DNA of 64,000 bases from an uncultured Flavobacteriaceae bacterium (lineage in GTDB: Bacteria; Bacteroidota; Bacteroidia; Flavobacteriales; Flavobacteriaceae). The first letter of the stretch is position 1. Every line of letters begins with the position of its first letter. This document shows positions 1 to 64,000 of the stretch, piece after piece. Below the pieces are notes generated by a model. That model did no database searches. It saw only the letters and a program-made list of their open reading frames with translations, and had not been told where the DNA came from. The DNA lies in NCBI GenBank assembly GCA_938029725.1, contig CALHGE010000005.1, positions 124,001 through 188,000 on the forward strand. Direction: 5' to 3'. The position numbers and the translations under genes are program-made.

Positions 1-238
1 CATTGGTTAAACGTTCTAGGGTATCGTCATGAAAAACAACGGTTTCACCACTTTTCACGTTAAAAACGTCGATTTCAATCATATCCACACCAAATTCCAT
101 TGCTTTTTCAATTGAAGCAATCGTATTTTCAGTCTCATGCCCCATGGCACCTCTATGACCAATAACTAAAGGTTTATTTTCCATACAACTAGATAAAAAG
201 AGCACAACAAATAGACTTACAAACGAAAATATTTTCAT
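1..238 (-). CDS. Glycerophosphodiester phosphodiesterase lipoprotein (3' end outside window)
   Basis: Only the first 79 codons are present; the gene runs off the left edge. The start ATG is at 238-236. The N-terminus has a hydrophobic stretch ending in a lipobox (LSSC), so it is probably an outer-membrane or periplasmic lipoprotein. It is followed by the family signature: an HRG motif (VIGHRGAMG), an EIDV metal-ligand pair and HDDTLERLT. GDPD enzymes hydrolyse glycerophosphodiesters to glycerol-3-phosphate and an alcohol. The gene starts 10 bases after the stop of the GH13 gene on the same strand, so it is probably co-transcribed, although its link to alpha-glucan use is not obvious. Family assignment is firm; substrate is unknown. 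Confidence 0.9.
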   Translation of the reverse strand, partial: MKIFSFVSLFVVLFLSSCMENKPLVIGHRGAMGHETENTIASIEKAMEFGVDMIEIDVFNVKSGETVVFHDDTLERLTN

Positions 239-248
239 AGTAATCGGA

Positions 249-2123
249 TTATTTTAACTCAAAAATAAAAGATTCCAACGGATTAATGGCAACTTGAATT
301 CGACCAATCTCATCTTCGACTTTAAATTTATTTTCGTTTCCGTACAAAGCATCCTTCGAGATATATTCACCGTTTGCCAGATTCCATTTTCGAATAATCT
401 CTTTTGGAATTTTCAACTCAAATTCATACCTCGTATCAGCATCAAAATTGGAAACTACAATAAGTTTTTCATCAGCTGACCAACGAACAAAAGAAAGAAC
501 CCGATGATTGTAATTCTCAGTATGTTCTCGATTGTAATAGTGAACATCTTCGTACGCTCCCATAAGCGCATCGCTATTTATCGTAAAGTTTAGCAATCGT
601 TTATAAAAATCACGAAGGTTTTTTTCTTCTTCTGTGAGTTGCCCCCCGTCAAATTTTCCGTCATTTAGCCACCTTTGATGGCTTGGAACGCCTATATAAT
701 CAAAAATTGATGTTCTTGTAGGTTTTCCATAACCGGCATCTTCTAAACCCGGCTCACCTACTTCTTGTCCGAAATAGATCATAGTAGGTGCGGTACTCAA
801 AGTTGCAGAAACTACCATTGCTGGCTTTCCTTTTAAAGCAGAACTCGCAAAATCTGTACTCGCAATACGTTGTTCGTCATGGTTCTCCAAAAAGTGAAGC
901 ATATGGTGCTCAATATCTTGCAAGCCTTCTTGCACTTTAGGTATATGATCTGTCCAACCATGGCCTTGTATAATATGCTTTATACTATCGTAAAGTTCTA
1001 CTTTATCGTAGAGGTAATCCATTTTTCCCTTTCGAATGTAATCTCTATATAAACTTGGTTGGTACACCTCAGCAAGTAAAAAAGCGTTTGAATTTTTCAT
1101 TTTTACATGAGAATTCATATAACTCCAAAACGCTACAGGAACCATTTCAGCCATATCGTATCGAAAACCATCTACACCCATAGCTAACCAATACAAGGCG
1201 ATATCTTTAAATTTCTTCCAGGAACTGGGAACGTTTTTATCAGACCAAAACTGATAATGCGCCTTATAGTCTTTAGAATCGTAGCCTTCAGGAAGTACAT
1301 CAAAATCATAAGAACCATCTGGCCGAACTCCGTAATTTATTTTTATGGTTTCATACCAATCATTCATATTAGGTTGTGGTGACCGAGCGCCATTTCCTGT
1401 CCATTTCGCCGGAATTTCTTCAAAATTTCCATCTGACAAAATACTCGCAGCGCCACCCAAAGGAAGGTATCCATTTTCCCAATTGGGTACTTTAAACTCC
1501 GCTTCAGGTGCATAATAAAAATTATTATCACGCTCGTATTCTACCAAGGTATTATCAGAAGCGCCAAAAGGCTCTGAACCCTTGGGTGTTGATTTACCTT
1601 CATAATTTCGGGCAACATGATTGGGCACAATATCAATCAGTAGCTTCAAGCCTACGGCATGTGTTCGTGCGATCAATTGTTGAAATTCTTCTAAACGCTT
1701 TTCAGGGTTTTCCGCTAAATCAGGATTAACATTATAGTAATCCTTAACGGCATAAGGTGAACCTGCCCGACCTTTAAAAATATCAGGATCATCACTCGAA
1801 ATACCAAACTGCGAATAATCAGTTATTACACCATGGTGTAGCACTCCTGTATACCAAATATGAGTCACACCAAGGTCTTTGATTTTCTTCAAAGCTTCCG
1901 CTGAGAAGTCGGAAAATTTTCCGACTCCATTTTCTTCCAAAGTTCCCCAAGGCTTGTTGTTTGTATTTGTATTTCCGAATAATCTCGTGAAGACTTGATA
2001 AACTACTTCTTTCTTTTTATTGCGTTGACTTTGCGTCATATTCTCAGCTGAGTTTTTATCTGTTTTACAGCTCAAAAATACTATAGAAATCAGTAAGAAT
2101 AGAATTTTTTTGGCTGTACTCAT
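249..2123 (-). CDS. GH13 alpha-amylase family lipoprotein
   Basis: A 624-residue secreted glycoside hydrolase. The signal peptide ends in a lipobox (VFLSC, Cys19), which suggests anchoring in the outer membrane or periplasm. The four GH13 conserved regions are visible: DIVPNH (164-169), GFRYDMAEM with nucleophile Asp323, AEVY with acid/base Glu352, and FLENHDEQR with Asp416. A C-terminal beta domain follows (about 520-624). GH13 enzymes of this kind cut alpha-1,4-glucans to maltodextrins. It lies downstream of the GH65 and pgmB genes on the same strand and faces a susC-susD pair, so it probably produces or trims maltooligosaccharides for uptake. Exact specificity (alpha-amylase, neopullulanase or similar) cannot be read from the sequence. 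Confidence 0.93.
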   Translation of the reverse strand: MSTAKKILFLLISIVFLSCKTDKNSAENMTQSQRNKKKEVVYQVFTRLFGNTNTNNKPWGTLEENGVGKFSDFSAEALKKIKDLGVTHIWYTGVLHHGVITDYSQFGISSDDPDIFKGRAGSPYAVKDYYNVNPDLAENPEKRLEEFQQLIARTHAVGLKLLIDIVPNHVARNYEGKSTPKGSEPFGASDNTLVEYERDNNFYYAPEAEFKVPNWENGYLPLGGAASILSDGNFEEIPAKWTGNGARSPQPNMNDWYETIKINYGVRPDGSYDFDVLPEGYDSKDYKAHYQFWSDKNVPSSWKKFKDIALYWLAMGVDGFRYDMAEMVPVAFWSYMNSHVKMKNSNAFLLAEVYQPSLYRDYIRKGKMDYLYDKVELYDSIKHIIQGHGWTDHIPKVQEGLQDIEHHMLHFLENHDEQRIASTDFASSALKGKPAMVVSATLSTAPTMIYFGQEVGEPGLEDAGYGKPTRTSIFDYIGVPSHQRWLNDGKFDGGQLTEEEKNLRDFYKRLLNFTINSDALMGAYEDVHYYNREHTENYNHRVLSFVRWSADEKLIVVSNFDADTRYEFELKIPKEIIRKWNLANGEYISKDALYGNENKFKVEDEIGRIQVAINPLESFIFELK

Positions 2124-2304
2124 GCTTTTTGATTCTATCGCCTAAAAAGTAACAATTTTTGAGTCCCTCCCCTTTTCTCTAGGGGAGACACGGGGCAAGA
2201 CAGAAAGGCGTAAATTTAAATTGTTACGCTAACTTTACCTAAAGCCGCAGCCCCAGTACTCTAGACCCTGAAACTAATGAGAGCACCCTTTTTAAGTTGG
2301 AAAA

Positions 2305-4671
2305 TTAAATCTTGATGCTAGTATTTGGTTTAACCACAACACGCTCTCCATGCACACGAATCGACATATCTTCTTTACCGCCTTCCAACTCAAATTTAGA
2401 ACCTTCACTAGAAACGGTCACTTTCAGAATTCGCTTTCTAAAGTTGATTTTGAACGAATATGCTTTCCATTGTTCTGGTATTTTAGGAGTGAAAGATAAT
2501 TTATCTTCAATAACCCGCATTCCACCAAAGCCCTCCACGATACTCATCCACGTTCCTGCCATTGATGTAATATGTAATCCTTCTTCTACCTCTTTATTGT
2601 AGTCATCCAAATCTAAGCGCGATGTGCGTAAATAAAAGGTATAGGCCTGCTGCATGCGGCCTAGTTTTGCTGCCTGAATACTATGAACACAAGGCGATAA
2701 CGAAGATTCATGAACCGTAAAAGGTTCATAGAAATCAAAATGCTTTTCTAACTCTTCGGTTGTGAAATGATCTTCGAAGAGGTAAAACCCCTGTAAAACA
2801 TCAGCTTGCTTAATGTAGGGTGAGCGTAAAATTCTGTCCCAACTCCATTTTTGATTTATCGGACGCTGCGATTTTGATAAATTTTCAACGGTAATTAATT
2901 CTTTATCTAAGAATCCGTCTTGCTGTAAAAAAACATCTTCTTCCTCGGAAAATGGAAAATACATCTGCGCAGCTACGTCCTTCCATTTCGAAGTTTCTAA
3001 GTCGGTCAATTTACTTAGTCCTATAATTCGATTGTAATCTTCAGGGTAGCCATCCTTAACTTTATGTAACTGCTCAATAGCATAGTTTATACACCATTTA
3101 GCCAAATAGTTCGTGTACCAATTATTATTGATATTATTCTCGTATTCGTTCGGACCTGTAACTCCTAGAATAACATACTTGTCTTTCGGCTTAGAAAATG
3201 TAGCTCTTTGCTGCCAAAAACGAGCAATACCAATGAGTACTTCCAATCCCATTTCTGGGATGTAAGAATAGTCTCCTGTGAACCTATAGTAGTTGTAAAT
3301 CGCGAAAGCAATTGCACCATTTCTATGGATTTCCTCAAAAGTAATCTCCCATTCATTATGACATTCCTCGCCATTCATTGTTACCATAGGATACAAGGCA
3401 GCTCCATTTGAAAACCCTAATTTTTCAGCATTTTCAATAGCTTTTTCCAAATGATTGTAGCGATACTCCAAAAGGTTTCTCGCAACATTTTGATCTTTTG
3501 TAGCCATGTAAAATGGTATGCAATATGCTTCGGTATCCCAATAGGTACTTCCTCCATATTTTTCGCCAGTAAAACCTTTTGGCCCTATATTTAATCTAGA
3601 ATCTTTTCCTGAATAGGTTTGATTCAATTGAAAAATATTAAAACGGATAGCCTGTTGCGCTTTCACATCACCTTCGATTGTGATGTCGCTCATTTTCCAG
3701 ATTTCATTCCAAGCTTCTTTCTGCTTTTCTAATAACGCGTCAAAACCGAAGTCAGTTGCTTTCTTCAAAGCCTCTTTTGCTGCTGTAATTAAGTCTTCTT
3801 TTTTATGGTTCGTATCAATTACATAACCGCCAAACTTATGGAGTTCAAGTGTGTCTCCTTTTTTGACTTTTTGAATATAAACATGGGCGATTGAAAGCTC
3901 TTTTTTATTTTCTCTTGGATTTTGTTTCACCAGCTTTCCTTGTAAATACAATTGCGATTGCATAAATGTACAGGTCGCAAAATTCGTCTTCATTGTGCTG
4001 GCTTGTATAAAAGCCTGATTTTCTTCTGAAACGACATCCGTGGTATTCCAAAATTTAGCATCCCAATTACTGTCTTCATTTGTAATTCCAGAATCCAAAT
4101 AGGGTTCTATTTGAATTTCTAAATCACTACACAAAGGTGATATTTGGTATTTAATCGCACCAATCTCATCAATATCTAAACTTAAAAAACGGGTTACCTG
4201 CACCGCAATTTCAGTTCCAGATAAAGTGGTTGCCTGAAAGCTTCTTTGATAAGAGCCTTCCTTCATATTCAATTCTCTCTTGTAATTACTAATTTTTTGG
4301 CAAGTATTCAAATCTAGAACATCACCGTTAATACGAATATTAATACCAATCCAATTAGGAGCGTTAAGCACCTTAGCAAAATATTCAGGATATCCATTTT
4401 TCCACCAACCAACTCTAGTTTTATCGGGGTAATAGACACCTCCAATATAACTACCTTGAAAAGTTTCACCCGAATAATGCTCTTCAAAATTGGCGCGCTG
4501 GCCCATAGCTCCATTACCAATACTAAATAAACTCTCCGAAGATTTAACGCGCTTTTTATCAAAGCCTTCTTCTATAATAGACCAGTTATCTGGTTGTATG
4601 TAATCTTGATTCATTCCTCTAAATACTTTATAATTTAATTCCGCTAAGGCGAGATAATCATTTTGACTCAC
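2305..4671 (-). CDS. GH65 maltose phosphorylase-type glycoside phosphorylase
   Basis: A 788-residue cytoplasmic protein without a signal peptide. The order is N-terminal beta-sandwich, linker, (alpha/alpha)6 barrel and small C-terminal beta domain, the GH65 layout. The motif GEECHNEWEITFEEIHRNG (about 435-453) contains the likely general acid Glu, and VTGPNEYENN plus WSWDRILRSPYIKQADVL are typical of maltose phosphorylases. The expected reaction is maltose + phosphate to glucose + beta-glucose-1-phosphate. The next gene upstream in the transcript, beta-phosphoglucomutase, consumes exactly that product. Kojibiose or trehalose phosphorylase cannot be fully excluded, but the amylase, SusCD and pgmB context favours maltose. 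Confidence 0.92.
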   Translation of the reverse strand: MSQNDYLALAELNYKVFRGMNQDYIQPDNWSIIEEGFDKKRVKSSESLFSIGNGAMGQRANFEEHYSGETFQGSYIGGVYYPDKTRVGWWKNGYPEYFAKVLNAPNWIGINIRINGDVLDLNTCQKISNYKRELNMKEGSYQRSFQATTLSGTEIAVQVTRFLSLDIDEIGAIKYQISPLCSDLEIQIEPYLDSGITNEDSNWDAKFWNTTDVVSEENQAFIQASTMKTNFATCTFMQSQLYLQGKLVKQNPRENKKELSIAHVYIQKVKKGDTLELHKFGGYVIDTNHKKEDLITAAKEALKKATDFGFDALLEKQKEAWNEIWKMSDITIEGDVKAQQAIRFNIFQLNQTYSGKDSRLNIGPKGFTGEKYGGSTYWDTEAYCIPFYMATKDQNVARNLLEYRYNHLEKAIENAEKLGFSNGAALYPMVTMNGEECHNEWEITFEEIHRNGAIAFAIYNYYRFTGDYSYIPEMGLEVLIGIARFWQQRATFSKPKDKYVILGVTGPNEYENNINNNWYTNYLAKWCINYAIEQLHKVKDGYPEDYNRIIGLSKLTDLETSKWKDVAAQMYFPFSEEEDVFLQQDGFLDKELITVENLSKSQRPINQKWSWDRILRSPYIKQADVLQGFYLFEDHFTTEELEKHFDFYEPFTVHESSLSPCVHSIQAAKLGRMQQAYTFYLRTSRLDLDDYNKEVEEGLHITSMAGTWMSIVEGFGGMRVIEDKLSFTPKIPEQWKAYSFKINFRKRILKVTVSSEGSKFELEGGKEDMSIRVHGERVVVKPNTSIKI

Positions 4672-4739
4672 TTGCGGGTTTTACGCTATTCAAATAATAC
4701 CTCAAATACCCCTACCCCCTTGAGGGCGCTATACTAATT

Positions 4740-5396
4740 TCACCTGTTTATTAATTGCTCTAAAAACCTAGTATCCATTTCGGTGAAATCCTTGAAATTA
4801 TATTCTGCCTCCGAAAGAATAGTACTGTCACCAATTCCGATACTTAGCATTTTAGCAGCATTAGCAGCTTGTATTCCAGCAACTGCATCCTCAAAGACCA
4901 CACAATTCTCAGGATGAACACTAAGTTTTTTCGCCGCAATTAAAAACACCTCAGGGTCTGGCTTGGCTTTGGTCACATTATTTCCATCTACAATAAAATC
5001 GAAATAATGCAGCAATTGAACCTTTTCCAATATGGGTCTAGCATTTTTACTGGCAGAACCCAAAGCTATAGGAATTTGCTTCTCCTTAAGAAATTCTAAA
5101 ACTCTTGGAACATCAGGAAGAATTTCTGATGCATTCATCTTTTCGATATATTGGAGATAGTCTATATTTTTTTCTACCATCCAGCGATCAAATTGTTCTT
5201 GATTAGCTTCAACTTTTCCTATATCTAACAAAATTTCTAAGCAGCGTTTTCTGCTCACTCCTTTAAAAAGCTCATTTTGTTCTTCTGTAAATTCAAAGCC
5301 TAGCTCATTGGCTAAATTTCGCCAAGCTAGGAAATGGTATTTTGCGGTGTCAACAATAACTCCATCTAAATCGAATATAAATCCGGTTTTTGTCAT
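4740..5396 (-). CDS. pgmB: Beta-phosphoglucomutase (HAD family)
   Basis: A HAD-superfamily phosphomutase that turns beta-glucose-1-phosphate into glucose-6-phosphate in the cytoplasm. Near the N-terminus is the motif FDLDGVIVDTAKYHFLAW, with the nucleophile Asp and the second Asp, typical of beta-PGM. A cap domain follows, then GSASKNARPIL, the KPDPEVFL lysine and the VFEDAVAGIQAA acidic motif. I chose the ATG at 5396 (MTKTGFIFDLDG). A longer reading frame back to 5441 would add 15 unlikely residues and overlap the LacI gene. It sits 19 bases after the LacI stop and 68 bases before the GH65 gene, forming a maltose-phosphorolysis operon. Confidence 0.94.
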   Translation of the reverse strand: MTKTGFIFDLDGVIVDTAKYHFLAWRNLANELGFEFTEEQNELFKGVSRKRCLEILLDIGKVEANQEQFDRWMVEKNIDYLQYIEKMNASEILPDVPRVLEFLKEKQIPIALGSASKNARPILEKVQLLHYFDFIVDGNNVTKAKPDPEVFLIAAKKLSVHPENCVVFEDAVAGIQAANAAKMLSIGIGDSTILSEAEYNFKDFTEMDTRFLEQLINR

Positions 5397-5415
5397 TTCG
5401 TAAAATAATTGTGAA

Positions 5416-6486
5416 TTAATTAATAGTAGATTCTCGCTCAATTATGGCAGCATCAATAACTTCAGTTCGAAATACTTCCACTTGCTCTTCGTCGTATTCA
5501 GTTTCTACCCTATCTATTAGCATCTCAGCCGCAACTTCTCCCATGCGATCTCCATGCTGAGCGATTGAAGTAAGTCTAGGCACCGCATATTGTGACAATA
5601 ACCCGTTTGTAAAACCTATAAAGGAAATATCCTCAGGTATTCTAAGCCCCATCTTTCGAACTATGCTCATAGCGTGTATCGCCATTATCTCGTTCACCGC
5701 TAATATGGCATCAATTTTATTTGCCTCCAAAAAAGAATCAATACTATCCATATTTTCGTCGTGAGGTAATTCTAAGATTAAATTCTCATCTACCCCTAAG
5801 CCATTATTTATAAGCGCTTTTCTATATCCATTTTCTCTATTCTTATTCACCGTATAAAAAGAACCTGATGAAAACAGTGCTATTCTTTTTTTACCTGATT
5901 TAATCATTTTTTCAACTGCCTGAAAAGCAACCTGTTCATCATTTATAACCACTTTGTCACATTGCACCTCTTCTGTAATGCTGTCAAACAACACCAAAGG
6001 AATTCCCTGATTTGTCACTTCCTTCAAATGATTATAATCGCCTTTAAGTTGTGTTTCACTTGACAGCGCCATGATGAAACCATCGATACTTCCATTGGCG
6101 AGCATTTCCATACTGATCACCTCTTTGTGAAAAGAACCATCAGATATACATGCAATTACATTGTAACCTTTGCTGTTCGCATACTTTTCAATTCCTCTAA
6201 ATACCGTTGTAAAAAAATAGTGGACAATATCAGGTACAACCACCCCAATATTCTTTGTATGCTTGTTTTTGAGGCTAACAGCAATATTATTTGGCTTATA
6301 GTTATAGAGTTTGGCAAAAGCCTGTACCTTTTCTTTGGTATCTCTACCAATTTCTTCGCTATTCTTTAATGCCTTCGATACGGTAGAAATAGAAACCTCA
6401 AGTTCCCTAGCAATATCTTTTAACGTGATTTTTCGTCTCAATTGTATCTTTTTAAAAACATTAATAATCCAATGTAATTGTTTCAA
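5416..6486 (-). CDS. LacI-family regulator of the maltodextrin locus
   Basis: A LacI/GalR repressor-type protein: an N-terminal helix-turn-helix (ITLKDIARELEVSISTVSKAL) and hinge, then a periplasmic-binding-protein-like sugar-binding domain with NIGVVVPDIVHYFF and FIGFTNGLLSQYAVP. It heads the pgmB-GH65-GH13 operon and diverges from susC, so it probably senses maltose or a phosphorylated derivative and controls both transcripts. The start is uncertain. The longest frame uses a TTG at 6486; another TTG at 6441 would give a protein starting MRRKITLKDIA, which fits the family better. No ATG precedes the HTH in frame. Known Bacteroides starch loci use a SusR-type regulator instead; LacI control is common in marine flavobacteria. 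Confidence 0.9.
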   Translation of the reverse strand: MKQLHWIINVFKKIQLRRKITLKDIARELEVSISTVSKALKNSEEIGRDTKEKVQAFAKLYNYKPNNIAVSLKNKHTKNIGVVVPDIVHYFFTTVFRGIEKYANSKGYNVIACISDGSFHKEVISMEMLANGSIDGFIMALSSETQLKGDYNHLKEVTNQGIPLVLFDSITEEVQCDKVVINDEQVAFQAVEKMIKSGKKRIALFSSGSFYTVNKNRENGYRKALINNGLGVDENLILELPHDENMDSIDSFLEANKIDAILAVNEIMAIHAMSIVRKMGLRIPEDISFIGFTNGLLSQYAVPRLTSIAQHGDRMGEVAAEMLIDRVETEYDEEQVEVFRTEVIDAAIIERESTIN

Positions 6487-6805
6487 CTTGTTTTACTAAT
6501 AAAATGTTATTTTTTAACATTTGCACTATCACTAAAGCGTGAATTCTTAAAACTTAAGAGTAAAAATAAAAGCCACTATATTTGGTAAAAAGATAAAATT
6601 TGCTTTTTTTGGTGTAACAAATTACGAAATGCTTAATTTTAAGTAAATTAAACTGATATACTCGTATTTCAGGAAAGTTATCAACACGAAACCGTTTTCG
6701 TAGTTTTTCAATCATCCCCCAAACTTAATTTAACGTTTTTTTTACATATGTTTAACATGTACATTACTAATAGATTTAATTAACTCAATTTTAAACTAAC
6801 AATTT
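6487..6805. promoter_or_regulatory. Divergent promoter region between LacI regulator and susC
   Basis: A 319-base AT-rich gap between divergently transcribed genes. It must hold the promoters for both the regulator operon and susC-susD. There is a near-palindrome with a CG centre (see 6686-6701) and an inverted repeat AAATGTTA/TAACATTT at 6502-6522, next to the regulator start. A TATATTTG at 6577-6584 matches the Bacteroidota -7 consensus TAnnTTTG, but no convincing -33 TTTG is placed before it, so I do not assign promoters precisely. Confidence 0.5.
6686..6701. promoter_or_regulatory. Candidate LacI-type operator upstream of susC
   Basis: The sequence ACGAAACCGTTTTCGT is a 16-base palindrome with one mismatched pair and the central CpG step typical of LacI/GalR operators. 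It lies 104 bases upstream of susC and is the best candidate binding site for the adjacent LacI regulator. This is inference from symmetry and position. Confidence 0.45.
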
Positions 6806-9800
6806 ATGAAGATTAAGCTACTTAAAAGTTTGCTGGTCATGGGAGCATTTTTATGCTTTGGATTTACGCAAGCGCAGGAAGTAACCGGAACCATTTCTGA
6901 TGCCAGTGGCCCTTTACCAGGAGCCAGTGTTATTGAAAAAGGAACAACAAATGGCACACAAACAGATTTCGATGGAAATTACACCATTGAAGTTGGTAGT
7001 GACGCAATATTGGTAATTAGCTACATTGGCTTCAAATCGGCAGAGATAGCTGTGAATGGCCAATCTACAATTAACACAACCTTAGTAGAAGACACAAGTC
7101 AACTAGATGAAGTTGTAGTAATAGGTTACGGTACGCAAAACAGAAGAACGACAACTGGCGCTGTTGAAAGTGTTAAGGCTGAAGAATTTAATAAAGGGGT
7201 AATTGTAAATGCCCAACAATTAATTCAAGGAAAAACAGCAGGTGTTCAGATTTCTGCAACTAGTGGTGAGCCTGGTGCGGCGGTTAATGTTAGAATTCGA
7301 GGTACTTCTTCTGTACGTGCAAATAACAACCCATTATATGTAGTTGACGGTATACCATTAAGTGGTAGTAACACCTCAGCATCTGCCGGTGGAGGAAATA
7401 ATGACCTTGGAACAGCTGCTCCTATAGACCCTCTTAGTTTTTTAAACCCTAGTGACATCGAAAGTATTGATATTCTTAAAGATGCTTCTGCAACCGCTAT
7501 TTATGGTTCTAGAGGTGCAAACGGTGTTGTACTTATTACCACTAAAAGCGGTAAAAGTGGAAAAAGCACTTTAGAATACTCTACTACTTTTTCTGCAGGA
7601 TATATTCCAAACCAACTTGAATTATTATCCTCAGATCAGTTTTTAACAGCTCAAAACACCTTGTCTGGTGGAACTTTTGTTTCAGCAGGTGGGGCTTCTA
7701 ATAGTCAAGAGCAAATTTACAGAACATCTTTCACACAAATTCATAATCTCTCTTATGGAGGCGGAGGCGAAGATGGTAATTATAGAGTTTCTTTAGCTTA
7801 CCAAGACCAAACAGGAGAAGTACAGGATAATACTTTTGATCGTTTGACAGCAAGAATTAATGCAACACAACGTTTTTTCGATAACAAATTAAAAATTGAC
7901 GCGCAAGCAACAATTTCAAATATCGAAAATCAAAGACCTCCAATTACAGACAACCCTAATGCAAGAGGTGATTTATTATCAGCAACTTGGGGCTTTGCTC
8001 CAGACCAAAATTTCCGTGGATCAGGCTCCGGTTTTGAAGGAGGGTTTTTCCAACCATCTGCTGAAAGAAGAAACCCAGTTGCCTTATTAGAACTTACCCG
8101 AAGTGCATCAAGTAATTTTAGAGCCCTAATAAGTGTTGGTGCTACCTATAATTTTACAGACAACTTAAGTTTCAAAACTTCAATAGGTTTGGATAAGTCT
8201 ACTTCATCCTCTTATTCTGTGCAAAGTCCTTATTTTAACTCTTCACAGACCCTAAATCGTGGTAGAGGCACAACGAATGAAAATGATTTGATTAACTCTA
8301 CATGGGAATCTTATTTTAACTATAACAAAGCTTTTGGAGAAAATGTTTTAGATTTAACTCTAGGACATTCATATCAAGAATTTGTTACCGAATCGCTATT
8401 CGTAGAGTCCGCCAACTTTAATACAGTAGATTTGTTTCAGATGGCGAACAACTTGGCCTCTGCTCAGAACTTTACCGCTAATACCTCACAAGAAATAAAT
8501 GAGCTACAATCGTTTTTCTTAAGAGGTAATTACTCCATTGCTGGTAAATACAACTTTTCTGGTACCGTAAGAATAGATGGCTCATCTCGTTTTGGAGATA
8601 ATAATAAGTACGGAACATTCGGAGCTGTAGGTGCAGCTTGGATGATGTCTGAAGAAGATTGGTTTCCAGAATTTTTCGACACGTTTAAGTTAAGAGCTGC
8701 CTATGGTGTAGTAGGTAACCAAGAAGGTCTAGGTTCGAACCAATTTTCTGATAGATCAAGATTCAATACAGGAAACGATAACGGCGATGGTATTTTCAAC
8801 CCTGGTTCATTGCAGCCCGTTGCTTTTCAGAATCCTGACTTAAAATGGGAAGAAACAGAGCAAATTAATATAGGTATTGATTTTGGAATTCTAAACAATA
8901 GAATAAGTGGTTCTTTTGAATTCTATAACAAACTAACCAAAAATTTTCTATTGCAAGTGCAGAGTGCACAGCCAGCTGTAAATCCATTTATATTCACCAA
9001 CGTTGATGGAGAGATTAAAAACTCAGGGGTTGAACTAAACCTTAATGCAATTGTTGTTGAAGGAGAAGATTTTGGATGGGATTTGAACTTAAGTGTAGGT
9101 TACAATGAAAATATCGTTCAGAATTTTGATGGTGCTATTGATACTGGTTCTATAAACGGCCCTGGTTTGACTGGAGCCTTTGCACAAAAATTAGTAGGAG
9201 GTCAACCTTTGTACAGCTTTTTTGTTCAAGATTGGCAAGGTTTAACACCGGTAACAGATCCAAATAATATTGGCGCAACTGAAGGTGTAAATATTTTTGC
9301 AGAAGGTGGCCAACAGTTTATAGGAAAAAGTGCCCTACCAGATGTTACGCTTGGTTTCACACAAAACATACGTTGGAAAAACTGGGATATGAGTGTTTTC
9401 TTTAACGGTTTATTTGGTCAATATGTGTACAACAACAACAGGAATGCATATTTAACTATAGCCAATTTAGCTCAGGGTAGAAATGCAACTACTGATGTAT
9501 TGGATTTTGTTGGAGCAGAGAACCCTATTAACATTCAAGAGGTTTCAAGTAGATTTGTTGAAAACGCTTCTTTTTTAAGACTACAAAATGTAACCTTAGG
9601 CCATAACGTGTCCTTGTCAGATAATAGTGTATTATCAGGACTTAGAATTTATGCTACGGGTCAAAACTTATTTGTTTTTACAGGATACAGCGGCCAAGAC
9701 CCTGAAGTTTCAGTAGATAGAAATTTAAATAATGTACCTTCATTAGGAATAGATTTAACGGCTTTTCCTAGACCAACTACATTCTCTTTAGGTATTAATG

Positions 9801-9811
9801 CAAGGTTTTAA
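6806..9811 (+). CDS. SusC-family TonB-dependent outer-membrane transporter
   Basis: A 1,001-residue SusC/RagA-type transporter. It has a signal peptide ending near TQAQ, a carboxypeptidase-like regulatory beta domain (about 25-100), a TonB-box region (LDEVVVIGYG) and a plug with the signatures VRIRGTSSVRANNNPLYVVDG and DIESIDILKDASATAIYGSRGANGV (given here as separate conserved stretches of one region). A long beta-barrel follows, ending in aromatic F (LGINARF). SusC forms the energy-dependent channel beneath a SusD lid. The divergent GH65/GH13/LacI genes indicate maltooligosaccharide import. The susD gene follows after 12 bases. Confidence 0.96.
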   Translation: MKIKLLKSLLVMGAFLCFGFTQAQEVTGTISDASGPLPGASVIEKGTTNGTQTDFDGNYTIEVGSDAILVISYIGFKSAEIAVNGQSTINTTLVEDTSQLDEVVVIGYGTQNRRTTTGAVESVKAEEFNKGVIVNAQQLIQGKTAGVQISATSGEPGAAVNVRIRGTSSVRANNNPLYVVDGIPLSGSNTSASAGGGNNDLGTAAPIDPLSFLNPSDIESIDILKDASATAIYGSRGANGVVLITTKSGKSGKSTLEYSTTFSAGYIPNQLELLSSDQFLTAQNTLSGGTFVSAGGASNSQEQIYRTSFTQIHNLSYGGGGEDGNYRVSLAYQDQTGEVQDNTFDRLTARINATQRFFDNKLKIDAQATISNIENQRPPITDNPNARGDLLSATWGFAPDQNFRGSGSGFEGGFFQPSAERRNPVALLELTRSASSNFRALISVGATYNFTDNLSFKTSIGLDKSTSSSYSVQSPYFNSSQTLNRGRGTTNENDLINSTWESYFNYNKAFGENVLDLTLGHSYQEFVTESLFVESANFNTVDLFQMANNLASAQNFTANTSQEINELQSFFLRGNYSIAGKYNFSGTVRIDGSSRFGDNNKYGTFGAVGAAWMMSEEDWFPEFFDTFKLRAAYGVVGNQEGLGSNQFSDRSRFNTGNDNGDGIFNPGSLQPVAFQNPDLKWEETEQINIGIDFGILNNRISGSFEFYNKLTKNFLLQVQSAQPAVNPFIFTNVDGEIKNSGVELNLNAIVVEGEDFGWDLNLSVGYNENIVQNFDGAIDTGSINGPGLTGAFAQKLVGGQPLYSFFVQDWQGLTPVTDPNNIGATEGVNIFAEGGQQFIGKSALPDVTLGFTQNIRWKNWDMSVFFNGLFGQYVYNNNRNAYLTIANLAQGRNATTDVLDFVGAENPINIQEVSSRFVENASFLRLQNVTLGHNVSLSDNSVLSGLRIYATGQNLFVFTGYSGQDPEVSVDRNLNNVPSLGIDLTAFPRPTTFSLGINARF

Positions 9812-9823
9812 TAAAAAAATAAA

Positions 9824-11377
9824 ATGATGAGAAAACAAATTTCAATTAACAAAGCACTCCTATCTATAGGAGCAATTGCTGCCCTTCTTTTTGGGCAATC
9901 ATGTACTGATTTAGACCCACAGTTCTCAGATTCTGTTTCGAATGAGACAGCTGAAGGTGATTTTGCTGGGGTAACTGATGCATCTAGTGCCTTAACAGCG
10001 CTTTATGACAACATTGAAAACTTAGGAGGTCAAGCCAATGAATATGCTCTAATGGAAGTAGCTGCAGAAAATGTAGCTGTTTTGACAAGAGGTGCCGATT
10101 GGGGAGACAACGGGGTTTGGCGATTATTGCACAACCATACGTGGAATGCAGGTCATTTATATGTATTAAACTCATGGAATAGTAGAAACCAAGAGATTTT
10201 AAATGCAACTCGATTTTTAGACCCAGCATCAGCAGTATCTGCAGATGCTGCAGCTCAAGCGCGTGTACTGAGAGCAATCAATATGTTTATGGTACTAAAC
10301 TTCTATGGGCAAGTACCTTTTAGAGGTGTAAACGATGGAGCTGATGTTGATCCTACTGTATTTACTCCTCAAGAAGCATTTGACTTTATACTAGATGATT
10401 TAGATACCGCTATTAGTAGTGGTGCACTTCACAGTAGTGGGCCTGTTGCTTCTGGTGATGGTTTACAATTTGTGATTGGTGAAGCTGCCGCTAGATTTCT
10501 TAGAGCAAAAGTAAATTTAAATTCAGCTAGTATTTTAGGAGATGCACCTGCCGGTGCTATGGATGCAGTTATTGCTGATGTTGATGCTATTGAAGCATTA
10601 GGTTTTGCATTGGACCCTGGAACTGGAGATTATTTTGATATCTGGAGACCAGCAACAAATACCGAGGTAATATACTGGATGAATACGGGTACTGGAAATA
10701 GAGTCTTGAATATGATTCACCCAAATCAATCAGGATGGAATGGTTTTGTAACATTGACAGAAACATTTAGACTTTTTGGAAGTGAAGACATAAATGATGA
10801 TGCAAGATTGGGTATTGCTGGTCCAGATTTCAACGGCTTAAGTACAGGCTATTTAAGAGGGCAGCAACTCAATACTGATGGCACACCGCTAACAGATCGT
10901 CAAAACACTCCATTGGTTTTTGAAAATGAAATGTTAACCAGTTTAGAAATCAACAATGAGCGAAATGGTATTCGCGTTGTAAAGTATCCACAGCGTCGCG
11001 ATGACAACTTCCCTAATGGTGCAACAAATAGTGAAGCCGTTTGGTTGCGATATGGAGAAGCAGTGCTTATGCGTGCCGAAGCAGCTTTAAGAGGCGGCTC
11101 AGGTGGCGACGCTACAGCTGATGTAAATGCACTTAGAGCTAGAGCGGGTGCAGTTGAATTAGCAAGTGTTGCTTTACAAGATGTCTATGACGAGACGAGA
11201 CGAGAACTAAACTCAGAGGCAAATATCGCTGGTGCAAGAGCTGTTCAAATTAGATTTGGAACATTTGCAGATACTTGGGAATTAAAAAATGTTCAAGAAG
11301 ATTTTAGGGTTTTATTCCCTATTCCTGCTAATGCATTATCTTCTAATCCAAATTTGGTTCAGAATCCAGGTTACTAA
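9824..11377 (+). CDS. SusD-family outer-membrane glycan-binding lipoprotein
   Basis: A 517-residue SusD/RagB homologue. The signal ends in a lipobox (LLFGQSC). The N-terminal TPR-like region contains AARVLRAINMFMVLNFYGQVPF-type helices (the motif around residues 145-168), and the C-terminus has the usual EAVWLRYGEAVLMRAEAAL and FPIPANALSSNPNLVQNPGY-type ending. It caps SusC at the cell surface and hands over oligosaccharide. Start: ATG ATG at 9824. It is the last gene before a strong terminator, so the outer-membrane part consists only of SusC and SusD, with no SusE/SusF lipoprotein as in Bacteroides starch loci. Confidence 0.95.
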   Translation: MMRKQISINKALLSIGAIAALLFGQSCTDLDPQFSDSVSNETAEGDFAGVTDASSALTALYDNIENLGGQANEYALMEVAAENVAVLTRGADWGDNGVWRLLHNHTWNAGHLYVLNSWNSRNQEILNATRFLDPASAVSADAAAQARVLRAINMFMVLNFYGQVPFRGVNDGADVDPTVFTPQEAFDFILDDLDTAISSGALHSSGPVASGDGLQFVIGEAAARFLRAKVNLNSASILGDAPAGAMDAVIADVDAIEALGFALDPGTGDYFDIWRPATNTEVIYWMNTGTGNRVLNMIHPNQSGWNGFVTLTETFRLFGSEDINDDARLGIAGPDFNGLSTGYLRGQQLNTDGTPLTDRQNTPLVFENEMLTSLEINNERNGIRVVKYPQRRDDNFPNGATNSEAVWLRYGEAVLMRAEAALRGGSGGDATADVNALRARAGAVELASVALQDVYDETRRELNSEANIAGARAVQIRFGTFADTWELKNVQEDFRVLFPIPANALSSNPNLVQNPGY

Positions 11378-11412
11378 GCATACATTTTTTTTACAGAATA
11401 CGTTTAAGTTTT

Positions 11413-11443
11413 AAAAGAGGGCATTCAAAATGCCCTCTTTTTT
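11413..11443 (+). terminator. Rho-independent terminator after susD
   Basis: A perfect 13-bp inverted repeat (AAAAGAGGGCATT, 3-base loop, AATGCCCTCTTTT) continues into a T run. It begins 36 bases after the susD stop and closes the susC-susD transcript. Confidence 0.9.
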
Positions 11444-11552
11444 ATACCTGCTATTTTACTAGTTTTGACCTAATTCTTAGCGGCAAGAACAGCTTTACAA
11501 TCACCTACCATATTCGCTTATAACGCATTGAAAGAATAATGCACAATTATAG

Positions 11553-11588
11553 CAAATAATAAATGTAAACGTTTACATTTATTATTTG
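11553..11588. promoter_or_regulatory. 36-bp perfect palindromic LacI-type operator (site 1)
   Basis: A perfect palindrome centred between 11570 and 11571, with core TGTAAACGTTTACA and symmetric AT-rich arms (AATAATAA / TTATTATT). It ends 17 bases before the ATG of the YeiH-type exporter gene, a position suited to repression. The core and most of the arms recur at 14220-14261, which ties the two sites to one regulator. The nearest candidate is the LacI protein encoded at 12618-13616. Confidence 0.85.
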
Positions 11589-11605
11589 TAATTTCACTTA
11601 AGACC

Positions 11606-12541
11606 ATGCTTTCAAAACCAGTTACATATTTTATAATTCTACTTGTTCTAATAGCTACATTATTAGGATTCATATCTCCAGCGATAGCTTTGTTGATAGG
11701 TATGATAAGTGGTATGACTCAAATCTCTAACCAAGACCTAGTTAAAGGCAATATCAGATTTCAAAAATACCTATTGCAAATTTCCGTTGTTGGTTTAGGT
11801 TTTGGCATCAATATTCAAGATGCTTTAGTTTTAGGTTCTAACAGTTTCTTCTTAAGTCTTGTAGCCATTGTTCTCACATTCATTATTGCCATCACATTTG
11901 CCAAATTATTCAAATCTGAAAGAATAACTACCTTACTAGTGGCTTCAGGTACAGCAATTTGTGGAGGTAGCGCAATTGCCGCAGTAAGCCCATGTCTCAA
12001 GGCTAATTCGAATCAAACATCGGTTGCCTTAGCTATTGTTTTTCTATTAAATGCACTAGCGCTGTTTATATTTCCGTCTATAGGGCATTATTTCAATCTA
12101 AGTCAATCACAATTTGGTCTCTGGTGTGCAATTGCCATTCATGATACCAGTTCAGTTGTTGGTGCCAGTGCACTTTATGGTGCTGAAGCTTTAAATGTAG
12201 CGACCACAACAAAACTTGTACGCACCCTCTGGATTATTCCCCTAGTCCTCATTCTTTCATTTGGCTCAGATACTGGAAAAAATATTAAATTTCCGTGGTT
12301 CATTTTAGCATTTTTAGCTGCAATGTTATTGAGTTCTTACCTTGTACAACTTGAAGTTATCAATGACAAAATCGTATGGCTTGCAAGAAAATTATTAATA
12401 TTCACCCTATTTTTAATAGGATTACAAATTAATCTGAAACAATTGAGAAAACTTGGGTTTAGCATTATTGGTGTTGGTGCATTAACATGGGTAATCTTAG
12501 CTGTGCTATCGCTATTTTACATTTTACACTATACCGCTTGA
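11606..12541 (+). CDS. YeiH-family putative sulfite/sulfate exporter
   Basis: A 311-residue polytopic membrane protein of the YeiH/UPF0324 'putative sulfate exporter' family. Most of the sequence is hydrophobic helices. The family landmarks GTAICGGSAIAAVSP (about 114-128) and AIAIHDTSSVVGASALYG (about 175-192) are clear. Biochemical evidence for this family is limited, and export of sulfite or sulfate is the usual proposal. Here it lies under the same kind of operator as a sulfonate-type monooxygenase 4 kb away, which supports sulfite/sulfate efflux as its job. It is followed by the LacI gene after 76 bases. Confidence 0.85.
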   Translation: MLSKPVTYFIILLVLIATLLGFISPAIALLIGMISGMTQISNQDLVKGNIRFQKYLLQISVVGLGFGINIQDALVLGSNSFFLSLVAIVLTFIIAITFAKLFKSERITTLLVASGTAICGGSAIAAVSPCLKANSNQTSVALAIVFLLNALALFIFPSIGHYFNLSQSQFGLWCAIAIHDTSSVVGASALYGAEALNVATTTKLVRTLWIIPLVLILSFGSDTGKNIKFPWFILAFLAAMLLSSYLVQLEVINDKIVWLARKLLIFTLFLIGLQINLKQLRKLGFSIIGVGALTWVILAVLSLFYILHYTA

Positions 12542-12617
12542 TTTTTATTAAATAATCTTTATAATTTCGCTTGTCTACAACACTAAGATTAGTACTGAAT
12601 AGTTTAAATTGTATTCA

Positions 12618-13616
12618 ATGGCAGGAATTAAAGAAATTGCAAAAATCACAGGTTTATCACTTGCCACTGTTTCTAGGGTTTTAAACAATAGCACCCTAGT
12701 ATCGGCAAAAGCGAAAAAAAAAGTACTAGAAGCCGCACACAAAATTGATTATCGCCCAAATATGGCAGCCGTAGCTCTCAGAAGTGGTAGAAGTAAAATT
12801 ATTGGTGTTTTAGTACCTGAGATAAATAATAATTTTTTCAGTAGTATCATTAATGGTATTGAAAAAAAAATGAGTGATTCGGGTTATAACATTATCATTG
12901 CTCAATCACATGATTCAGTATCAGAAGAGTCTAATGCTCTTAAGTCCTTTATGAAACTGCAATTAGATGGTATATTATTATCCGCCTCTGAGGAAATGAC
13001 AAAGGCTACATTCTTAAAAAACCTCAAAGACCTAGATGTGCCCTTAGTTTTTTTTGACAGAGTGCCCAATATTTCTCCCATTAACTCGGTGATTTTAAAT
13101 GATTTTAAAGGGGCCGTTATTGCAACTGAACATCTAATACATAATGGGTGTAATCATATTGTGCATATTTCTGGCAATCAAAATATTTCCATTTTCAAAC
13201 GTAGAAAAGAAGGTTTTCTAGCTGCTTTGCAAGAAAATAATCTAAGCACCAACAAGGCAAATTGTATCGAATTTACTGGCAATAATGACAAAGATCTACA
13301 AAACATAAAGCAGTTATTTATCACTTACCCCGAAATTGATGGTTTTTTTGCTCATGGCGACGAGTCTTGTTTATATATATTGAACATCTTAAAAATTCTT
13401 CAAGTGGCTATTCCAGGTCAAGTAAAAATAATAGGTTTTGGCAATACTGAGTTTGGCACATTAACAAACCCCAGTCTTAGCACAATTGATCAAAAGTCTG
13501 AAGAAATGGGATTTTTAGCAGCTGAATTATTATTAGATTCATTGGACAGCAAACCAAAAAAATACGCTCAACTAGTACTAGAACCAGAACTGATAGCAAG
13601 GAATTCAACCAAGTAA
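12618..13616 (+). CDS. LacI-family regulator of the sulfo-sugar-type cluster
   Basis: A LacI/GalR regulator of about 332 residues. The HTH MAGIKEIAKITGLSLATVSR is at the very N-terminus, then a sugar-binding domain (KIIGVLVPEINNNFFSSI and IIGFGNTEFGTLTNP). I chose the ATG at 12618 because it places the HTH at residue 1; an in-frame TTG at 12609 gives three more residues. It is flanked by two near-identical palindromic operators at 11553 and 14220 and is the natural candidate to bind them. LacI proteins nearly always sense sugars or sugar phosphates, a hint that the substrate of the neighbouring monooxygenase is a sugar derivative rather than a simple alkanesulfonate. Confidence 0.92.
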   Translation: MAGIKEIAKITGLSLATVSRVLNNSTLVSAKAKKKVLEAAHKIDYRPNMAAVALRSGRSKIIGVLVPEINNNFFSSIINGIEKKMSDSGYNIIIAQSHDSVSEESNALKSFMKLQLDGILLSASEEMTKATFLKNLKDLDVPLVFFDRVPNISPINSVILNDFKGAVIATEHLIHNGCNHIVHISGNQNISIFKRRKEGFLAALQENNLSTNKANCIEFTGNNDKDLQNIKQLFITYPEIDGFFAHGDESCLYILNILKILQVAIPGQVKIIGFGNTEFGTLTNPSLSTIDQKSEEMGFLAAELLLDSLDSKPKKYAQLVLEPELIARNSTK

Positions 13617-13658
13617 AATGAACATAATCAAACTAAGTTCTACCATAGCGATTTAGCT

Positions 13659-14195
13659 CTAATACGCTAAAAGTTGCCTTAATTGAAGATCTAAAGATCT
13701 TTCCAAATCAGCATCAACTATAACATTTTCTTTATCCATTAACCGATAGATGGAGGAAACTGGATTCTTATTTGGGTGTACGTGAACTCCAAGGTGGTTT
13801 AACACATCAGACAGATGGTCCATACCTCTCAGGTTTCCTGCGCGCCCCGAAGCAATGCCGGTCACACAAGCCTTTTTATCCCAAAAGCTTTCCTTAATCT
13901 CTCGAACAGAAATAGCATCTAAAATCAATTTTAAAAAGCCAGGATAACTACCATTATATTCTGGTATAAAAAACCAAAATTTCGAAGAAGGAATAAAATA
14001 GGTGTCCTGAATGTGCTGTACTAATTCAGATTGATCTTTATACATCAATTCCGTTATCACTTCTCCTCCAAATTCAGCCAAATCTAGAAATAGCACCTCC
14101 TCCCCAATCTCCTCTCTAAGTTTTAAATACACATGCTTTGCAAAGTGTACCGTTTTATTGTTCTTCCTATTTGAACCTGAAATAATTGTAATCAT
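13659..14195 (-). CDS. NAD(P)H-dependent FMN reductase (flavodoxin-like fold)
   Basis: A 178-residue protein of the NADPH-dependent FMN reductase family (as in SsuE and ArsH). It has the phosphate-binding loop ISGSNRKNNKT (5-15) and the flavin-binding motif PEYNGSYPGFLK (78-89). It would supply reduced FMN to a two-component monooxygenase. It is transcribed away from the aldo/keto reductase and monooxygenase genes, sharing the palindromic operator at 14220-14261 in the 101-base gap, so both directions are probably derepressed together. It is convergent with the LacI gene, 42 bases away. Confidence 0.88.
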   Translation of the reverse strand: MITIISGSNRKNNKTVHFAKHVYLKLREEIGEEVLFLDLAEFGGEVITELMYKDQSELVQHIQDTYFIPSSKFWFFIPEYNGSYPGFLKLILDAISVREIKESFWDKKACVTGIASGRAGNLRGMDHLSDVLNHLGVHVHPNKNPVSSIYRLMDKENVIVDADLERSLDLQLRQLLAY

Positions 14196-14219
14196 TTTTA
14201 ATTTTAGTGCAAATTAGAA

Positions 14220-14261
14220 AATAAATAATAAAATGTAAACGTTTACATTTTATTATTTATT
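14220..14261. promoter_or_regulatory. 42-bp perfect palindromic LacI-type operator (site 2)
   Basis: A perfect palindrome centred between 14240 and 14241, with core AAATGTAAACGTTTACATTT and arms ATAAATAATA / TATTATTTAT. It starts 25 bases upstream of the FMN reductase ATG and ends 35 bases upstream of the aldo/keto reductase ATG. A TATATTTA at 14264-14271 could be a -7 element for the plus-strand gene, which would place the right arm over its -33 region. The same core occurs at 11553-11588. Confidence 0.88.
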
Positions 14262-14296
14262 ATTATATTTAGCCTATACTTTAAAGAATCAAAAAA

Positions 14297-15187
14297 ATGA
14301 TTTTATCCAAGCATTCCTTATCACCGTTTATAATTGGCACCATGCGATTAGGAAAATGGGGTAGCGATTTCTCGACAAAAGAATATGAAGAATTTATCGA
14401 ATCTTGTTTAAACCTAAAACTTAAAGATTTTGATCACGCCGACATCTATGGAAATTATACTACAGAACACGAATTTGGACAGGTAATCAAGCTAAGGCCT
14501 GATCTAAGAAAAAATCTTAGAATTATAACTAAATGTGGTATTAAGATGAAGACTACAAACCGCCCTGAACATTTGGTTAAGTCTTATGACCTTTCTAAAA
14601 GCCATATTAAAAAATCGGTCGAAACTTCCTTAAAAAATCTACATACAGATTTTATTGACCTTTTACTCTTACACCGTCCAGATTACCTGATGGATTCTAA
14701 TGAAATTGCAGAAGCTTTTACCGAACTTAAAAAAGAAGGAAAGGTTCTAAATTTTGGCGTATCCAACTTTAGCCCATCACAGTTTGAGCTGCTACATTCT
14801 TTTACCCCTCTATTTACGAATCAAGTAGAAATTTCTCTTTTACAGCGCAAAGCTTTTGAAGACGGCACCTTAGACCAATGTTCAAAACTAGGAATTGTTC
14901 CTACGGCCTGGTCTCCTCTTGGGGGAGGACAAATATTCAAAGAGGCACGAACAGAATCAAGTAAAAAAATACAGCAAGTTTTGTCCACATTAGGCATAAA
15001 ATATAAGTTGTCAGCAGATCAAGTCTTGTATGCTTGGCTAAGAAAACATCCTGCGGGGATCGTTCCAGTTTTAGGAACTTCAAAAATTGAACGTATTAAA
15101 ACAGCAATCGAAAGTTTAGACCAAACGCTAACTCACGAGGAATGGTATATGTTGTGGGAAGCAGCAATTGGAGAAGAAATAGCATAA
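14297..15187 (+). CDS. Aldo/keto reductase (candidate 6-oxo-sugar reductase)
   Basis: A 296-residue aldo/keto reductase with the full catalytic tetrad visible: Asp46 and Tyr51 in FDHADIYG, Lys79 in IITKCG and His126 in LLLHRPD. The NADP-binding end is SWSPLGGG-like (about 212-219) and VPVLGTSKIERI. These enzymes reduce aldehydes or sugars with NAD(P)H in the cytoplasm. In the characterised sulfoquinovose monooxygenase pathway an aldo/keto reductase (SmoB) reduces 6-oxo-glucose to glucose, and the present gene sits directly upstream (25 bases) of the monooxygenase gene as expected for that role. The substrate is inferred from context only. Confidence 0.85.
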   Translation: MILSKHSLSPFIIGTMRLGKWGSDFSTKEYEEFIESCLNLKLKDFDHADIYGNYTTEHEFGQVIKLRPDLRKNLRIITKCGIKMKTTNRPEHLVKSYDLSKSHIKKSVETSLKNLHTDFIDLLLLHRPDYLMDSNEIAEAFTELKKEGKVLNFGVSNFSPSQFELLHSFTPLFTNQVEISLLQRKAFEDGTLDQCSKLGIVPTAWSPLGGGQIFKEARTESSKKIQQVLSTLGIKYKLSADQVLYAWLRKHPAGIVPVLGTSKIERIKTAIESLDQTLTHEEWYMLWEAAIGEEIA

Positions 15188-15212
15188 AAATTAAATACTA
15201 AACAATTTAGAT

Positions 15213-16367
15213 ATGAGCAATAAAATACAGATTAGATCTCCGCACTTGGAAGGTGCAGAAGTTTCATGGTTCGCCCCTATTTGCAACGGTGATGACCGTT
15301 ATTTAGGCGAAAGAAATATGAAATATAAAAGCACTTTTGAAAATGCATCTGAGATTGTAAAGACTGCTGATAAAAATGGGTACCGAAACATATTATGCCC
15401 CTCATCCTATTTAGTAGGACAAGACACCTTGCCCTTTGTTGCTGCAGTAGCACCAATGACAGAACAGATTAACCTATTAGCTGCTATCAGATGTGGTGAG
15501 ATACATCCACCAATGTTAGCAAGAACATTGGCCACTATTGATCATATATTAAAAGGACGATTTACCATTAATATTATCTCTTCTAATTTACCCGGAGAAG
15601 AAATCTCCTCTGAGGATAGGTATCAAAAATCTCGTGAAGTCATAGAAATTCTAAAACAAGCTTGGACACAAGATGAGATCGATTATCAAGGAAAGTTTTA
15701 TAACTTGAAATTACCTTCGTTACCTACCAAACCATACCAAAAAAATGGCCCTTTATTATATTTTGGAGGCTATTCACCTGCTGCAGTAGATTTATGTGCA
15801 GAGCACTGTGACGTATATCTAATGTGGCCCGAAACAGAAAATAACCTAAGAACTTTAATGGAAAATATGAGTGCAAAAGCAGCTACATATGGCCGTAAAG
15901 TGGATTTTGGGCTTCGAGTACACATGGTAGTTCGCGAAACGGAAGAAGAAGCGAGAGAATATGCTGATAGTATCATTTCCAAGTTGGATTTGGAACATGG
16001 AAAAAAATTGAGAGAAGGTGCACTTGACGCTAAATCATATGGCGTAAGCAGACAGGCGGAAATGCGTGAAAAATCAGAAGATGACGGTTACGTTGAAGCC
16101 CATATGTGGACAGGTATAGGCAAGGGTAGGTCTGGTTGTGGTGCTGCACTTGTGGGCAACCCTGATCAGATTGTTGAAAAATTAAACCGTTATATGGATA
16201 TGGGAATACGTTCCTTTATATTTTCTGGCTACCCTCATAATGAAGAATGTGAACGGTTCGCCAAACTTGTTCTGCCAAGGCTTAAAACGTTTTCAATGCC
16301 TATTGCCCAGGGTAAGGTTACAGATGAAGAACCTTCATCACCTTTGGCTGCAGGAATTCGCACCTAA
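15213..16367 (+). CDS. FMNH2-dependent sulfonate/sulfoquinovose-type monooxygenase (SsuD/SmoC-like)
   Basis: A 384-residue bacterial-luciferase-like TIM-barrel flavin monooxygenase. Aligned by eye with E. coli SsuD, the functional residues are kept at a constant offset of nine: Arg235 and His237 (LRVHMVVRET), Arg306 (GIGKGRSGCG) and Tyr340 (FSGYPH). LYFGGYSPAA and CDVYLMWPE are also family-typical. The SsuD active-site Cys54 region reads PSSYLVGQD here and lacks that Cys, so this is not an orthodox SsuD. The expected chemistry is C-S cleavage by FMNH2 + O2, giving an aldehyde and sulfite. LacI control and the adjacent aldo/keto reductase point to a sulfo-sugar such as sulfoquinovose. A general LLM-family oxidase on another substrate is the main alternative. 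Confidence 0.85.
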   Translation: MSNKIQIRSPHLEGAEVSWFAPICNGDDRYLGERNMKYKSTFENASEIVKTADKNGYRNILCPSSYLVGQDTLPFVAAVAPMTEQINLLAAIRCGEIHPPMLARTLATIDHILKGRFTINIISSNLPGEEISSEDRYQKSREVIEILKQAWTQDEIDYQGKFYNLKLPSLPTKPYQKNGPLLYFGGYSPAAVDLCAEHCDVYLMWPETENNLRTLMENMSAKAATYGRKVDFGLRVHMVVRETEEEAREYADSIISKLDLEHGKKLREGALDAKSYGVSRQAEMREKSEDDGYVEAHMWTGIGKGRSGCGAALVGNPDQIVEKLNRYMDMGIRSFIFSGYPHNEECERFAKLVLPRLKTFSMPIAQGKVTDEEPSSPLAAGIRT

Positions 16368-16442
16368 AAATTATTTTTAAAATAGTTTTTAATGAACAAA
16401 ACCTTATATTAGAGACTATTAGCGCCTTATTTAGCAACCAAC

Positions 16443-16465
16443 TATAAAAATTCAAAATTTTTATA
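16443..16465 (+). repeat. AT-only inverted repeat downstream of monooxygenase gene
   Basis: TATAAAAATT, loop CAA, AATTTTTATA: a perfect 10-bp stem 75 bases after the monooxygenase stop and about 80 bases before the symporter start. It could be a weak terminator separating the symporter transcript, or chance in AT-rich DNA. Confidence 0.4.
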
Positions 16466-16543
16466 TGGTATTTCACAGGTTGATTGTTAGGAAGGATTAT
16501 CGATTTCAGAAAATCAACTAATTCTAATAGAATACAAAACTTC

Positions 16544-18088
16544 ATGATTGATTTACTAATTGTCTGCGCGTACTTCGCAATTATTTTTGTGACTGCCATA
16601 ACAGGAAAAACCTCTAAGGAAGCTACTGTTGAAGAATATTTTCTAAGCTCGAGAAATTTACGTTGGCCATCTATTGCTTTTTCAACTATTGCTACCAATG
16701 TTCAGGGGTATCAATTTTTAGGCTTTATGGGGTCAGCTTATCTATACGGTCTAGCTCAAGCTAATTTTGAAATTAATGCTATTCAAGGGCTACTATTGGC
16801 CGCTTTTATCTTTGTTCCTATGTACTACAGGGAAAAGATAATTACTATTACACAATTTATAAAAACAAGATTGGGAAGCACAGTCGCTTTATTGTATTCC
16901 GCATCAAATATCCTATTATTTTCTACCATCACCTTAGGAGCTGCTTTGTTTTGGGGTGCGTATTCTGTAGATCTTGTTTTTGGTGATTTTTTGTCATTTA
17001 TACATGAAGACCGATTGATACGAATATCAATTTTGATTGTATTCTTGGGTCTATTTTCTGCAACTTATACTTATTTTGGTGGACTTGCTGCTGTAGTACG
17101 AACGGATGTAATACAGTTTGCTATTTTATTATCAGGAGGAGTTGTTATATTATTTGTAGCTGTCTACCATCTTGGAGGATGGTCTCAATTCTATGTGAAA
17201 ACTGAACATTTGATGCATTTACACTTACCTGCAGATCATCCTAAACTGCCTTGGATTCACGTTTTTGGAGCCTTTTTACTAAATATTAATTATTGGTGCG
17301 CCAATCAATCGGTCGTGCAGCGATCTCTTGCAGCGAGAAGCTTAAAAGATGTACAAATAGGTCTTATGGTTGGTGGCGTCATGAAATATTTCATGGCTGC
17401 AATAATAATATTACCTGGTATTGCCTTAGTAGGTATTTTAGGAGATGGAGGTCTTGCAGATCCAGATTCTGCTTTTCCTTACTTGGTAAACACGTATTTG
17501 CCCGTAGGTTTAAAAGGCCTCATATTATGTGCGCTGTTTGCATCCCTTATGAGTACTGTAGATTCTACCTTTAATTCATTGGCAACCTTATGGTCTATAG
17601 ACATCTATAAGCCTTATATCAACAAAATGGCCACTGATCAACAAATTGTTAAATCAGGAAAAAATGCGATTCTAATCTCATTTGTATCTGGAGTTATTAT
17701 CGGCATCGTATTGTTGTATATTAAATTCAAAGATTCTGGAGCCGCTTTTACTCATACACTGAACGAACTTCGCTACTTTGTGAATTGTGGTATTGTAGTA
17801 TTGATATGTGCAGCGGCCTTTTTAGCAGCACCAAAACACCGCGTGGCACTACTTGGTTTTATAGCAACAATTCCCTTGCATTTTGTATTCATATACTTTT
17901 TTCCAGAAATGAACTATTTGGTAAGAGCGATGTGGGTGATTCTTATTGGGTTTGCAATTGTTATGGCTGGCTCTAAGAGTAACTTTGTGAAAGACAAATT
18001 AAAACCTGAACCCGCTTCCCCGTTATTGGCAAAAGTAGGAATAGGTATGGCTTTATCTCTAGTAGCTTTGCATATCATATTTCATTAA
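16544..18088 (+). CDS. Sodium:solute symporter (SSS family)
   Basis: A membrane transporter of about 514 residues with the many hydrophobic helices of the SSS/SGLT family. The N-terminal helix is followed by the typical EEYFLSSRNLRWPSIAFS segment and TNVQGYQFLGFMGSAYLYG; later come YWCANQSVVQRSLAARS and FASLMSTVDSTFNSLATLW, all SGLT-like. I chose the ATG at 16544 (MIDLLIVCAYFAI) because it puts the first helix at the N-terminus. Start codons upstream would add a polar 20-residue extension. SSS proteins import sugars, sialic acid or other solutes with Na+. It follows the monooxygenase gene on the same strand, so it may import the sulfo-sugar. A role in xylose or glucose uptake with the downstream xyl genes is possible. 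Confidence 0.88.
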   Translation: MIDLLIVCAYFAIIFVTAITGKTSKEATVEEYFLSSRNLRWPSIAFSTIATNVQGYQFLGFMGSAYLYGLAQANFEINAIQGLLLAAFIFVPMYYREKIITITQFIKTRLGSTVALLYSASNILLFSTITLGAALFWGAYSVDLVFGDFLSFIHEDRLIRISILIVFLGLFSATYTYFGGLAAVVRTDVIQFAILLSGGVVILFVAVYHLGGWSQFYVKTEHLMHLHLPADHPKLPWIHVFGAFLLNINYWCANQSVVQRSLAARSLKDVQIGLMVGGVMKYFMAAIIILPGIALVGILGDGGLADPDSAFPYLVNTYLPVGLKGLILCALFASLMSTVDSTFNSLATLWSIDIYKPYINKMATDQQIVKSGKNAILISFVSGVIIGIVLLYIKFKDSGAAFTHTLNELRYFVNCGIVVLICAAAFLAAPKHRVALLGFIATIPLHFVFIYFFPEMNYLVRAMWVILIGFAIVMAGSKSNFVKDKLKPEPASPLLAKVGIGMALSLVALHIIFH

Positions 18089-18101
18089 AATAATGTTTAA
18101 A

Positions 18102-18141
18102 AATCTTGACATTCAAATGATATCATTTGAATGTCAAGATT
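18102..18141. repeat. 40-bp perfect palindrome between symporter and xylulokinase genes
   Basis: A perfect palindrome centred between 18121 and 18122, with half-site AATCTTGACATTCAAATGAT. It starts 13 bases after the symporter stop, so it can fold into an uninterrupted RNA hairpin and could be a terminator, though no T run follows the stem. It differs from the two TGTAAACGTTTACA operators. It could instead be an operator for the xylose genes 170 bases downstream. Confidence 0.7.
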
Positions 18142-18313
18142 CAATTTCATTCTCTTATCAACGCAAAAAACTCTATCGCTAGTAAGGCTTATATGCTTTA
18201 CTTTTTTGACCAATACAATCAATTGACTACAAGGTTTACTCTTTACTATTGTCAATCTTGGAACATCTATTTAAAAGAACTATTTTTCACTTTCTAATAT
18301 TAAAAATACGCCT

Positions 18314-19798
18314 ATGTTTTCCATTGGTTATGATATTGGTAGTTCTTCAATAAAGGCAGCTTTAGTTGAAACATCAACTGGCAGAAGTATTGCAGTTGTA
18401 AACGAGCCTAAAACGGAAATGAAAATGCTAGCCCTTCATAACGGCTGGGCTGAGCAAAACCCTGATGACTGGTGGTCACATATTTGTGCTGCCACAAAAA
18501 GACTTCTCAAAGAAAATAATATTGAGTCTGCCGCTATTACTGGTATAGGAATAGCGTACCAAATGCACGGTTTAGTAGTTGTTGATAAAAATGGAAAATC
18601 GCTACGGAATTCAATTATCTGGTGCGATAGTCGTGCAGTAGAAATTGGCCAAAAAGCCTTCGATGCGCTAGGAAATGAGGAATGCGCTGAAACCCTATTG
18701 AATTCTCCAGGGAATTTTACCGCTTCTAAATTGAAATGGGTTAAAGAAAATGAGCCCAAAATCTATAGTAAAATTACTAAATTCATGCTCCCTGGAGACT
18801 ATATTTCCTTTAAACTAAGTGGTGAAATAGGCTCTACCATTTCTGGGTTATCTGAAGGGATTTTTTGGAATTTTAAAACAAATACAACTGCAAAGAACTT
18901 ATTAGAATATTATGGAATCAGCAAAGAACTTATCCCCGATATAGTTGATACATTTTCAGTTCAAGCTAGAGTTTCAGAGAAAGGCGCATCGGAATCTGGG
19001 TTATCTATTGGCACTCCAATTCTATACCGCGCTGGAGACCAGCCTAACAATGCACTTTCACTAAATGTATTCAATCCTGGAGAAGTTGCTGCTACAGGTG
19101 GCACATCTGGCGTAGTCTATGCCATAACCAAAAATTTATCAAGCAAAGAAAGTATGCGTGTCAATAATTTTGCCCACGTGAATTATAACAAATCGAATAT
19201 TCGAATTGGAAAATTACTATGCATTAACGGAGCAGGCATTCAATACCGATGGTTGCTAAATAATTTAGACCTTACCGATTACGACGAAATGAATGGTTTG
19301 GCTGATTCCGTACCTATCGGTTCAGACGGTGTATTAATTCATCCTTTCGGAAATGGTTCTGAACGAATGCTGAACAACAAAAGACTAGGTACTCAGATAT
19401 CGAGAATTAATCTAAACAATCATAAGAAGGCACACCTGTGTAGAGCTGCACTAGAGGGTATTGCCTTCTCATTTGTTTATGGCATGGAAATCATGACCAC
19501 GGATAAAATAACGCCCACAGTCATACGTGCAGGAAATGACAATCTCTTTCGTTCTGAAATTTTCTCAAAAACAGTTGCAACATTAATCGACCAAGAAATA
19601 GAAATATATAATACTACTGGAGCAATTGGAGCAGCTCGAGCCTGCCAACTTCATACCGGTGATTTTGAAACTTTTGGTAAGCAAATAATACAGAATGATT
19701 ACGTCATGGGCTTTAAGCCATCTAAGAATAAAGAAGCCTATTCAAAGGCCTATCAAAGATGGAAAAGTGAACTAGAACATCTTTTAAAAAATAACTAA
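18314..19798 (+). CDS. xylB: Xylulokinase
   Basis: A 494-residue FGGY-family carbohydrate kinase that phosphorylates D-xylulose to xylulose-5-phosphate. The N-terminal ATPase-fold motif [14 protein letters not shown], the MHG segment ([13 protein letters not shown]), [21 protein letters not shown] and [10 protein letters not shown] with the catalytic-base Asp are all xylulokinase-like, and [11 protein letters not shown] is the phosphate-binding turn. Length fits the family. The xylA start follows one base after its stop, so the pair is one transcriptional and probably translationally coupled unit for xylose use. No xylose transporter or XylR regulator is next to it, except possibly the SSS symporter upstream. 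Confidence 0.94.
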
Positions 19799-19799
19799 T

Positions 19800-21125
19800 A
19801 TGGCACTTATTGGCAACAAAGAATATTTTAAGGGAATTGGAGAAATCAAATTTGAAGGAAAGGAATCCGATAATCCTTTAGCCTTTAAATATTATAACCC
19901 AAACCAAACTGTTGCTGGCAAAACTATGCGGGAACATTTTAAATTTGCTATCGCTTACTGGCATACCTTCTGCGGCCAAGGGGCTGACCCATTTGGCCCT
20001 GGTACCCAAAATTTTCCATGGGACCAAGATCCAGATGCTGTTCAGGCCGCCAAAGCCAAAGCTGATGCCGCTTTTGAATTCATCACCAAAATGGGTTTTG
20101 ATTATTTCTGCTTTCATGATTTCGACCTCATTCAAGAAGGTTCGACTTTTACTGAATCTGAAAAACGCCTAGCAACTATTGTAGATTACATCAAAGAGAA
20201 AAAAACAGCCTCTGGCGTGAAATTATTATGGGGTACTGCAAATTGCTTTTCAAATCCACGCTATATGAACGGGGCAGCTACCAATCCAGATTTTAATGTT
20301 TTGGCAAGAGCAGGAGGGCAAATAAAATTGGCTTTGGACGCGACCATGGCACTCGATGGTGAAAATTATGTTTTTTGGGGAGGTCGCGAAGGCTATATGT
20401 CTCTTTTAAATACAAATATGAAGCGTGAACTTGACCACTTGGGGCGATTCTTAGGAATGGCTAGAGATTACGCAAGAGGTCAAGGGTTTAAGGGAAATTT
20501 CTTTATTGAACCGAAACCTATGGAGCCTATGAAACATCAGTATGACTTTGACTGCGCTACAGTAGTTGGGTTTCTAAATCAATATGGCTTGCAAGACGAT
20601 TTTAAAATCAACATTGAGGTGAATCACGCTACTTTAGCCAGTCATACGATGCAACATGAATTAGAAATAGCAGCAGCACACGGAATGTTAGGAAGCATTG
20701 ATGCCAATCGCGGTGATTATCAAAACGGATGGGATACGGATCAATTTCCAAATAATATTGGTGAGGTAACTGAAGCTATGCTGGTATTCTTAAAAGCAGG
20801 TGGACTGCAAGGTGGTGGTGTCAATTTTGACGCTAAAATTCGCAGAAATTCTACCGATATGGATGATGTGTTCCACGCACACATTGGCGGCGCAGATACT
20901 TTTGCCCGAGCATTATTGGTAGCAGATAAAATTATCTCCTCCTCGCCTTACCAGGCATTACGCGAAAAACGCTACAGTTCATTTGACTCTGGAAAAGGGG
21001 CAGCTTTCGAAGAAGGAAAATTAGACTTCAAAGCCCTGTATGACATAGCAAAAAATTCGGGCGAATTAAAACTACAAAGTGGAAAGCAAGAGCTTTTTGA
21101 GAATATTGTGAATCAATATATTTAA
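19800..21125 (+). CDS. xylA: Xylose isomerase
   Basis: A 441-residue group-II xylose isomerase converting D-xylose to D-xylulose in the cytoplasm. The catalytic His106 is in CFHDFDL. The metal ligands of the two divalent-ion sites are recognisable: Glu237 (EPKPMEP), Glu273 and His276 ([11 protein letters not shown]), Asp301 (SIDANRGD), and Asp312/Asp314 (WDTDQFP). The length and the N-terminal extension are those of group-II enzymes. It is coupled to xylB. After its stop there are 298 bases without a gene before the first UnbV lipoprotein. Confidence 0.97.
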
Positions 21126-21423
21126 GAATTTCTTCTTTCAATAAATAAAAAATACGAACCAAAAAACGTTTAACTTTTTAATGCCAACGATTTTATTGTC
21201 TTGGTATAACCCAAAAGCAAAGCTATTACCTACACTTAACTGAATTTGGTTATTTTTCTAATTATATTGGAGTTTTTATCGAAATATTATACCAAAAGAT
21301 AGATCGAACAAGAGCTAGTTTAATCCTGTTTTTTTAATAAAAATTAACGCACTTATTTTATCTTTATATTATTTCATATCACAAATAACAATCATTAATT
21401 TTCATAATATTCTTTTAACGCAA
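21126..21423. other. Intergenic region after xylA
   Basis: A 298-base AT-rich stretch. I see no coding frame, RNA gene or strong hairpin. It presumably carries the promoter for the UnbV lipoprotein series that starts at 21424, but I cannot place -33/-7 elements with confidence. Confidence 0.4.
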
Positions 21424-24400
21424 ATGTATAAGGCTTTCTCTTTTTTGATGTTAAGTATACTGCTCTTTTCGTGTAAAAAAGAAAAAGAAAAGCTTTTCAC
21501 CAAAATACCTTCATCTAAAACTGGTATTAGCTTCAAAAATCAACTAGACCGAAAACCAGAACTAAACATACTCAATTATTTATACTACTACAACGGTGCT
21601 GGTGTAGTTGCTGCAGATTTCAATAACGACGAGCTCATTGATCTATATTTCACTTCGAATCAAGGAGCCGATAAATTGTATTTGAACCAAGGAGCATTGA
21701 AATTTAAAGATGTAACGGAGAAGGCTAAAATTCAAAACTATGGTGATTGGACAACTGGCGCAACTCACGTCGATATAAATAATGACGGCTTATTAGACAT
21801 CTATGTGTGTAAAGTAGGTGATTACAAACATATAAAAGGAAAGAACTTGCTTTTCGTCAACCAAGGAATTGGAGCAAACGGCATTCCTTCTTTTAAGGAG
21901 GAAGCCGCACGCTATGGGCTTGATTTTTCAGGATTTTCAACACAAGCCGCATTTTTTGATTATGACCTAGACGGAGATCTAGATATGTATCTGCTAAATC
22001 ATTCCGTTCACCCTAACAGAACCTACGGAAAAGGCTCTCAACGCATGGAAGTAGATTCACTTTCAGGAGACCGAATCTATACGAACCACAATGGAAAATT
22101 TATCGACACAAGTTCGAAAACCGGTATATTTCAAGGAAAAATAGGCTATGGCCTTGGTATTGGAATAAGTGACATCAACAATGATGGCTATCCGGATATA
22201 TATATCGGAAATGACTTTTTTGAAAACGATTATCTATACATCAATCAAAAAGACGGAACGTTTGCAGATGTTATTTCATCGGACGAAACCATATTAGGGC
22301 ACACTACCCACTTTTCAATGGGCAATGACTTGGCAGACATTAATAACGACGGACATACAGATATTATATCTTTAGACATGTTGCCGGAAGATCTAGAAAC
22401 TTATAAAACTTCAGGTTCAGAATATGCTTACCCTACCTACCAATACTATTTAAAAAATGGATACCGACCCCAGTACATACAAAATACCTTGCATCTAAAT
22501 CTAGGCAATGGCAATTTTAGTGAGATCGCTTCGCTTGCCGGCATTTCAGCAACAGAATGGTCTTGGGGGCCTTTATTTGCTGACTATGACAATGACGGCC
22601 TTAAAGATCTGTTTATTTCTAACGGCATCAAAGGCGCAACCAATGATATGGATTTCATCAACTTCATTGCAAATGAAAAAATACAGAAAAGAATAAACCA
22701 AGGAATGTTGAAAGAAGATAAGACGTTCATTGACGAATTACCAGAAAAGAAAGTATCAAACTATTTCTTTAAAAATAATGGAGATCTCACCTTTACCAAT
22801 GTAACAGAAAAATGGTTCCAAAAAGAAAATTCATTCAGTAACGGCTGTACTTATGCCGATTTAGATAATGATGGAGATTTAGATATCATAGTAAATAATG
22901 TAAATGAGGAAGCACATATTTTAGAAAATAGATCCACTAATTATAACAAAAACCATTACTTAAAACTAGAGTTCAAAGGCTCAAAAAGCAATAATTTAGG
23001 TATTGGCGCAAAGGTTATTGCTTATGCATCTGGCTCAAAAATAGTGCAGGAAAACTATAGTTCAAGAGGTTATTTGTCTTCTGTTCCGCCATCAATTCAC
23101 CTGGGTATTGGCACAGACTCTATCCTAGATTCGATTCAAGTCATATGGCCTGGCGGAAAGTATCAAAAGATAAAATCAATACTCACTGACCAAAATTTAG
23201 TGTTCGATATTAAAAATGCAAAGGGCCATCATTATCAAGAACAAAAATTAGAAATCAGAAACCACCTTACCGCTGTTGATAGCGTGTTGAATTTTAAACA
23301 CAATGACATTTCGACTATAGAATTTAACAGAGACCCCCTAGTTCCATATACTACAAGCAATGAAGGCCCTGATATTTCTGTAGCTGACATCAATAAAGAT
23401 GGCCTCCAAGATATTTTTATAAGCGGCGCTAAGAGACAATCTTCTATGTTGTTTGTGCAGCATATATCAGGTTCATTTTCGCCTTTACAAGAAAATTTGT
23501 TTGAAAAGGATGCTATTAACGAAGACACTTCTCATGTTTTTTTTGATGCTAATGGCGACGGTACCTTAGACATATTGGTGACAAGTGGCGGCAACGAATA
23601 TAAAAACGGAAAACAATTACAACCAAGACTTTATATTAATCAAGATGGTGTTTATCAAAAGGATGAGGATCAATTTAAAGATGTCACAATAAATGCATCT
23701 AAAGTAGACGCTGTAGACTTTGACAACGATGGCGATTTGGACATTATGATATCCTCAGACCAAATACCATGGAAATTTGGAATAACACCGCAACACTATT
23801 TTTTTAAAAATGACGGAAAAGGCAGCTTTATAGATAGCACGAAGCAACTAGGCAAAGCTTTTCAAAATATAGGAAATATAAAAGATTTTGTTTGGATTGA
23901 TATTAATAATAACGGCTACAGAGACCTTATAGCCGTTGGACATTGGATGGCAATTTCTGTTTTTATAAACAATGGTGAAACTTTAGAAGTTCAAAAAAAT
24001 AATGGCCTAAATAACACCCACGGCTGGTGGAATACACTTGCTGTAGAAGATTTTGACAATGATGGCGATATTGACATAGTAGCAGGAAACTGGGGCGCAA
24101 ATAGCAAATTTAAAGCATCAGAAAACGAACCAGTTCAGCTTTATAGTTATGATTTTGATAGCAACGGCACAATAGAACCTCTAGTTACTCTTTTTCATAA
24201 GAACATAGAAACTCCATTTTCATCGAAAGACGAACTAACCAAGCAAATACCCTTTTTAAATAAAAAATACCTTTCCTATAAAGATTTTTCAAAAGCGACG
24301 ATAAAAGATCTTTTTTCATCTGAAAAATTAAAAAACTCAGTACAAAAAAAAGTGTATGAATTAAGGAGTAGTTACTACGAAAACGATGGAGCTGGTAATT

Positions 24401-24720
24401 TTAAAAGAAAACTTCTGCCAGTTATTGCACAGTCATCCACAATTCATGATATTGCAACAGACGACTTTGATAATGATGGATTTATAGATATGTTAATTGT
24501 AGGAAACACCTATGAAATTAACACCCAATTAGGAAGGATGGATGCTATGCATGGCTTAATTTTACGCAATGACAGAAAAGGTGGATTTCAATGGTCTGCC
24601 GAACAAAATATTGATATTAAAGGTGCAGCAAGAACCATTAAAAAAGTCTCCATTAATGGCAGTCCCCATTTTATTATTGGAATCAATAATAGCTCCCCAG
24701 TTATTTTAAAGAAAGACTAG
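21424..24720 (+). CDS. FG-GAP/VCBS repeat, ASPIC/UnbV domain lipoprotein (copy 1 of 3)
   Basis: A 1,098-residue lipoprotein (lipobox LLFSC, Cys17). It is built from FG-GAP/VCBS-type beta-propeller repeats carrying calcium-binding loops of the form DxNxDGxxD (for example DINNDGLLD, DLDNDGDLD, DFDNDGDID). An ASPIC/UnbV domain lies around 510-590 (GIGAKVIAYASG, SRGYLSSVPP, VIWPGGKYQ). The second half is a further set of propeller repeats. Such proteins are common in Bacteroidota envelopes and often lie near SusCD and polysaccharide genes; the molecular function is unknown, with surface binding or assembly the usual guess. Two paralogues follow directly. Confidence 0.88.
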   Translation: MYKAFSFLMLSILLFSCKKEKEKLFTKIPSSKTGISFKNQLDRKPELNILNYLYYYNGAGVVAADFNNDELIDLYFTSNQGADKLYLNQGALKFKDVTEKAKIQNYGDWTTGATHVDINNDGLLDIYVCKVGDYKHIKGKNLLFVNQGIGANGIPSFKEEAARYGLDFSGFSTQAAFFDYDLDGDLDMYLLNHSVHPNRTYGKGSQRMEVDSLSGDRIYTNHNGKFIDTSSKTGIFQGKIGYGLGIGISDINNDGYPDIYIGNDFFENDYLYINQKDGTFADVISSDETILGHTTHFSMGNDLADINNDGHTDIISLDMLPEDLETYKTSGSEYAYPTYQYYLKNGYRPQYIQNTLHLNLGNGNFSEIASLAGISATEWSWGPLFADYDNDGLKDLFISNGIKGATNDMDFINFIANEKIQKRINQGMLKEDKTFIDELPEKKVSNYFFKNNGDLTFTNVTEKWFQKENSFSNGCTYADLDNDGDLDIIVNNVNEEAHILENRSTNYNKNHYLKLEFKGSKSNNLGIGAKVIAYASGSKIVQENYSSRGYLSSVPPSIHLGIGTDSILDSIQVIWPGGKYQKIKSILTDQNLVFDIKNAKGHHYQEQKLEIRNHLTAVDSVLNFKHNDISTIEFNRDPLVPYTTSNEGPDISVADINKDGLQDIFISGAKRQSSMLFVQHISGSFSPLQENLFEKDAINEDTSHVFFDANGDGTLDILVTSGGNEYKNGKQLQPRLYINQDGVYQKDEDQFKDVTINASKVDAVDFDNDGDLDIMISSDQIPWKFGITPQHYFFKNDGKGSFIDSTKQLGKAFQNIGNIKDFVWIDINNNGYRDLIAVGHWMAISVFINNGETLEVQKNNGLNNTHGWWNTLAVEDFDNDGDIDIVAGNWGANSKFKASENEPVQLYSYDFDSNGTIEPLVTLFHKNIETPFSSKDELTKQIPFLNKKYLSYKDFSKATIKDLFSSEKLKNSVQKKVYELRSSYYENDGAGNFKRKLLPVIAQSSTIHDIATDDFDNDGFIDMLIVGNTYEINTQLGRMDAMHGLILRNDRKGGFQWSAEQNIDIKGAARTIKKVSINGSPHFIIGINNSSPVILKKD

Positions 24721-24751
24721 AAACATTTAATAAAATGATTTAAACTAACAG

Positions 24752-27700
24752 ATGAAAAGAACTTTCATATTTCTGTTTTGTACCACATTCTTTGGTGGTC
24801 TTTATATCTCTTGTACGGAAAAACAAGAAAATATAAATTTAGGTGACGCAAAACCGCCTAAAAATTCGCTATTTACACTATTAGACGAAAGTACCACAGG
24901 TATCGATTTTGCTAATAATATCGAAAACCAAGAGGACTTTAACATATTTACTTACCGAAATTTTTATAATGGTGGTGGCGTATCCATCGGAGATATCAAT
25001 AATGATGACCTACCTGATATATACTTGACATCGAATTTTGGAAAGAACAAACTTTACCTCAATAAAGGGAATTTCAAATTTGAAGACATTTCTATGGCCG
25101 CGGGTATAGGAGGCAATAGAGCTTGGTCAACCGGCGTGGCGATGGTCGATATAAATGCAGATGGGCTGCTCGACATCTACGTCTGTAATGCAGGTAATAT
25201 AAAAGGAGATAATCAAAAGAACGAACTGTTCATCAATAATGGGGATCTTAGCTTTACTGAAAAAGCTGCCGAGTACAATCTAGCAGAAAATGGTTCCACA
25301 ACCCATGCTGCTTTTTTTGATTACGATAAAGATGGCGATTTAGACGCGTATATTCTTAACAATAGCTTTATACCAGTGAGCAGCCTTAACTACTCGAATA
25401 AAAGAGAACTTAGAGCCAAAGATTGGAAGGTTCCAGAAGTATTAAAAGGCGGAGGTGACAAGCTGTTGCGCAATGACAATGGCCAATTTGTTGATGTAAG
25501 TGAGGAGGCTGGTATTTATGGCAGTCTAATAGGTTTTGGCCTAGGAGTGACCGTTGGCGATGTGAATGGGGATTTATATCCAGATATTTATGTGTCTAAT
25601 GATTTTTATGAACGAGACTATCTTTATATCAATCAAAAAAATGGCGCTTTTAAAGAAGAAATAAAAAATTGGATCGCTCATACCAGCTTAGCTTCAATGG
25701 GCGCTGACATGCAAGATATCAATAACGATGGCAAACCTGACATCTTCGTAACCGATATGCTTCCAGAAGATGACGAGCGCTTAAAGAAAACTACTGTTTT
25801 CGAGGGATATGATAGTTACAAAAGAAAACTTGGTCTCGATTTTCACCATCAATACATGCAAAATTCATTGCAATTAAATATCGGCAATGGAAAATTCTCT
25901 GAAATTGCCCACTACAGCGGTATAGCGAAAACAGATTGGAGCTGGGGCGCATTATTATTTGACATGGACAATGATGGGTATCGCGATATCTATGTCTCTA
26001 ACGGAATAAACCAAGACCTTACCAATCAAGATTTTATAGACTTTTTCGCTAATGATATTTTGCAAGAAATGATCTTAACCGGTAAAAAGGCAGACAAAGA
26101 TTCAATCATTGATAAAATGCCCCGCACTGCCATACCTAACTATGCTTTTAAAAATAATCAAGACCTTACATTTAGTGACAAAACAGAAGATTGGGGCTTG
26201 AAAATTCCAAGTTTTTCAAATGGGGCTGCATATGGTGACCTTGATAATGATGGCGATTTAGATATTGTAGTAAATAATGTAAATCAAAAAGCTTTTGTTT
26301 TTAAGAATAATACTCAAGAAACAAACCCGAAAAACTATATAAAAATAGCCCTCAAAGGAGAGTTGAACAACACATTTGCTATTGGCACAATAGCTGAACT
26401 CTATATTAAAGACCAAGTTATAAGACAAGAATTGATTCCTACCAGAGGTTTTCAATCTTCTATGGATTATGTTATGACAATAGGACTTGGTGATACAAAA
26501 AAAATTGACTCAATAAAAGTATATTGGCCAAATAACAAAACACAAACCTTAAAGGCGGTAAAAGCTAATCAAAGTATACGTTTAAACCAATCCAACAATA
26601 CACAAGATTATTATCGTACACCTATCAACGAAAAAACACTTTTGAAACTAGTTCCACAAAAATTAGCAAAACATAATGAAGACGCCCATGTAGATTTTGA
26701 TTACGAGGGCTTGATTAGCGAAATGCTTTCTCAAGAAGGGCCAGCAATGGCTATTGGCGATATAAATGCTGATGGAAACGACGACCTATTTATTGGCGGT
26801 GCACACGATCAAGCGGGTACTGTCTATATTCAGAACGCATCTGGACAGTTTATAACATCGGCCCAAAAAATCATCACTGAGGATGCTCTCTTAGAAGATA
26901 CCGCAGCGCTGTTTTTCGATGCTAATGGAGATGACTTTTTAGATTTACTAGTTGCCAGTGGAGGAAATAATCCAAACAAAAGCGAGAATTACAAAAACAG
27001 GCTTTATCTCAATAACGGTAAAGGAACCTTTACAAAAATGACCCAACTACCTGCTACGGGGCATAATGTTGCCGTTATTGCCGCATCTGACTATGACCAA
27101 GACGGTGACCTAGATCTGTTTATTGGTAGCAGAAGCGTTCCTGGCATCTATGGTATAAATCCAAAACACCTTTTCTTAGAGAATTTAGGCCCTGCGGCTT
27201 TTAAAGACGTTACTGAGAGTAAGGCCTTCGATATAAAAAATATTGGAATGATTACGGATGCTAAGTGGGCAGACACCAACGGCAACGGAAAAGAGGACTT
27301 GATTATAGTAGGAGATTGGATGGCTCCAAAAATATTAAAAAATAACGGTAGAAGGCTCGGTCTAAAAGAGACAAACCTTGATACTCTTCACGGTTGGTGG
27401 AACACTATTGAAGTCGTAGATATTGATGGTGATGGTGACCAAGATTTTATTTTAGGCAATCAAGGAGTAAATATTCCTTATAAAGCGTCTGCTGAGGAAC
27501 CTATCAAATTATTCATAAATGATTTTGACAACAACGGTACTATTGAGCAAATTATGACCCGAACCATAGGCGGAAATAATATGCCTATTGCAATGAAAAA
27601 AGATCTAACGGCTCAAATAGCATCATTAAAAAAAGAAAATTTACGCTTTTCTGACTACGCTTTAAAGACTATAGAAAATCTATTTGACACAAAGGTTATA

Positions 27701-28102
27701 GAAAATTCTATCACTAAATCCGTGACCGAAACAAAAAGCATACTTGCTTTAAATGACGGTGAAGGTGTGTATACTATTAAGCCATTGCCCAAAGAAGTAC
27801 AATTTTCATGTGTATCTAGTATAAGTTGTGCCGACATAAATGGTGATGGCCATATAGATGTCTTATTAGGAGGGAATAACTACGAATTCAAGCCCCAATA
27901 TTCTAAATTGGATGCTAACTATGGCAGCTTACTTTTAGGTAATGGAAAAGGTGATTTGCAATGGGTACCTTATTCTAAATCAGGCTTTTTCGTAGAAGGA
28001 GAAGTTAAACATATCAAAAAAGTTAAGAATAAAAATACAGAGGGCATTTTCATTACCGGCATAAATAACGAAGCTCCAAAAATCTTCAAAATAAATGATT
28101 AA
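24752..28102 (+). CDS. FG-GAP/VCBS repeat, ASPIC/UnbV domain lipoprotein (copy 2 of 3)
   Basis: A 1,116-residue paralogue of the preceding gene with the same architecture: lipoprotein signal (lipobox YISC, Cys21), N-terminal propeller repeats with Ca-binding loops (DINNDDLPD, DKDGDLD, DLDNDGDLD), a central UnbV/ASPIC region (FAIGTIAELYI, TRGFQSSMDYV, VYWPNNKTQ) and C-terminal repeats, ending in the shared 'FITGINNEAP' type strand. It begins 31 bases after copy 1 and its stop overlaps the start of copy 3 by 8 bases, so the three are co-transcribed. Function unknown. Confidence 0.88.
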   Translation: MKRTFIFLFCTTFFGGLYISCTEKQENINLGDAKPPKNSLFTLLDESTTGIDFANNIENQEDFNIFTYRNFYNGGGVSIGDINNDDLPDIYLTSNFGKNKLYLNKGNFKFEDISMAAGIGGNRAWSTGVAMVDINADGLLDIYVCNAGNIKGDNQKNELFINNGDLSFTEKAAEYNLAENGSTTHAAFFDYDKDGDLDAYILNNSFIPVSSLNYSNKRELRAKDWKVPEVLKGGGDKLLRNDNGQFVDVSEEAGIYGSLIGFGLGVTVGDVNGDLYPDIYVSNDFYERDYLYINQKNGAFKEEIKNWIAHTSLASMGADMQDINNDGKPDIFVTDMLPEDDERLKKTTVFEGYDSYKRKLGLDFHHQYMQNSLQLNIGNGKFSEIAHYSGIAKTDWSWGALLFDMDNDGYRDIYVSNGINQDLTNQDFIDFFANDILQEMILTGKKADKDSIIDKMPRTAIPNYAFKNNQDLTFSDKTEDWGLKIPSFSNGAAYGDLDNDGDLDIVVNNVNQKAFVFKNNTQETNPKNYIKIALKGELNNTFAIGTIAELYIKDQVIRQELIPTRGFQSSMDYVMTIGLGDTKKIDSIKVYWPNNKTQTLKAVKANQSIRLNQSNNTQDYYRTPINEKTLLKLVPQKLAKHNEDAHVDFDYEGLISEMLSQEGPAMAIGDINADGNDDLFIGGAHDQAGTVYIQNASGQFITSAQKIITEDALLEDTAALFFDANGDDFLDLLVASGGNNPNKSENYKNRLYLNNGKGTFTKMTQLPATGHNVAVIAASDYDQDGDLDLFIGSRSVPGIYGINPKHLFLENLGPAAFKDVTESKAFDIKNIGMITDAKWADTNGNGKEDLIIVGDWMAPKILKNNGRRLGLKETNLDTLHGWWNTIEVVDIDGDGDQDFILGNQGVNIPYKASAEEPIKLFINDFDNNGTIEQIMTRTIGGNNMPIAMKKDLTAQIASLKKENLRFSDYALKTIENLFDTKVIENSITKSVTETKSILALNDGEGVYTIKPLPKEVQFSCVSSISCADINGDGHIDVLLGGNNYEFKPQYSKLDANYGSLLLGNGKGDLQWVPYSKSGFFVEGEVKHIKKVKNKNTEGIFITGINNEAPKIFKIND

Positions 28103-31100
28103 AAGAATTCTACTTAGCATCATTTATACACTGATTTTTGTTGCATGTTCCGACAAAGAAAATCTACTTTTTGAGAGCGTTCCTGCAGAAATTTCAGGAA
28201 TAGATTTTCAGAATACCCTCACGGAAAATAATGATCTAAATATTTTAGACTATCTCTATTTCTATAATGGTGGAGGAGTCGCTATTGGTGACATCAATAA
28301 CGACGGACTACCAGACATCTACTTTACTGGAAACCAAGTGAAAAACAAATTATATCTCAATAAAGGAAATCTAAAATTTGAAGATATTACGGAGAAAGCA
28401 GGAGTTGTAGGAAGAAGTGACTGGAATACAGGCGCGGTCATGGGTGATGTGAATGGAGACGGCCTATTGGATATTTACGTGTGCGCTGTAGTTGGCATTA
28501 ATGGATTTGATGGCCATAATGAATTGTTTATCAACCAAGGCGATGCTACCTTCTTAGAAGCATCAGAAGCATATGGCTTAGATTATGATAATTATAGTTC
28601 TAATGCAGCTTTCTTAGATTATGACCTAGATGGAGACCTCGACATATACTTACTCAATCATGCTGTTCATACAGAAACGTCTTTCGGAAAAGCGGATATC
28701 CGTAATAACAGAACTTATGAAAGTGGTGATAAATTATTGCGGAACGATGGCGACTCCTACACAGATGTAAGTGCCGAAACTGGTATTTATGGCGGCGCTA
28801 ATAGTTATGGCCTTGGTATTGCTATTTCTGATTTTAACTTAGATGGCTTTCCTGATATATATGTTGGCAATGATTTTCATGAAGATGATTACTACTACCT
28901 CAACAACGGTGATGGCACTTTCTCAGAAAGCCTTAAAGCCTATTTTGGTCACACAAGCCGATTTTCTATGGGGAATGATATAGCAGATATTAATCATGAT
29001 GGTTATCCAGATATTATTTCTTTGGATATGCTTCCTGAAGATGAGAAAGTACTCAAAGCGTCATCAGGTGATGAAAGTACTGCCATGCTAAATATGCGTG
29101 TCGATCAATTAGGATATCATTATCAATTTACCAGAAATATGTTGCAAATAAATAATGCTGGGCAATCTTTTACCGAAACAGCATTGCTAAGTGGAGTTGC
29201 AGCAACAGATTGGAGTTGGAGCGCTCTTTTTAGTGATTATGATCAAGATGGTGAGCAAGATCTTTTCATTGCTAACGGCATACCCAAACGCCCTAACGAT
29301 TTAGACTATGTAAACTTTACTTCTAGCGAACAAATACGAAGTAAGTTGAACAACACAAAATTAGTAGACCAACAAGCCTTAGCCCTAATGCCAAGTGGCT
29401 ATGTACACAACACTATATTTAAAGGCACAAAACAATTGGCATTTTCAGATATGTCAACAAGTTGGATGACTAAAGACACATTAATATCTAATGGGGCCGC
29501 CTATGCCGATCTTGATAACGATGGTGATCTTGATATTGTAACCAACAACTTGAACACTCAACCTACCATTTATAGAAACACGACCAATAGCAGTAATAAT
29601 TATTTAAAATTGAAACTGAAATATATTGATAAAAACCTTTTTGCCATTGGAACAAAAGTCACCATCTATAACAATAACGAAATACAATTTAAAGAGTTGT
29701 ATACTGTGCGAGGATTTCAGTCCTCATCAGAACCTATAATTCATTTTGGTATTAAAAAAAACAAGACCATAGATTCCATCAAAATCACATGGCCTAATCG
29801 AAAAACACAAGTGCTTCTGCAAACTAAAGCAAATCAGACACTTGAAATAGCATATGAAGAAAGTATGGTTCACCTACCCTATCGTACGAATACCGAAAAC
29901 GACCTGCTATTTAAAAAGATTAAGGATAATATGGGCATAAATTTCAAGCATGAAGAAAATCAGTTCACCGATTTTGATTTGCAAAAATTAATTCCTTACA
30001 AAATATCTGATAGAGGTCCGGCAACCGCTATTGGTGATTTAAATCAAGATGGAAAAGATGATATTTATTTCGGTGGTTCCTCTAGAAAAGCACCACAAAT
30101 ATTTTATCAGACCGATTCTACATTTGTAAAAAAAGATTCTTCTTTCCTTTATTCAGAAATAATTCATGAAGATATAAAAGCAGTAATAACAGACTTTAAC
30201 AAGGACGGAAAACAAGAACTATTAGTCGTTACTGGGGGTGGGCAGTTTAGAGGTAAATCTAAAGCAGTACAAGACCGCATCTACCGTCAAGATAAAAACG
30301 ATTGGGTGCGAAAAGAATTTCCTGAATATTTTTCAAACGGATCAGCTCTAGCGCTTGGAGATTATGACGCTGACACTTACACAGATATCTTCATTGGCAA
30401 TGGCTCAACTCCTAATGATTTTGGAAGTATTAACCCTTCCTATTTGTTAAAGAATAATCAAGGCGTATTCAATTCTGAGAAAGTTGCTGCTTTAGAAAAA
30501 CTAGGCATTGTTACTGATGCTATTTTTACCGATTTCGATTCTGACGGTCTTAAAGATCTCATTGTAGTCGGCGAATGGATGATGCCTACCTTCCTTAAAA
30601 ATATAAATGGAGATTTTAAAGATGTTACCAAAAGTGTTACCGATGAAAAACTAAACGGTCTTTGGCAATCCATAGCTCCTTTTGATATTGATGGAGATGG
30701 TGATTTGGACTACCTTCTTGGAAATTGGGGTCTTAATTCAAAATTCAAAGCAAGCAGAGACTACCCACTTCGTATGTACTATGGCGATTTTGATGACAAC
30801 TCACAAACTGAAACTATTGTTGCTGTTGAAAAAAATAAAAAATACTACCCATTGGCAAGTTTAGATGAATTAGCAGGGCAATTAATTTCAATAACCAAGA
30901 AAAAATTTCCAACATATAAGAGCTTTTCAGGGAAGTCTATTTATGAGATTTATGATGAGAAAATACTAAAACAGGGAACGTTATTTCAAGTTCATGAACT
31001 AGCCTCGGGCTATTTAAAAAATGAAAATGGGACCTTTACATTTTACCCCTTCAGCAATGAGTTGCAAGTAGCCCCTTTACATACTTTTTTATCTGCAGAT

Positions 31101-31349
31101 TATGATGGTGATGGTAAAGAAGAAGTTCTGGTGGCCGGAAATTATTTTGGAGTAACCCCTTATCATGGTCGCTTTGACGGTTTTGCTGGTGCTTTGATAA
31201 AAGATGAAAGCACCGTACTTTTAGGACACCACATCGGCTTAAATTTTACCCAAAAATCGGTTCGTGACTTAAATCTAATTACGATAAACAATAAAAAAAT
31301 ACTTTTGGTAACTATAAATGACGATGATGCAGAACTGTATGAATTTTAA
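28095..31349 (+). CDS. FG-GAP/VCBS repeat, ASPIC/UnbV domain lipoprotein (copy 3 of 3)
   Basis: A 1,084-residue third paralogue (lipobox FVAC, Cys18) with the same order of repeats: DINNDGLPD, DVNGDGLLD, DLDGDLD, DLDNDGDLD, then the UnbV region (FAIGTKVTIYNN, VRGFQSSSEP, ITWPNRKTQ) and C-terminal propeller with DIDGDGDLD. The sequence has diverged clearly from copies 1 and 2, so the duplication is old and the copies probably have separate partners or ligands. The stop overlaps the start of the PAP2/haloperoxidase-like gene by 11 bases. Confidence 0.88.
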   Translation: MIKRILLSIIYTLIFVACSDKENLLFESVPAEISGIDFQNTLTENNDLNILDYLYFYNGGGVAIGDINNDGLPDIYFTGNQVKNKLYLNKGNLKFEDITEKAGVVGRSDWNTGAVMGDVNGDGLLDIYVCAVVGINGFDGHNELFINQGDATFLEASEAYGLDYDNYSSNAAFLDYDLDGDLDIYLLNHAVHTETSFGKADIRNNRTYESGDKLLRNDGDSYTDVSAETGIYGGANSYGLGIAISDFNLDGFPDIYVGNDFHEDDYYYLNNGDGTFSESLKAYFGHTSRFSMGNDIADINHDGYPDIISLDMLPEDEKVLKASSGDESTAMLNMRVDQLGYHYQFTRNMLQINNAGQSFTETALLSGVAATDWSWSALFSDYDQDGEQDLFIANGIPKRPNDLDYVNFTSSEQIRSKLNNTKLVDQQALALMPSGYVHNTIFKGTKQLAFSDMSTSWMTKDTLISNGAAYADLDNDGDLDIVTNNLNTQPTIYRNTTNSSNNYLKLKLKYIDKNLFAIGTKVTIYNNNEIQFKELYTVRGFQSSSEPIIHFGIKKNKTIDSIKITWPNRKTQVLLQTKANQTLEIAYEESMVHLPYRTNTENDLLFKKIKDNMGINFKHEENQFTDFDLQKLIPYKISDRGPATAIGDLNQDGKDDIYFGGSSRKAPQIFYQTDSTFVKKDSSFLYSEIIHEDIKAVITDFNKDGKQELLVVTGGGQFRGKSKAVQDRIYRQDKNDWVRKEFPEYFSNGSALALGDYDADTYTDIFIGNGSTPNDFGSINPSYLLKNNQGVFNSEKVAALEKLGIVTDAIFTDFDSDGLKDLIVVGEWMMPTFLKNINGDFKDVTKSVTDEKLNGLWQSIAPFDIDGDGDLDYLLGNWGLNSKFKASRDYPLRMYYGDFDDNSQTETIVAVEKNKKYYPLASLDELAGQLISITKKKFPTYKSFSGKSIYEIYDEKILKQGTLFQVHELASGYLKNENGTFTFYPFSNELQVAPLHTFLSADYDGDGKEEVLVAGNYFGVTPYHGRFDGFAGALIKDESTVLLGHHIGLNFTQKSVRDLNLITINNKKILLVTINDDDAELYEF

Positions 31350-32682
31350 GAATAAAATCAACATAATTGCCCTCTTCACAATACTTGTCTGGGGCTGTAA
31401 AAAAGAGTCTAAGCCTATTGTTGTAAGTCCTGAAGCGTATCACATGGCAGTAGATAAGGTTACAGAAATCATGATTCATGATATTTTTTCACCTCCTGTA
31501 GCCAGTAGAATATTCGCTTACCCAAATATTGCAGCTTACGAGGTTATTGCTCAATCTAACGGAGCTTACAATTCTTTGGTAGGCCAAGTAAAAGAATTGA
31601 CACCCGTTCCTGTATTAGACACCATGCTAAATATTAATCCACAACTAGCTGCTCTAGTAGCTCATATGGAAGTGAGTAAAGAACTTATTTTTTCTGAGGC
31701 AAAGCTCATCTCACTGCGAGACAGCTTATACCTGCACTGGAAAACTACTAATGAAACAGAGTTTGAATCCTCGAAAGAATACGGCATTACAGTAGCACAA
31801 CATATCAAGGCATGGATGTCAAAAGACAATTATAATCAAACTAGGACGATGCCAAAATTTACTGTACTCACAGAGGAAGTTTCTAGATGGCAACCTACTC
31901 CACCGGCCTATATGGACGCTATAGAACCACATTGGAGTAAAATTCGTTCTTTTGTTATTGATTCTGCTGCTCAGTTTAAACCTGTTCCACCTCCACCATT
32001 TTCTATGGAACAAAATTCTGATTTTTATAAAGAGTTAAAGGAGGTGTATGACATCAGTAATAAAATAACCTTAAAAGGCGATACCTCTGAAGAGGTACTA
32101 ATTGCACAATTTTGGGACTGTAACCCATATGTATCTATTACCCGAGGTCATTTAATGTTTGCGACCAAAAAAATCACCCCTGGTGCACACTGGATTGGCA
32201 TTACCAAAATAGCTACAAGAAAAGCAGGCTTCGATTTTGACAATACTATTTCTGCTAATACCCAAACATCCATGGCTATTGCAGATGCCTTTATAAGTTG
32301 TTGGGATGAAAAGTATAGAAGCAACCTTATTCGGCCAGAAACTCTGATTAATCAATACATTGATGAAGATTGGAAACCAATTCTACAGACGCCGCCTTTT
32401 CCAGAATACACAAGTGGACATAGCGTTGTTTCAGGAGCTGCTGCTACCGTATTGACTTCTATTTTTGGCAATGATTTCTCTTTTGATGATGATACAGAAA
32501 CTCCTTATGGACTTCCTATTCGTAGATTTTCTTCTTTTAATCAAGCTGCCGATGAAGCAGCTATAAGCAGAATGTATGGTGGAATTCATTACCGAGCCGC
32601 AGTTGAAGTCGGTGTTGATCAAGGTAGAAAATTGGGTAGATTCGTAGTCGGCGAATTAAAAATGAATACGAAGAGCTTATAA
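31339..32682 (+). CDS. Vanadium-haloperoxidase/PAP2-like lipoprotein
   Basis: A lipoprotein of about 447 residues; I chose ATG 31339 because it gives a compact lipoprotein signal (lipobox VWGC) and an 11-base overlap with the previous gene; an ATG at 31318 would add seven residues. The C-terminal half has the PAP2/vanadate-binding pattern: LIRPETLIN, EYTSGHSVVSGAAA with the SGH core, and SRMYGGIHYRAAVEVG with the second His. Family members are either acid phosphatases or vanadium haloperoxidases; the sequence cannot tell which. The overlap with the third UnbV gene suggests that it works with those proteins at the cell surface or in the periplasm. Confidence 0.83.
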   Translation: MNFKNKINIIALFTILVWGCKKESKPIVVSPEAYHMAVDKVTEIMIHDIFSPPVASRIFAYPNIAAYEVIAQSNGAYNSLVGQVKELTPVPVLDTMLNINPQLAALVAHMEVSKELIFSEAKLISLRDSLYLHWKTTNETEFESSKEYGITVAQHIKAWMSKDNYNQTRTMPKFTVLTEEVSRWQPTPPAYMDAIEPHWSKIRSFVIDSAAQFKPVPPPPFSMEQNSDFYKELKEVYDISNKITLKGDTSEEVLIAQFWDCNPYVSITRGHLMFATKKITPGAHWIGITKIATRKAGFDFDNTISANTQTSMAIADAFISCWDEKYRSNLIRPETLINQYIDEDWKPILQTPPFPEYTSGHSVVSGAAATVLTSIFGNDFSFDDDTETPYGLPIRRFSSFNQAADEAAISRMYGGIHYRAAVEVGVDQGRKLGRFVVGELKMNTKSL

Positions 32683-32698
32683 GTTCGAGCATATTATC

Positions 32699-33613
32699 AT
32701 GAGCAAATATTCTAAATTAACTATACTCACCATCTTCCTCTTGGCATCTGCCATGATTTGGTATCTCTTTATTAAGTCATATGACTATCAAATTAGTTTT
32801 CATCAAAAAACAGCACCTGGAACTGTGTTTTATGTAATTGAAGGATGGACTCAAGCTTTAGAAAAAACAGAGCATATCAGCATACTCGAATCATCAAAAG
32901 AACATTTTTCTAATATTCGACAGACCTTGAAGATGAAAGACAGCACACTCCTTTTTAATTGGAAAATAGAAAGTAGTAATGCTACTAATAGCAAAATCAC
33001 CATCCAAGTCAAAGATGTAAATAATAGTATACGCACCAGAATTAAAAATTTATATACTAACCCGCCGCTCAAACAAGTATTGCTTTCAAGAACATCACAA
33101 TTTAAAAAGAGCTTGGATGCGCATCTGAAAAATCATAAAGTAGAAATAAATGGATACCATGACACCCCTGCAAAATTCTATGCCTATGTTTCTATATCTT
33201 CTTCGTTAAGAGAAAAGGCGAATCAAATGATCCTAAACAATGGAGATGTTGTAGTTTGGCTAAAAGAGCAGGATATCAAAGTTATAGGAGAACCAACCTT
33301 AGAGGTCACATCATGGAATATTGATACTGATAGTATCGATTTTAATTTCATGTTTCCTATTGGTGAAATGGATTCAATTCCACAACATACTAAGATTAAA
33401 TTTAAAAAGGTAAAATCTAGAAAAGCCTTAAAAGCTACCTATCATGGAAATTATCGTGTTTCAGATAGAGCGTGGTTTGCATTGTATGAATATGCAAGAA
33501 ATAACAGTATTAAAATTGAGAATAAGCCCTTGGAAATTTTTTATAATAATCCTATGAGCGGCGGTGATGAACTAACATGGAAAGCCGAAATTTTCATGCC
33601 CTTAAACGAATAA
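32699..33613 (+). CDS. Membrane-anchored SRPBCC / GyrI-like effector-domain protein
   Basis: A 304-residue protein with one N-terminal membrane anchor (about 7-25). The first part resembles a polyketide-cyclase/SRPBCC ligand-binding fold. The last ~80 residues (KALKATYHGNYRVSDRAW, MSGGDELTWKAEIFMPL) resemble the GyrI-like/AraC effector-binding domain. There is no DNA-binding domain, so it may be a small-molecule sensor or carrier rather than a regulator. It starts 16 bases after the PAP2-like gene and ends one base before the next gene, so it belongs to the same operon. Assignment is by eye and moderate. Confidence 0.6.
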   Translation: MSKYSKLTILTIFLLASAMIWYLFIKSYDYQISFHQKTAPGTVFYVIEGWTQALEKTEHISILESSKEHFSNIRQTLKMKDSTLLFNWKIESSNATNSKITIQVKDVNNSIRTRIKNLYTNPPLKQVLLSRTSQFKKSLDAHLKNHKVEINGYHDTPAKFYAYVSISSSLREKANQMILNNGDVVVWLKEQDIKVIGEPTLEVTSWNIDTDSIDFNFMFPIGEMDSIPQHTKIKFKKVKSRKALKATYHGNYRVSDRAWFALYEYARNNSIKIENKPLEIFYNNPMSGGDELTWKAEIFMPLNE

Positions 33614-33614
33614 A

Positions 33615-34469
33615 ATGAGACTACTAACTTCTTTTCTGCTGTTGATTTTCTTAATGCAGAGCTGCACGAATCACGGCCAACTGAATCTTATCGAGAAACT
33701 CCCTTCTAAATTAAAAGAAAATTCAGGTATGGTTTCTTTTTCAGAATCATCTGCTTGGTTTATAGAAGACAACGGAAACAGCGATAACATTTACAAAACA
33801 GATTTCAAAGGAAATATAATTCAGCAATTTGATATAAAAAATGCCAAAAATATCGATTGGGAAGATTTAACTAAAGATAGAGAAGGGAATTTATATATTG
33901 GAGATTTCGGAAATAACGCGAATACTAGAAAAAATTTGGCTATCCTCAAACTGCCCAATCCTGAAATAGAGAAAGGCGGCAAAATAAATGCAAAACTCAT
34001 TAGGTTCAATTACCCGGAACAGGTAGAATTTCCTCCACGACGAGGCGAGTTATTGTATGATGCTGAAGCGTTCTTTCACTATGCAGACTCGCTCTACATC
34101 TTTACTAAAAACAGAACAAATCCTTTTACTGGTGAAACCTTGATTTATAGAGTTCCTGACAAAAAAGGGAGTTATGAAGCAGAATTAATTGGCAAAATTA
34201 GTCTTTGTACTGATTGGGATACCTGCAGAATAACTTCTGCAGCGATTTCACCAGATGGAAAAACCATTGTACTTTTAAGCTATGGCAAGCTTTGGACTAT
34301 TACAAATTTTTCTATCAATGCGCTACCCAAAGCAACTATAAAAGAAATTGATTTAGGCACCAGAACACAGTTAGAATCAATTTGTTTTACGAGTAATAAA
34401 ACGCTTTTGCTTTCTGATGAAGAGCGAGATGGTACTGGAAGAAATTTGTATTCTTATAAGCTCAAGTAA
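33615..34469 (+). CDS. Lipoprotein, probable beta-propeller, unknown function
   Basis: A 284-residue lipoprotein (lipobox MQSC). The repeating beta-strand pattern with NLYIGDFGNNAN, LIYRVPDKKGS and ISPDGKTIVLLSYGKLW suggests a six-bladed propeller of the kind found in esterase-like or YncE-like proteins. No catalytic motif stands out. It starts one base after the SRPBCC/GyrI-like gene stop, is the last gene of the UnbV operon on this strand, and faces the giant metallophosphatase gene. Confidence 0.7.
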   Translation: MRLLTSFLLLIFLMQSCTNHGQLNLIEKLPSKLKENSGMVSFSESSAWFIEDNGNSDNIYKTDFKGNIIQQFDIKNAKNIDWEDLTKDREGNLYIGDFGNNANTRKNLAILKLPNPEIEKGGKINAKLIRFNYPEQVEFPPRRGELLYDAEAFFHYADSLYIFTKNRTNPFTGETLIYRVPDKKGSYEAELIGKISLCTDWDTCRITSAAISPDGKTIVLLSYGKLWTITNFSINALPKATIKEIDLGTRTQLESICFTSNKTLLLSDEERDGTGRNLYSYKLK

Positions 34470-34655
34470 CTTCTTTTTAAACAACTCACTCTAGATTAAA
34501 CGAGGTGGCTAACCTTCTAAGGAAAGTTTAAACATGCGCTCTTTTGATAAGAGCCAAGCCATTAAACCACTGGCCTTCGTTTTCAAAAGTTCAATTCTTC
34601 GCAAATACAGAATTCATCTCTTTTTTATAGAAATAGGTGTATGACAACAGCAGTC

Positions 34656-37600
34656 TTAAAACCCAAATCCTAATCCGAAAGAAAAACGTGGTCCATCAAC
34701 ACTAGTAAAAAGAGCGGCGCGTAAGGTCATAACATCTGCCGCATTAACAAAGAAACCACCTCCATAAGAGGTGTGCCATAATCCAGAATCTTCACTGGGT
34801 TGCCAAACCCTACCGTAATCAAAACTGCCATAAATTCCGACTGTAGTTGGCAAAATTCCTGTTCTTCTTTTGCCTAGACTTAACCGGAGGTCTGTATTTT
34901 GATAAAAGGCTTTTTTTCCGGTAAAACGTTGATTTCTGAATCCTCTTAACCCATCTGTGCCTCCTATACTTGCTGCTTGATAAAACTCATAATCATCGCC
35001 CAAAGTAAAGTGTGCCTTCCATTTGGTGGCAAGCACCAAGTTGCCGCTAGATATCAGTTTGTAATCAAAAGATAGCGTGGGAATGATATACCCAAAACTA
35101 TTGCCACCAGCTGTTGTTTCTTTTTTATAGCCAAGGTGTAATGAAGTAGCCATTCCTAAAGTTGGAAAAGCAGAATTATCCAAATTTTCGTAAGAATATT
35201 TTCCATCTAATCCAATAAAATTCTTTGATGTTTCTTCACCATTTTGTTGGTAAAACGTATTTATAAATCTCTCATCGGTCTCTTCTACTTCGATGAATTC
35301 ATAAGAAATTCCTGTCCGCACTTTACTTCCTAATGGTCCTCTCCAAACTAAGGAAGGAGCGAACTTTATGGTACTATAGCGAACGCGATTATAATCGAGC
35401 TCCAACGCTTCATCTAGGTTCTCAGTTTCATTCCCTAATCCAAAAAAGTTAATGGCAAAATTTGGGCTAGTAAGCTGGGTATCCAATTCAAAATTAGCCT
35501 TCCCAAAGACATTAGCAAATTCGCCTTTATAACCTAGTTCATAGCCACTAGTAGCAAAATAGAATGCTGCGTTTATATGATGCTGTTGGGTAAATGGGTT
35601 TTGTCGAAATCCATTGTACGTATATGTTTCAGTGATACCAATTTTCAAACCTCCATCTGGATTAAAACCAATAACCGGTAAAATTTGATTTTGAGAAGCG
35701 CTCATCTTAAGCGGCTGATAAGTGTTTACAGCATAGTTATCGGTCAGTTTAACTCTAGCTTTCGAAACCTCTTTAAATCGGTTCTTTTTAGACTTATAAT
35801 CATAAATAAAAGTGCTTCCACCTTCTCCCACATCATATTCGTCGTTATTTTGACCGCCTATTAGGCGAACTTTAATTTTGCTCTTATACGCACCTTTGAC
35901 TACAAAACGATCCTCATCATCTAGGCCATAGACCCATATCTCTTTAGTAAAATCATTAGAAAACCTCTTGTAAAAGAATCGTTTCTTTTTCTCCCCATCG
36001 ATGATTCGATAGGCACTTATGTCAACTTCGTTTTTATTTAAATATTCAATTTCAAACCAATCATCTTTGTCTGTTCCAGTGACAATTGCAGCTTTATTTA
36101 AAATGCTGTAATACGCGTTCGCAGTCTCTTCAATAGCGGCTATTCGCTTTAAAAGAACTCGTTTTATCTCCGTAACAGTCTCATCACGCACTTCCTCAGG
36201 AAAAGAGAGAAATGCATGGTCTATCACTTCAGAAGTTAAGTTTTTTCGAATATATTTAGCCTCAGACAACCAGGTTTCTCTGGTGGTCTCATTTAATAAA
36301 GCCAAATCAAGCACATAGGTTTTGGGTGAAGAGTTAAAGCCTTTGACACTTCTAATTTCTTCTTTAAAGCCTTCCATTAAACGCAATGTCGGAATCAGTC
36401 TAGTTGCCAAGCCCATAAACAAACCATCACCCATTATGGAAAAAGCTTGATCGCGGTCTCTTGGCACTGGTTTGTACGTTTTTTTCTTTGTGCCTTTTTC
36501 CTTGAATTCGGCCCAACGCCATTGATCCACATGACGATCCCAATCACCGAGAACCATATCAAATAGCCTTGCCCGAGCGTACATTTTAGCATCCACATCG
36601 TACTTCTCATCATCTCTAAGCTTTTCAAGCATCTCATCAGTACTAATGAGTTTATCTGAAAAGCCATAACTAGCTAAATTTCCATGACCATCTCCGGCAT
36701 GTTCCTCTATCATGTATAGCTCATCTCCAAAATCCTCATTGAATTCCTCTAAGGCATGTTGTTTTGGAATATAATACAACACTGGGTTGGTATGATAAAT
36801 GCCAATTGCATCTGATAGCGGTCCAATTGTAAATGGAGCATAAGGATGTGAACCCGTATAAAAATCCTGAAGAAATTCTTGCAAAAAAGTATCCTGCAGA
36901 TCATCCATAACATATTGCTCTTGAAAAACCATAGATTGTAAATACAACTCCGAAACCTTTCGCATAGCACGCATTACATACTCCTTTCCATTTTTATTTC
37001 GTAGTCGAAGTGATTTTGACTGATGACCACCCCCCTTACGAACAGGTTTTAATCCTCCAAAAAGCGTATCTAAATTTACGGTTGGTGCCGTTACTTTGGT
37101 TCCGTAATATTTCCGATACCGCTCACCCCAAAGGCTTTTGAAAAAACCTGTTTTGTCGATTTCTTCTTTGGTATAAATTGAAGCTGAAGCTTTCGAAGAG
37201 TATGATTTTTCATAGCTACTGTTGTCAGCGTTTCTCTCAGGTTTTAATACTTCGGTCGCAAACAAAAATTCTTCTTTGCCCGTATCGTCCGCTCCGAAAT
37301 ATCGAACCTGAGAAGACCCGTCTATATAGATTTCAAGAGTAGCATAGCCCTTTTTACCTGTTGCAAACTTACTTCCATTTAGCAAACGAACTGCTCCATT
37401 TTTCGCTCCTGCTCCACTTACAATTTGCGGAATATTATGTTCTTTGATATACTGCAAAGTATGCTCATGCCCTGAAGTGAAAATCACCTTTTCGGAATAC
37501 TGCGCTAAGGTCACCATTCGATTTTTGAATTCGGTATACCGTTTGTTCTGAATATCTTCTGGTGATGCTCCAGAAGTTTTTCGAAGCACATTAATAAAAC

Positions 37601-38369
37601 TACCCAAAATAGGCAGCGGTATTCCATTATTTGCTGGGTAAAGCTGCTGTTTTAATGAAAATTGACCCCCATGAGGACCATAACTAAACATCGGATGGTG
37701 TAGCGCTATTAGGGTGGTTTTATCACGATTTTTTTTGATAACCCCCTCTACTTCCTCCCAGAACTTAGCCCGACTTTTAATTTCACAATTATCATTCATG
37801 GTAGGGTGCTTGTTCCAATTGGCGAGATACCATTCTGAATCAATCACAACAATGACTAGCTGGTCATTCACTTTAACTTCAGTAATCGGACATCCATTTT
37901 CTGGCAAAAATGGCTTCTTTTGCTTTAGTTTTTTCTTGACATATTTTTCTTGACGCTTCAAGCCTTTCAAGCCTTCACTATACCAATCATGGTTGCCAGG
38001 AATAAAAAGAGGCCTCCCATCAAAATTCTCAAGTGTTCCTATCTGCGCATCTAAATAGCTTTTTGCTTGGTTATATTCTTTCGGAAACTCATTTTCATCA
38101 GGTAGTCCGGCGGGGTAGATATTATCTCCTAAGAATATAGCAGTACTATTTTCGGTAGCTTTATTTAATTTACTTTTAAACAATTTCAAAGCTACATTTG
38201 GCTTATTCTCTGTTGACAAGCCAGCGTCACCAATAAGGTAAACCGTATGCGCAACCACTTTTGAACTAGGTATTTCTTCATTTGAAAACCCATCAGCATA
38301 CTTCGTCTTTTGTGTGGCACAATTCGTAAGTAAAATGGAACAAAGCACAACTATGGAATAATTCTTCAT
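34656..38369 (-). CDS. Metallophosphatase / kinase-like / BamA-type barrel lipoprotein
   Basis: A 1,237-residue lipoprotein (lipobox LTNC, Cys17) with three parts. (1) A calcineurin-like metallophosphatase at about 40-360: GDAG (47-50), GDN (81-83), GNHD (125-128), HHP (224-226), GHEH (300-303). (2) A middle region of about 450-760 resembling an atypical protein-kinase or HipA/PI4-kinase-like fold: a beta strand with GKEYVMRAMRK (461-471), LYMIEEHAG (551-559), DWDRH (609-613) and PRDRDQAF (636-643). (3) A C-terminal outer-membrane beta-barrel of the BamA/surface-antigen type at about 850-1237, ending in FSFGLGFGF. Metallophosphatase-barrel fusions are known in Bacteroidota. The kinase resemblance is my reading by eye. 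The gene stands alone, transcribed divergently from the HD-domain gene. Confidence 0.85.
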   Translation of the reverse strand: MKNYSIVVLCSILLTNCATQKTKYADGFSNEEIPSSKVVAHTVYLIGDAGLSTENKPNVALKLFKSKLNKATENSTAIFLGDNIYPAGLPDENEFPKEYNQAKSYLDAQIGTLENFDGRPLFIPGNHDWYSEGLKGLKRQEKYVKKKLKQKKPFLPENGCPITEVKVNDQLVIVVIDSEWYLANWNKHPTMNDNCEIKSRAKFWEEVEGVIKKNRDKTTLIALHHPMFSYGPHGGQFSLKQQLYPANNGIPLPILGSFINVLRKTSGASPEDIQNKRYTEFKNRMVTLAQYSEKVIFTSGHEHTLQYIKEHNIPQIVSGAGAKNGAVRLLNGSKFATGKKGYATLEIYIDGSSQVRYFGADDTGKEEFLFATEVLKPERNADNSSYEKSYSSKASASIYTKEEIDKTGFFKSLWGERYRKYYGTKVTAPTVNLDTLFGGLKPVRKGGGHQSKSLRLRNKNGKEYVMRAMRKVSELYLQSMVFQEQYVMDDLQDTFLQEFLQDFYTGSHPYAPFTIGPLSDAIGIYHTNPVLYYIPKQHALEEFNEDFGDELYMIEEHAGDGHGNLASYGFSDKLISTDEMLEKLRDDEKYDVDAKMYARARLFDMVLGDWDRHVDQWRWAEFKEKGTKKKTYKPVPRDRDQAFSIMGDGLFMGLATRLIPTLRLMEGFKEEIRSVKGFNSSPKTYVLDLALLNETTRETWLSEAKYIRKNLTSEVIDHAFLSFPEEVRDETVTEIKRVLLKRIAAIEETANAYYSILNKAAIVTGTDKDDWFEIEYLNKNEVDISAYRIIDGEKKKRFFYKRFSNDFTKEIWVYGLDDEDRFVVKGAYKSKIKVRLIGGQNNDEYDVGEGGSTFIYDYKSKKNRFKEVSKARVKLTDNYAVNTYQPLKMSASQNQILPVIGFNPDGGLKIGITETYTYNGFRQNPFTQQHHINAAFYFATSGYELGYKGEFANVFGKANFELDTQLTSPNFAINFFGLGNETENLDEALELDYNRVRYSTIKFAPSLVWRGPLGSKVRTGISYEFIEVEETDERFINTFYQQNGEETSKNFIGLDGKYSYENLDNSAFPTLGMATSLHLGYKKETTAGGNSFGYIIPTLSFDYKLISSGNLVLATKWKAHFTLGDDYEFYQAASIGGTDGLRGFRNQRFTGKKAFYQNTDLRLSLGKRRTGILPTTVGIYGSFDYGRVWQPSEDSGLWHTSYGGGFFVNAADVMTLRAALFTSVDGPRFSFGLGFGF

Positions 38370-38429
38370 ATAAAAGTTCTAAAGGCTAGAATTTTGTAAT
38401 TTGGCGGTAGATACTCTAACTCATTCCAT

Positions 38430-39617
38430 ATGTCGGATATAATTGAAAAAACTAAAGATTTTGCTACAGATTTATTGACAAACTCATTAGATCCGAAATA
38501 CATCTATCACAATCTCAAACATACAGAACGCGTAGTTAAAAGTACTAAAGAATTATTGGACGCTCATAGTCTTTCCGCAGAAGAAAATGAGATTCTTTTA
38601 TTAACGGCTTGGCTTCACGATACCGGCTATACTAAAGGAACAAACGAGCACGAGGAAACTAGCTGCGATATTGCTCAAAAATTCTTGTCGAAACAGGCTT
38701 ACAATACTGAAAAAATCCAAAAAGTCATTAGCTGTATTCGTGCTACCAAAAGGCATTATAAGCCGCAAAATTTGCAAGAAAAAATTATCAAAGATGCCGA
38801 TTGTTCGCACTTTGCCCAAAATAGCTATCGAGAGACCTCAGAGTTTCTTCGAGAAGAATTAACGATGCTCGACATTGCTGAATATTCATCACAAGAATGG
38901 CGCAAGGCGAACATTGAAATGTTCGAAAAAGAACAAGAATTTTATACCGAATATGCCAAAGATAATTGGAGTAAAGGAAAAGCCAAAAACTTGAAAAAAC
39001 TAAAAAAAGCAAATAAAGCTGAAAAAGAGATTGCAAAGAAAGAAGCCATAAAAGCAAAATATAAAAGCGAAAGTCCTGACCGCGGTATACAAACTTTGTT
39101 TCGTGTAACACTCAAAAACCACCTCACCTTAAGTGATATCGCTGATACCAAAGCGAATATTTTATTATCGGTAAACGCAATTATTATTTCAGTGGCTTTG
39201 TCAAGTTTACTTCCGAAATTAGACAACCCTTCTAACGAATATCTTATTTACCCTACCGTTATTTTTATCATTTTTAGTGTCATATCAATGATTATGGCAG
39301 TCATCGCAACTAGACCAAATATTACTAGCGGCAAATTCACAAAGGAAGATGTCAAAGACAAAAAGGTAAATCTTTTGTTTTTTGGTAATTTTCATAAAAT
39401 GAGTCTAGAAGAATACGACTGGGCTATTCAAGAATTGGTAAAAGACAAAGAATACATCTATGGCTCGTTGACCAAAGATTTATACTTTTTAGGATTGGTA
39501 TTAAACAGAAAATACGGTATTTTAAGATGGACCTATACCATATTTATGGTAGGTATTATACTCTCTGTCATTGCTTTTGGACTCGCATTTCACTTTAATA
39601 ACGGCATGGTGCGATAA
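38430..39617 (+). CDS. HD-domain hydrolase fused to Pycsar-effector-type (PycTM) membrane domain
   Basis: A 395-residue protein. The N-terminal HD domain carries H27/H31 (YHNLKHT), the HD pair H63-D64 (WLHDTGY) and a later Asp (KDADCSH), giving a metal-dependent phosphohydrolase or phosphodiesterase. A lysine-rich coiled linker (about 180-215) follows. The C-terminus has the features of the PycTM effector domain: LSDIADTKANILLSVNAIII with a first membrane helix, a second at about 272-295 and a last near 368-392. In Pycsar anti-phage systems such membrane domains respond to cUMP or cCMP. No pyrimidine cyclase gene is nearby, so a complete Pycsar system is not supported. It is convergent with the GAF gene, 20 bases apart. 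Confidence 0.82.
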   Translation: MSDIIEKTKDFATDLLTNSLDPKYIYHNLKHTERVVKSTKELLDAHSLSAEENEILLLTAWLHDTGYTKGTNEHEETSCDIAQKFLSKQAYNTEKIQKVISCIRATKRHYKPQNLQEKIIKDADCSHFAQNSYRETSEFLREELTMLDIAEYSSQEWRKANIEMFEKEQEFYTEYAKDNWSKGKAKNLKKLKKANKAEKEIAKKEAIKAKYKSESPDRGIQTLFRVTLKNHLTLSDIADTKANILLSVNAIIISVALSSLLPKLDNPSNEYLIYPTVIFIIFSVISMIMAVIATRPNITSGKFTKEDVKDKKVNLLFFGNFHKMSLEEYDWAIQELVKDKEYIYGSLTKDLYFLGLVLNRKYGILRWTYTIFMVGIILSVIAFGLAFHFNNGMVR

Positions 39618-39637
39618 ATAGTAAAGTTCTTCTGATT

Positions 39638-42013
39638 TTAGTCCTTTAACTCCTGCATTAAATCTTCATATGTATAGGTCTTTTCAGATTCCTGATTTTT
39701 ACGGTATAAGATATTAGCGCGAATAGCTTTTAGCCCGGCTACGCCTTGAAGCCCTTCTAACTCTACGATTTCAACTTTACCTGTAAAGTATTCTTTTGAT
39801 TTTAAAAATTTGATATAACGCAGATATTCTAGCTCATCACTTTTCTGAGAATACACAATAACCATCTTTCCTGTTTGCGTGAGACGTTCATTCGTTCCTT
39901 TTACAAAAGACTTGTCGATACGTTTTTTAATAATCTCGTAGCGTGCATTATAAGTACCGTCTACATCAAAACGTTTTTCATCCATCCGGAAACGGATAGA
40001 TAAAGACGTATTATAGACTAGAATCAAAGACGCGACATCTAGGGGTACTGGAAGCTCAGGTTTCAAACTATAGTGTTTATTTTCCATGTCAACCATTACC
40101 TGCAACTGCCATAAACGAAGGTTATTCAGGTATAGTGGGTCAAAATTTCGATTTCCTGCGATTGAATCTCCTATGTAGATGTTGTGCTCTATTCCATCAG
40201 TTTTATAACGTTCAAAATAATGTGGAAACATCAGCTGAGCATCCTCTTGCTTTTTGTCAATCAAGGAGGCTAACTTCTTATTGATTTTCATTACACTAGT
40301 ATCGTAATTTTTACGGTGGTCGTAATACGAATGTGTATTTTTATCAATCTGAGACTCATAAGCAACAATCGATTTTGCAAGCGTGGAATCTTCCTTTTTC
40401 AAATGTTCAAAAACAGGGTTTATTTCATTCAAAATAAAGTTGAAAATTTCCTGCTCGCTATTGGTATGCAAGACCTCCTTAACCTCTTCAACATGATTGT
40501 TTACCCTAAAAATGAGTTCTTCGTAAACGGGTAGCTTCTTTTTTTCCCAAGCTTGAGTCAAAATTCTATTTACGTCAGCTAACTGAATCATCAGATCGTG
40601 CTGAATAGCCGTATTTCTGGCTACCGATGAATCTTTGATATCTATTTGACCGTACAGCGGACTTACATCCTTAAAAACAATCTCCTTGAAAGAAGGTTGC
40701 TCTCCTTGTAAACCATCTTTAATAAAGTTCTTAGCTTCTTCTTGAAACCTCCAATAAACTGATGAATGCACTGAAGTACATTCATTCTGAATGATGGCAT
40801 CTATCAAATTCTCCTCTTCTGCTTTTGACCGAAGCACGGCCGTAACAATATAAGGCATGATGTCTTTAAGCTTTGTTGCATTTACACTATTCAACTCATT
40901 TTTGTTTGGCGAGCCTATTTCAAGCACCCCAAGTAAAGTTCCGTTTTCTGCTATTGGCGCAAAAATGGCACTTTGATAGCCGGCTTTTTTAAGGTTTTTA
41001 TAGGGCGAAATTCCACCAGAAAGCTCATAATATTTGTTAACATCGCTGACAGCAAAGAAATCGTTATCCTGCATCAATGCCTTATAAGAACCGGGGCACA
41101 AGGCATCATCACAAGAGACGTATTCCTCATTTCCTAAAATAACACTTTCCATACCTGCGCCATGAATACATTGAAACTGGTCTTGTTTCGTATCGTAGGC
41201 CACAAAACCAACATTTACGTCTTTCAATCTAAAAAATGAGCGAAACGTTTCTTGCATGAAGTCCATAAACGACTCGCCTTCATTATCTTTTTCACTAGAT
41301 ATCAACCCTGATTTTATTTCTGAAATCGAATGTTCTGCAGTAACATCAAACATGTTCGATATCACAAAGCCCTTTGAAATAAAACTTCCGGGCGGAATTT
41401 TCTCTTTCCAAAGCTCAATATTATCAATGTTCTCTATAAGCTCGTGAATATCTGCTTGCTTTAAATCTTTCGCCTTATCTGTGGGTATCAACTCCAAAAA
41501 GTCAGCATTATACAAAATACGATAGTGATGCATTACACCTGCCGCATCAGGAATATCATAAAAATAAGGTCTTGTGAAATCTAGTTTGAATCCGTAGTAA
41601 AAATTAAGTACTACTACGGCAGCCATAATGTAATTAAAATTTTCCTCTTGATTTCGAATTTTAGGTTCAAAACCTGGTCCGGCATCAGCTATTATTTTTT
41701 GAAATCTTTGTGAAGCATTAAAAACAAGATTGTCATAAGGCAATGATGCTGCCTTAATCTCATTTTGTCCTAAAATATCTGAAAACGTATCTTCTAGAAT
41801 GATCTTGATCTCAGCTTCATACTTTTTCAACAAAGAATGGTCTGTAAACCCTTCTCGAAGTTCAGGGTAAGGCGCTTGCGTATCAAGTACACGCTTCGCT
41901 TTCGCGGCCAAAAACCCATCTTCACTTTTAGCCAACTCATCATAATATTGCAATAGCTTGTTGAAACTTATAACAGGCTTAATAGGCATATTCTCATTAT
42001 CGTTTAAAGACAT
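39638..42013 (-). CDS. GAF domain-containing protein
   Basis: A 791-residue protein without signal peptide or membrane helices. A GAF-like region lies at about 255-405 (RLKDVNVGFVAYD, YQSAIFAPIAENGTLLGVLEIG). The remaining sequence is largely helical, with a C-terminal section of unknown type (about 610-791). No histidine-kinase, diguanylate-cyclase or DNA-binding domain is visible. It could be a cytoplasmic sensor of redox or small ligands; CIHGAGME and CDDALCPGS contain cysteines in the GAF region. Its promoter lies in the 311-base gap to the LpxH-like gene. Confidence 0.8.
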   Translation of the reverse strand: MSLNDNENMPIKPVISFNKLLQYYDELAKSEDGFLAAKAKRVLDTQAPYPELREGFTDHSLLKKYEAEIKIILEDTFSDILGQNEIKAASLPYDNLVFNASQRFQKIIADAGPGFEPKIRNQEENFNYIMAAVVVLNFYYGFKLDFTRPYFYDIPDAAGVMHHYRILYNADFLELIPTDKAKDLKQADIHELIENIDNIELWKEKIPPGSFISKGFVISNMFDVTAEHSISEIKSGLISSEKDNEGESFMDFMQETFRSFFRLKDVNVGFVAYDTKQDQFQCIHGAGMESVILGNEEYVSCDDALCPGSYKALMQDNDFFAVSDVNKYYELSGGISPYKNLKKAGYQSAIFAPIAENGTLLGVLEIGSPNKNELNSVNATKLKDIMPYIVTAVLRSKAEEENLIDAIIQNECTSVHSSVYWRFQEEAKNFIKDGLQGEQPSFKEIVFKDVSPLYGQIDIKDSSVARNTAIQHDLMIQLADVNRILTQAWEKKKLPVYEELIFRVNNHVEEVKEVLHTNSEQEIFNFILNEINPVFEHLKKEDSTLAKSIVAYESQIDKNTHSYYDHRKNYDTSVMKINKKLASLIDKKQEDAQLMFPHYFERYKTDGIEHNIYIGDSIAGNRNFDPLYLNNLRLWQLQVMVDMENKHYSLKPELPVPLDVASLILVYNTSLSIRFRMDEKRFDVDGTYNARYEIIKKRIDKSFVKGTNERLTQTGKMVIVYSQKSDELEYLRYIKFLKSKEYFTGKVEIVELEGLQGVAGLKAIRANILYRKNQESEKTYTYEDLMQELKD

Positions 42014-42324
42014 AGTTTCTATTGGTCTACTTTTTCGCTGTAAAATTACAAAACAAGACCTAAAATTTTGTTAAGGAAACCTTATCAAAAGTGCTAAGAT
42101 ATGCTGTGTTTTTTGCATATTTACTTTAAATAAAGCTCAAGCGCTGGTATCACGTTGAAAATCAAAACTTTTTGACAACTTAAAAACATTTTGAAGCCTA
42201 GCCATTTTTCAGTATGTTTCTTAGCCCTAGCCAAATGGCTGGGCATTTATTTTAGAGGGTATCGCTTTAGGTATTGAGGATATTCGAAATAAGGGTGTAA
42301 AAGCAACTTTTAAATTATATTAAA
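42014..42324. other. Divergent intergenic region with orphan hairpin
   Basis: A 311-base gap between the GAF gene (minus) and the phosphoesterase gene (plus), expected to hold both promoters. It contains a strong hairpin at 42224-42244 and a related half (CCTAGCCATTT) about 25 bases upstream that could pair with the same AAATGGCTGGG. No coding frame seen. Confidence 0.5.
42224..42244 (+). terminator. Terminator-like hairpin or small-RNA end
   Basis: GCCC-T-AGCC, loop AAAT, GGCTGGGC, followed by ATTTATTTT. This is an 8-bp GC-rich stem with one bulged T and a T-rich tail. No plus-strand gene ends upstream of it; the neighbouring genes diverge. It may end a short untranslated transcript, or be a 5' leader structure of the phosphoesterase mRNA 80 bases downstream. 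Confidence 0.4.
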
Positions 42325-43227
42325 ATGTCTTCAAGTTCTCGGTTATCAAGAGCCTATCTGCAGGCAAAAGTGATTTCGTTTGACAATACTTCAAAATTCA
42401 TTTTGTTTAGTGATTGCCATAGGGGTGATAATAGTTTTGCCGATGATTTTGCAAAGAATCGCAATATTTACTTTCACGCGCTAACCCATTATTTCAAGGA
42501 AGGTTTTGACTACTGTGAATTGGGTGATGGCGATGAGCTTTGGGAGAATATAAATTTTAAATCCATTTTTCAAGCTCATAAAAATGTATTCAAACTATTA
42601 AAAGATTTTCACCTTGAGAAAAGGTTACACATGATTTGGGGCAATCATGACATGGCCTACAAAGACCCTAAATATGTTGCGAAGCATTTATATCATTATT
42701 TCGAACCTGTTGAAGATTGTAAAAAAGAACTTCTAGAGGGCATTACCTATCACGAAGGAATTGTATTAAAGCATAACGAAACGGGGCAAGAACTTTTTCT
42801 TACGCACGGCCATCAGGCCGATTGGTGGAATTACACGTTCTGGAGATGGGGACGTTTTTTAGTTCGCATACTATGGAAACCATTGCAAATTTGGGGTATC
42901 GCAGACCCTACCAGTCCTGCTAAAAATTATATGGAACTCAAAAAAGTTGAGCGTCGTATCAAAAAATGGATTCTAGAAAAGAACTTACTAATAACTATTG
43001 TAGGCCATACTCATCGGCCACGTTTTCCTGAGCCAGGCGAAATTCCTTTATTCAATGATGGCAGTTGTGTTCACCCGCGAAGTATCACCGGTATTGAAAT
43101 TGTAAAAGGAACCATTGCATTAATAAAATGGCAAATTGCAACTAAAAATGACGGCACACTTCAAATAGTTCGGGTAGTGCTTGAAGGTCCTCAGAGCTTA
43201 GCTGACTATCAAAAAGCGCAAAGCTAA
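42325..43227 (+). CDS. LpxH-like calcineurin-type metallophosphoesterase
   Basis: A 300-residue cytoplasmic metallophosphoesterase. All five motif blocks are present: SDCHRGD (29-35), GDGDELWE (68-75), GNHDMAY (106-112), THGHQADWW (about 161-169) and GHTHRPRFP (about 231-239). The GDGDELW and HGHQADWW pattern resembles UDP-2,3-diacylglucosamine hydrolase (LpxH), though the protein is longer than typical LpxH, so the substrate is uncertain. The coiled-coil lipoprotein gene follows after 43 bases. Confidence 0.85.
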   Translation: MSSSSRLSRAYLQAKVISFDNTSKFILFSDCHRGDNSFADDFAKNRNIYFHALTHYFKEGFDYCELGDGDELWENINFKSIFQAHKNVFKLLKDFHLEKRLHMIWGNHDMAYKDPKYVAKHLYHYFEPVEDCKKELLEGITYHEGIVLKHNETGQELFLTHGHQADWWNYTFWRWGRFLVRILWKPLQIWGIADPTSPAKNYMELKKVERRIKKWILEKNLLITIVGHTHRPRFPEPGEIPLFNDGSCVHPRSITGIEIVKGTIALIKWQIATKNDGTLQIVRVVLEGPQSLADYQKAQS

Positions 43228-43270
43228 AAAATTTCTATTTTTACCAAAACACGAATCAAAATCAAATCAT

Positions 43271-43921
43271 ATGTTTAAAAGAGTCCTCTGCCTAAGTCTA
43301 ATTACGCTATTATTTATTTCTTGCTGGAAAGACAAAAGTCCTGAAAACTTGATTCGCTTGAAAGAAAAATTCAAGTCCACCGTTTCTTCCTTTGAAAAAA
43401 AGAAAGAGAATGCCAACAAAAATGTCAATAAAGGCCTCGAAACTTTAAATGCATTACAAACTGCTTTGGAGGATACCAAAAACGAGGACAAGGAATTCGC
43501 AAAAGTATATGGCGATTGGGAAAAGGTAAACAAACGGGTAGAGAACCTTAACAAAGAATATGAAGATCTTAAAAATCATGCTTCAAATCTCTTTACCGCT
43601 ATGGAAACCCAGACCAATAGCCTGAGTGATGAAAAGAGCAAAAAAACCCTTTTAGGTGCCATTGAAAAAGCACGGACGAAATACAATGGCACTTTAACCA
43701 ATACTTCTAAAGCAATAGACAAACTTCGTTTACTTCATGGCGATGCAGTTGAAGTGGTAAAGGCTTTAGAAGTTGCCGCAGCTTTAAATTCTTTTGACAA
43801 TATCAATGACCAAATGAAAAGCATTGAGGGGCGTGTTGATGGTATTATGAAAGAACTGAATGTTGCTGTTATAGAAAGTAAAAAGTTATATGAAAAGAAG
43901 ATTACAGAGCTAGGGGAGTAA
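43271..43921 (+). CDS. Coiled-coil lipoprotein of unknown function
   Basis: A 216-residue lipoprotein (lipobox LFISC). The mature part is almost wholly charged helix with heptad-like spacing (about 25-110 and 130-215), so it is probably an elongated coiled coil in the periplasm. There are no catalytic motifs. It may be co-transcribed with the upstream phosphoesterase. It looks like a structural or scaffold envelope protein; I do not recognise a family. Confidence 0.75.
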   Translation: MFKRVLCLSLITLLFISCWKDKSPENLIRLKEKFKSTVSSFEKKKENANKNVNKGLETLNALQTALEDTKNEDKEFAKVYGDWEKVNKRVENLNKEYEDLKNHASNLFTAMETQTNSLSDEKSKKTLLGAIEKARTKYNGTLTNTSKAIDKLRLLHGDAVEVVKALEVAAALNSFDNINDQMKSIEGRVDGIMKELNVAVIESKKLYEKKITELGE

Positions 43922-44048
43922 AAACCACCCTAAACCCTTGTGAATTGACGGTAGTTTGTTCAAAATATGTTTTTTGTAATTATATGTTAAGATAATTTTA
44001 ACTAAATTATACCCTTAAACATATAAACATTAACTAAACCATTTAAAA

Positions 44049-44744
44049 ATGAAAAAATTAGTAGCTGAATTTATTGGAACCCTATGGCTTGTGCTTGGCG
44101 GGTGTGGAAGTGCTGTTCTTGCGGCAGGTTTTCCTGAAATGGGCATTGGCTTTGTAGGTGTATCACTTGCATTTGGCCTTACTGTAGTAACTATGGCGTA
44201 TGCTATTGGTCACATCTCTGGCTGTCATCTAAACCCTGCCGTCTCTATTGGCTTGTGGATGGGAGGCCGTTTCGATGCCAAAGACTTAGTACCTTATATT
44301 ATTTCTCAAGTATTGGGCGGTATCGCGGGTGCAGGGATTTTATACTTAATTGTAAGCAATCAAACTGGCTTTGAATCTGTTGGTGGTTTTGCTGCAAATG
44401 GTTTTGGAGAACATTCTCCTGGCGGATATACCATGGTGGCCGCGTTAGTGACCGAAGTGGTTATGACCTTTATATTTTTATTCGTTATTCTAGGAAGTAC
44501 ACATTCAAAAGCTCCTAAATATTTAGCTGGCCTTGCTATTGGTCTTTGTTTGACGCTGATTCATTTAATTAGTATTCCTGTCACAAATACCTCAGTAAAC
44601 CCAGCAAGAAGCACGAGTCAAGCTCTTTTCGCAGATGGCGGATGGGCAATGGGTCAACTTTGGTTGTTTTGGGCAGCTCCTATTGTAGGTGCTATTTTGG
44701 CTGGGGTGGTGTATAAATATCTTTCCCCAGAGACCAACGATTAA
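44049..44744 (+). CDS. aqpZ: Aquaporin Z
   Basis: A 231-residue MIP-family channel with six helices and both pore loops: NPA in [11 protein letters not shown] and the second NPA in [14 protein letters not shown]. The residues around the pores (His in the ISGCHLNPA stretch, Arg after the second NPA) are those of water-selective AqpZ rather than glycerol facilitators. It starts with [15 protein letters not shown], the usual AqpZ N-terminus. It is monocistronic, as a strong hairpin terminator begins 17 bases after the stop. Confidence 0.95.
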
Positions 44745-44760
44745 GCACATTTAGATTTTT

Positions 44761-44800
44761 AAAAAATGCATTCTAAACTTTGGTTTGGAGTGCATTTTTT
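44761..44800 (+). terminator. Rho-independent terminator after aqpZ
   Basis: An 18-bp stem (AAAAAATGCATTCTAAAC, loop TTTG, GTTTGGAGTGCATTTTTT) with two G-U pairs, ending in a T run. It overlaps an in-frame ATG at 44766 of the GntP frame, so that ATG is not the true start of the next gene. Confidence 0.88.
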
Positions 44801-44840
44801 ATTTGGTATATTTAAACCCTACCTTTCAAAAATCGAGCTA

Positions 44841-46157
44841 ATGCCAATTGTTATTGTTATCATAGGAATACTCATTTTATTCCTTCTCATCGCCCGTTTT
44901 AAACTCAATGCTTTTATCGCCTTTATTTTGGTTTCACTTTTTGTGGGTGTTGCTAACAATATGGAAATTCTTCAAGTGGTCGATTCTATTCAAACGGGAC
45001 TAGGTAAAACGCTCGGTGGATTAATTCTAATTCTAGGCCTTGGTGCCATGCTAGGTAAATTGGTTGCCGATAGTGGCGCTGCTCAAAAAATAACGCATAA
45101 GCTCATAGACAAATTCGGTAAAAAAAACATTCAATGGGCGGTCGTACTTACGGGTTTTATAGTAGGTATTCCGATGTTTTACACGGTAGGTTTTGTCATT
45201 TTAATTCCGTTAGTTTTTACCGTTGCAGCAGCTACAGGATTGCCTCTAATTTATGTAGGACTGCCGATGTTGGCATCACTTTCGGTAACCCATGGATATC
45301 TTCCTCCACACCCTGCACCAACAGGAATAGCAGTCATGTTCAAAGCAGATATTGGGAAGACTTTACTTTACGGAATTATTGTTGCCATACCAGCAATTAT
45401 TGTTGCAGGGCCTCTATTCTCTCGAACAATTAAGAATATAGAAGCTACGCCTTTGAAGGAGTTTTTAAACCCAAAGGTCTTAACAGATGATGAAATGCCA
45501 AGTACCTTCATCAGTATATTCACAGCTTTATTACCCGTTATTTTGATAGGATTCGCTGCAATTATCGATGTGGTAACTCCCGATGGAACTATTATAAAAG
45601 AAGCCGCTTTGGTCCTCGGAAACCCGGTTCTCGCGATGTTGATATCCGTATTGGTAGCTATCTATACCCTTGGTTTAGCCCGAGGCAGAAAAATGAAGGA
45701 GGTCATGGATTCTGTTGCAACTGCTGTAGCAGGAATTACTATGGTACTTTTGATTATCGCTGGCGCAGGAGCCTTAAAAGAGGTATTGATCGATAGCGGT
45801 GTCAGCACCTACATTGGCGACATGCTTAAAGGTTCAGCCATTTCTCCTTTAATTTTGGCTTGGTTAATCGCTACTGTTATTCGTGTTTGCGTAGGATCTG
45901 CAACGGTTGCAGGATTGACTGCTGCGGGTATAGCACTCCCACTGTTAGGAGATTCAGGTGCGAGCCCTGAATTAATGGTTTTGGCCATCGGCTCCGGCAG
46001 CCTTATGCTTTCTCACGTAAATGATGGGGGGTTTTGGCTGTATAAAGAGTATTTTAATTTATCGGTGAAAGACACCTTAAAAACATGGACCGTAATGGAG
46101 ACTACTGTCGGAGTAATGGGATTGCTCGGCGTTTTAGTATTAGATATATTTATATAA
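44841..46157 (+). CDS. GntP-family permease (DsdX/gluconate type)
   Basis: A permease of about 438 residues with the GntP-family landmarks: GLGKTLGGLILILGLGAMLGKL, GFIVGIPMFYTVGFVILIPL and HGYLPPHPAPTGIAVMF. I chose ATG 44841 (MPIVIVIIGIL) because upstream codons fall inside the aqpZ terminator. The family imports gluconate, idonate or D-serine (DsdX). The next genes (RidA, D-threonine aldolase/D-serine dehydratase type, M19 dipeptidase) favour a D-amino-acid substrate here. Confidence 0.88.
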   Translation: MPIVIVIIGILILFLLIARFKLNAFIAFILVSLFVGVANNMEILQVVDSIQTGLGKTLGGLILILGLGAMLGKLVADSGAAQKITHKLIDKFGKKNIQWAVVLTGFIVGIPMFYTVGFVILIPLVFTVAAATGLPLIYVGLPMLASLSVTHGYLPPHPAPTGIAVMFKADIGKTLLYGIIVAIPAIIVAGPLFSRTIKNIEATPLKEFLNPKVLTDDEMPSTFISIFTALLPVILIGFAAIIDVVTPDGTIIKEAALVLGNPVLAMLISVLVAIYTLGLARGRKMKEVMDSVATAVAGITMVLLIIAGAGALKEVLIDSGVSTYIGDMLKGSAISPLILAWLIATVIRVCVGSATVAGLTAAGIALPLLGDSGASPELMVLAIGSGSLMLSHVNDGGFWLYKEYFNLSVKDTLKTWTVMETTVGVMGLLGVLVLDIFI

Positions 46158-46166
46158 ATAGAAAAT

Positions 46167-46631
46167 ATGAGCACAGCTTCAGAAAGAATTCAAGAATTAG
46201 GATTGGTCTTACCTCCTGCACCACCACCTGCAGGCCTATACCGACCTATATTAGTCGTAGATAACTTTTTATACGTATCTGGCCAGGGACCTATGTTACC
46301 TGATGGCTCACTATATAAAGGGCGCGTTGGAGACAATTTAAGCTTAGCGGAAGGCAAGATAGGTGCGCGTCATGTTGCCTTGACCATGTTAGCTACTATT
46401 ACTACCCATTTTGGAGATCTTGACCGTATCAAACGTTTAGTAAAAACTTTAGGTATGGTAAATAGCCATCCAGATTTTGGAGATCAACCTTTGGTCATCA
46501 ATGGTTTTAGTGAATTAATGTCAGATGTATTTGGCGCCGATAATGGAGTCGGCGTTCGAAGTGCCGTTGGCATGATATTACCTGGTGGTATTGCTGTTGA
46601 GATTGAAGCCATGTTTGAACTTCATAAATAA
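46167..46631 (+). CDS. RidA-family enamine/imine deaminase
   Basis: A 154-residue YjgF/YER057c/UK114 protein. The pattern FLYVSGQGPMLPDGSLY, a central helix, and GVGVRSAVGM with the active-site Arg is clear. RidA hydrolyses reactive enamines such as 2-aminoacrylate, which arise from PLP-dependent serine or threonine dehydration. It lies 9 bases after the permease and 5 bases before a D-serine dehydratase/D-threonine aldolase-type gene, so it probably clears that enzyme's intermediate. It is slightly longer than E. coli RidA, as in the YabJ-like subgroup with a proline-rich N-terminus. Confidence 0.9.
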   Translation: MSTASERIQELGLVLPPAPPPAGLYRPILVVDNFLYVSGQGPMLPDGSLYKGRVGDNLSLAEGKIGARHVALTMLATITTHFGDLDRIKRLVKTLGMVNSHPDFGDQPLVINGFSELMSDVFGADNGVGVRSAVGMILPGGIAVEIEAMFELHK

Positions 46632-46636
46632 AAAAG

Positions 46637-47749
46637 ATGCCTGAAAATTCTTGGTATGCCCTAAAAGACACAAGCGAAGTGAACTCTCCTTCGCTACTAG
46701 TTTATCCAGAAAGGATTGAAGAAAATATTCGGATGATGATTTCCATTTCTGGAAGTGTTTCGAATTTACGCCCTCATATCAAAACCCATAAAATGACGGA
46801 GATTGTGCAGATGCAACAACGTCACGGCATTCAAAAGTTTAAATGTGCTACTATTGCCGAGGCAGAATTATTAGGGCAATGCGCAGCAAAAGATATTCTT
46901 TTAGCCATGCAACCGGTAGGAGCCAATATCAATCGTTTTTTTAGTTTGATGGATGCCTTTCCTAAGTCTCGTTTTTCTAGCTTGGTTGATAACCAAACTA
47001 CACTTTCTCAAATCGCGCAAAAAGCAGCTGATGCAAACAAAATTGCTGCCCTTTATTTAGACATCAATTCAGGCATGAATCGCACAGGGTGCTTACCTGA
47101 TGAAAGCGCTGTTTCCTTATATAGTTCCATGGAAAACAATCCAAATATTATCGCTAGAGGACTTCATGCGTATGATGGTCATATTCACAATACTGACCTT
47201 AAAGAACGAACAGAAATCTGTGATAACGCATTTCAAAAAGTATTAGATTTAAAAGCTGCTGTTAAAAAGAATGGCATTATCGTGCCTGACATTATTGCGG
47301 GCGGCTCACCTTCTTTTCCTATTCATAGTAAACGAACAGGTGTAGATGTGAGTCCGGGTACTACTTTACTTTGGGATGCCCGTTATGCTGAACTTTTTCC
47401 AGATATGCATTTTTTACATGCTGCGGTTCTGTTTATTCGAATCATCAGTAAACCTTCAGAAAACACCCTTTGTTTTGACCTCGGGCATAAATCTGTTGCC
47501 TGTGAGATGGGCTTTCCAAGAGTTCAAATATTGGGCCTAGAAGATAGTGAGCAAATTGGTCAAAGTGAAGAGCATTTGGTAGTTCACACACAACATGCTG
47601 ATCAATTTGAAGTAGGGGATTGTTTCTATGCGATTCCAATTCATATTTGCCCGACCGTGGCTAAATACGAAGAAGTGCTTAGCGTTTCAGATGGGCGAGT
47701 TACAGGCTCTTGGATGGTTACCGCTAGAAACCAAAAAATAAACATTTAA
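46637..47749 (+). CDS. D-threonine aldolase / D-serine dehydratase family enzyme (alanine-racemase fold)
   Basis: A 370-residue PLP enzyme of fold type III. The PLP lysine is probably Lys49 in RPHIKTHKM. The C-terminal metal site HICPTV (His-x-Cys) is the zinc-binding pattern known from eukaryotic D-serine dehydratase and D-threonine aldolases. It would split D-threonine-type 3-hydroxy-D-amino acids or dehydrate D-serine. It is in operon with permease and RidA genes and followed by a dipeptidase. Which of the two activities it has cannot be settled here. Confidence 0.9.
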   Translation: MPENSWYALKDTSEVNSPSLLVYPERIEENIRMMISISGSVSNLRPHIKTHKMTEIVQMQQRHGIQKFKCATIAEAELLGQCAAKDILLAMQPVGANINRFFSLMDAFPKSRFSSLVDNQTTLSQIAQKAADANKIAALYLDINSGMNRTGCLPDESAVSLYSSMENNPNIIARGLHAYDGHIHNTDLKERTEICDNAFQKVLDLKAAVKKNGIIVPDIIAGGSPSFPIHSKRTGVDVSPGTTLLWDARYAELFPDMHFLHAAVLFIRIISKPSENTLCFDLGHKSVACEMGFPRVQILGLEDSEQIGQSEEHLVVHTQHADQFEVGDCFYAIPIHICPTVAKYEEVLSVSDGRVTGSWMVTARNQKINI

Positions 47750-47836
47750 TAGGTCTCATTTATAATAGTCGCAATACTTTTAAGCAAACTAAGGCTACGA
47801 CTGCGTTCTGAATAATATCTTAAAAAAAATAGAGTC

Positions 47837-47856
47837 GAGCAATCAACCGATTGCTC
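47837..47856 (+). repeat. Leader hairpin upstream of M19 dipeptidase gene
   Basis: GAGCAATC, loop AACC, GATTGCTC: a perfect 8-bp stem 29 bases before the dipeptidase ATG. An A8 run lies before it, so on the minus strand it resembles a terminator, but no minus gene ends there. Possibly a structured 5' leader. Confidence 0.4.
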
Positions 47857-47885
47857 AGCACCTCGCAAATACGATACTAAAAAGT

Positions 47886-48950
47886 ATGTTCATATTCGAT
47901 GCCCATTTAGACCTCTCCATGAATGCCATGGAATGGAACCGTGATCTTAGCTGGTCAATAGAAGCTATTCGCGAAAGTGAAAAACACTTGACTGACAAAC
48001 CCGATCGGGGAAAAAATACCGTTTCTTTTGAAGCCATGCGAAAAGGCAATATTGGGCTTTGCATGGCCACCCAAATAGGGCGCTACGTGAAAAAAGAAAA
48101 CCCATTACCAGGCTGGAATTCACCACAGCAAGCTTGGGCACAAACACAAGGGCAACTTGCTTGGTATAAATCGATGGAAGAAGCGGGTGAACTGGTTCAA
48201 ATTAAAAATACGGCACAACTTAATGCGCATTTGGAACTTTGGAAAACTTCTGAAGGAAAGAAACCTATTGGCTATATTCTAAGTTTAGAAGGAGCTGATT
48301 CTATAGTTACTATTGAACATTTACAGCGAAGCTATGAGCAAGGATTACGTGCTATTGGCCCTGCACATTACGGCCCAGGAACCTATGCCTTCGGAACTGA
48401 CTCTATAGGTGGAATAGGCACAAACGGAAAAGAACTACTAAGAGAAATCGAGCGCATGAATCTTATTTTAGATGCTACACATTTATGTGATCAGAGCTTT
48501 TGGGAAACTATGGACAATTACAATGGTGCCGTTTGGGCGAGTCATAATAATTGCAGGTCTTTAGTAAATCACAACCGGCAATTCGCTGACCAACAAATTC
48601 AAGAACTTATCAATAGAAAAGCGGTAATCGGAGTAGCATTAGATGCTTGGATGATGGTTCCGAATTGGGTTCGTGGCACATCTACTCCTGAAAGTATGGG
48701 GGTAACATTGCAACAAATGGCAGATAACATTGATCATATTTGCCAATTGGCTGGCAACGCATTACATGTGGGTATTGGAACAGATTTGGATGGTGGTTTT
48801 GGTAAAGAACAAGGCCCCTCGGATTTGGATACTATTGCTGATCTTCAAAAAGTGCCAAAAATTTTATCAAAAAGAGGATATGCTCCAAAAGATATCGAAA
48901 ATATTATGAGCGTAAATTTTATTAATTTTTTAGCTCATACTTGGGACTAG
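47886..48950 (+). CDS. Membrane dipeptidase (peptidase M19)
   Basis: A 354-residue renal-dipeptidase-like metallopeptidase. The N-terminal metal motif FDAHLDLS begins at residue 4. LSLEGADSI contains the bridging Glu, and AIGPAHYGPG, ILDATHLCD, ASHNNCRSLVNHNRQ and IGTDLDGGFG are the further M19 metal and substrate blocks. The protein lacks a signal peptide, so it acts in the cytoplasm. M19 enzymes cleave dipeptides and often accept a D-residue at the C-terminal position, which fits the D-amino-acid genes upstream. A 136-base gap with a hairpin separates it from the aldolase-type gene, so it may have its own promoter. Confidence 0.93.
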   Translation: MFIFDAHLDLSMNAMEWNRDLSWSIEAIRESEKHLTDKPDRGKNTVSFEAMRKGNIGLCMATQIGRYVKKENPLPGWNSPQQAWAQTQGQLAWYKSMEEAGELVQIKNTAQLNAHLELWKTSEGKKPIGYILSLEGADSIVTIEHLQRSYEQGLRAIGPAHYGPGTYAFGTDSIGGIGTNGKELLREIERMNLILDATHLCDQSFWETMDNYNGAVWASHNNCRSLVNHNRQFADQQIQELINRKAVIGVALDAWMMVPNWVRGTSTPESMGVTLQQMADNIDHICQLAGNALHVGIGTDLDGGFGKEQGPSDLDTIADLQKVPKILSKRGYAPKDIENIMSVNFINFLAHTWD

Positions 48951-49043
48951 AAAAAGGCTTTTTAATTCAATTTAACAGCAATTTAAAGCCCTATGGCAAG
49001 GTATTTGTTATTTTTGAAATGATTTAACGACCTTTACTTTGTT

Positions 49044-49691
49044 ATGAAACAACTTCTTTTATCCTTTGTTTTTTTAATTCCCTTACTAGGGTGGGCGCAA
49101 ACTGACCTTCCAGATGCGAAGCCCTTAAAAATAGAGCTTGCCAATAAGTTAGATAAAGATGGTAAAAAAGATAAAGGTACTGCACTTCGAATTCCTGATG
49201 TAATTAAAGAGCAACCCAAGATCAATTTCAAAGATTCTATGGGTAGAAAACCGGTAAAAATGCTCGATGATAGAAACTTAGTTCAAGCAGGAGCTGGCTT
49301 AAAGATAGATCCTAAAGTCGGACCTCGAAATGCCAAAGAAGGATCAAGAGATCACTTTCCTGATCAAAATCTTGGCGAAGTAAAAAGTAACGGAAAATTC
49401 GTTGGTGTTGTCGCCCGAGATCATGAGTTTGTTGATGGTGATCGCGTAAAAATATATTTAAACGAAAGTGTTGTTGACCCAAACATGTTATTGACCGGAG
49501 CCTTTAAAGGCGTTAATATTGATTTGAATAAAGGTTTTAACAGAATTACATTTGAAGCTTTAAACGAAGGATCTTCATCGCCAAACACTGCCCAAGTAGA
49601 CGTATATGATGACCAAGGGCAATTGATTTATTCCAATAAATGGCTATTATCAGCAGGTTCTAGAGCTTCTTTGATTGTTACTAAGGAATAA
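49044..49691 (+). CDS. Secreted protein of unknown function
   Basis: A 215-residue protein with a cleavable signal peptide (ending LLGWAQ) and no lipobox. The first half is charged and probably disordered (KLDKDGKKDKGTALRIP). The second half (from about 120) is a compact beta-sandwich-like stretch with DGDRVKIYLNESVVDPN and VDVYDDQGQLIYSNKW, which resembles an Ig-like fold. No catalytic residues stand out. I do not recognise a named family. Confidence 0.75.
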   Translation: MKQLLLSFVFLIPLLGWAQTDLPDAKPLKIELANKLDKDGKKDKGTALRIPDVIKEQPKINFKDSMGRKPVKMLDDRNLVQAGAGLKIDPKVGPRNAKEGSRDHFPDQNLGEVKSNGKFVGVVARDHEFVDGDRVKIYLNESVVDPNMLLTGAFKGVNIDLNKGFNRITFEALNEGSSSPNTAQVDVYDDQGQLIYSNKWLLSAGSRASLIVTKE

Positions 49692-49720
49692 AATTATTTG
49701 CTCATTGTTGGCGTATAGTT

Positions 49721-49810
49721 CTATTTGGCCCTCATCAAAGCATCGTCTTTATAAAGGGCACACCTTTCCATTTCACATCAACATACTTTTGAATTTTATA
49801 ATTAAAATAA
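49721..49810 (-). pseudogene. Degenerate 3' remnant of a penicillin-acylase-family gene (copy A)
   Basis: Reading the minus strand, the DNA gives FNYKIQKYVDVKWKGVPF, then after restoring one deleted base YKDDALMRAK and a stop at 49721. This matches the C-terminus of the intact acylase at 57877-60063 (IQKYADVKWKDVPFYKTD, then LKSAKE). Nucleotide identity to 57930-57990 is obvious by eye. There is no start codon and a frameshift, so it is a ghost of a lost paralogue. Confidence 0.8.
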
Positions 49811-50028
49811 AACACTTTCAGATGTAGAGTTTAGTTGATACATAAGAATGATTCCTTTTTTTAAACAGTCAACTTTTGACAAAAATCAATTGATAAGAAT
49901 CATCCGAGACCTTAAGACAATAGCATAGTATTGGGTGATACAAAACGCCATAAAAACGAATAGTACCTATTGCTAAGCTTAACTCTTATAACTAAATTGC
50001 AAGCTCACCCAGAAGACTGGTAAGCAAC
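49811..50028. other. Intergenic region upstream of MBOAT gene
   Basis: The rest of the 337-base gap between the secreted-protein gene and the MBOAT gene (its first part holds the acylase ghost). AT-rich, with no further acylase similarity, RNA gene or strong hairpin seen. It should hold the promoter of the MBOAT/SGNH pair. Confidence 0.4.
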
Positions 50029-51516
50029 ATGCTTTTTAACTCAGAACAATTCTTACTTTTTTTTCCAACGGTTCTTATACTGTTCTTTATTTTTCCAAAA
50101 AAACTGCAATGGTTTTGGCTTTTAATTGTAAGCTATTACTTCTATATGAGTTGGAATCCATCCTATGCGATTCTTATTTTTATATCTACAGTAATTACCT
50201 ATTTAAGTGGTATAGGCATTGGTCAAGTCAATGAATCTAACGAGCACCAATTCATAAAAGACAGAAAGAAAAAGCTTTATGTAGCGACGAGTTTCATTTT
50301 AAATTTAGGCATTCTATTCTTTTTCAAATATTATAACTTTTTTAATCAAAGTTTTGTTGAAATTTCGCAAATACTAGGTTTTGAAGTGCAGAGTAATGCA
50401 TTTAATATCTTACTTCCGGTTGGGATTTCATTTTATACTTTTCAAGCTTTGAGTTATACCATGGACGTCTATCGGTCCAAAATAAAGCCTGAAAAACATT
50501 TCGGTGTTTATGCATTATTCGTCTCGTTTTTTCCGCAATTAGTGGCTGGTCCTATCGAGCGGTCAGTAAATTTACTTCCTCAATTCAAACAAAAAAAGAC
50601 TTTCGATTATGAGCGAGTAAAAAGCGGTCTTTTACTCATGCTCTGGGGGTTCTTTCAAAAGGTTGTTATTGCTGATCGCCTAGCTGTATTGGTAAACACT
50701 GTCTACAATGAACCGCACAGTTATGAAGGATCGCAGCTAATTTTGGCAACCGTATTTTTCTCATTTCAGATATTCTGTGACTTCTCAGGCTATTCCGATA
50801 TTGCAATTGGTGCTTCTAGGGTTTTGGGTTTTGATTTGATGAAAAACTTTGACCGCCCCTATTTTTCAAAATCGATTAGAGAATTTTGGAGACGTTGGCA
50901 TATCTCTCTCTCCACCTGGTTTAGAGACTATTTATATTTTCCGCTTGGCGGCAATAGACTCGGCCAATTCAAAGTGTATAGAAACATTATGATTGTGTTT
51001 CTTGTTAGTGGGCTATGGCATGGTGCTAATTGGACATTTGTAATTTGGGGAGGCCTGCATGGAGTCTATTTAGTTTTAGAAGAGGTCCTCAAACCTTTAA
51101 AAGAAAAAATCAATACTCGTTTTGATTTTAAAACTACCGGGTTTTCTTTCAAATTGACCTTGGTACTGTTTAATTTTATTTTGGTAGCTTTCGCTTGGAT
51201 CTTTTTCCGGTCGAATAGTATACAAGATTCTTTTTATATCGTTCAGAACTTATTTGTAAACAATTTCAGCAAGATTGTGGGCAAAGAATTATTTACTCTT
51301 GGATTAGATGAATATGATTTTAAAGTTGCTATAGCTTCTTTAATTATTCTTCTTTCTGTGCACCTTGTTCAAAGAAAAACATCATTAACCAAATGGGTAG
51401 CTGAACAATGGTTACCTATCAGATGGGGCTTGTATATAGGATTGATTCTTACAATATTAATTTTTGGTTTTTATGGTCAAAATGAAAAAGCACAATTTAT
51501 CTATTTCCAGTTTTAG
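50029..51516 (+). CDS. MBOAT-family O-acyltransferase (AlgI/DltB type)
   Basis: A 495-residue polytopic membrane protein of the AlgI-like MBOAT group. VGISFYTFQALSYTMDVYR, FFPQLVAGPIERS, IREFWRRWHISLSTWFRDY and SGLWHGANWTFVIWGGLHG carry the family motifs, with the catalytic His near residue 330 (LWHGAN) and a second His near 343. These enzymes pass acetyl groups across the membrane for O-acetylation of polysaccharide or other envelope targets. The next gene, an SGNH-type protein, overlaps its 3' end by 35 bases, which gives the common MBOAT-plus-SGNH pair. Confidence 0.93.
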   Translation: MLFNSEQFLLFFPTVLILFFIFPKKLQWFWLLIVSYYFYMSWNPSYAILIFISTVITYLSGIGIGQVNESNEHQFIKDRKKKLYVATSFILNLGILFFFKYYNFFNQSFVEISQILGFEVQSNAFNILLPVGISFYTFQALSYTMDVYRSKIKPEKHFGVYALFVSFFPQLVAGPIERSVNLLPQFKQKKTFDYERVKSGLLLMLWGFFQKVVIADRLAVLVNTVYNEPHSYEGSQLILATVFFSFQIFCDFSGYSDIAIGASRVLGFDLMKNFDRPYFSKSIREFWRRWHISLSTWFRDYLYFPLGGNRLGQFKVYRNIMIVFLVSGLWHGANWTFVIWGGLHGVYLVLEEVLKPLKEKINTRFDFKTTGFSFKLTLVLFNFILVAFAWIFFRSNSIQDSFYIVQNLFVNNFSKIVGKELFTLGLDEYDFKVAIASLIILLSVHLVQRKTSLTKWVAEQWLPIRWGLYIGLILTILIFGFYGQNEKAQFIYFQF

Positions 51517-52954
51517 GCTTTTAGGGGCATTGTTTTTTACTTTGTTTTTGTTTTTGGCCCTGAGTGGCTTTGGGCGAATATTGTATGAGAATGATGACAC
51601 TCAAAAAAGATGGAATTATTTCTATGACCTTCCAGAAAATAGTCTTGAAATTTTAATACTTGGAAACTCTCACGCGTATTCAACCTATTCGCCGAACATT
51701 ATTGATGCCATTTGCGAAACCAACAGTTATGTTTTGGCAAGCAATTCTCAGAAACTAGAACAAACATTTTTCAACCTAAAGGAAGCTTTAAAATCTCAAA
51801 AACCAAAAGTTATTGTGATACAGTCATCTGTTTTATCAGGTGATAGTTGGAAAACTCAGAATGGCGATTACCGAGTATATTCGAATTTAGATGGAATGCG
51901 TTTTTCCAAAAATTATTTAAATGCCTTAATTGAACAACGCCCATTGAACGATTATCTGAATACCTTAGTTCCTATTTTACGTAATCATGCGAATTGGAAA
52001 ACAACCGAGCTAATCAGCGAAAACATGGCCCGAATGGAAAATCCTAAAACAAAAGGCTATAGAGGCTTTTCGCCGAGAGAAAGTAAAATGGGCGATGACG
52101 TAATGAATAAGTTTAAGCAAGCGGATAAGACAGATTACTCTGATTTCGAAATAAGCTCAACAGATCTCATTTACTTAGAAAAAATCAAAAAATTATCCGA
52201 AGAAAAAAAATTCAAGGTCTTATATGTTATGAGTCCGAAATACCCCGATATCATTAATCCCTCTTACCAATATAAGTCGAAAGCCTTGGAGAATGCACTA
52301 AAAGGCCTCGGGCATGAATTTGTAGACTTTAATTTATTGAAAGATGAAATAGGATTGGAGAAGCAAAGTTTCGAAAATGGCTTTATCGCTCATCAACACA
52401 CAAGTTATTATGGGGCCATTCAGGTAAGCAAGTATCTAGCCAGCTATTTAAATAAAAACCATTTGAAGTCGACAAGAAAATTGAGTAATGCCTTGTGGAA
52501 AAAACGAATTTCTAGTGAAAAAGAATACCTGCTATTTGGTAAAGACAGCTTAAAAAAGCAGCATACGAAATACAGTATGAACAAGGAATTCGCATTGTTC
52601 GATTCTATTATCATTGAAAATTTACATATTTATAAAAAGGAGAAAGAGACCTACGAACTTGTCATAGAGTTTAGCGAAAATATAGCTTTCGAAAAACTTA
52701 AAGACTTTAAATTCTATGTTCATTTAATTCCTAAAGAGACGGATAAAAATATTCGAGAAGAAAGTAGAAAATACGGCTTTGAAAATTTTGATTTCACGCC
52801 TATTCTTTTGCCATCTCAAGACAATAAATTTTTTATCCAAAGAATTTTCAAAACAAAAATCACCAAAATAAAAGAATTGAATTTAGGTCTGTTTAAAACA
52901 GGTAAAAAAGAAAGGAGTGCCAAGCTTACCATTGAAAATATAAGCTTAAATTAA
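51482..52954 (+). CDS. SGNH-like acyl-transfer partner of MBOAT
   Basis: A protein of about 490 residues with one N-terminal membrane anchor and a periplasmic domain. The start at ATG 51482 (MKKHNLSIS) overlaps the MBOAT gene; an ATG at 51464 would add six residues. The SGNH-like Ser block is EILILGNSHAYSTYSP, and the C-terminal catalytic-dyad region is probably AHQHTSYYGAIQVSKYL. This matches the AlgJ/AlgX-like role of moving the acetyl group from MBOAT to the final acceptor. The last ~130 residues (from about 365) are an extra beta-rich domain of unknown type. The acceptor is not revealed by neighbours. Confidence 0.82.
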   Translation: MKKHNLSISSFRLLGALFFTLFLFLALSGFGRILYENDDTQKRWNYFYDLPENSLEILILGNSHAYSTYSPNIIDAICETNSYVLASNSQKLEQTFFNLKEALKSQKPKVIVIQSSVLSGDSWKTQNGDYRVYSNLDGMRFSKNYLNALIEQRPLNDYLNTLVPILRNHANWKTTELISENMARMENPKTKGYRGFSPRESKMGDDVMNKFKQADKTDYSDFEISSTDLIYLEKIKKLSEEKKFKVLYVMSPKYPDIINPSYQYKSKALENALKGLGHEFVDFNLLKDEIGLEKQSFENGFIAHQHTSYYGAIQVSKYLASYLNKNHLKSTRKLSNALWKKRISSEKEYLLFGKDSLKKQHTKYSMNKEFALFDSIIIENLHIYKKEKETYELVIEFSENIAFEKLKDFKFYVHLIPKETDKNIREESRKYGFENFDFTPILLPSQDNKFFIQRIFKTKITKIKELNLGLFKTGKKERSAKLTIENISLN

Positions 52955-53078
52955 CAAGTAGTATTTAACCAACTGGCCTGAACAAAATAGCGCTCAGGTT
53001 CTACTATATTGACCCCATAAAACGAAACAAGAAAATCCTATTAAAATTCTTAATTTATGTCTATTTCGTTTGACCGCT

Positions 53079-53242
53079 TTATGCGTTGCCCTTATCAAGC
53101 ACATACCTTTCCTTGGATCTCTTCAAAGGATCTACTTTATAAAAGGGCACATCTTTCCATTTCACATCAGCACCCTCCTCTATTTCGCCATTAAAATTAG
53201 ACCTATTTAGGAGGGCACTAAGGTTCTTAATACTGATTAATT
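53079..53242 (-). pseudogene. Degenerate 3' remnant of a penicillin-acylase-family gene (copy B)
   Basis: The minus strand reads SNFNGEIEEGADVKWKDV, then PFYKVDPLKRSKERYVLDKGNA and a stop at 53079, matching the tail of the intact acylase (ANFDDQIQKYADVKWKDV, then PFYKTDVLKSAKETY). The frame is intact for about 50 codons but has no start, and it abuts the stop of the ABC/M1 gene at 53251. It is better preserved than copy A. Confidence 0.82.
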
Positions 53243-53250
53243 ATATCTAA

Positions 53251-56200
53251 TTACTCCAGCTCCTCAACACTTTTCATATTATCATCTGGTATACGGTCAA
53301 TCATCTTGTTAAATGGATCTATACCCACTTTTACAGGCATTTTATCCGTAATATAGGTGAAGGTACTTTTCCCAGGTTTTACCCATTTTTTCTCAAGAAC
53401 TAACGGCACTTTTCTGGTCATACCTCCAACGACAGTATCATTCTGAAATACGCCAATTTCGAGAAGGTTTGACTTTTCACTAGCTCCTAAATCTTTTCCG
53501 TTACCGTCATAGTAATTTTTAAAGCTTTCTACCTCAATATTGACTTCGTAATTTCCATTATCGAGCTTTTTGTAAGTAGACTCGCCAACCTTGTTGGTGT
53601 ATAAGGTGATTTTTTCAAAACTATCTTCCAAATAGTACTGTAGCGAATCTGGTGTTACAGCTTTGATATGACCGTACCACTCATTTGATGTTGCAAAGGG
53701 CGCTTTAACTCGAAAGGCTGCGCTGTCAATAAAGGTCTTAAAACCACTATTTAAATTCTTCTCGCCTATGTAGTCTTGCAGTGCATATAAAATCAGGCCT
53801 CCCTTTCTGTACCATACATATGACTGCGTATCATTATCTAGCAATGTTTTTTCAAACTTGTTTTCACCTGCTCTTCCTCTCAGGTAACTATCGAGTTCTC
53901 TCTTTAAAAAATCTTGCATTGCGTCTACGCCATACTCCTTTTTCATAACCATTAAAGAAGAATATTCAGCCATAGACTCTGATATCTGATTAGCACCTCG
54001 TGTTGCAGATGGACTAATTTGATGACCCCACCATTGATGTGCTACTTCATGGGAAGTTACCATATAAGCATAGTCTGTATCTTCAGGATCACTAAAATCA
54101 CCAACCCAACCGAAACTTTCTGCATAGGGCACGGTATTCGGAAAAGACTGCGCGAATGACTGATACCTCGGAAATTCTATAATTCGCATTTGCCGATACT
54201 GGTATGGGCTATAGTTTTCTGAAAAATAATCTAATGAATGCCGTACTGCTTTCGCAAAACGTTTTACGTTATAATCATGTGCCGGATGGTGAAAAATCTC
54301 GATCGCAACTTCATCTCCATTTTTACCTTTCCAATCTTCCTTATAGATCTCATAGGTAGCGGAAGACACATTAAAGAAATAATCCATTTCGCCTTCCATT
54401 TTATATTTATAAAATTTTCGACCATTCTCTACCCATTCTTTTTGAAGATACCCTGGCATTATGGCGATTTGATCTGGCGCTGTGCTAACCGTACCTTCAA
54501 AGGTGATATAATCAGCATCATCATTGAATAACAGGTTACTTAAACCCCATTCGTCGTCTTGTGAAGGGGCCACATAATCTTTTTCAGATAGTTCATACTC
54601 CTTTCTATACTTATCACTCGTCAACTCTCCTTGTAAACTATAGCCAAAAGACGGGAAAAAATTATTATTCAAAAAGGTGCCGTTGTAAACGATATCTGAA
54701 CCACTTCCTTCATTAGGAAAACCCTTATAGCCCTTCTTTATAGCCAATTCCATCAAGGTAGTATCGCCTGGCATCATTGGTTTAGGCAAGGCGTATAACT
54801 TATACCCAAACTCTTCATATACTTTACCTTCTTTTAAAGTAATGCCATTTACTTCTAGTTTTAACAGCTCTCTTTTCAACAAGCCTTCTGTGCCCCAATT
54901 AATATGTAAGGAATCAATCTTGGTTTTTCCTTTATTTACCATGATAAATTTACCAGCCATACTAGCATACCGCTCCTCTGGCACTAAATCAACGGCCACC
55001 TTAACATCTGTGAATTTTGGTTGATTTATGTAGTTGTATTTACTTAATGTTTTTTCATAATTTGCTGATCGTTCTCTACGATCATCAGGCTTTGTATAGC
55101 TGTTTAAAACACTGACATTGTAGTATACAACTGCGCCGGCACCGATCCATACAAGCACTCCAAGAAACATGGCTAGTTTGGCCTTTCCTCCAAAGCGTTC
55201 CTTAGCCTCTTGAATACGAGATTTCATACCAGAATCTGTTCCTCGTTTCCAAAATAAAAGTCCCGTAACAGTAAGAATCAAACCGAAACCTAACCAATAT
55301 AATCTGAACCAATTTTGTCCTTTTAGAAAATGACCAAAACCATTCATATCAGAAATTATATACCCAGGAGAGTAACTATATAAAAACATGTTATACCCAA
55401 TATCAGCGAGGCTATTTATTGCAAAAAGGCCTGCCCAGACCGCTATAGTAATTACATGCCCTAAGAATTTTTTACTTACCAAAGAGTGGACAAAAAAGGC
55501 AAGCATTACATAGGAAATGTATTTTGGAAATTCAACTAAATATAAATCAACAAAGTACTTATCAAATTCAAAATTGAAATACCCTTTCAATATTTGATTG
55601 CATACGCCACTGACCATAATCATATTTACTAATACAAAGCATACAAAAACAAGTGCTAAGAATTTAGACCCATAAATCACCCAATTCGGTAATGGCAAGG
55701 CACCATAAATTTGATCATATTTCACTCCTCGTTCTCTATGCAAGACCTCTCCTGTCATGAATACGATAAGTATAAAAATTAGTATAACATAAGTAAAAGA
55801 CTTTACCTCTAACATGTAATACGTCATAGGCAGCATTGGTGTGCCATACGTAGGCGAACCAAACCAACCATCAAAAAACAAAAATAAAACAGCTGCAATA
55901 AGAATTGCCTTGAAAAACAAATCTTTAGTGATATTCCTAAACTCCATCCATGCCAAACGAACAAGCAATTTAAAATTACTAGCAGCACTAAAGGTTCTAG
56001 AAACCTTAGGAATTTCAGTCAAAACCGCTTTTGAAAAACCTTCCTTTTCTATTGAAGCTTTCTTTTTATTTCCTAATTTTTTATTTAAAAAGCGTTGAAA
56101 ATCAAATCGAAAAAGAGTGAATACAAAAATTAATATCCCCATTCCGACCCATAGCAAACGATTCCATAATATCATTCCTGCCATAGGTATTGTTAAGGTA

Positions 56201-56889
56201 TTCTGTTCCTCAGGAGTCCAGTATTGTGTTAAATTACCAATTGCGCCAAGCCCAAAAGGATCCATCAAACTAACGAGGTCTTTATTCTCAATATCTTGAG
56301 TTAATGTAAGGGTCACCAAATAAATAATAAACAAAATAGCACCGCCAGCATAAGCTAGCATTATTCGTTTTGTAAGCGCCACTAAGGCGAAGAAAATACA
56401 TCCTGAGAAAAAGAGATTTGACCAATAATAAAATATTGAAGGCTGAAGAAAATGCCAAAAATCAAAATTAGTATAGCGTTCTGCGGGTTCGAAACCAGCA
56501 TAAGGGCCAATTGCGAAACCGATAATCAAACCGAAAATAAGCCCTAGACTTACTAAGAGTAAAGTTGCCATAGAACCTGTAAACCTTCCTAAGATATAGC
56601 CTTTTTCACTTATTGGATAACTAAAAAAATAGTGCTGTGTACCATGTTCAATATCTCTGTAAACCGGCACACCCATAATGGCACTGGCCAGCATTATTCC
56701 AAAAATACTTACGGTATTCAAATTAGTTGCTATGGAATAAGGAGCATTCACAAATACTTTTTCTGAACCACCAGTCAGGCCACCGATAGAAAGAAAAAGA
56801 GCAAAAACAAATAAAATTCCAAAGTACGCCCAAGTTGCGGGTCGATTAAGTCTATATTTTAATTCGAAGAAGAATATTTCACTAAACAT
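53251..56889 (-). CDS. ABC-2 permease fused to M1-family aminopeptidase
   Basis: A 1,212-residue fusion. The N-terminal half has two blocks of about six membrane helices, as in ABC-2 permeases (about 15-270 and 310-600), with a further helix near 585. The C-terminal half is a periplasmic M1 metallopeptidase with the zinc motif HEVAHQWWGH (about 944-953) and the downstream Glu in QISESMAEY. The spacing from HEXXH to this Glu is 19 residues, not 18 as in most M1 enzymes, which I recall as usual for this fusion family. It pairs with the ATPase gene upstream (35 bases). The substrate is unknown; peptide export, processing or toxin defence are guesses. Confidence 0.9.
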   Translation of the reverse strand: MFSEIFFFELKYRLNRPATWAYFGILFVFALFLSIGGLTGGSEKVFVNAPYSIATNLNTVSIFGIMLASAIMGVPVYRDIEHGTQHYFFSYPISEKGYILGRFTGSMATLLLVSLGLIFGLIIGFAIGPYAGFEPAERYTNFDFWHFLQPSIFYYWSNLFFSGCIFFALVALTKRIMLAYAGGAILFIIYLVTLTLTQDIENKDLVSLMDPFGLGAIGNLTQYWTPEEQNTLTIPMAGMILWNRLLWVGMGILIFVFTLFRFDFQRFLNKKLGNKKKASIEKEGFSKAVLTEIPKVSRTFSAASNFKLLVRLAWMEFRNITKDLFFKAILIAAVLFLFFDGWFGSPTYGTPMLPMTYYMLEVKSFTYVILIFILIVFMTGEVLHRERGVKYDQIYGALPLPNWVIYGSKFLALVFVCFVLVNMIMVSGVCNQILKGYFNFEFDKYFVDLYLVEFPKYISYVMLAFFVHSLVSKKFLGHVITIAVWAGLFAINSLADIGYNMFLYSYSPGYIISDMNGFGHFLKGQNWFRLYWLGFGLILTVTGLLFWKRGTDSGMKSRIQEAKERFGGKAKLAMFLGVLVWIGAGAVVYYNVSVLNSYTKPDDRRERSANYEKTLSKYNYINQPKFTDVKVAVDLVPEERYASMAGKFIMVNKGKTKIDSLHINWGTEGLLKRELLKLEVNGITLKEGKVYEEFGYKLYALPKPMMPGDTTLMELAIKKGYKGFPNEGSGSDIVYNGTFLNNNFFPSFGYSLQGELTSDKYRKEYELSEKDYVAPSQDDEWGLSNLLFNDDADYITFEGTVSTAPDQIAIMPGYLQKEWVENGRKFYKYKMEGEMDYFFNVSSATYEIYKEDWKGKNGDEVAIEIFHHPAHDYNVKRFAKAVRHSLDYFSENYSPYQYRQMRIIEFPRYQSFAQSFPNTVPYAESFGWVGDFSDPEDTDYAYMVTSHEVAHQWWGHQISPSATRGANQISESMAEYSSLMVMKKEYGVDAMQDFLKRELDSYLRGRAGENKFEKTLLDNDTQSYVWYRKGGLILYALQDYIGEKNLNSGFKTFIDSAAFRVKAPFATSNEWYGHIKAVTPDSLQYYLEDSFEKITLYTNKVGESTYKKLDNGNYEVNIEVESFKNYYDGNGKDLGASEKSNLLEIGVFQNDTVVGGMTRKVPLVLEKKWVKPGKSTFTYITDKMPVKVGIDPFNKMIDRIPDDNMKSVEELE

Positions 56890-56924
56890 GTTGGTTGATT
56901 TTAGTAGTTATGATCGATGAGTTT

Positions 56925-57812
56925 TTAGACGGTAACATCTTGTAGTCGAGACGTGATTTCTGTAAAATAAACGTCTTCTAGATTTGCTGGGCTAGCTTCA
57001 AAACTGCTATCTGGTTTAGCTTCAGAATGTATATGAATCATAGTTCTACCCGCTTTTAAATGTGTCGATATTACTTGGTGCTCTGCCTTATAAGCATCTA
57101 AATCTTGCTTATCAATCATCTTCTTCCAAATCTTACCCTGAACACGCTGAGTCAATTCGGTAGGATTACCTTGGGCGACTACCTCACCCAAGCATATGAT
57201 AGCCATATCTTTACACAAGTTAGCTACATCCTCAACAATGTGCGTAGAAAGAATAATAATAGTATTCTCTCCTATTTCACTCAATAAATTATGAAAACGA
57301 ACTCGTTCTGCCGGGTCTAAACCAGCTGTTGGCTCATCTACTATAATCAGTTTAGGCGAACCAATTAGAGCTTGAGCAATTCCAAAACGCTGCTTCATTC
57401 CACCAGAATAGGTGCCGAGATTTTTGTCTTTTACATGCCAAAGATTAGTTTTATTTAATAATGCTTCTACCAACTCTTTTCGTTCACCTTTGTTCGAAAC
57501 TCCCTTCAAAGAGGCTATGTGGTCTAGCATTTTATACGACGTAACTTTTGGATATACCCCGAATTCTTGTGGTAAATATCCTAAGATCTCACGCACCTGA
57601 TCTGTATCTTTTAGAATATCAACATCACCCATCTGAATAGACCCACTATCCGCCTTTTGCAACGTGGCCATAGTTCGCATTAAAGAAGATTTACCAGCAC
57701 CGTTTGGTCCTAAAAGGCCAAACATACCTTGGGGTATCGTAAGGCTAATGTTTTTAAGTGCCTGAACACCATTTGAATAGGTTTTGCTCAGATTTTCAAT
57801 TTTCAATTCCAT
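56925..57812 (-). CDS. ABC transporter ATPase for the permease/M1 fusion
   Basis: A 295-residue ABC ATPase: Walker A GPNGAGKSS, Q-loop LPQEFGVYPK, signature YSGGMKQRFG, Walker B LIIVDEPTAGLDP and the switch His in LSTHIVEDV. I chose ATG 57812 (MELKIENLSKTY) because it places the first strand at the N-terminus; a longer frame to 57851 adds 13 weak residues. The C-terminal ~90 residues are the usual regulatory extension of CcmA/NatA-like ATPases. It is directly upstream of the permease/M1 gene and 65 bases after the acylase gene ends upstream of it on this strand. Confidence 0.93.
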   Translation of the reverse strand: MELKIENLSKTYSNGVQALKNISLTIPQGMFGLLGPNGAGKSSLMRTMATLQKADSGSIQMGDVDILKDTDQVREILGYLPQEFGVYPKVTSYKMLDHIASLKGVSNKGERKELVEALLNKTNLWHVKDKNLGTYSGGMKQRFGIAQALIGSPKLIIVDEPTAGLDPAERVRFHNLLSEIGENTIIILSTHIVEDVANLCKDMAIICLGEVVAQGNPTELTQRVQGKIWKKMIDKQDLDAYKAEHQVISTHLKAGRTMIHIHSEAKPDSSFEASPANLEDVYFTEITSRLQDVTV

Positions 57813-57876
57813 ATTGGTTGGTTTTGTTTGAATGTTTGTACTTCTTTGCAACTACTTGTTACAAAACGATTAATTT

Positions 57877-60063
57877 TTATTTTCTCCTTCCTGGTGTATA
57901 GGTCTCTTTAGCACTCTTCAAAACATCTGTTTTATAAAAGGGTACATCTTTCCATTTCACATCAGCATACTTTTGAATTTGATCATCAAAATTAGCTGAG
58001 CTTGGGTCGCCGCTTTGCCCTCCTGCTAAAATAGTTTTTGCTTTTACTTTCTCTCCGAATTCAACGGCCGCCACAAAACTATTTCCTCTGGTTCCATAAA
58101 TTTTCTTTGCCCCTTCGGAAGTATACCTCGCTCCATAAGCAGCCAAAGCGCCCCATCTTCCGGAGGCAAAACCAATAGGAATACTAGGCTTACTATCATC
58201 GAAAGCTTGACGAATATCACCGTTTAGACGTTGGTAACGATTGACTTCACCCCAAGGAATGTTCCAACTACCAAAATCAGCTGTTAATTGGTCGATAACC
58301 ACCTCAAATATTCTGAGTTTTTCTTGATTTGGAGACTTGCCTCCCCAATATTTTACGCGTTCCATGGGTATCATTCCTTCTTGATATTTTCCTTCTTCAT
58401 AATACTTAGTTCCATAGTAATGCGCTAGGGTCATGGCTATAGATTCTTTTGATGTCTTATAGTTCCAATGGCGTAATTCTTCAATTGGGGCTCCTAGTTT
58501 CATGCTTCCACCTATTTCGTCATACGCTTTTACTAAGCCTGGAATCAAGGCTTCAAACGCTGGAAGATAGGGGTCATGCGCAAGGCTTATCAAACTATCT
58601 AGGGTATATCCTTTCTTATCTTTTAATAAACCAATAGCATGCACCCCTCGAAAGTTCTCTCTATCAACAGACATATACCTAGGGTAGTTTTCTTTCTTAG
58701 GACTAAATTCTAAGGCCGAAGTATAGGGCGTAGAATTGCAATTCTGCAACCAGCCGTTCTCCGGGTTTAACAACCCAATATTTTCATCAACCGTATGCAA
58801 ACCTTGCCAGTCTGTTTTTGGATTACTACCATCTACTGGTTTTGTATAATCAAAACCTTCATCTCGTTTGGGCACAAAATTGCCATGGAAGTAGGCAATG
58901 TTTCCACCCCCATCTGCATAAACGGTATTGTTAGAAGAATTCGTTCGTATGTTCATCATCTCTCGGAAGCCTTTATACCCTTCTTGTTTCGTTCTGATAA
59001 AAGATTGCTCTAAAGCTTTAACCGGATTCCACATCATCGCAGAGGCCGTCCATTGAGCTTCCGCTATATGTGTAATAGGCCCATGATGCGTATGATAGGC
59101 AGGAAATGTCTTTTCCGCTAAGTTATCCGCTATTTTATATTTTAATTTGATTTCTGAACTTTCAACGGGTCTTAACTCTTCTCCATATCGGTATACGATA
59201 TTCCCATCCAAGTTAGAAATGCTTTCTTTGAACTCATCCATCACATCTGTATACGTAGAGGTATGCATCCATCCTGTTTTTTCATTGAAACCTTGGTAAA
59301 CAAAAAATTGCCCCCAAGTAACTGCTCCGTAAGCATTTAATCCTTCTTCACTAACAACATGTACCTCACCTCGAAAATAAAATGAAGTATGCGGGTTAAT
59401 TAATAGCATCGCATTGCCTGATTCTGTCAGCTTTCCTGAAATAGCAATTCCGTTTGAACCTTGCGGCTCTGCCATTTCTTCTTTCTTCTCTATTTCAATA
59501 GTATCGGCTTTAGCAATTTCCATATCGCTTTCATAAAAAGCTTTGATTTTACTAGTTCGAATACGTTCAATATCGCCTCCTATTGAACCTTCACTAAAAT
59601 ACATAGGCATCCAAGGCTCAAAACTTGTTAACAATTTAGGTGTCACTTCGGGGTGAGTTTCCAAATAGTAGTTGACCCCATCCGCAAAAGCATCACAAAG
59701 TTTTTTTAACCAATCTGGGCTCTTTTCATAATTGGCTTTGGCCTGCTCTTCCGTCATAAAAAGCTTCGCTCGTAAATCACTATAGATGGCTTCCTCCCCC
59801 TCCACTTCGGCTAGTCGGCCGGTTGCCCAAATATAATTCTGCTCTACTCGATTGAAATCATCTTCGCATTGTGCAAACAGTAATCCAAAAACAGCATCAG
59901 CATCCGTTTTTCCATAAATATGAGGCACCCCGAAATTATCACGAATTATAGTGACTCGTTCTGCTTTTTCGGCGAGAGTCAATTGGCTTATGTCGACCTC
60001 TGATTTCAGATCGGTATTACAAGAAAAAAGGGCTAAGCACAAAACAAGTATGATCGTTCTCAT
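57877..60063 (-). CDS. Penicillin-acylase-family Ntn-hydrolase lipoprotein
   Basis: A 728-residue lipoprotein (lipobox LFSC, Cys15) of the penicillin/AHL acylase family. The order is alpha-chain (about 35-175), linker, and beta-chain beginning at the likely self-processing nucleophile Ser203 in QGSNGIAISG. Later blocks HHGPITHI, NSSNNTVYADGGGNIAYFHG, LLNPENGWLQNCNS and GNSFVAAVEFG are typical. Members hydrolyse beta-lactam or N-acyl-homoserine-lactone amide bonds, or other acylated amines. The protein probably acts in the periplasm. Fragments of two further copies survive at 49721 and 53079. The gene heads a minus-strand run with the ABC ATPase and permease/M1 genes. Confidence 0.92.
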   Translation of the reverse strand: MRTIILVLCLALFSCNTDLKSEVDISQLTLAEKAERVTIIRDNFGVPHIYGKTDADAVFGLLFAQCEDDFNRVEQNYIWATGRLAEVEGEEAIYSDLRAKLFMTEEQAKANYEKSPDWLKKLCDAFADGVNYYLETHPEVTPKLLTSFEPWMPMYFSEGSIGGDIERIRTSKIKAFYESDMEIAKADTIEIEKKEEMAEPQGSNGIAISGKLTESGNAMLLINPHTSFYFRGEVHVVSEEGLNAYGAVTWGQFFVYQGFNEKTGWMHTSTYTDVMDEFKESISNLDGNIVYRYGEELRPVESSEIKLKYKIADNLAEKTFPAYHTHHGPITHIAEAQWTASAMMWNPVKALEQSFIRTKQEGYKGFREMMNIRTNSSNNTVYADGGGNIAYFHGNFVPKRDEGFDYTKPVDGSNPKTDWQGLHTVDENIGLLNPENGWLQNCNSTPYTSALEFSPKKENYPRYMSVDRENFRGVHAIGLLKDKKGYTLDSLISLAHDPYLPAFEALIPGLVKAYDEIGGSMKLGAPIEELRHWNYKTSKESIAMTLAHYYGTKYYEEGKYQEGMIPMERVKYWGGKSPNQEKLRIFEVVIDQLTADFGSWNIPWGEVNRYQRLNGDIRQAFDDSKPSIPIGFASGRWGALAAYGARYTSEGAKKIYGTRGNSFVAAVEFGEKVKAKTILAGGQSGDPSSANFDDQIQKYADVKWKDVPFYKTDVLKSAKETYTPGRRK

Positions 60064-60207
60064 AGAAATAGCATTAATCGCTGTTAAATTACTCGACTTG
60101 CGTTTGAAATACTAATTTTTACTTAAAAAACAAATAGCATTTAAGCTATCATTAGATCGCAGGCTTTTTTGAAGTAACTTGCATCTTCAAATAACTTTCT
60201 CATACCC

Positions 60208-61944
60208 ATGGCCGAAAAAAAAGTCACTATTCTTAGCGCGTTCAAAACCATTATCTGGCCTAGGAGAAATCTCGTTTTTATTGGATTGCTACTCATTGTA
60301 ATTAGTAAAGCGGCGAGTTTTGTAGCCCCACTGTCTCTTAAATATTTTCTAGACGATATCATTCCAAACAAAGATGTTGAGCTTTTAAAAGTCTTGGTTG
60401 GTGCTGTTATTTTAGCGATAACAGTTCAAGCAGTAACTTCTTTTCTACTTACCAAAATATTAAGTGTGCAAGCACAATTTTTAATTTCTGAATTGCGCGC
60501 TCAAGTTCAGAAAAAAGTACTTTCACTACCTATAAGTTTTTTCGATAATGCAAAATCTGGCGCCTTAGTTTCTCGTATTATGAGTGATGTAGAAGGTGTT
60601 AGAAACCTTATTGGAACTGGCCTCGTACAATTAGTAGGCGGCTCTATTACTGCTATTGTTTCTCTAGTTCTTCTACTTCAGATCAGTTGGTCGATGACAA
60701 TTTTCACCCTGATTCCGCTGGCAATTTTTGCCGGAGTCGCTTTAAAAGCTTTTAAATTTATACGCCCAATATTTAGAAATAGAGGAAAGATTAATGCTGA
60801 AGTTACCGGCAGATTAACCGAAACTTTAGGAGGTGTTCGCGTCATTAAAGGCTTTAATGCTGAGGCCCAAGAAAATAAGGTCTTTGAGTTAGGGGTAGCC
60901 AAACTTTTTGAAAATGTCAAAAAGAGTTTAACCGCCACCGCTTTTATGACGAGTTCTTCAACATTTCTATTGGGAATAGCAACTACAGGAGTCATGGGTC
61001 TTGGCGGATATGAAATAATGAATGGTAGTTTAACTACTGGAGAATTCTTCACCTTTACCTTCTTATTAGGCTTAATGATTGCCCCTATCGTGCAAATGAG
61101 TAATATCGGAAGTCAATTGACGGAGGCACTGGCTGGCCTAGACCGTACCGAAGAGCTCATGAATATGACTCCCGAATCAGATGAAGAGAATAGAACTATA
61201 GTACTCGACAATATCAAAGGTGATATTGTTTTTGATGATGTATCCTTCGCTTATGAAGAGGATAAAGAAGTATTACACAATATTAGTTTCGAAGCTAAAT
61301 CTGGAGATGTCATCGCTCTTGTAGGGAGCTCGGGTTCTGGAAAATCAACAATTGCTGGATTAGCGGCTACCTTTTTAAATCCGCAATCAGGTATGATTTC
61401 TATAGACGGAAAAGATGTTTCCAAGGTGAATCTGAACAGTTTTAGAAAAAATCTAGGAGTGGTATTACAAGATGAATTTTTATTCGAAGGAAGCATTCGT
61501 CAAAATATTCTATTCCCAAGACCGAATGCTAATGAAGAAGAGTTACAAGCTGCGGTAAAAGCTGCATATGTAAATGAATTTACAGACCGTTTCGATGATG
61601 GTCTAGAAACTTTAATTGGAGAGCGCGGTGTAAAACTTTCAGGAGGGCAGCGGCAGCGAATTGCCATTGCCAGAGCAGTACTTGCAAATCCTAAAATTTT
61701 AATTTTAGATGAGGCTACTTCAAATTTAGACACTGAAAGTGAAGCCTTAATTCAAAAGAGTTTAGCCACATTAACAGAAGGGCGAACAACCTTTGTGATT
61801 GCCCATCGCCTAAGTACGATTCGAAAAGCCAATCAAATTCTGGTTATTGAAAACGGAAAAATTGCTGAACAAGGCACGCATGATGAATTGATCGCTAAGG
61901 AAGGAAGGTATTACAACCTGTTTACCTATCAAGCTAGGATTTAA
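60208..61944 (+). CDS. ABC exporter, permease and ATPase in one chain (MsbA-like)
   Basis: A 578-residue half-transporter with an N-terminal six-helix exporter domain (about 20-310) and a C-terminal ATPase: Walker A GSSGSGKST, Q-loop VLQDEFLFEGS, signature LSGGQRQR, Walker B ILILDEATSNLD and switch AHRLSTI. It would work as a homodimer and export a hydrophobic or lipid-like substrate. The substrate is unassigned. It is divergent from the acylase gene (144-base gap) and convergent with the adhesin remnant. Confidence 0.93.
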   Translation: MAEKKVTILSAFKTIIWPRRNLVFIGLLLIVISKAASFVAPLSLKYFLDDIIPNKDVELLKVLVGAVILAITVQAVTSFLLTKILSVQAQFLISELRAQVQKKVLSLPISFFDNAKSGALVSRIMSDVEGVRNLIGTGLVQLVGGSITAIVSLVLLLQISWSMTIFTLIPLAIFAGVALKAFKFIRPIFRNRGKINAEVTGRLTETLGGVRVIKGFNAEAQENKVFELGVAKLFENVKKSLTATAFMTSSSTFLLGIATTGVMGLGGYEIMNGSLTTGEFFTFTFLLGLMIAPIVQMSNIGSQLTEALAGLDRTEELMNMTPESDEENRTIVLDNIKGDIVFDDVSFAYEEDKEVLHNISFEAKSGDVIALVGSSGSGKSTIAGLAATFLNPQSGMISIDGKDVSKVNLNSFRKNLGVVLQDEFLFEGSIRQNILFPRPNANEEELQAAVKAAYVNEFTDRFDDGLETLIGERGVKLSGGQRQRIAIARAVLANPKILILDEATSNLDTESEALIQKSLATLTEGRTTFVIAHRLSTIRKANQILVIENGKIAEQGTHDELIAKEGRYYNLFTYQARI

Positions 61945-61976
61945 AACAACTATTTGCAAAAAAAATCAGACCCTCA

Positions 61977-62516
61977 CTAGTTCTTTTTTACGCTGTAGGT
62001 AATTCTGCGATTAGAAATCACGCTTCTTACATTCACAAGGAGTGCACCGTTAGTAGAGTTTTCCAATAGACAACCAGCAGCTATATTGGAAGTTAGTACG
62101 CGATAAAGAGTATTGTTCTTATCGATATCTGCAGACAAAACGGTCAAACTCGCTGTTGTAGCACCTGAATAAAATATGCCGTCAGAAATAGTATTAAATA
62201 CCACTCCTCCATCTGTACTTACTTGCCACTGAAATGTATCCACATCAGAAGTTACCACAGTATATACTGCATCTACTCCAGCAAAAATAGATTGGCTGAG
62301 AACTGGTTGGATTAAAATAGACGGGGTAACAACCGTCATCGTGATACCTGAACTAAAAGTATCACAACCATTTAAATTATCTAAAGCTCTTACTGTAACA
62401 AGGTCACCATCTGCTAATGAAGAAGTCGTGAACGTGTTACTAGCTGATTCTGCTTGGGCACTTATTCCATTGATATAAAATTCATACGCTACAGCTTTAC
62501 TATGTTTTTTTACCAA
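61977..62516 (-). pseudogene. Truncated 3' fragment of a large Ig-like repeat surface protein
   Basis: The frame encodes about 179 residues with no ATG at the start; the first codon available is TTG at 62516. The sequence is part of an Ig-like repeat (YEFYINGISAQAESASN, ADGDLVTVRALD) followed by a repeat of the type DTFQWQVSTDGG, ISDGIFYSGATTASL, and the end VISNRRITYSVKKN. This is the pattern of the C-terminal end of giant Flavobacteriaceae adhesins, but upstream lies only 27 bases before the ferredoxin gene. It is therefore best read as a 3' remnant of a much larger gene. It might still be expressed as a small protein, but lacks a signal peptide. Confidence 0.65.
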
Positions 62517-62543
62517 AAAAAGGGTTTAGTATACTGTACTCTA

Positions 62544-62873
62544 CTAAGCCTCTGGCGCTAATTTCACTACAAGTCCATTCAAATTCTCTGTCATATGAAT
62601 TTGGCAACCCAAGCGTGAATTAGCTTCAACATTAAAAGCTTCGGCTAACATGGCATCTTCATCATCAGACATTTCGGGAAGTTCATGATCTGATTTGACA
62701 TAACATTGGCAAGACGCACACATCGCCATTCCTCCACAAATACCAATAGTTCCTTCAGGGGCGAGTTCATAGGAACGCACCACCTCCATAAGGTTCATAT
62801 TCATATCGGTAGGCGCATCAACTTCGTGGAGCACTCCTTCTCGGTCTACTATTTTAATCTTAATATCTGACAT
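62544..62873 (-). CDS. 2Fe-2S ferredoxin (adrenodoxin type)
   Basis: A 109-residue soluble ferredoxin. The cluster ligands are Cys46, Cys52, Cys55 and Cys90 (C-x5-C-x2-C ... C, in GICGGMAMCASCQC and LGCQIH), the adrenodoxin/putidaredoxin arrangement. The expected role is one-electron transfer between a flavoprotein reductase and an oxygenase or iron-sulfur assembly. A reductase-like flavoprotein gene lies immediately upstream on the same strand (71 bases), so the two form a likely electron-transfer pair. Confidence 0.93.
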   Translation of the reverse strand: MSDIKIKIVDREGVLHEVDAPTDMNMNLMEVVRSYELAPEGTIGICGGMAMCASCQCYVKSDHELPEMSDDEDAMLAEAFNVEANSRLGCQIHMTENLNGLVVKLAPEA

Positions 62874-62944
62874 CTACAATTCTAAGCTTGTTTACTATAC
62901 ATCCTACTGACTGTCGATTCAAAAGAAAAATGAGCGTATTCGAA

Positions 62945-64000
62945 TTAGTCAATCGCTTTTACGACTGCTTTCGGAGCTTCCTTTTTACTTCCGTCGAACC
63001 CTGTCACTCCTCCGACAGTAGTGTATTTCATCACATATTTCTTATCTGGAAAAATACGTTGAAAAGCACTTTGACACATCAGCGTTGCTTCATGAAAACC
63101 ACAGAGGATTAATTTTAATTTTCCTGGGTAGGTATTCACGTCACCAATGGCATATACCCCCGGAATATTAGTCTGGTAATCTAATGTATTATCAACTTTG
63201 ATGGCATTTTTTTCGATCTCTAGCCCCCAATCTCCTATGGGTCCTAATTTAGGAGACAAACCGAATAAGGGAATGAAATTGTCGACTTCTAAGATGATTT
63301 CTTCTTCATCGCCTGTTTTTTTAATGACAACTGCTTCTAATTTATCTTTGCCCTGTAGCCCTACTATTTCTGATGGTGTGATAAGTTTGATTTTTCCGGC
63401 GTCCTTTAAATGCTGTACTTTATCAACGGAATCTAAAGCACCACGAAATTCATTTCTTCTATGCACTAAAGTGACCTCTGAAGCAACATCTGCTAGAAAG
63501 ATACTCCAGTCTAAGGCAGAATCACCACCGCCGGCAATGACTACTTTTTTATCACGATATACTTCAGGGTCTTTAATAATATAGGCAACACCCTTATCTT
63601 CAAACTTTATCAAATCTTCAAGCAAGGGTTTTCTGGGTTCGAAGCTTCCCAAACCACCTGCGATTGCTACTATTGGGGCATTGTGCTTTGTACCTTTATT
63701 GGTAGTAACGACAAAAGAGCCGTCTTCTAATTTTTCTATGGTTTGCGCCCGTTCGCCCAAAGTAAATCCTGGCTGAAAGGGTTTTATTTGTTCCATTAAA
63801 TTAGCAACTAAATCGCCTGCCAATACTTCAGGAAAGCCAGGGATATCATAAATAGGCTTTTTCGGATAAATTTCTGAACATTGACCACCAGCTTGCGGTA
63901 AAGCATCTATCAAATGGCACTTTAGTTTCAATAAGCCTGCTTCAAAAACAGCAAATAGTCCAGTAGGACCAGCACCGATTATCAGGATATCTGTTTTAAT
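62945..64000 (-). CDS. Ferredoxin-NADP reductase-like flavoprotein (5' end outside window)
   Basis: A pyridine-nucleotide-disulphide-type oxidoreductase, partial at the window edge; 351 residues are visible and only about one or two codons at the start are missing (the frame begins IKTDILIIGAGPTG, a FAD Rossmann motif). Further landmarks are QAGGQCSEIYP, the NADP-binding VIAGGGDSALDW, LVHRRNEFRG and YAIGDVNTYPGK. There is no CxxC redox pair in the middle as in thioredoxin reductases, which fits the thioredoxin-reductase-like ferredoxin-NADP reductase (YumC type). It pairs with the downstream ferredoxin. Confidence 0.9.
   Translation of the reverse strand: MKTDILIIGAGPTGLFAVFEAGLLKLKCHLIDALPQAGGQCSEIYPKKPIYDIPGFPEVLAGDLVANLMEQIKPFQPGFTLGERAQTIEKLEDGSFVVTTNKGTKHNAPIVAIAGGLGSFEPRKPLLEDLIKFEDKGVAYIIKDPEVYRDKKVVIAGGGDSALDWSIFLADVASEVTLVHRRNEFRGALDSVDKVQHLKDAGKIKLITPSEIVGLQGKDKLEAVVIKKTGDEEEIILEVDNFIPLFGLSPKLGPIGDWGLEIEKNAIKVDNTLDYQTNIPGVYAIGDVNTYPGKLKLILCGFHEATLMCQSAFQRIFPDKKYVMKYTTVGGVTGFDGSKKEAPKAVVKAID

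Follow-up and report, generated by a model that had tools for sequence, protein, structure and literature searches.

Known routes of oxygen-dependent sulfoquinovose desulfonation

Sulfoquinovose (SQ) is produced on a ten-billion-ton-per-year scale according to PMC10755693. The closest described systems for its oxygen-dependent desulfonation are the sulfolytic SQ monooxygenase pathway (sulfo-SMO, also sulfo-ASMO), typified by SmoC, SmoB, and SmoA of Agrobacterium tumefaciens, and the Novosphingobium-type SquD/SquF clusters. Table 1 of a 2026 review lists the oxygen-dependent, sulfite-releasing route in alpha- and beta-Proteobacteria (PMC12890257), and a 2026 survey extends the pathway to Actinomycetota and Spirochaetota (PMC13372026). 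In the portion of the SQ literature surveyed we found no report of the sulfo-SMO pathway in Bacteroidota, and the first-pass annotation likewise named no characterized example.

Here we analyze a cluster in a 64,000-nucleotide stretch of DNA (the window). Gene content, homology, conserved residues, operator conservation, and co-occurrence were computed, and from these we infer reactions, substrate, transport direction, and the ligand of the regulator. We give a probability of about 0.72 that the cluster represents the sulfo-SMO pathway in a Bacteroidota form.

Gene cluster and operators

The host is a marine-type flavobacterium. The six genes reported in the first-pass annotation are each confirmed as open reading frames, and all six proteins match Pfam families above the curated cut-off: a YeiH-like membrane protein (PF03601), a LacI-family regulator (LacI and Peripla_BP_3), an FMN reductase (PF03358), an aldo/keto reductase (AKR; PF00248), a monooxygenase (PF00296), and a sodium:solute symporter (PF00474).

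The two near-identical operators noted earlier are real. Operator 1 (11553..11588) is a perfect 36-bp palindrome in the promoter region of yeiH-lacI. Operator 2 (14220..14261), also a perfect palindrome, is 42 bp long and separates the FMN reductase and AKR genes, which are transcribed divergently. Both have an identical 20-bp core. Allowing up to 3 mismatches, the window has two copies of the core (0.03 expected; 0 of 100 shuffles reach two), and with up to 1 mismatch the 14-bp operator centre finds only these two sites in the 3.8-Mb genome (92% complete). A scan of 12 sources (the window, eight loci with the LacI gene, and three without) places an operator with at most one mismatch before the SmoC unit in all eight relatives that carry the LacI gene. 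The LacI-family regulator (12618..13616, + strand) is predicted to bind both operators and would repress both promoters until released by its ligand, presumably the sugar or a product.

Directly downstream of the cluster are genes for xylulokinase and xylose isomerase (18314..21125, + strand), which the earlier account did not include and which are also close to the cluster in locus L049. They are probably outside the desulfonation pathway. A SusC/SusD pair lies upstream (6806..11377, + strand). SusD is also upstream in four close relatives, plus SusC where the stretch extends far enough. The pair is accompanied by a separate, divergent LacI gene (5416-6486), and no copy of the operator was found at the pair.

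Monooxygenase

The gene at 15213..16367 (+ strand), the only PF00296 gene found in the genome, is predicted to encode an FMNH2-dependent sulfosugar monooxygenase, and by sequence it is a relative of the SQ monooxygenase SmoC. The protein is 57.5 and 57.3% identical to two PDB chains titled SQ monooxygenase (the solved SmoC structures) versus 32.3% to EcSsuD and 36.8% to MsuD, with E values of 1e-147 and 1e-145 for SmoC versus 1e-60 to 1e-70 for SsuD/MsuD. The best structural matches to its predicted fold (pLDDT 87.9) are 7oh2 and 7olf.

A quick tree was built from 109 rows (after removal of six identical loci, L023, L024, L026, L029, L031, and L035). In it, a main Bacteroidota branch of 89 rows (support 92) nests within the SmoC-containing group, whose sister relative to SsuD/MsuD is the SquD group of Novosphingobium type (97), placing the window enzyme between SmoC and the SquD group. 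This bracketing by SmoC and SquD rests on rooting with two distant rows, and the tree leaves the branching order of groups around SmoC unsettled. The 89-row branch includes L056, titled only "bacterium", and three Bacteroidota rows, all from Cytophagales plasmids (Emticicia and two Spirosoma), fall outside it; SquD of N. aromaticivorans is represented by two other Novosphingobium rows. The relatives' loci are the best 80 of at least 588 relatives from a contig scan and so are not an even sample. Identity, tree, and fold thus narrow the earlier label "SsuD/SmoC-like" to SmoC. No grouping with a non-sulfonate LLM family, which the first-pass annotation had named as evidence that would refute its reading, was seen.

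The enzyme keeps W205, R235, H237, R306, Y340, and H342; the MsuD counterparts of W205, R235, and R306 are described as essential in PMC8234197. Its sulfonate loop is RSGC, as in SmoC and SquD, versus RGGA/RGGS in SsuD/MsuD. Among the columns that are fixed in the references and differ from both alkanesulfonate enzymes, 31 of 38 are kept. The 14 reference rows comprise seven of the SmoC group, five of the SquD group, and two from Chloroflexi; in two of them (L134 and L139) the AKR gene is missing from the annotation.

One loop differs. Behind strand 1 the window enzyme has C-N-G-D-D versus C-x-D-D-Y in all 14 reference rows (a feature derived in this analysis, not a published criterion), and the main Bacteroidota branch has G26 in place of D throughout (89 of 89 rows). 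The loop adjoins the position whose His contacts the sulfonate arginine in MsuD, which is Asn in the window enzyme and also non-His in SmoC and SquD. Given this change beside the sulfonate site and the Asn for His, the substrate may have shifted. It could be SQ itself, an SQ glycoside, or another sulfosugar, with SQ or its glycerol glycoside the most likely.

The window monooxygenase has two relatives in Chloroflexi (70 and 66% identity) whose genes lie directly beside a GH188-like gene. In the PDB this neighbor best matches the GH188 sulfoquinovosidase entries 8qc2/8qc3 and 8zn9 (E values down to 5e-66 and 9e-69, with the next family at about 1e-15), and it keeps the R-x-P-F-L-x-K loop. Both loci are MAG contigs, so the binning may be wrong.

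Transport, reduction, and sulfite handling

The symporter (16544..18088, + strand; SSF) belongs to the SGLT-like sugar branch and is the predicted importer, consistent with the SSS-type importer first proposed. The residues that we take to form the vSGLT sugar site (N, Q, E, N, Y, and K) are aligned and kept, with one Q changed to N. Of 299 family genomes, 18 have SmoC, 18 have the sugar-type symporter, and 17 have both (Fisher p 1.5e-25). The two genes are at most 4 kb apart in 70 of 91 listed loci, some of which are truncated by contig ends, as for all adjacency counts here. The monooxygenase and symporter are also found in Saprospiraceae and other marine Flavobacteriia, and their pairing is common without xylose genes.

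The AKR, of the YdhF/SmoB kind (14297..15187, + strand), adjoins the monooxygenase gene on the same strand. The earlier proposal that it acts in the role of SmoB stands as far as position in the cluster goes, but it is YdhF-like and we reject it as a SmoB orthologue: a clade with SmoB that excludes YdhF-like AKRs is weakly rejected (p-AU 0.046), and one with SmoB and SquF has p-AU 0.010. The 28 cluster AKRs of the Bacteroidota type group together (96/86), and a clade joining them to the generic rows has p-AU 0.161. AKR-SmoC-symporter is a recurrent unit, with an AKR within 3.5 kb of SmoC in 28 of 91 listed loci. A generic YdhF-like AKR is present in 12 of 13 SmoC genomes without the AKR orthologue versus 125 of 281 background genomes (p 0.0008, confounded by taxonomy), and could serve in trans where the orthologue is missing.

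The FMN reductase gene (13659..14195, − strand) is behind operator 2. A flavin reductase is thus in the cluster, as in the sulfo-SMO pathway, but "SsuE-type" was too strong: it scores 30 bits for MsuE and 20 bits for SsuE versus cut-offs of 212 and 164.

The YeiH-like protein (11606..12541, + strand) may be a sulfite/sulfate exporter. Its assignment as a YeiH-type exporter holds at the level of PF03601 but not for TIGR00698 (126, below the cut-off of 233). In the sulfo-SMO cluster of Rhizobium sp. SL42, a gene annotated as sulfate exporter family comes after the cluster. Four close relatives (L025 and L048-L050) and one member of the Saprospiraceae (L076) have SorA/SorB-like sulfite dehydrogenase genes immediately after the symporter gene, and Flavobacterium sp. 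ASW18X (L051) has a SorA gene behind its own, one-mismatch operator copy. In total, 6 of 91 listed loci have a sulfite dehydrogenase within 9 kb of SmoC. The conserved neighborhood in relatives thus does contain sulfur genes, whose absence there would, according to the first-pass annotation, have refuted its reading. The host genome encodes SorA elsewhere, with no operator copy at one mismatch or fewer.

Together these genes suggest a pathway. The symporter would import the sulfosugar, most likely of plant or algal origin, and the FMN reductase would make FMNH2, with which the monooxygenase, using O2, would oxidize the sulfonate-bearing carbon to yield sulfite and a 6-aldehyde. The AKR would reduce the aldehyde to glucose for ordinary metabolism. 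Sulfite may be exported by the YeiH-like protein and oxidized by a SorAB-type dehydrogenase in the relatives, possibly also in the host. Sulfo-SMO-type desulfonation, as first proposed, is thus supported with corrections to the AKR and the flavin reductase.

Alternative readings

Several observations count against the sulfo-SMO reading. The xylose genes offer an alternative sugar for the LacI regulator and symporter, 48 of 91 listed loci have the symporter but lack an AKR within 3.5 kb, orthology of the AKR to SmoB is rejected, the loop beside the sulfonate site has changed, the host SorA gene has no operator copy at one mismatch or fewer, and no sulfoquinovosidase (GH31 or GH188) was found in the host genome (92% complete), which extends the earlier observation of no GH31 sulfoquinovosidase in the window. 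The main GH31 gene of the genome, at G000:C12, was rejected as a candidate since it is alpha-glucosidase-like (456 bits to the alpha-glucosidase 5djw versus 107 to YihQ); a second GH31 match is weak, and the best match to a Roseobacter GH188 is 26% identical. A sulfoquinovosidase is not strictly defining for the sulfo-SMO pathway, and PMC10755693 notes an earlier view that Roseobacters use free SQ and do without a sulfoquinovosidase.

It is also possible, though unlikely, that desulfonation comes first: SmoC would act on intact SQ-glycerol, the AKR would produce glucosylglycerol, and an ordinary GH13 or GH31 alpha-glucosidase would cleave it, making a sulfoquinovosidase unnecessary. This order would account for the lack of a sulfoquinovosidase, the branch-specific loop unlike all reference rows, the separately recruited AKR, and the GH13 genes in several clusters. 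Using one GH31 and one GH188 reference, we found no sulfoquinovosidase candidate beside the Bacteroidota genes except a 24% identical Gfo/Idh gene in L107. In 7 of 91 listed loci, SmoC has a GH13 oligo-1,6-glucosidase-like gene no more than about 2.2 kb away; the GH13 gene is behind the FMN reductase and an operator in L051 and L056, and directly before SmoC in L121, L125, and L126. If such a GH13 enzyme instead hydrolyzes SQ-glycerol directly, it would represent a third sulfoquinovosidase type. Against this order, there is no GH13 gene in the window's cluster, and the best GH13 match in the genome is 52% identical, far from the cluster, and without an operator. The GH13 genes near SmoC also belong to more than one clade (quick tree), and 2 of 13 GH13 regions (L183 and L189) have fructokinase-like neighbors, read by eye, as for sucrose. 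GH13 occurs in 11 of 18 SmoC genomes versus 33 of 281 others, a difference confounded by taxonomy. Given this confounding and the fructokinase-like neighbors, we considered a GH13 step in the pathway of the window but do not press it.

We regard as less probable still that the substrate is another polyhydroxylated or short sulfonate (e.g., dihydroxypropanesulfonate or sulfolactate), whose aldehyde product from SmoC would pass to the AKR or other enzymes. The loci without a nearby AKR and the loop change would fit, as would a glycerate kinase and GntP permease directly before SmoC-symporter in six loci. In the same six loci, however, two genes behind the symporter (c5 and c6, glycosyltransferases by eye) are equally conserved, so synteny among related genomes explains this order and we rejected the glycerate kinase and GntP as pathway genes. 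Also arguing against such a sulfonate, the symporter keeps the SGLT sugar site, both AKR and LacI are present in the window's branch, and a GH188 gene adjoins two of the three nearest rows outside Bacteroidota.

Plain SsuD-like scavenging of sulfur from alkanesulfonates, with the AKR, LacI, and symporter as chance neighbors, shares the protein superfamily and a TIGR03565 alk_sulf_monoox match (276 bits, below the cut-off of 518) but is very improbable and largely refuted by search scores, tree, residues, fold, the joint occurrence of SmoC and symporter (17 of 18), the shared operator, and the finding of no Ssu ABC gene among eight cluster proteins scanned, in line with the sugar substrate first proposed.

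Comparison with known systems

The Bacteroidota cluster is most likely a variant of the sulfo-SMO pathway, previously described mainly in Proteobacteria. If marine Flavobacteriia and Saprospiraceae run this pathway, searches whose markers are a sulfoquinovosidase or near relatives of SmoB would miss it. SmoC with the SGLT-like symporter provides a two-gene marker, the operator is recognizable, and Flavobacterium sp. ASW18X is a named strain with the cluster.

The cluster resembles the A. tumefaciens system in its 57% identical SmoC homologue and in having an AKR and a flavin reductase; a gene annotated as a sulfate exporter is also present in the Rhizobium cluster. In place of the TRAP importer of sulfo-SMO clusters, or the ABC importer that we take the Agrobacterium cluster to have, there is an SGLT-like symporter; in place of a "flavin reductase family protein" there is a PF03358 reductase, and in place of GntR a LacI regulator. 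The AKR is from another branch, the sulfoquinovosidase was not found, and relatives have a sulfite dehydrogenase. SsuD and MsuD share the fold, the sulfonate-binding W/R/R, and probably the use of FMNH2, but differ in identity (32-37%) and in the RGGA/RGGS loop, and the E. coli ssu operon is without sugar genes. The Novosphingobium-type SquD/SquF clusters have the same LacI-AKR-monooxygenase order and probably the same chemistry, but their monooxygenase is only 47-48% identical to that of the window, and they are annotated with TonB receptor, alpha-glucosidase or Gfo/Idh, and MFS genes where the Bacteroidota cluster has its symporter.

Cluster and regulation

The six genes and two operators of the cluster at 11553-18088 (yeiH-lacI, FMN reductase, aldo/keto reductase (AKR), monooxygenase and symporter) are present as the first-pass annotation described, and its reading of them as a system for oxygenolytic sulfosugar degradation is well supported. 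Each operator forms a perfect palindrome, 36 bp long in one case and 42 bp in the other, and they share a 20-bp core. The 14-bp operator centre has no third copy at up to one mismatch in the window's genome, which is 92% complete. In a scan of 12 sources, a site with no more than one mismatch precedes the unit with SmoC, the sulfo-SMO monooxygenase, in all eight relatives with a LacI homologue; no operator was found before this unit in the three scanned relatives without LacI. The cluster is real, conserved and regulated. In L051, the locus of Flavobacterium sp. ASW18X, SorA is also preceded by a one-mismatch site, so sulfite oxidation is tied to the same regulon there. Two SmoC loci, L051 and L082, also have two-mismatch sites in the region separating LacI from SusC.

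Relationship of the monooxygenase

The monooxygenase (15213-16367) shares 57.5 and 57.3% identity with PDB chains 7oh2 and 7olf, titled as the FMNH2-dependent monooxygenase for oxidative desulfurization of sulfoquinovose (SQ; the 7olf title is incomplete), compared with 32.3% for E. coli SsuD and 36.8% for MsuD; alignment and tree place it with SmoC. The same two chains are the top structure matches of an AlphaFold model (pLDDT 87.9, 23 sequences). We placed the protein in a quick maximum-likelihood tree (109 proteins), with SsuD and MsuD, two distant rows, as the root. The Novosphingobium/Sphingomonas (SquD-type) group is sister to the SmoC-holding group, which includes seven proteobacterial SmoC-type, two Chloroflexi, three Cytophagales plasmid, one Abditibacteriaceae and 89 Bacteroidota-type rows. 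The 89-row branch has a support of 92, and the window's protein falls in a five-row set (99) nested in a 12-row set (100). Because SQ is the substrate described for both SmoC of A. tumefaciens and SquD of N. aromaticivorans (PMC12890257, PMC12585060), SQ activity would bracket the window's branch, provided that the root is placed correctly; the tree does not resolve the order of groups around SmoC.

The two Chloroflexi monooxygenase genes, on MAG contigs, directly adjoin a Gfo/Idh gene with best PDB matches to 8qc2/8qc3, which are GH188 sulfoquinovosidase entries (PMC10755693, available part), and 8zn9, named "Oxidoreductase, putative". It keeps an R-x-P-F-L-x-K motif with a spacing that fits the Arg/Leu/Lys sulfonate contacts published there for GH188. 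A SmoC homologue from an Abditibacteriaceae MAG (L120), outside Bacteroidota, has 64% identity to the window's, a C-D-D-D-F loop and no adjoining symporter.

Predicted substrate

The symporter (16544-18088) falls in the SGLT branch, with sodium/glucose cotransporters as its best PDB matches. The aligned residues that we take to form the sugar site are kept, one glutamine excepted; the sugar-site lysine, kept here, is replaced in one of two cotransporter entries. Branch and residues together point to a sugar as substrate.

Each of W195, R225 and R296 is essential to MsuD, which has H227 and H10 in the second shell (PMC8234197). The window monooxygenase keeps the counterparts W205, R235, R306 and H237, as well as Y340 and H342. 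Two places are changed. H10/H11 is N25 here, where SmoC and SquD carry S, A or D; SsuD C54 is V68, where they carry V or L. The loop holding N25 separates the groups, with D-D-Y behind this place in all 14 reference rows and G replacing the first D in 89/89 rows of the main Bacteroidota branch. This G-for-D loop gives the strongest indication of a possible difference between the substrate and SQ proper. Counting against such a shift, the window's protein retains 31 of the 38 columns that set the reference rows apart. We predict that the exact substrate is likely SQ.

The three SmoC-like genes on plasmids of Emticicia (L020) and Spirosoma oryzicola (L021, L140), in which L replaces the His behind a kept Tyr, are a diverged subfamily. 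In L021, F replaces the essential sulfonate Arg as well, and genes for cytochrome c and a SoxC-type sulfite dehydrogenase lie alongside.

Reductases

The AKR (14297-15187) has as best PDB matches 4r9o ("putative aldo/keto reductase", 250 bits), YdhF (238) and 7bby/7bbz (219); the last, labelled aryl-alcohol dehydrogenase in the match table, is presumably SmoB. The first-pass annotation had given the AKR the role of SmoB and placed the FMN reductase (13659-14195) in the SsuE type; by tree, the AKR is no SmoB orthologue. In a careful tree, a single group (96/86) holds the 28 cluster AKRs, and SmoB falls outside it. Forcing them together with SmoB was weakly rejected (p-AU 0.046), as was forcing them with SmoB plus SquF (0.010), and a grouping with generic rows was not (0.161). 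Different AKR branches thus seem to supply the same role in the pathway. The FMN reductase likewise differs from its first assignment and is not SsuE.

Neighborhood and distribution

We compared 97 loci, 91 after removal of identical ones, an uneven sample in which the contig scan gave the best 80 of at least 588 relatives. A symporter lies within 4 kb of SmoC in 70/91 loci and an AKR within 3.5 kb in 28, with the symporter present and the AKR absent in 48. Other neighbors are LacI (8), FMN reductase (6), YeiH (5), GH188 (2) and, within 9 kb, sulfite dehydrogenase (6). The full window arrangement recurs in four further distinct loci, L048 (uncultured Maribacter), L049, L050 and L025, where SorA- and SorB-like genes directly follow the cluster. 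The window lacks them; its genome encodes SorA elsewhere (75% identity), with no operator copy there at up to one mismatch, and the small gene behind it is, by eye, a candidate SorB.

Among 299 family genomes, SmoC and the symporter occur in 18 each, and 17 have both. An AKR orthologue (at least 65%) is found in five, every one with SmoC; AKR matches at E 1e-60 occur in 142, the remainder being generic YdhF-like AKRs (39-48% identity). Across 395 genomes of the phylum, SmoC matches reach E 1e-100 in seven; identity is at least 60% in three of these, a count that includes the window's genome. SmoC is rare but spread in the phylum.

Six marine flavobacterial loci (L037, L039, L075, L086, L088, L091) have glycerate kinase and GntP permease genes directly before SmoC-symporter, which could reflect synteny or a different substrate. 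In three Flammeovirgaceae loci (L092, L103, L105), SmoC-symporter precedes genes for a pyridoxal-dependent decarboxylase (PF00282, assigned in L092) and a 1042 amino acid protein. Large FG-GAP/ASPIC-UnbV proteins (21424-31349 in the window) occur with SusC/SusD near the cluster in the window, L025, L049 and L050.

Glycosidases

No GH31 or GH188 sulfoquinovosidase was found in the cluster, in line with the earlier statement that the window holds no GH31 sulfoquinovosidase, or, in tests of the main GH31 gene and of GH188 matches, in the window's genome (92% complete), which has a further, weak GH31 match at C10. In 7/91 loci, in at least three arrangements, SmoC has a GH13 oligo-1,6-glucosidase-like gene no more than about 2.2 kb away (L051:5769-7418, L056:5759-7408 and L071:5189-6832, all three on the minus strand, and in L118, L121, L125 and L126). 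Its catalytic signatures look ordinary by eye, and it is a candidate for the pathway glycosidase. These GH13 genes, with no sulfoquinovosidase found, raise the idea, of low probability, that desulfonation comes first: the monooxygenase would act on intact SQ-glycerol, the AKR would give glucosylglycerol, and an ordinary alpha-glucosidase would act last.

In one genome (G290), a GH97 glycosidase gene (L036:10669-12774) is directly behind SmoC and the symporter is on another contig. Positions 2305-6486 of the window, which look like a separate alpha-glucoside locus, hold a second LacI gene and a GH65 phosphorylase, in divergent orientation to SusC/SusD.

Comparison with known pathways

The first-pass annotation knew of no characterized Bacteroidota example. 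We likewise found no report of a sulfo-SMO pathway in Bacteroidota in the available portions of the sulfoquinovose literature searched, including PMC13372026, PMC12890257, PMC9594981 and PMC10755693; an earlier mention is possible. In these portions, sulfo-SMO is placed largely or mainly in alpha- and beta-Proteobacteria (PMC9594981, PMC12890257), with Actinomycetota and Spirochaetota added as hosts (PMC13372026). The Bacteroidota cluster is probably a new form of the sulfo-SMO pathway.
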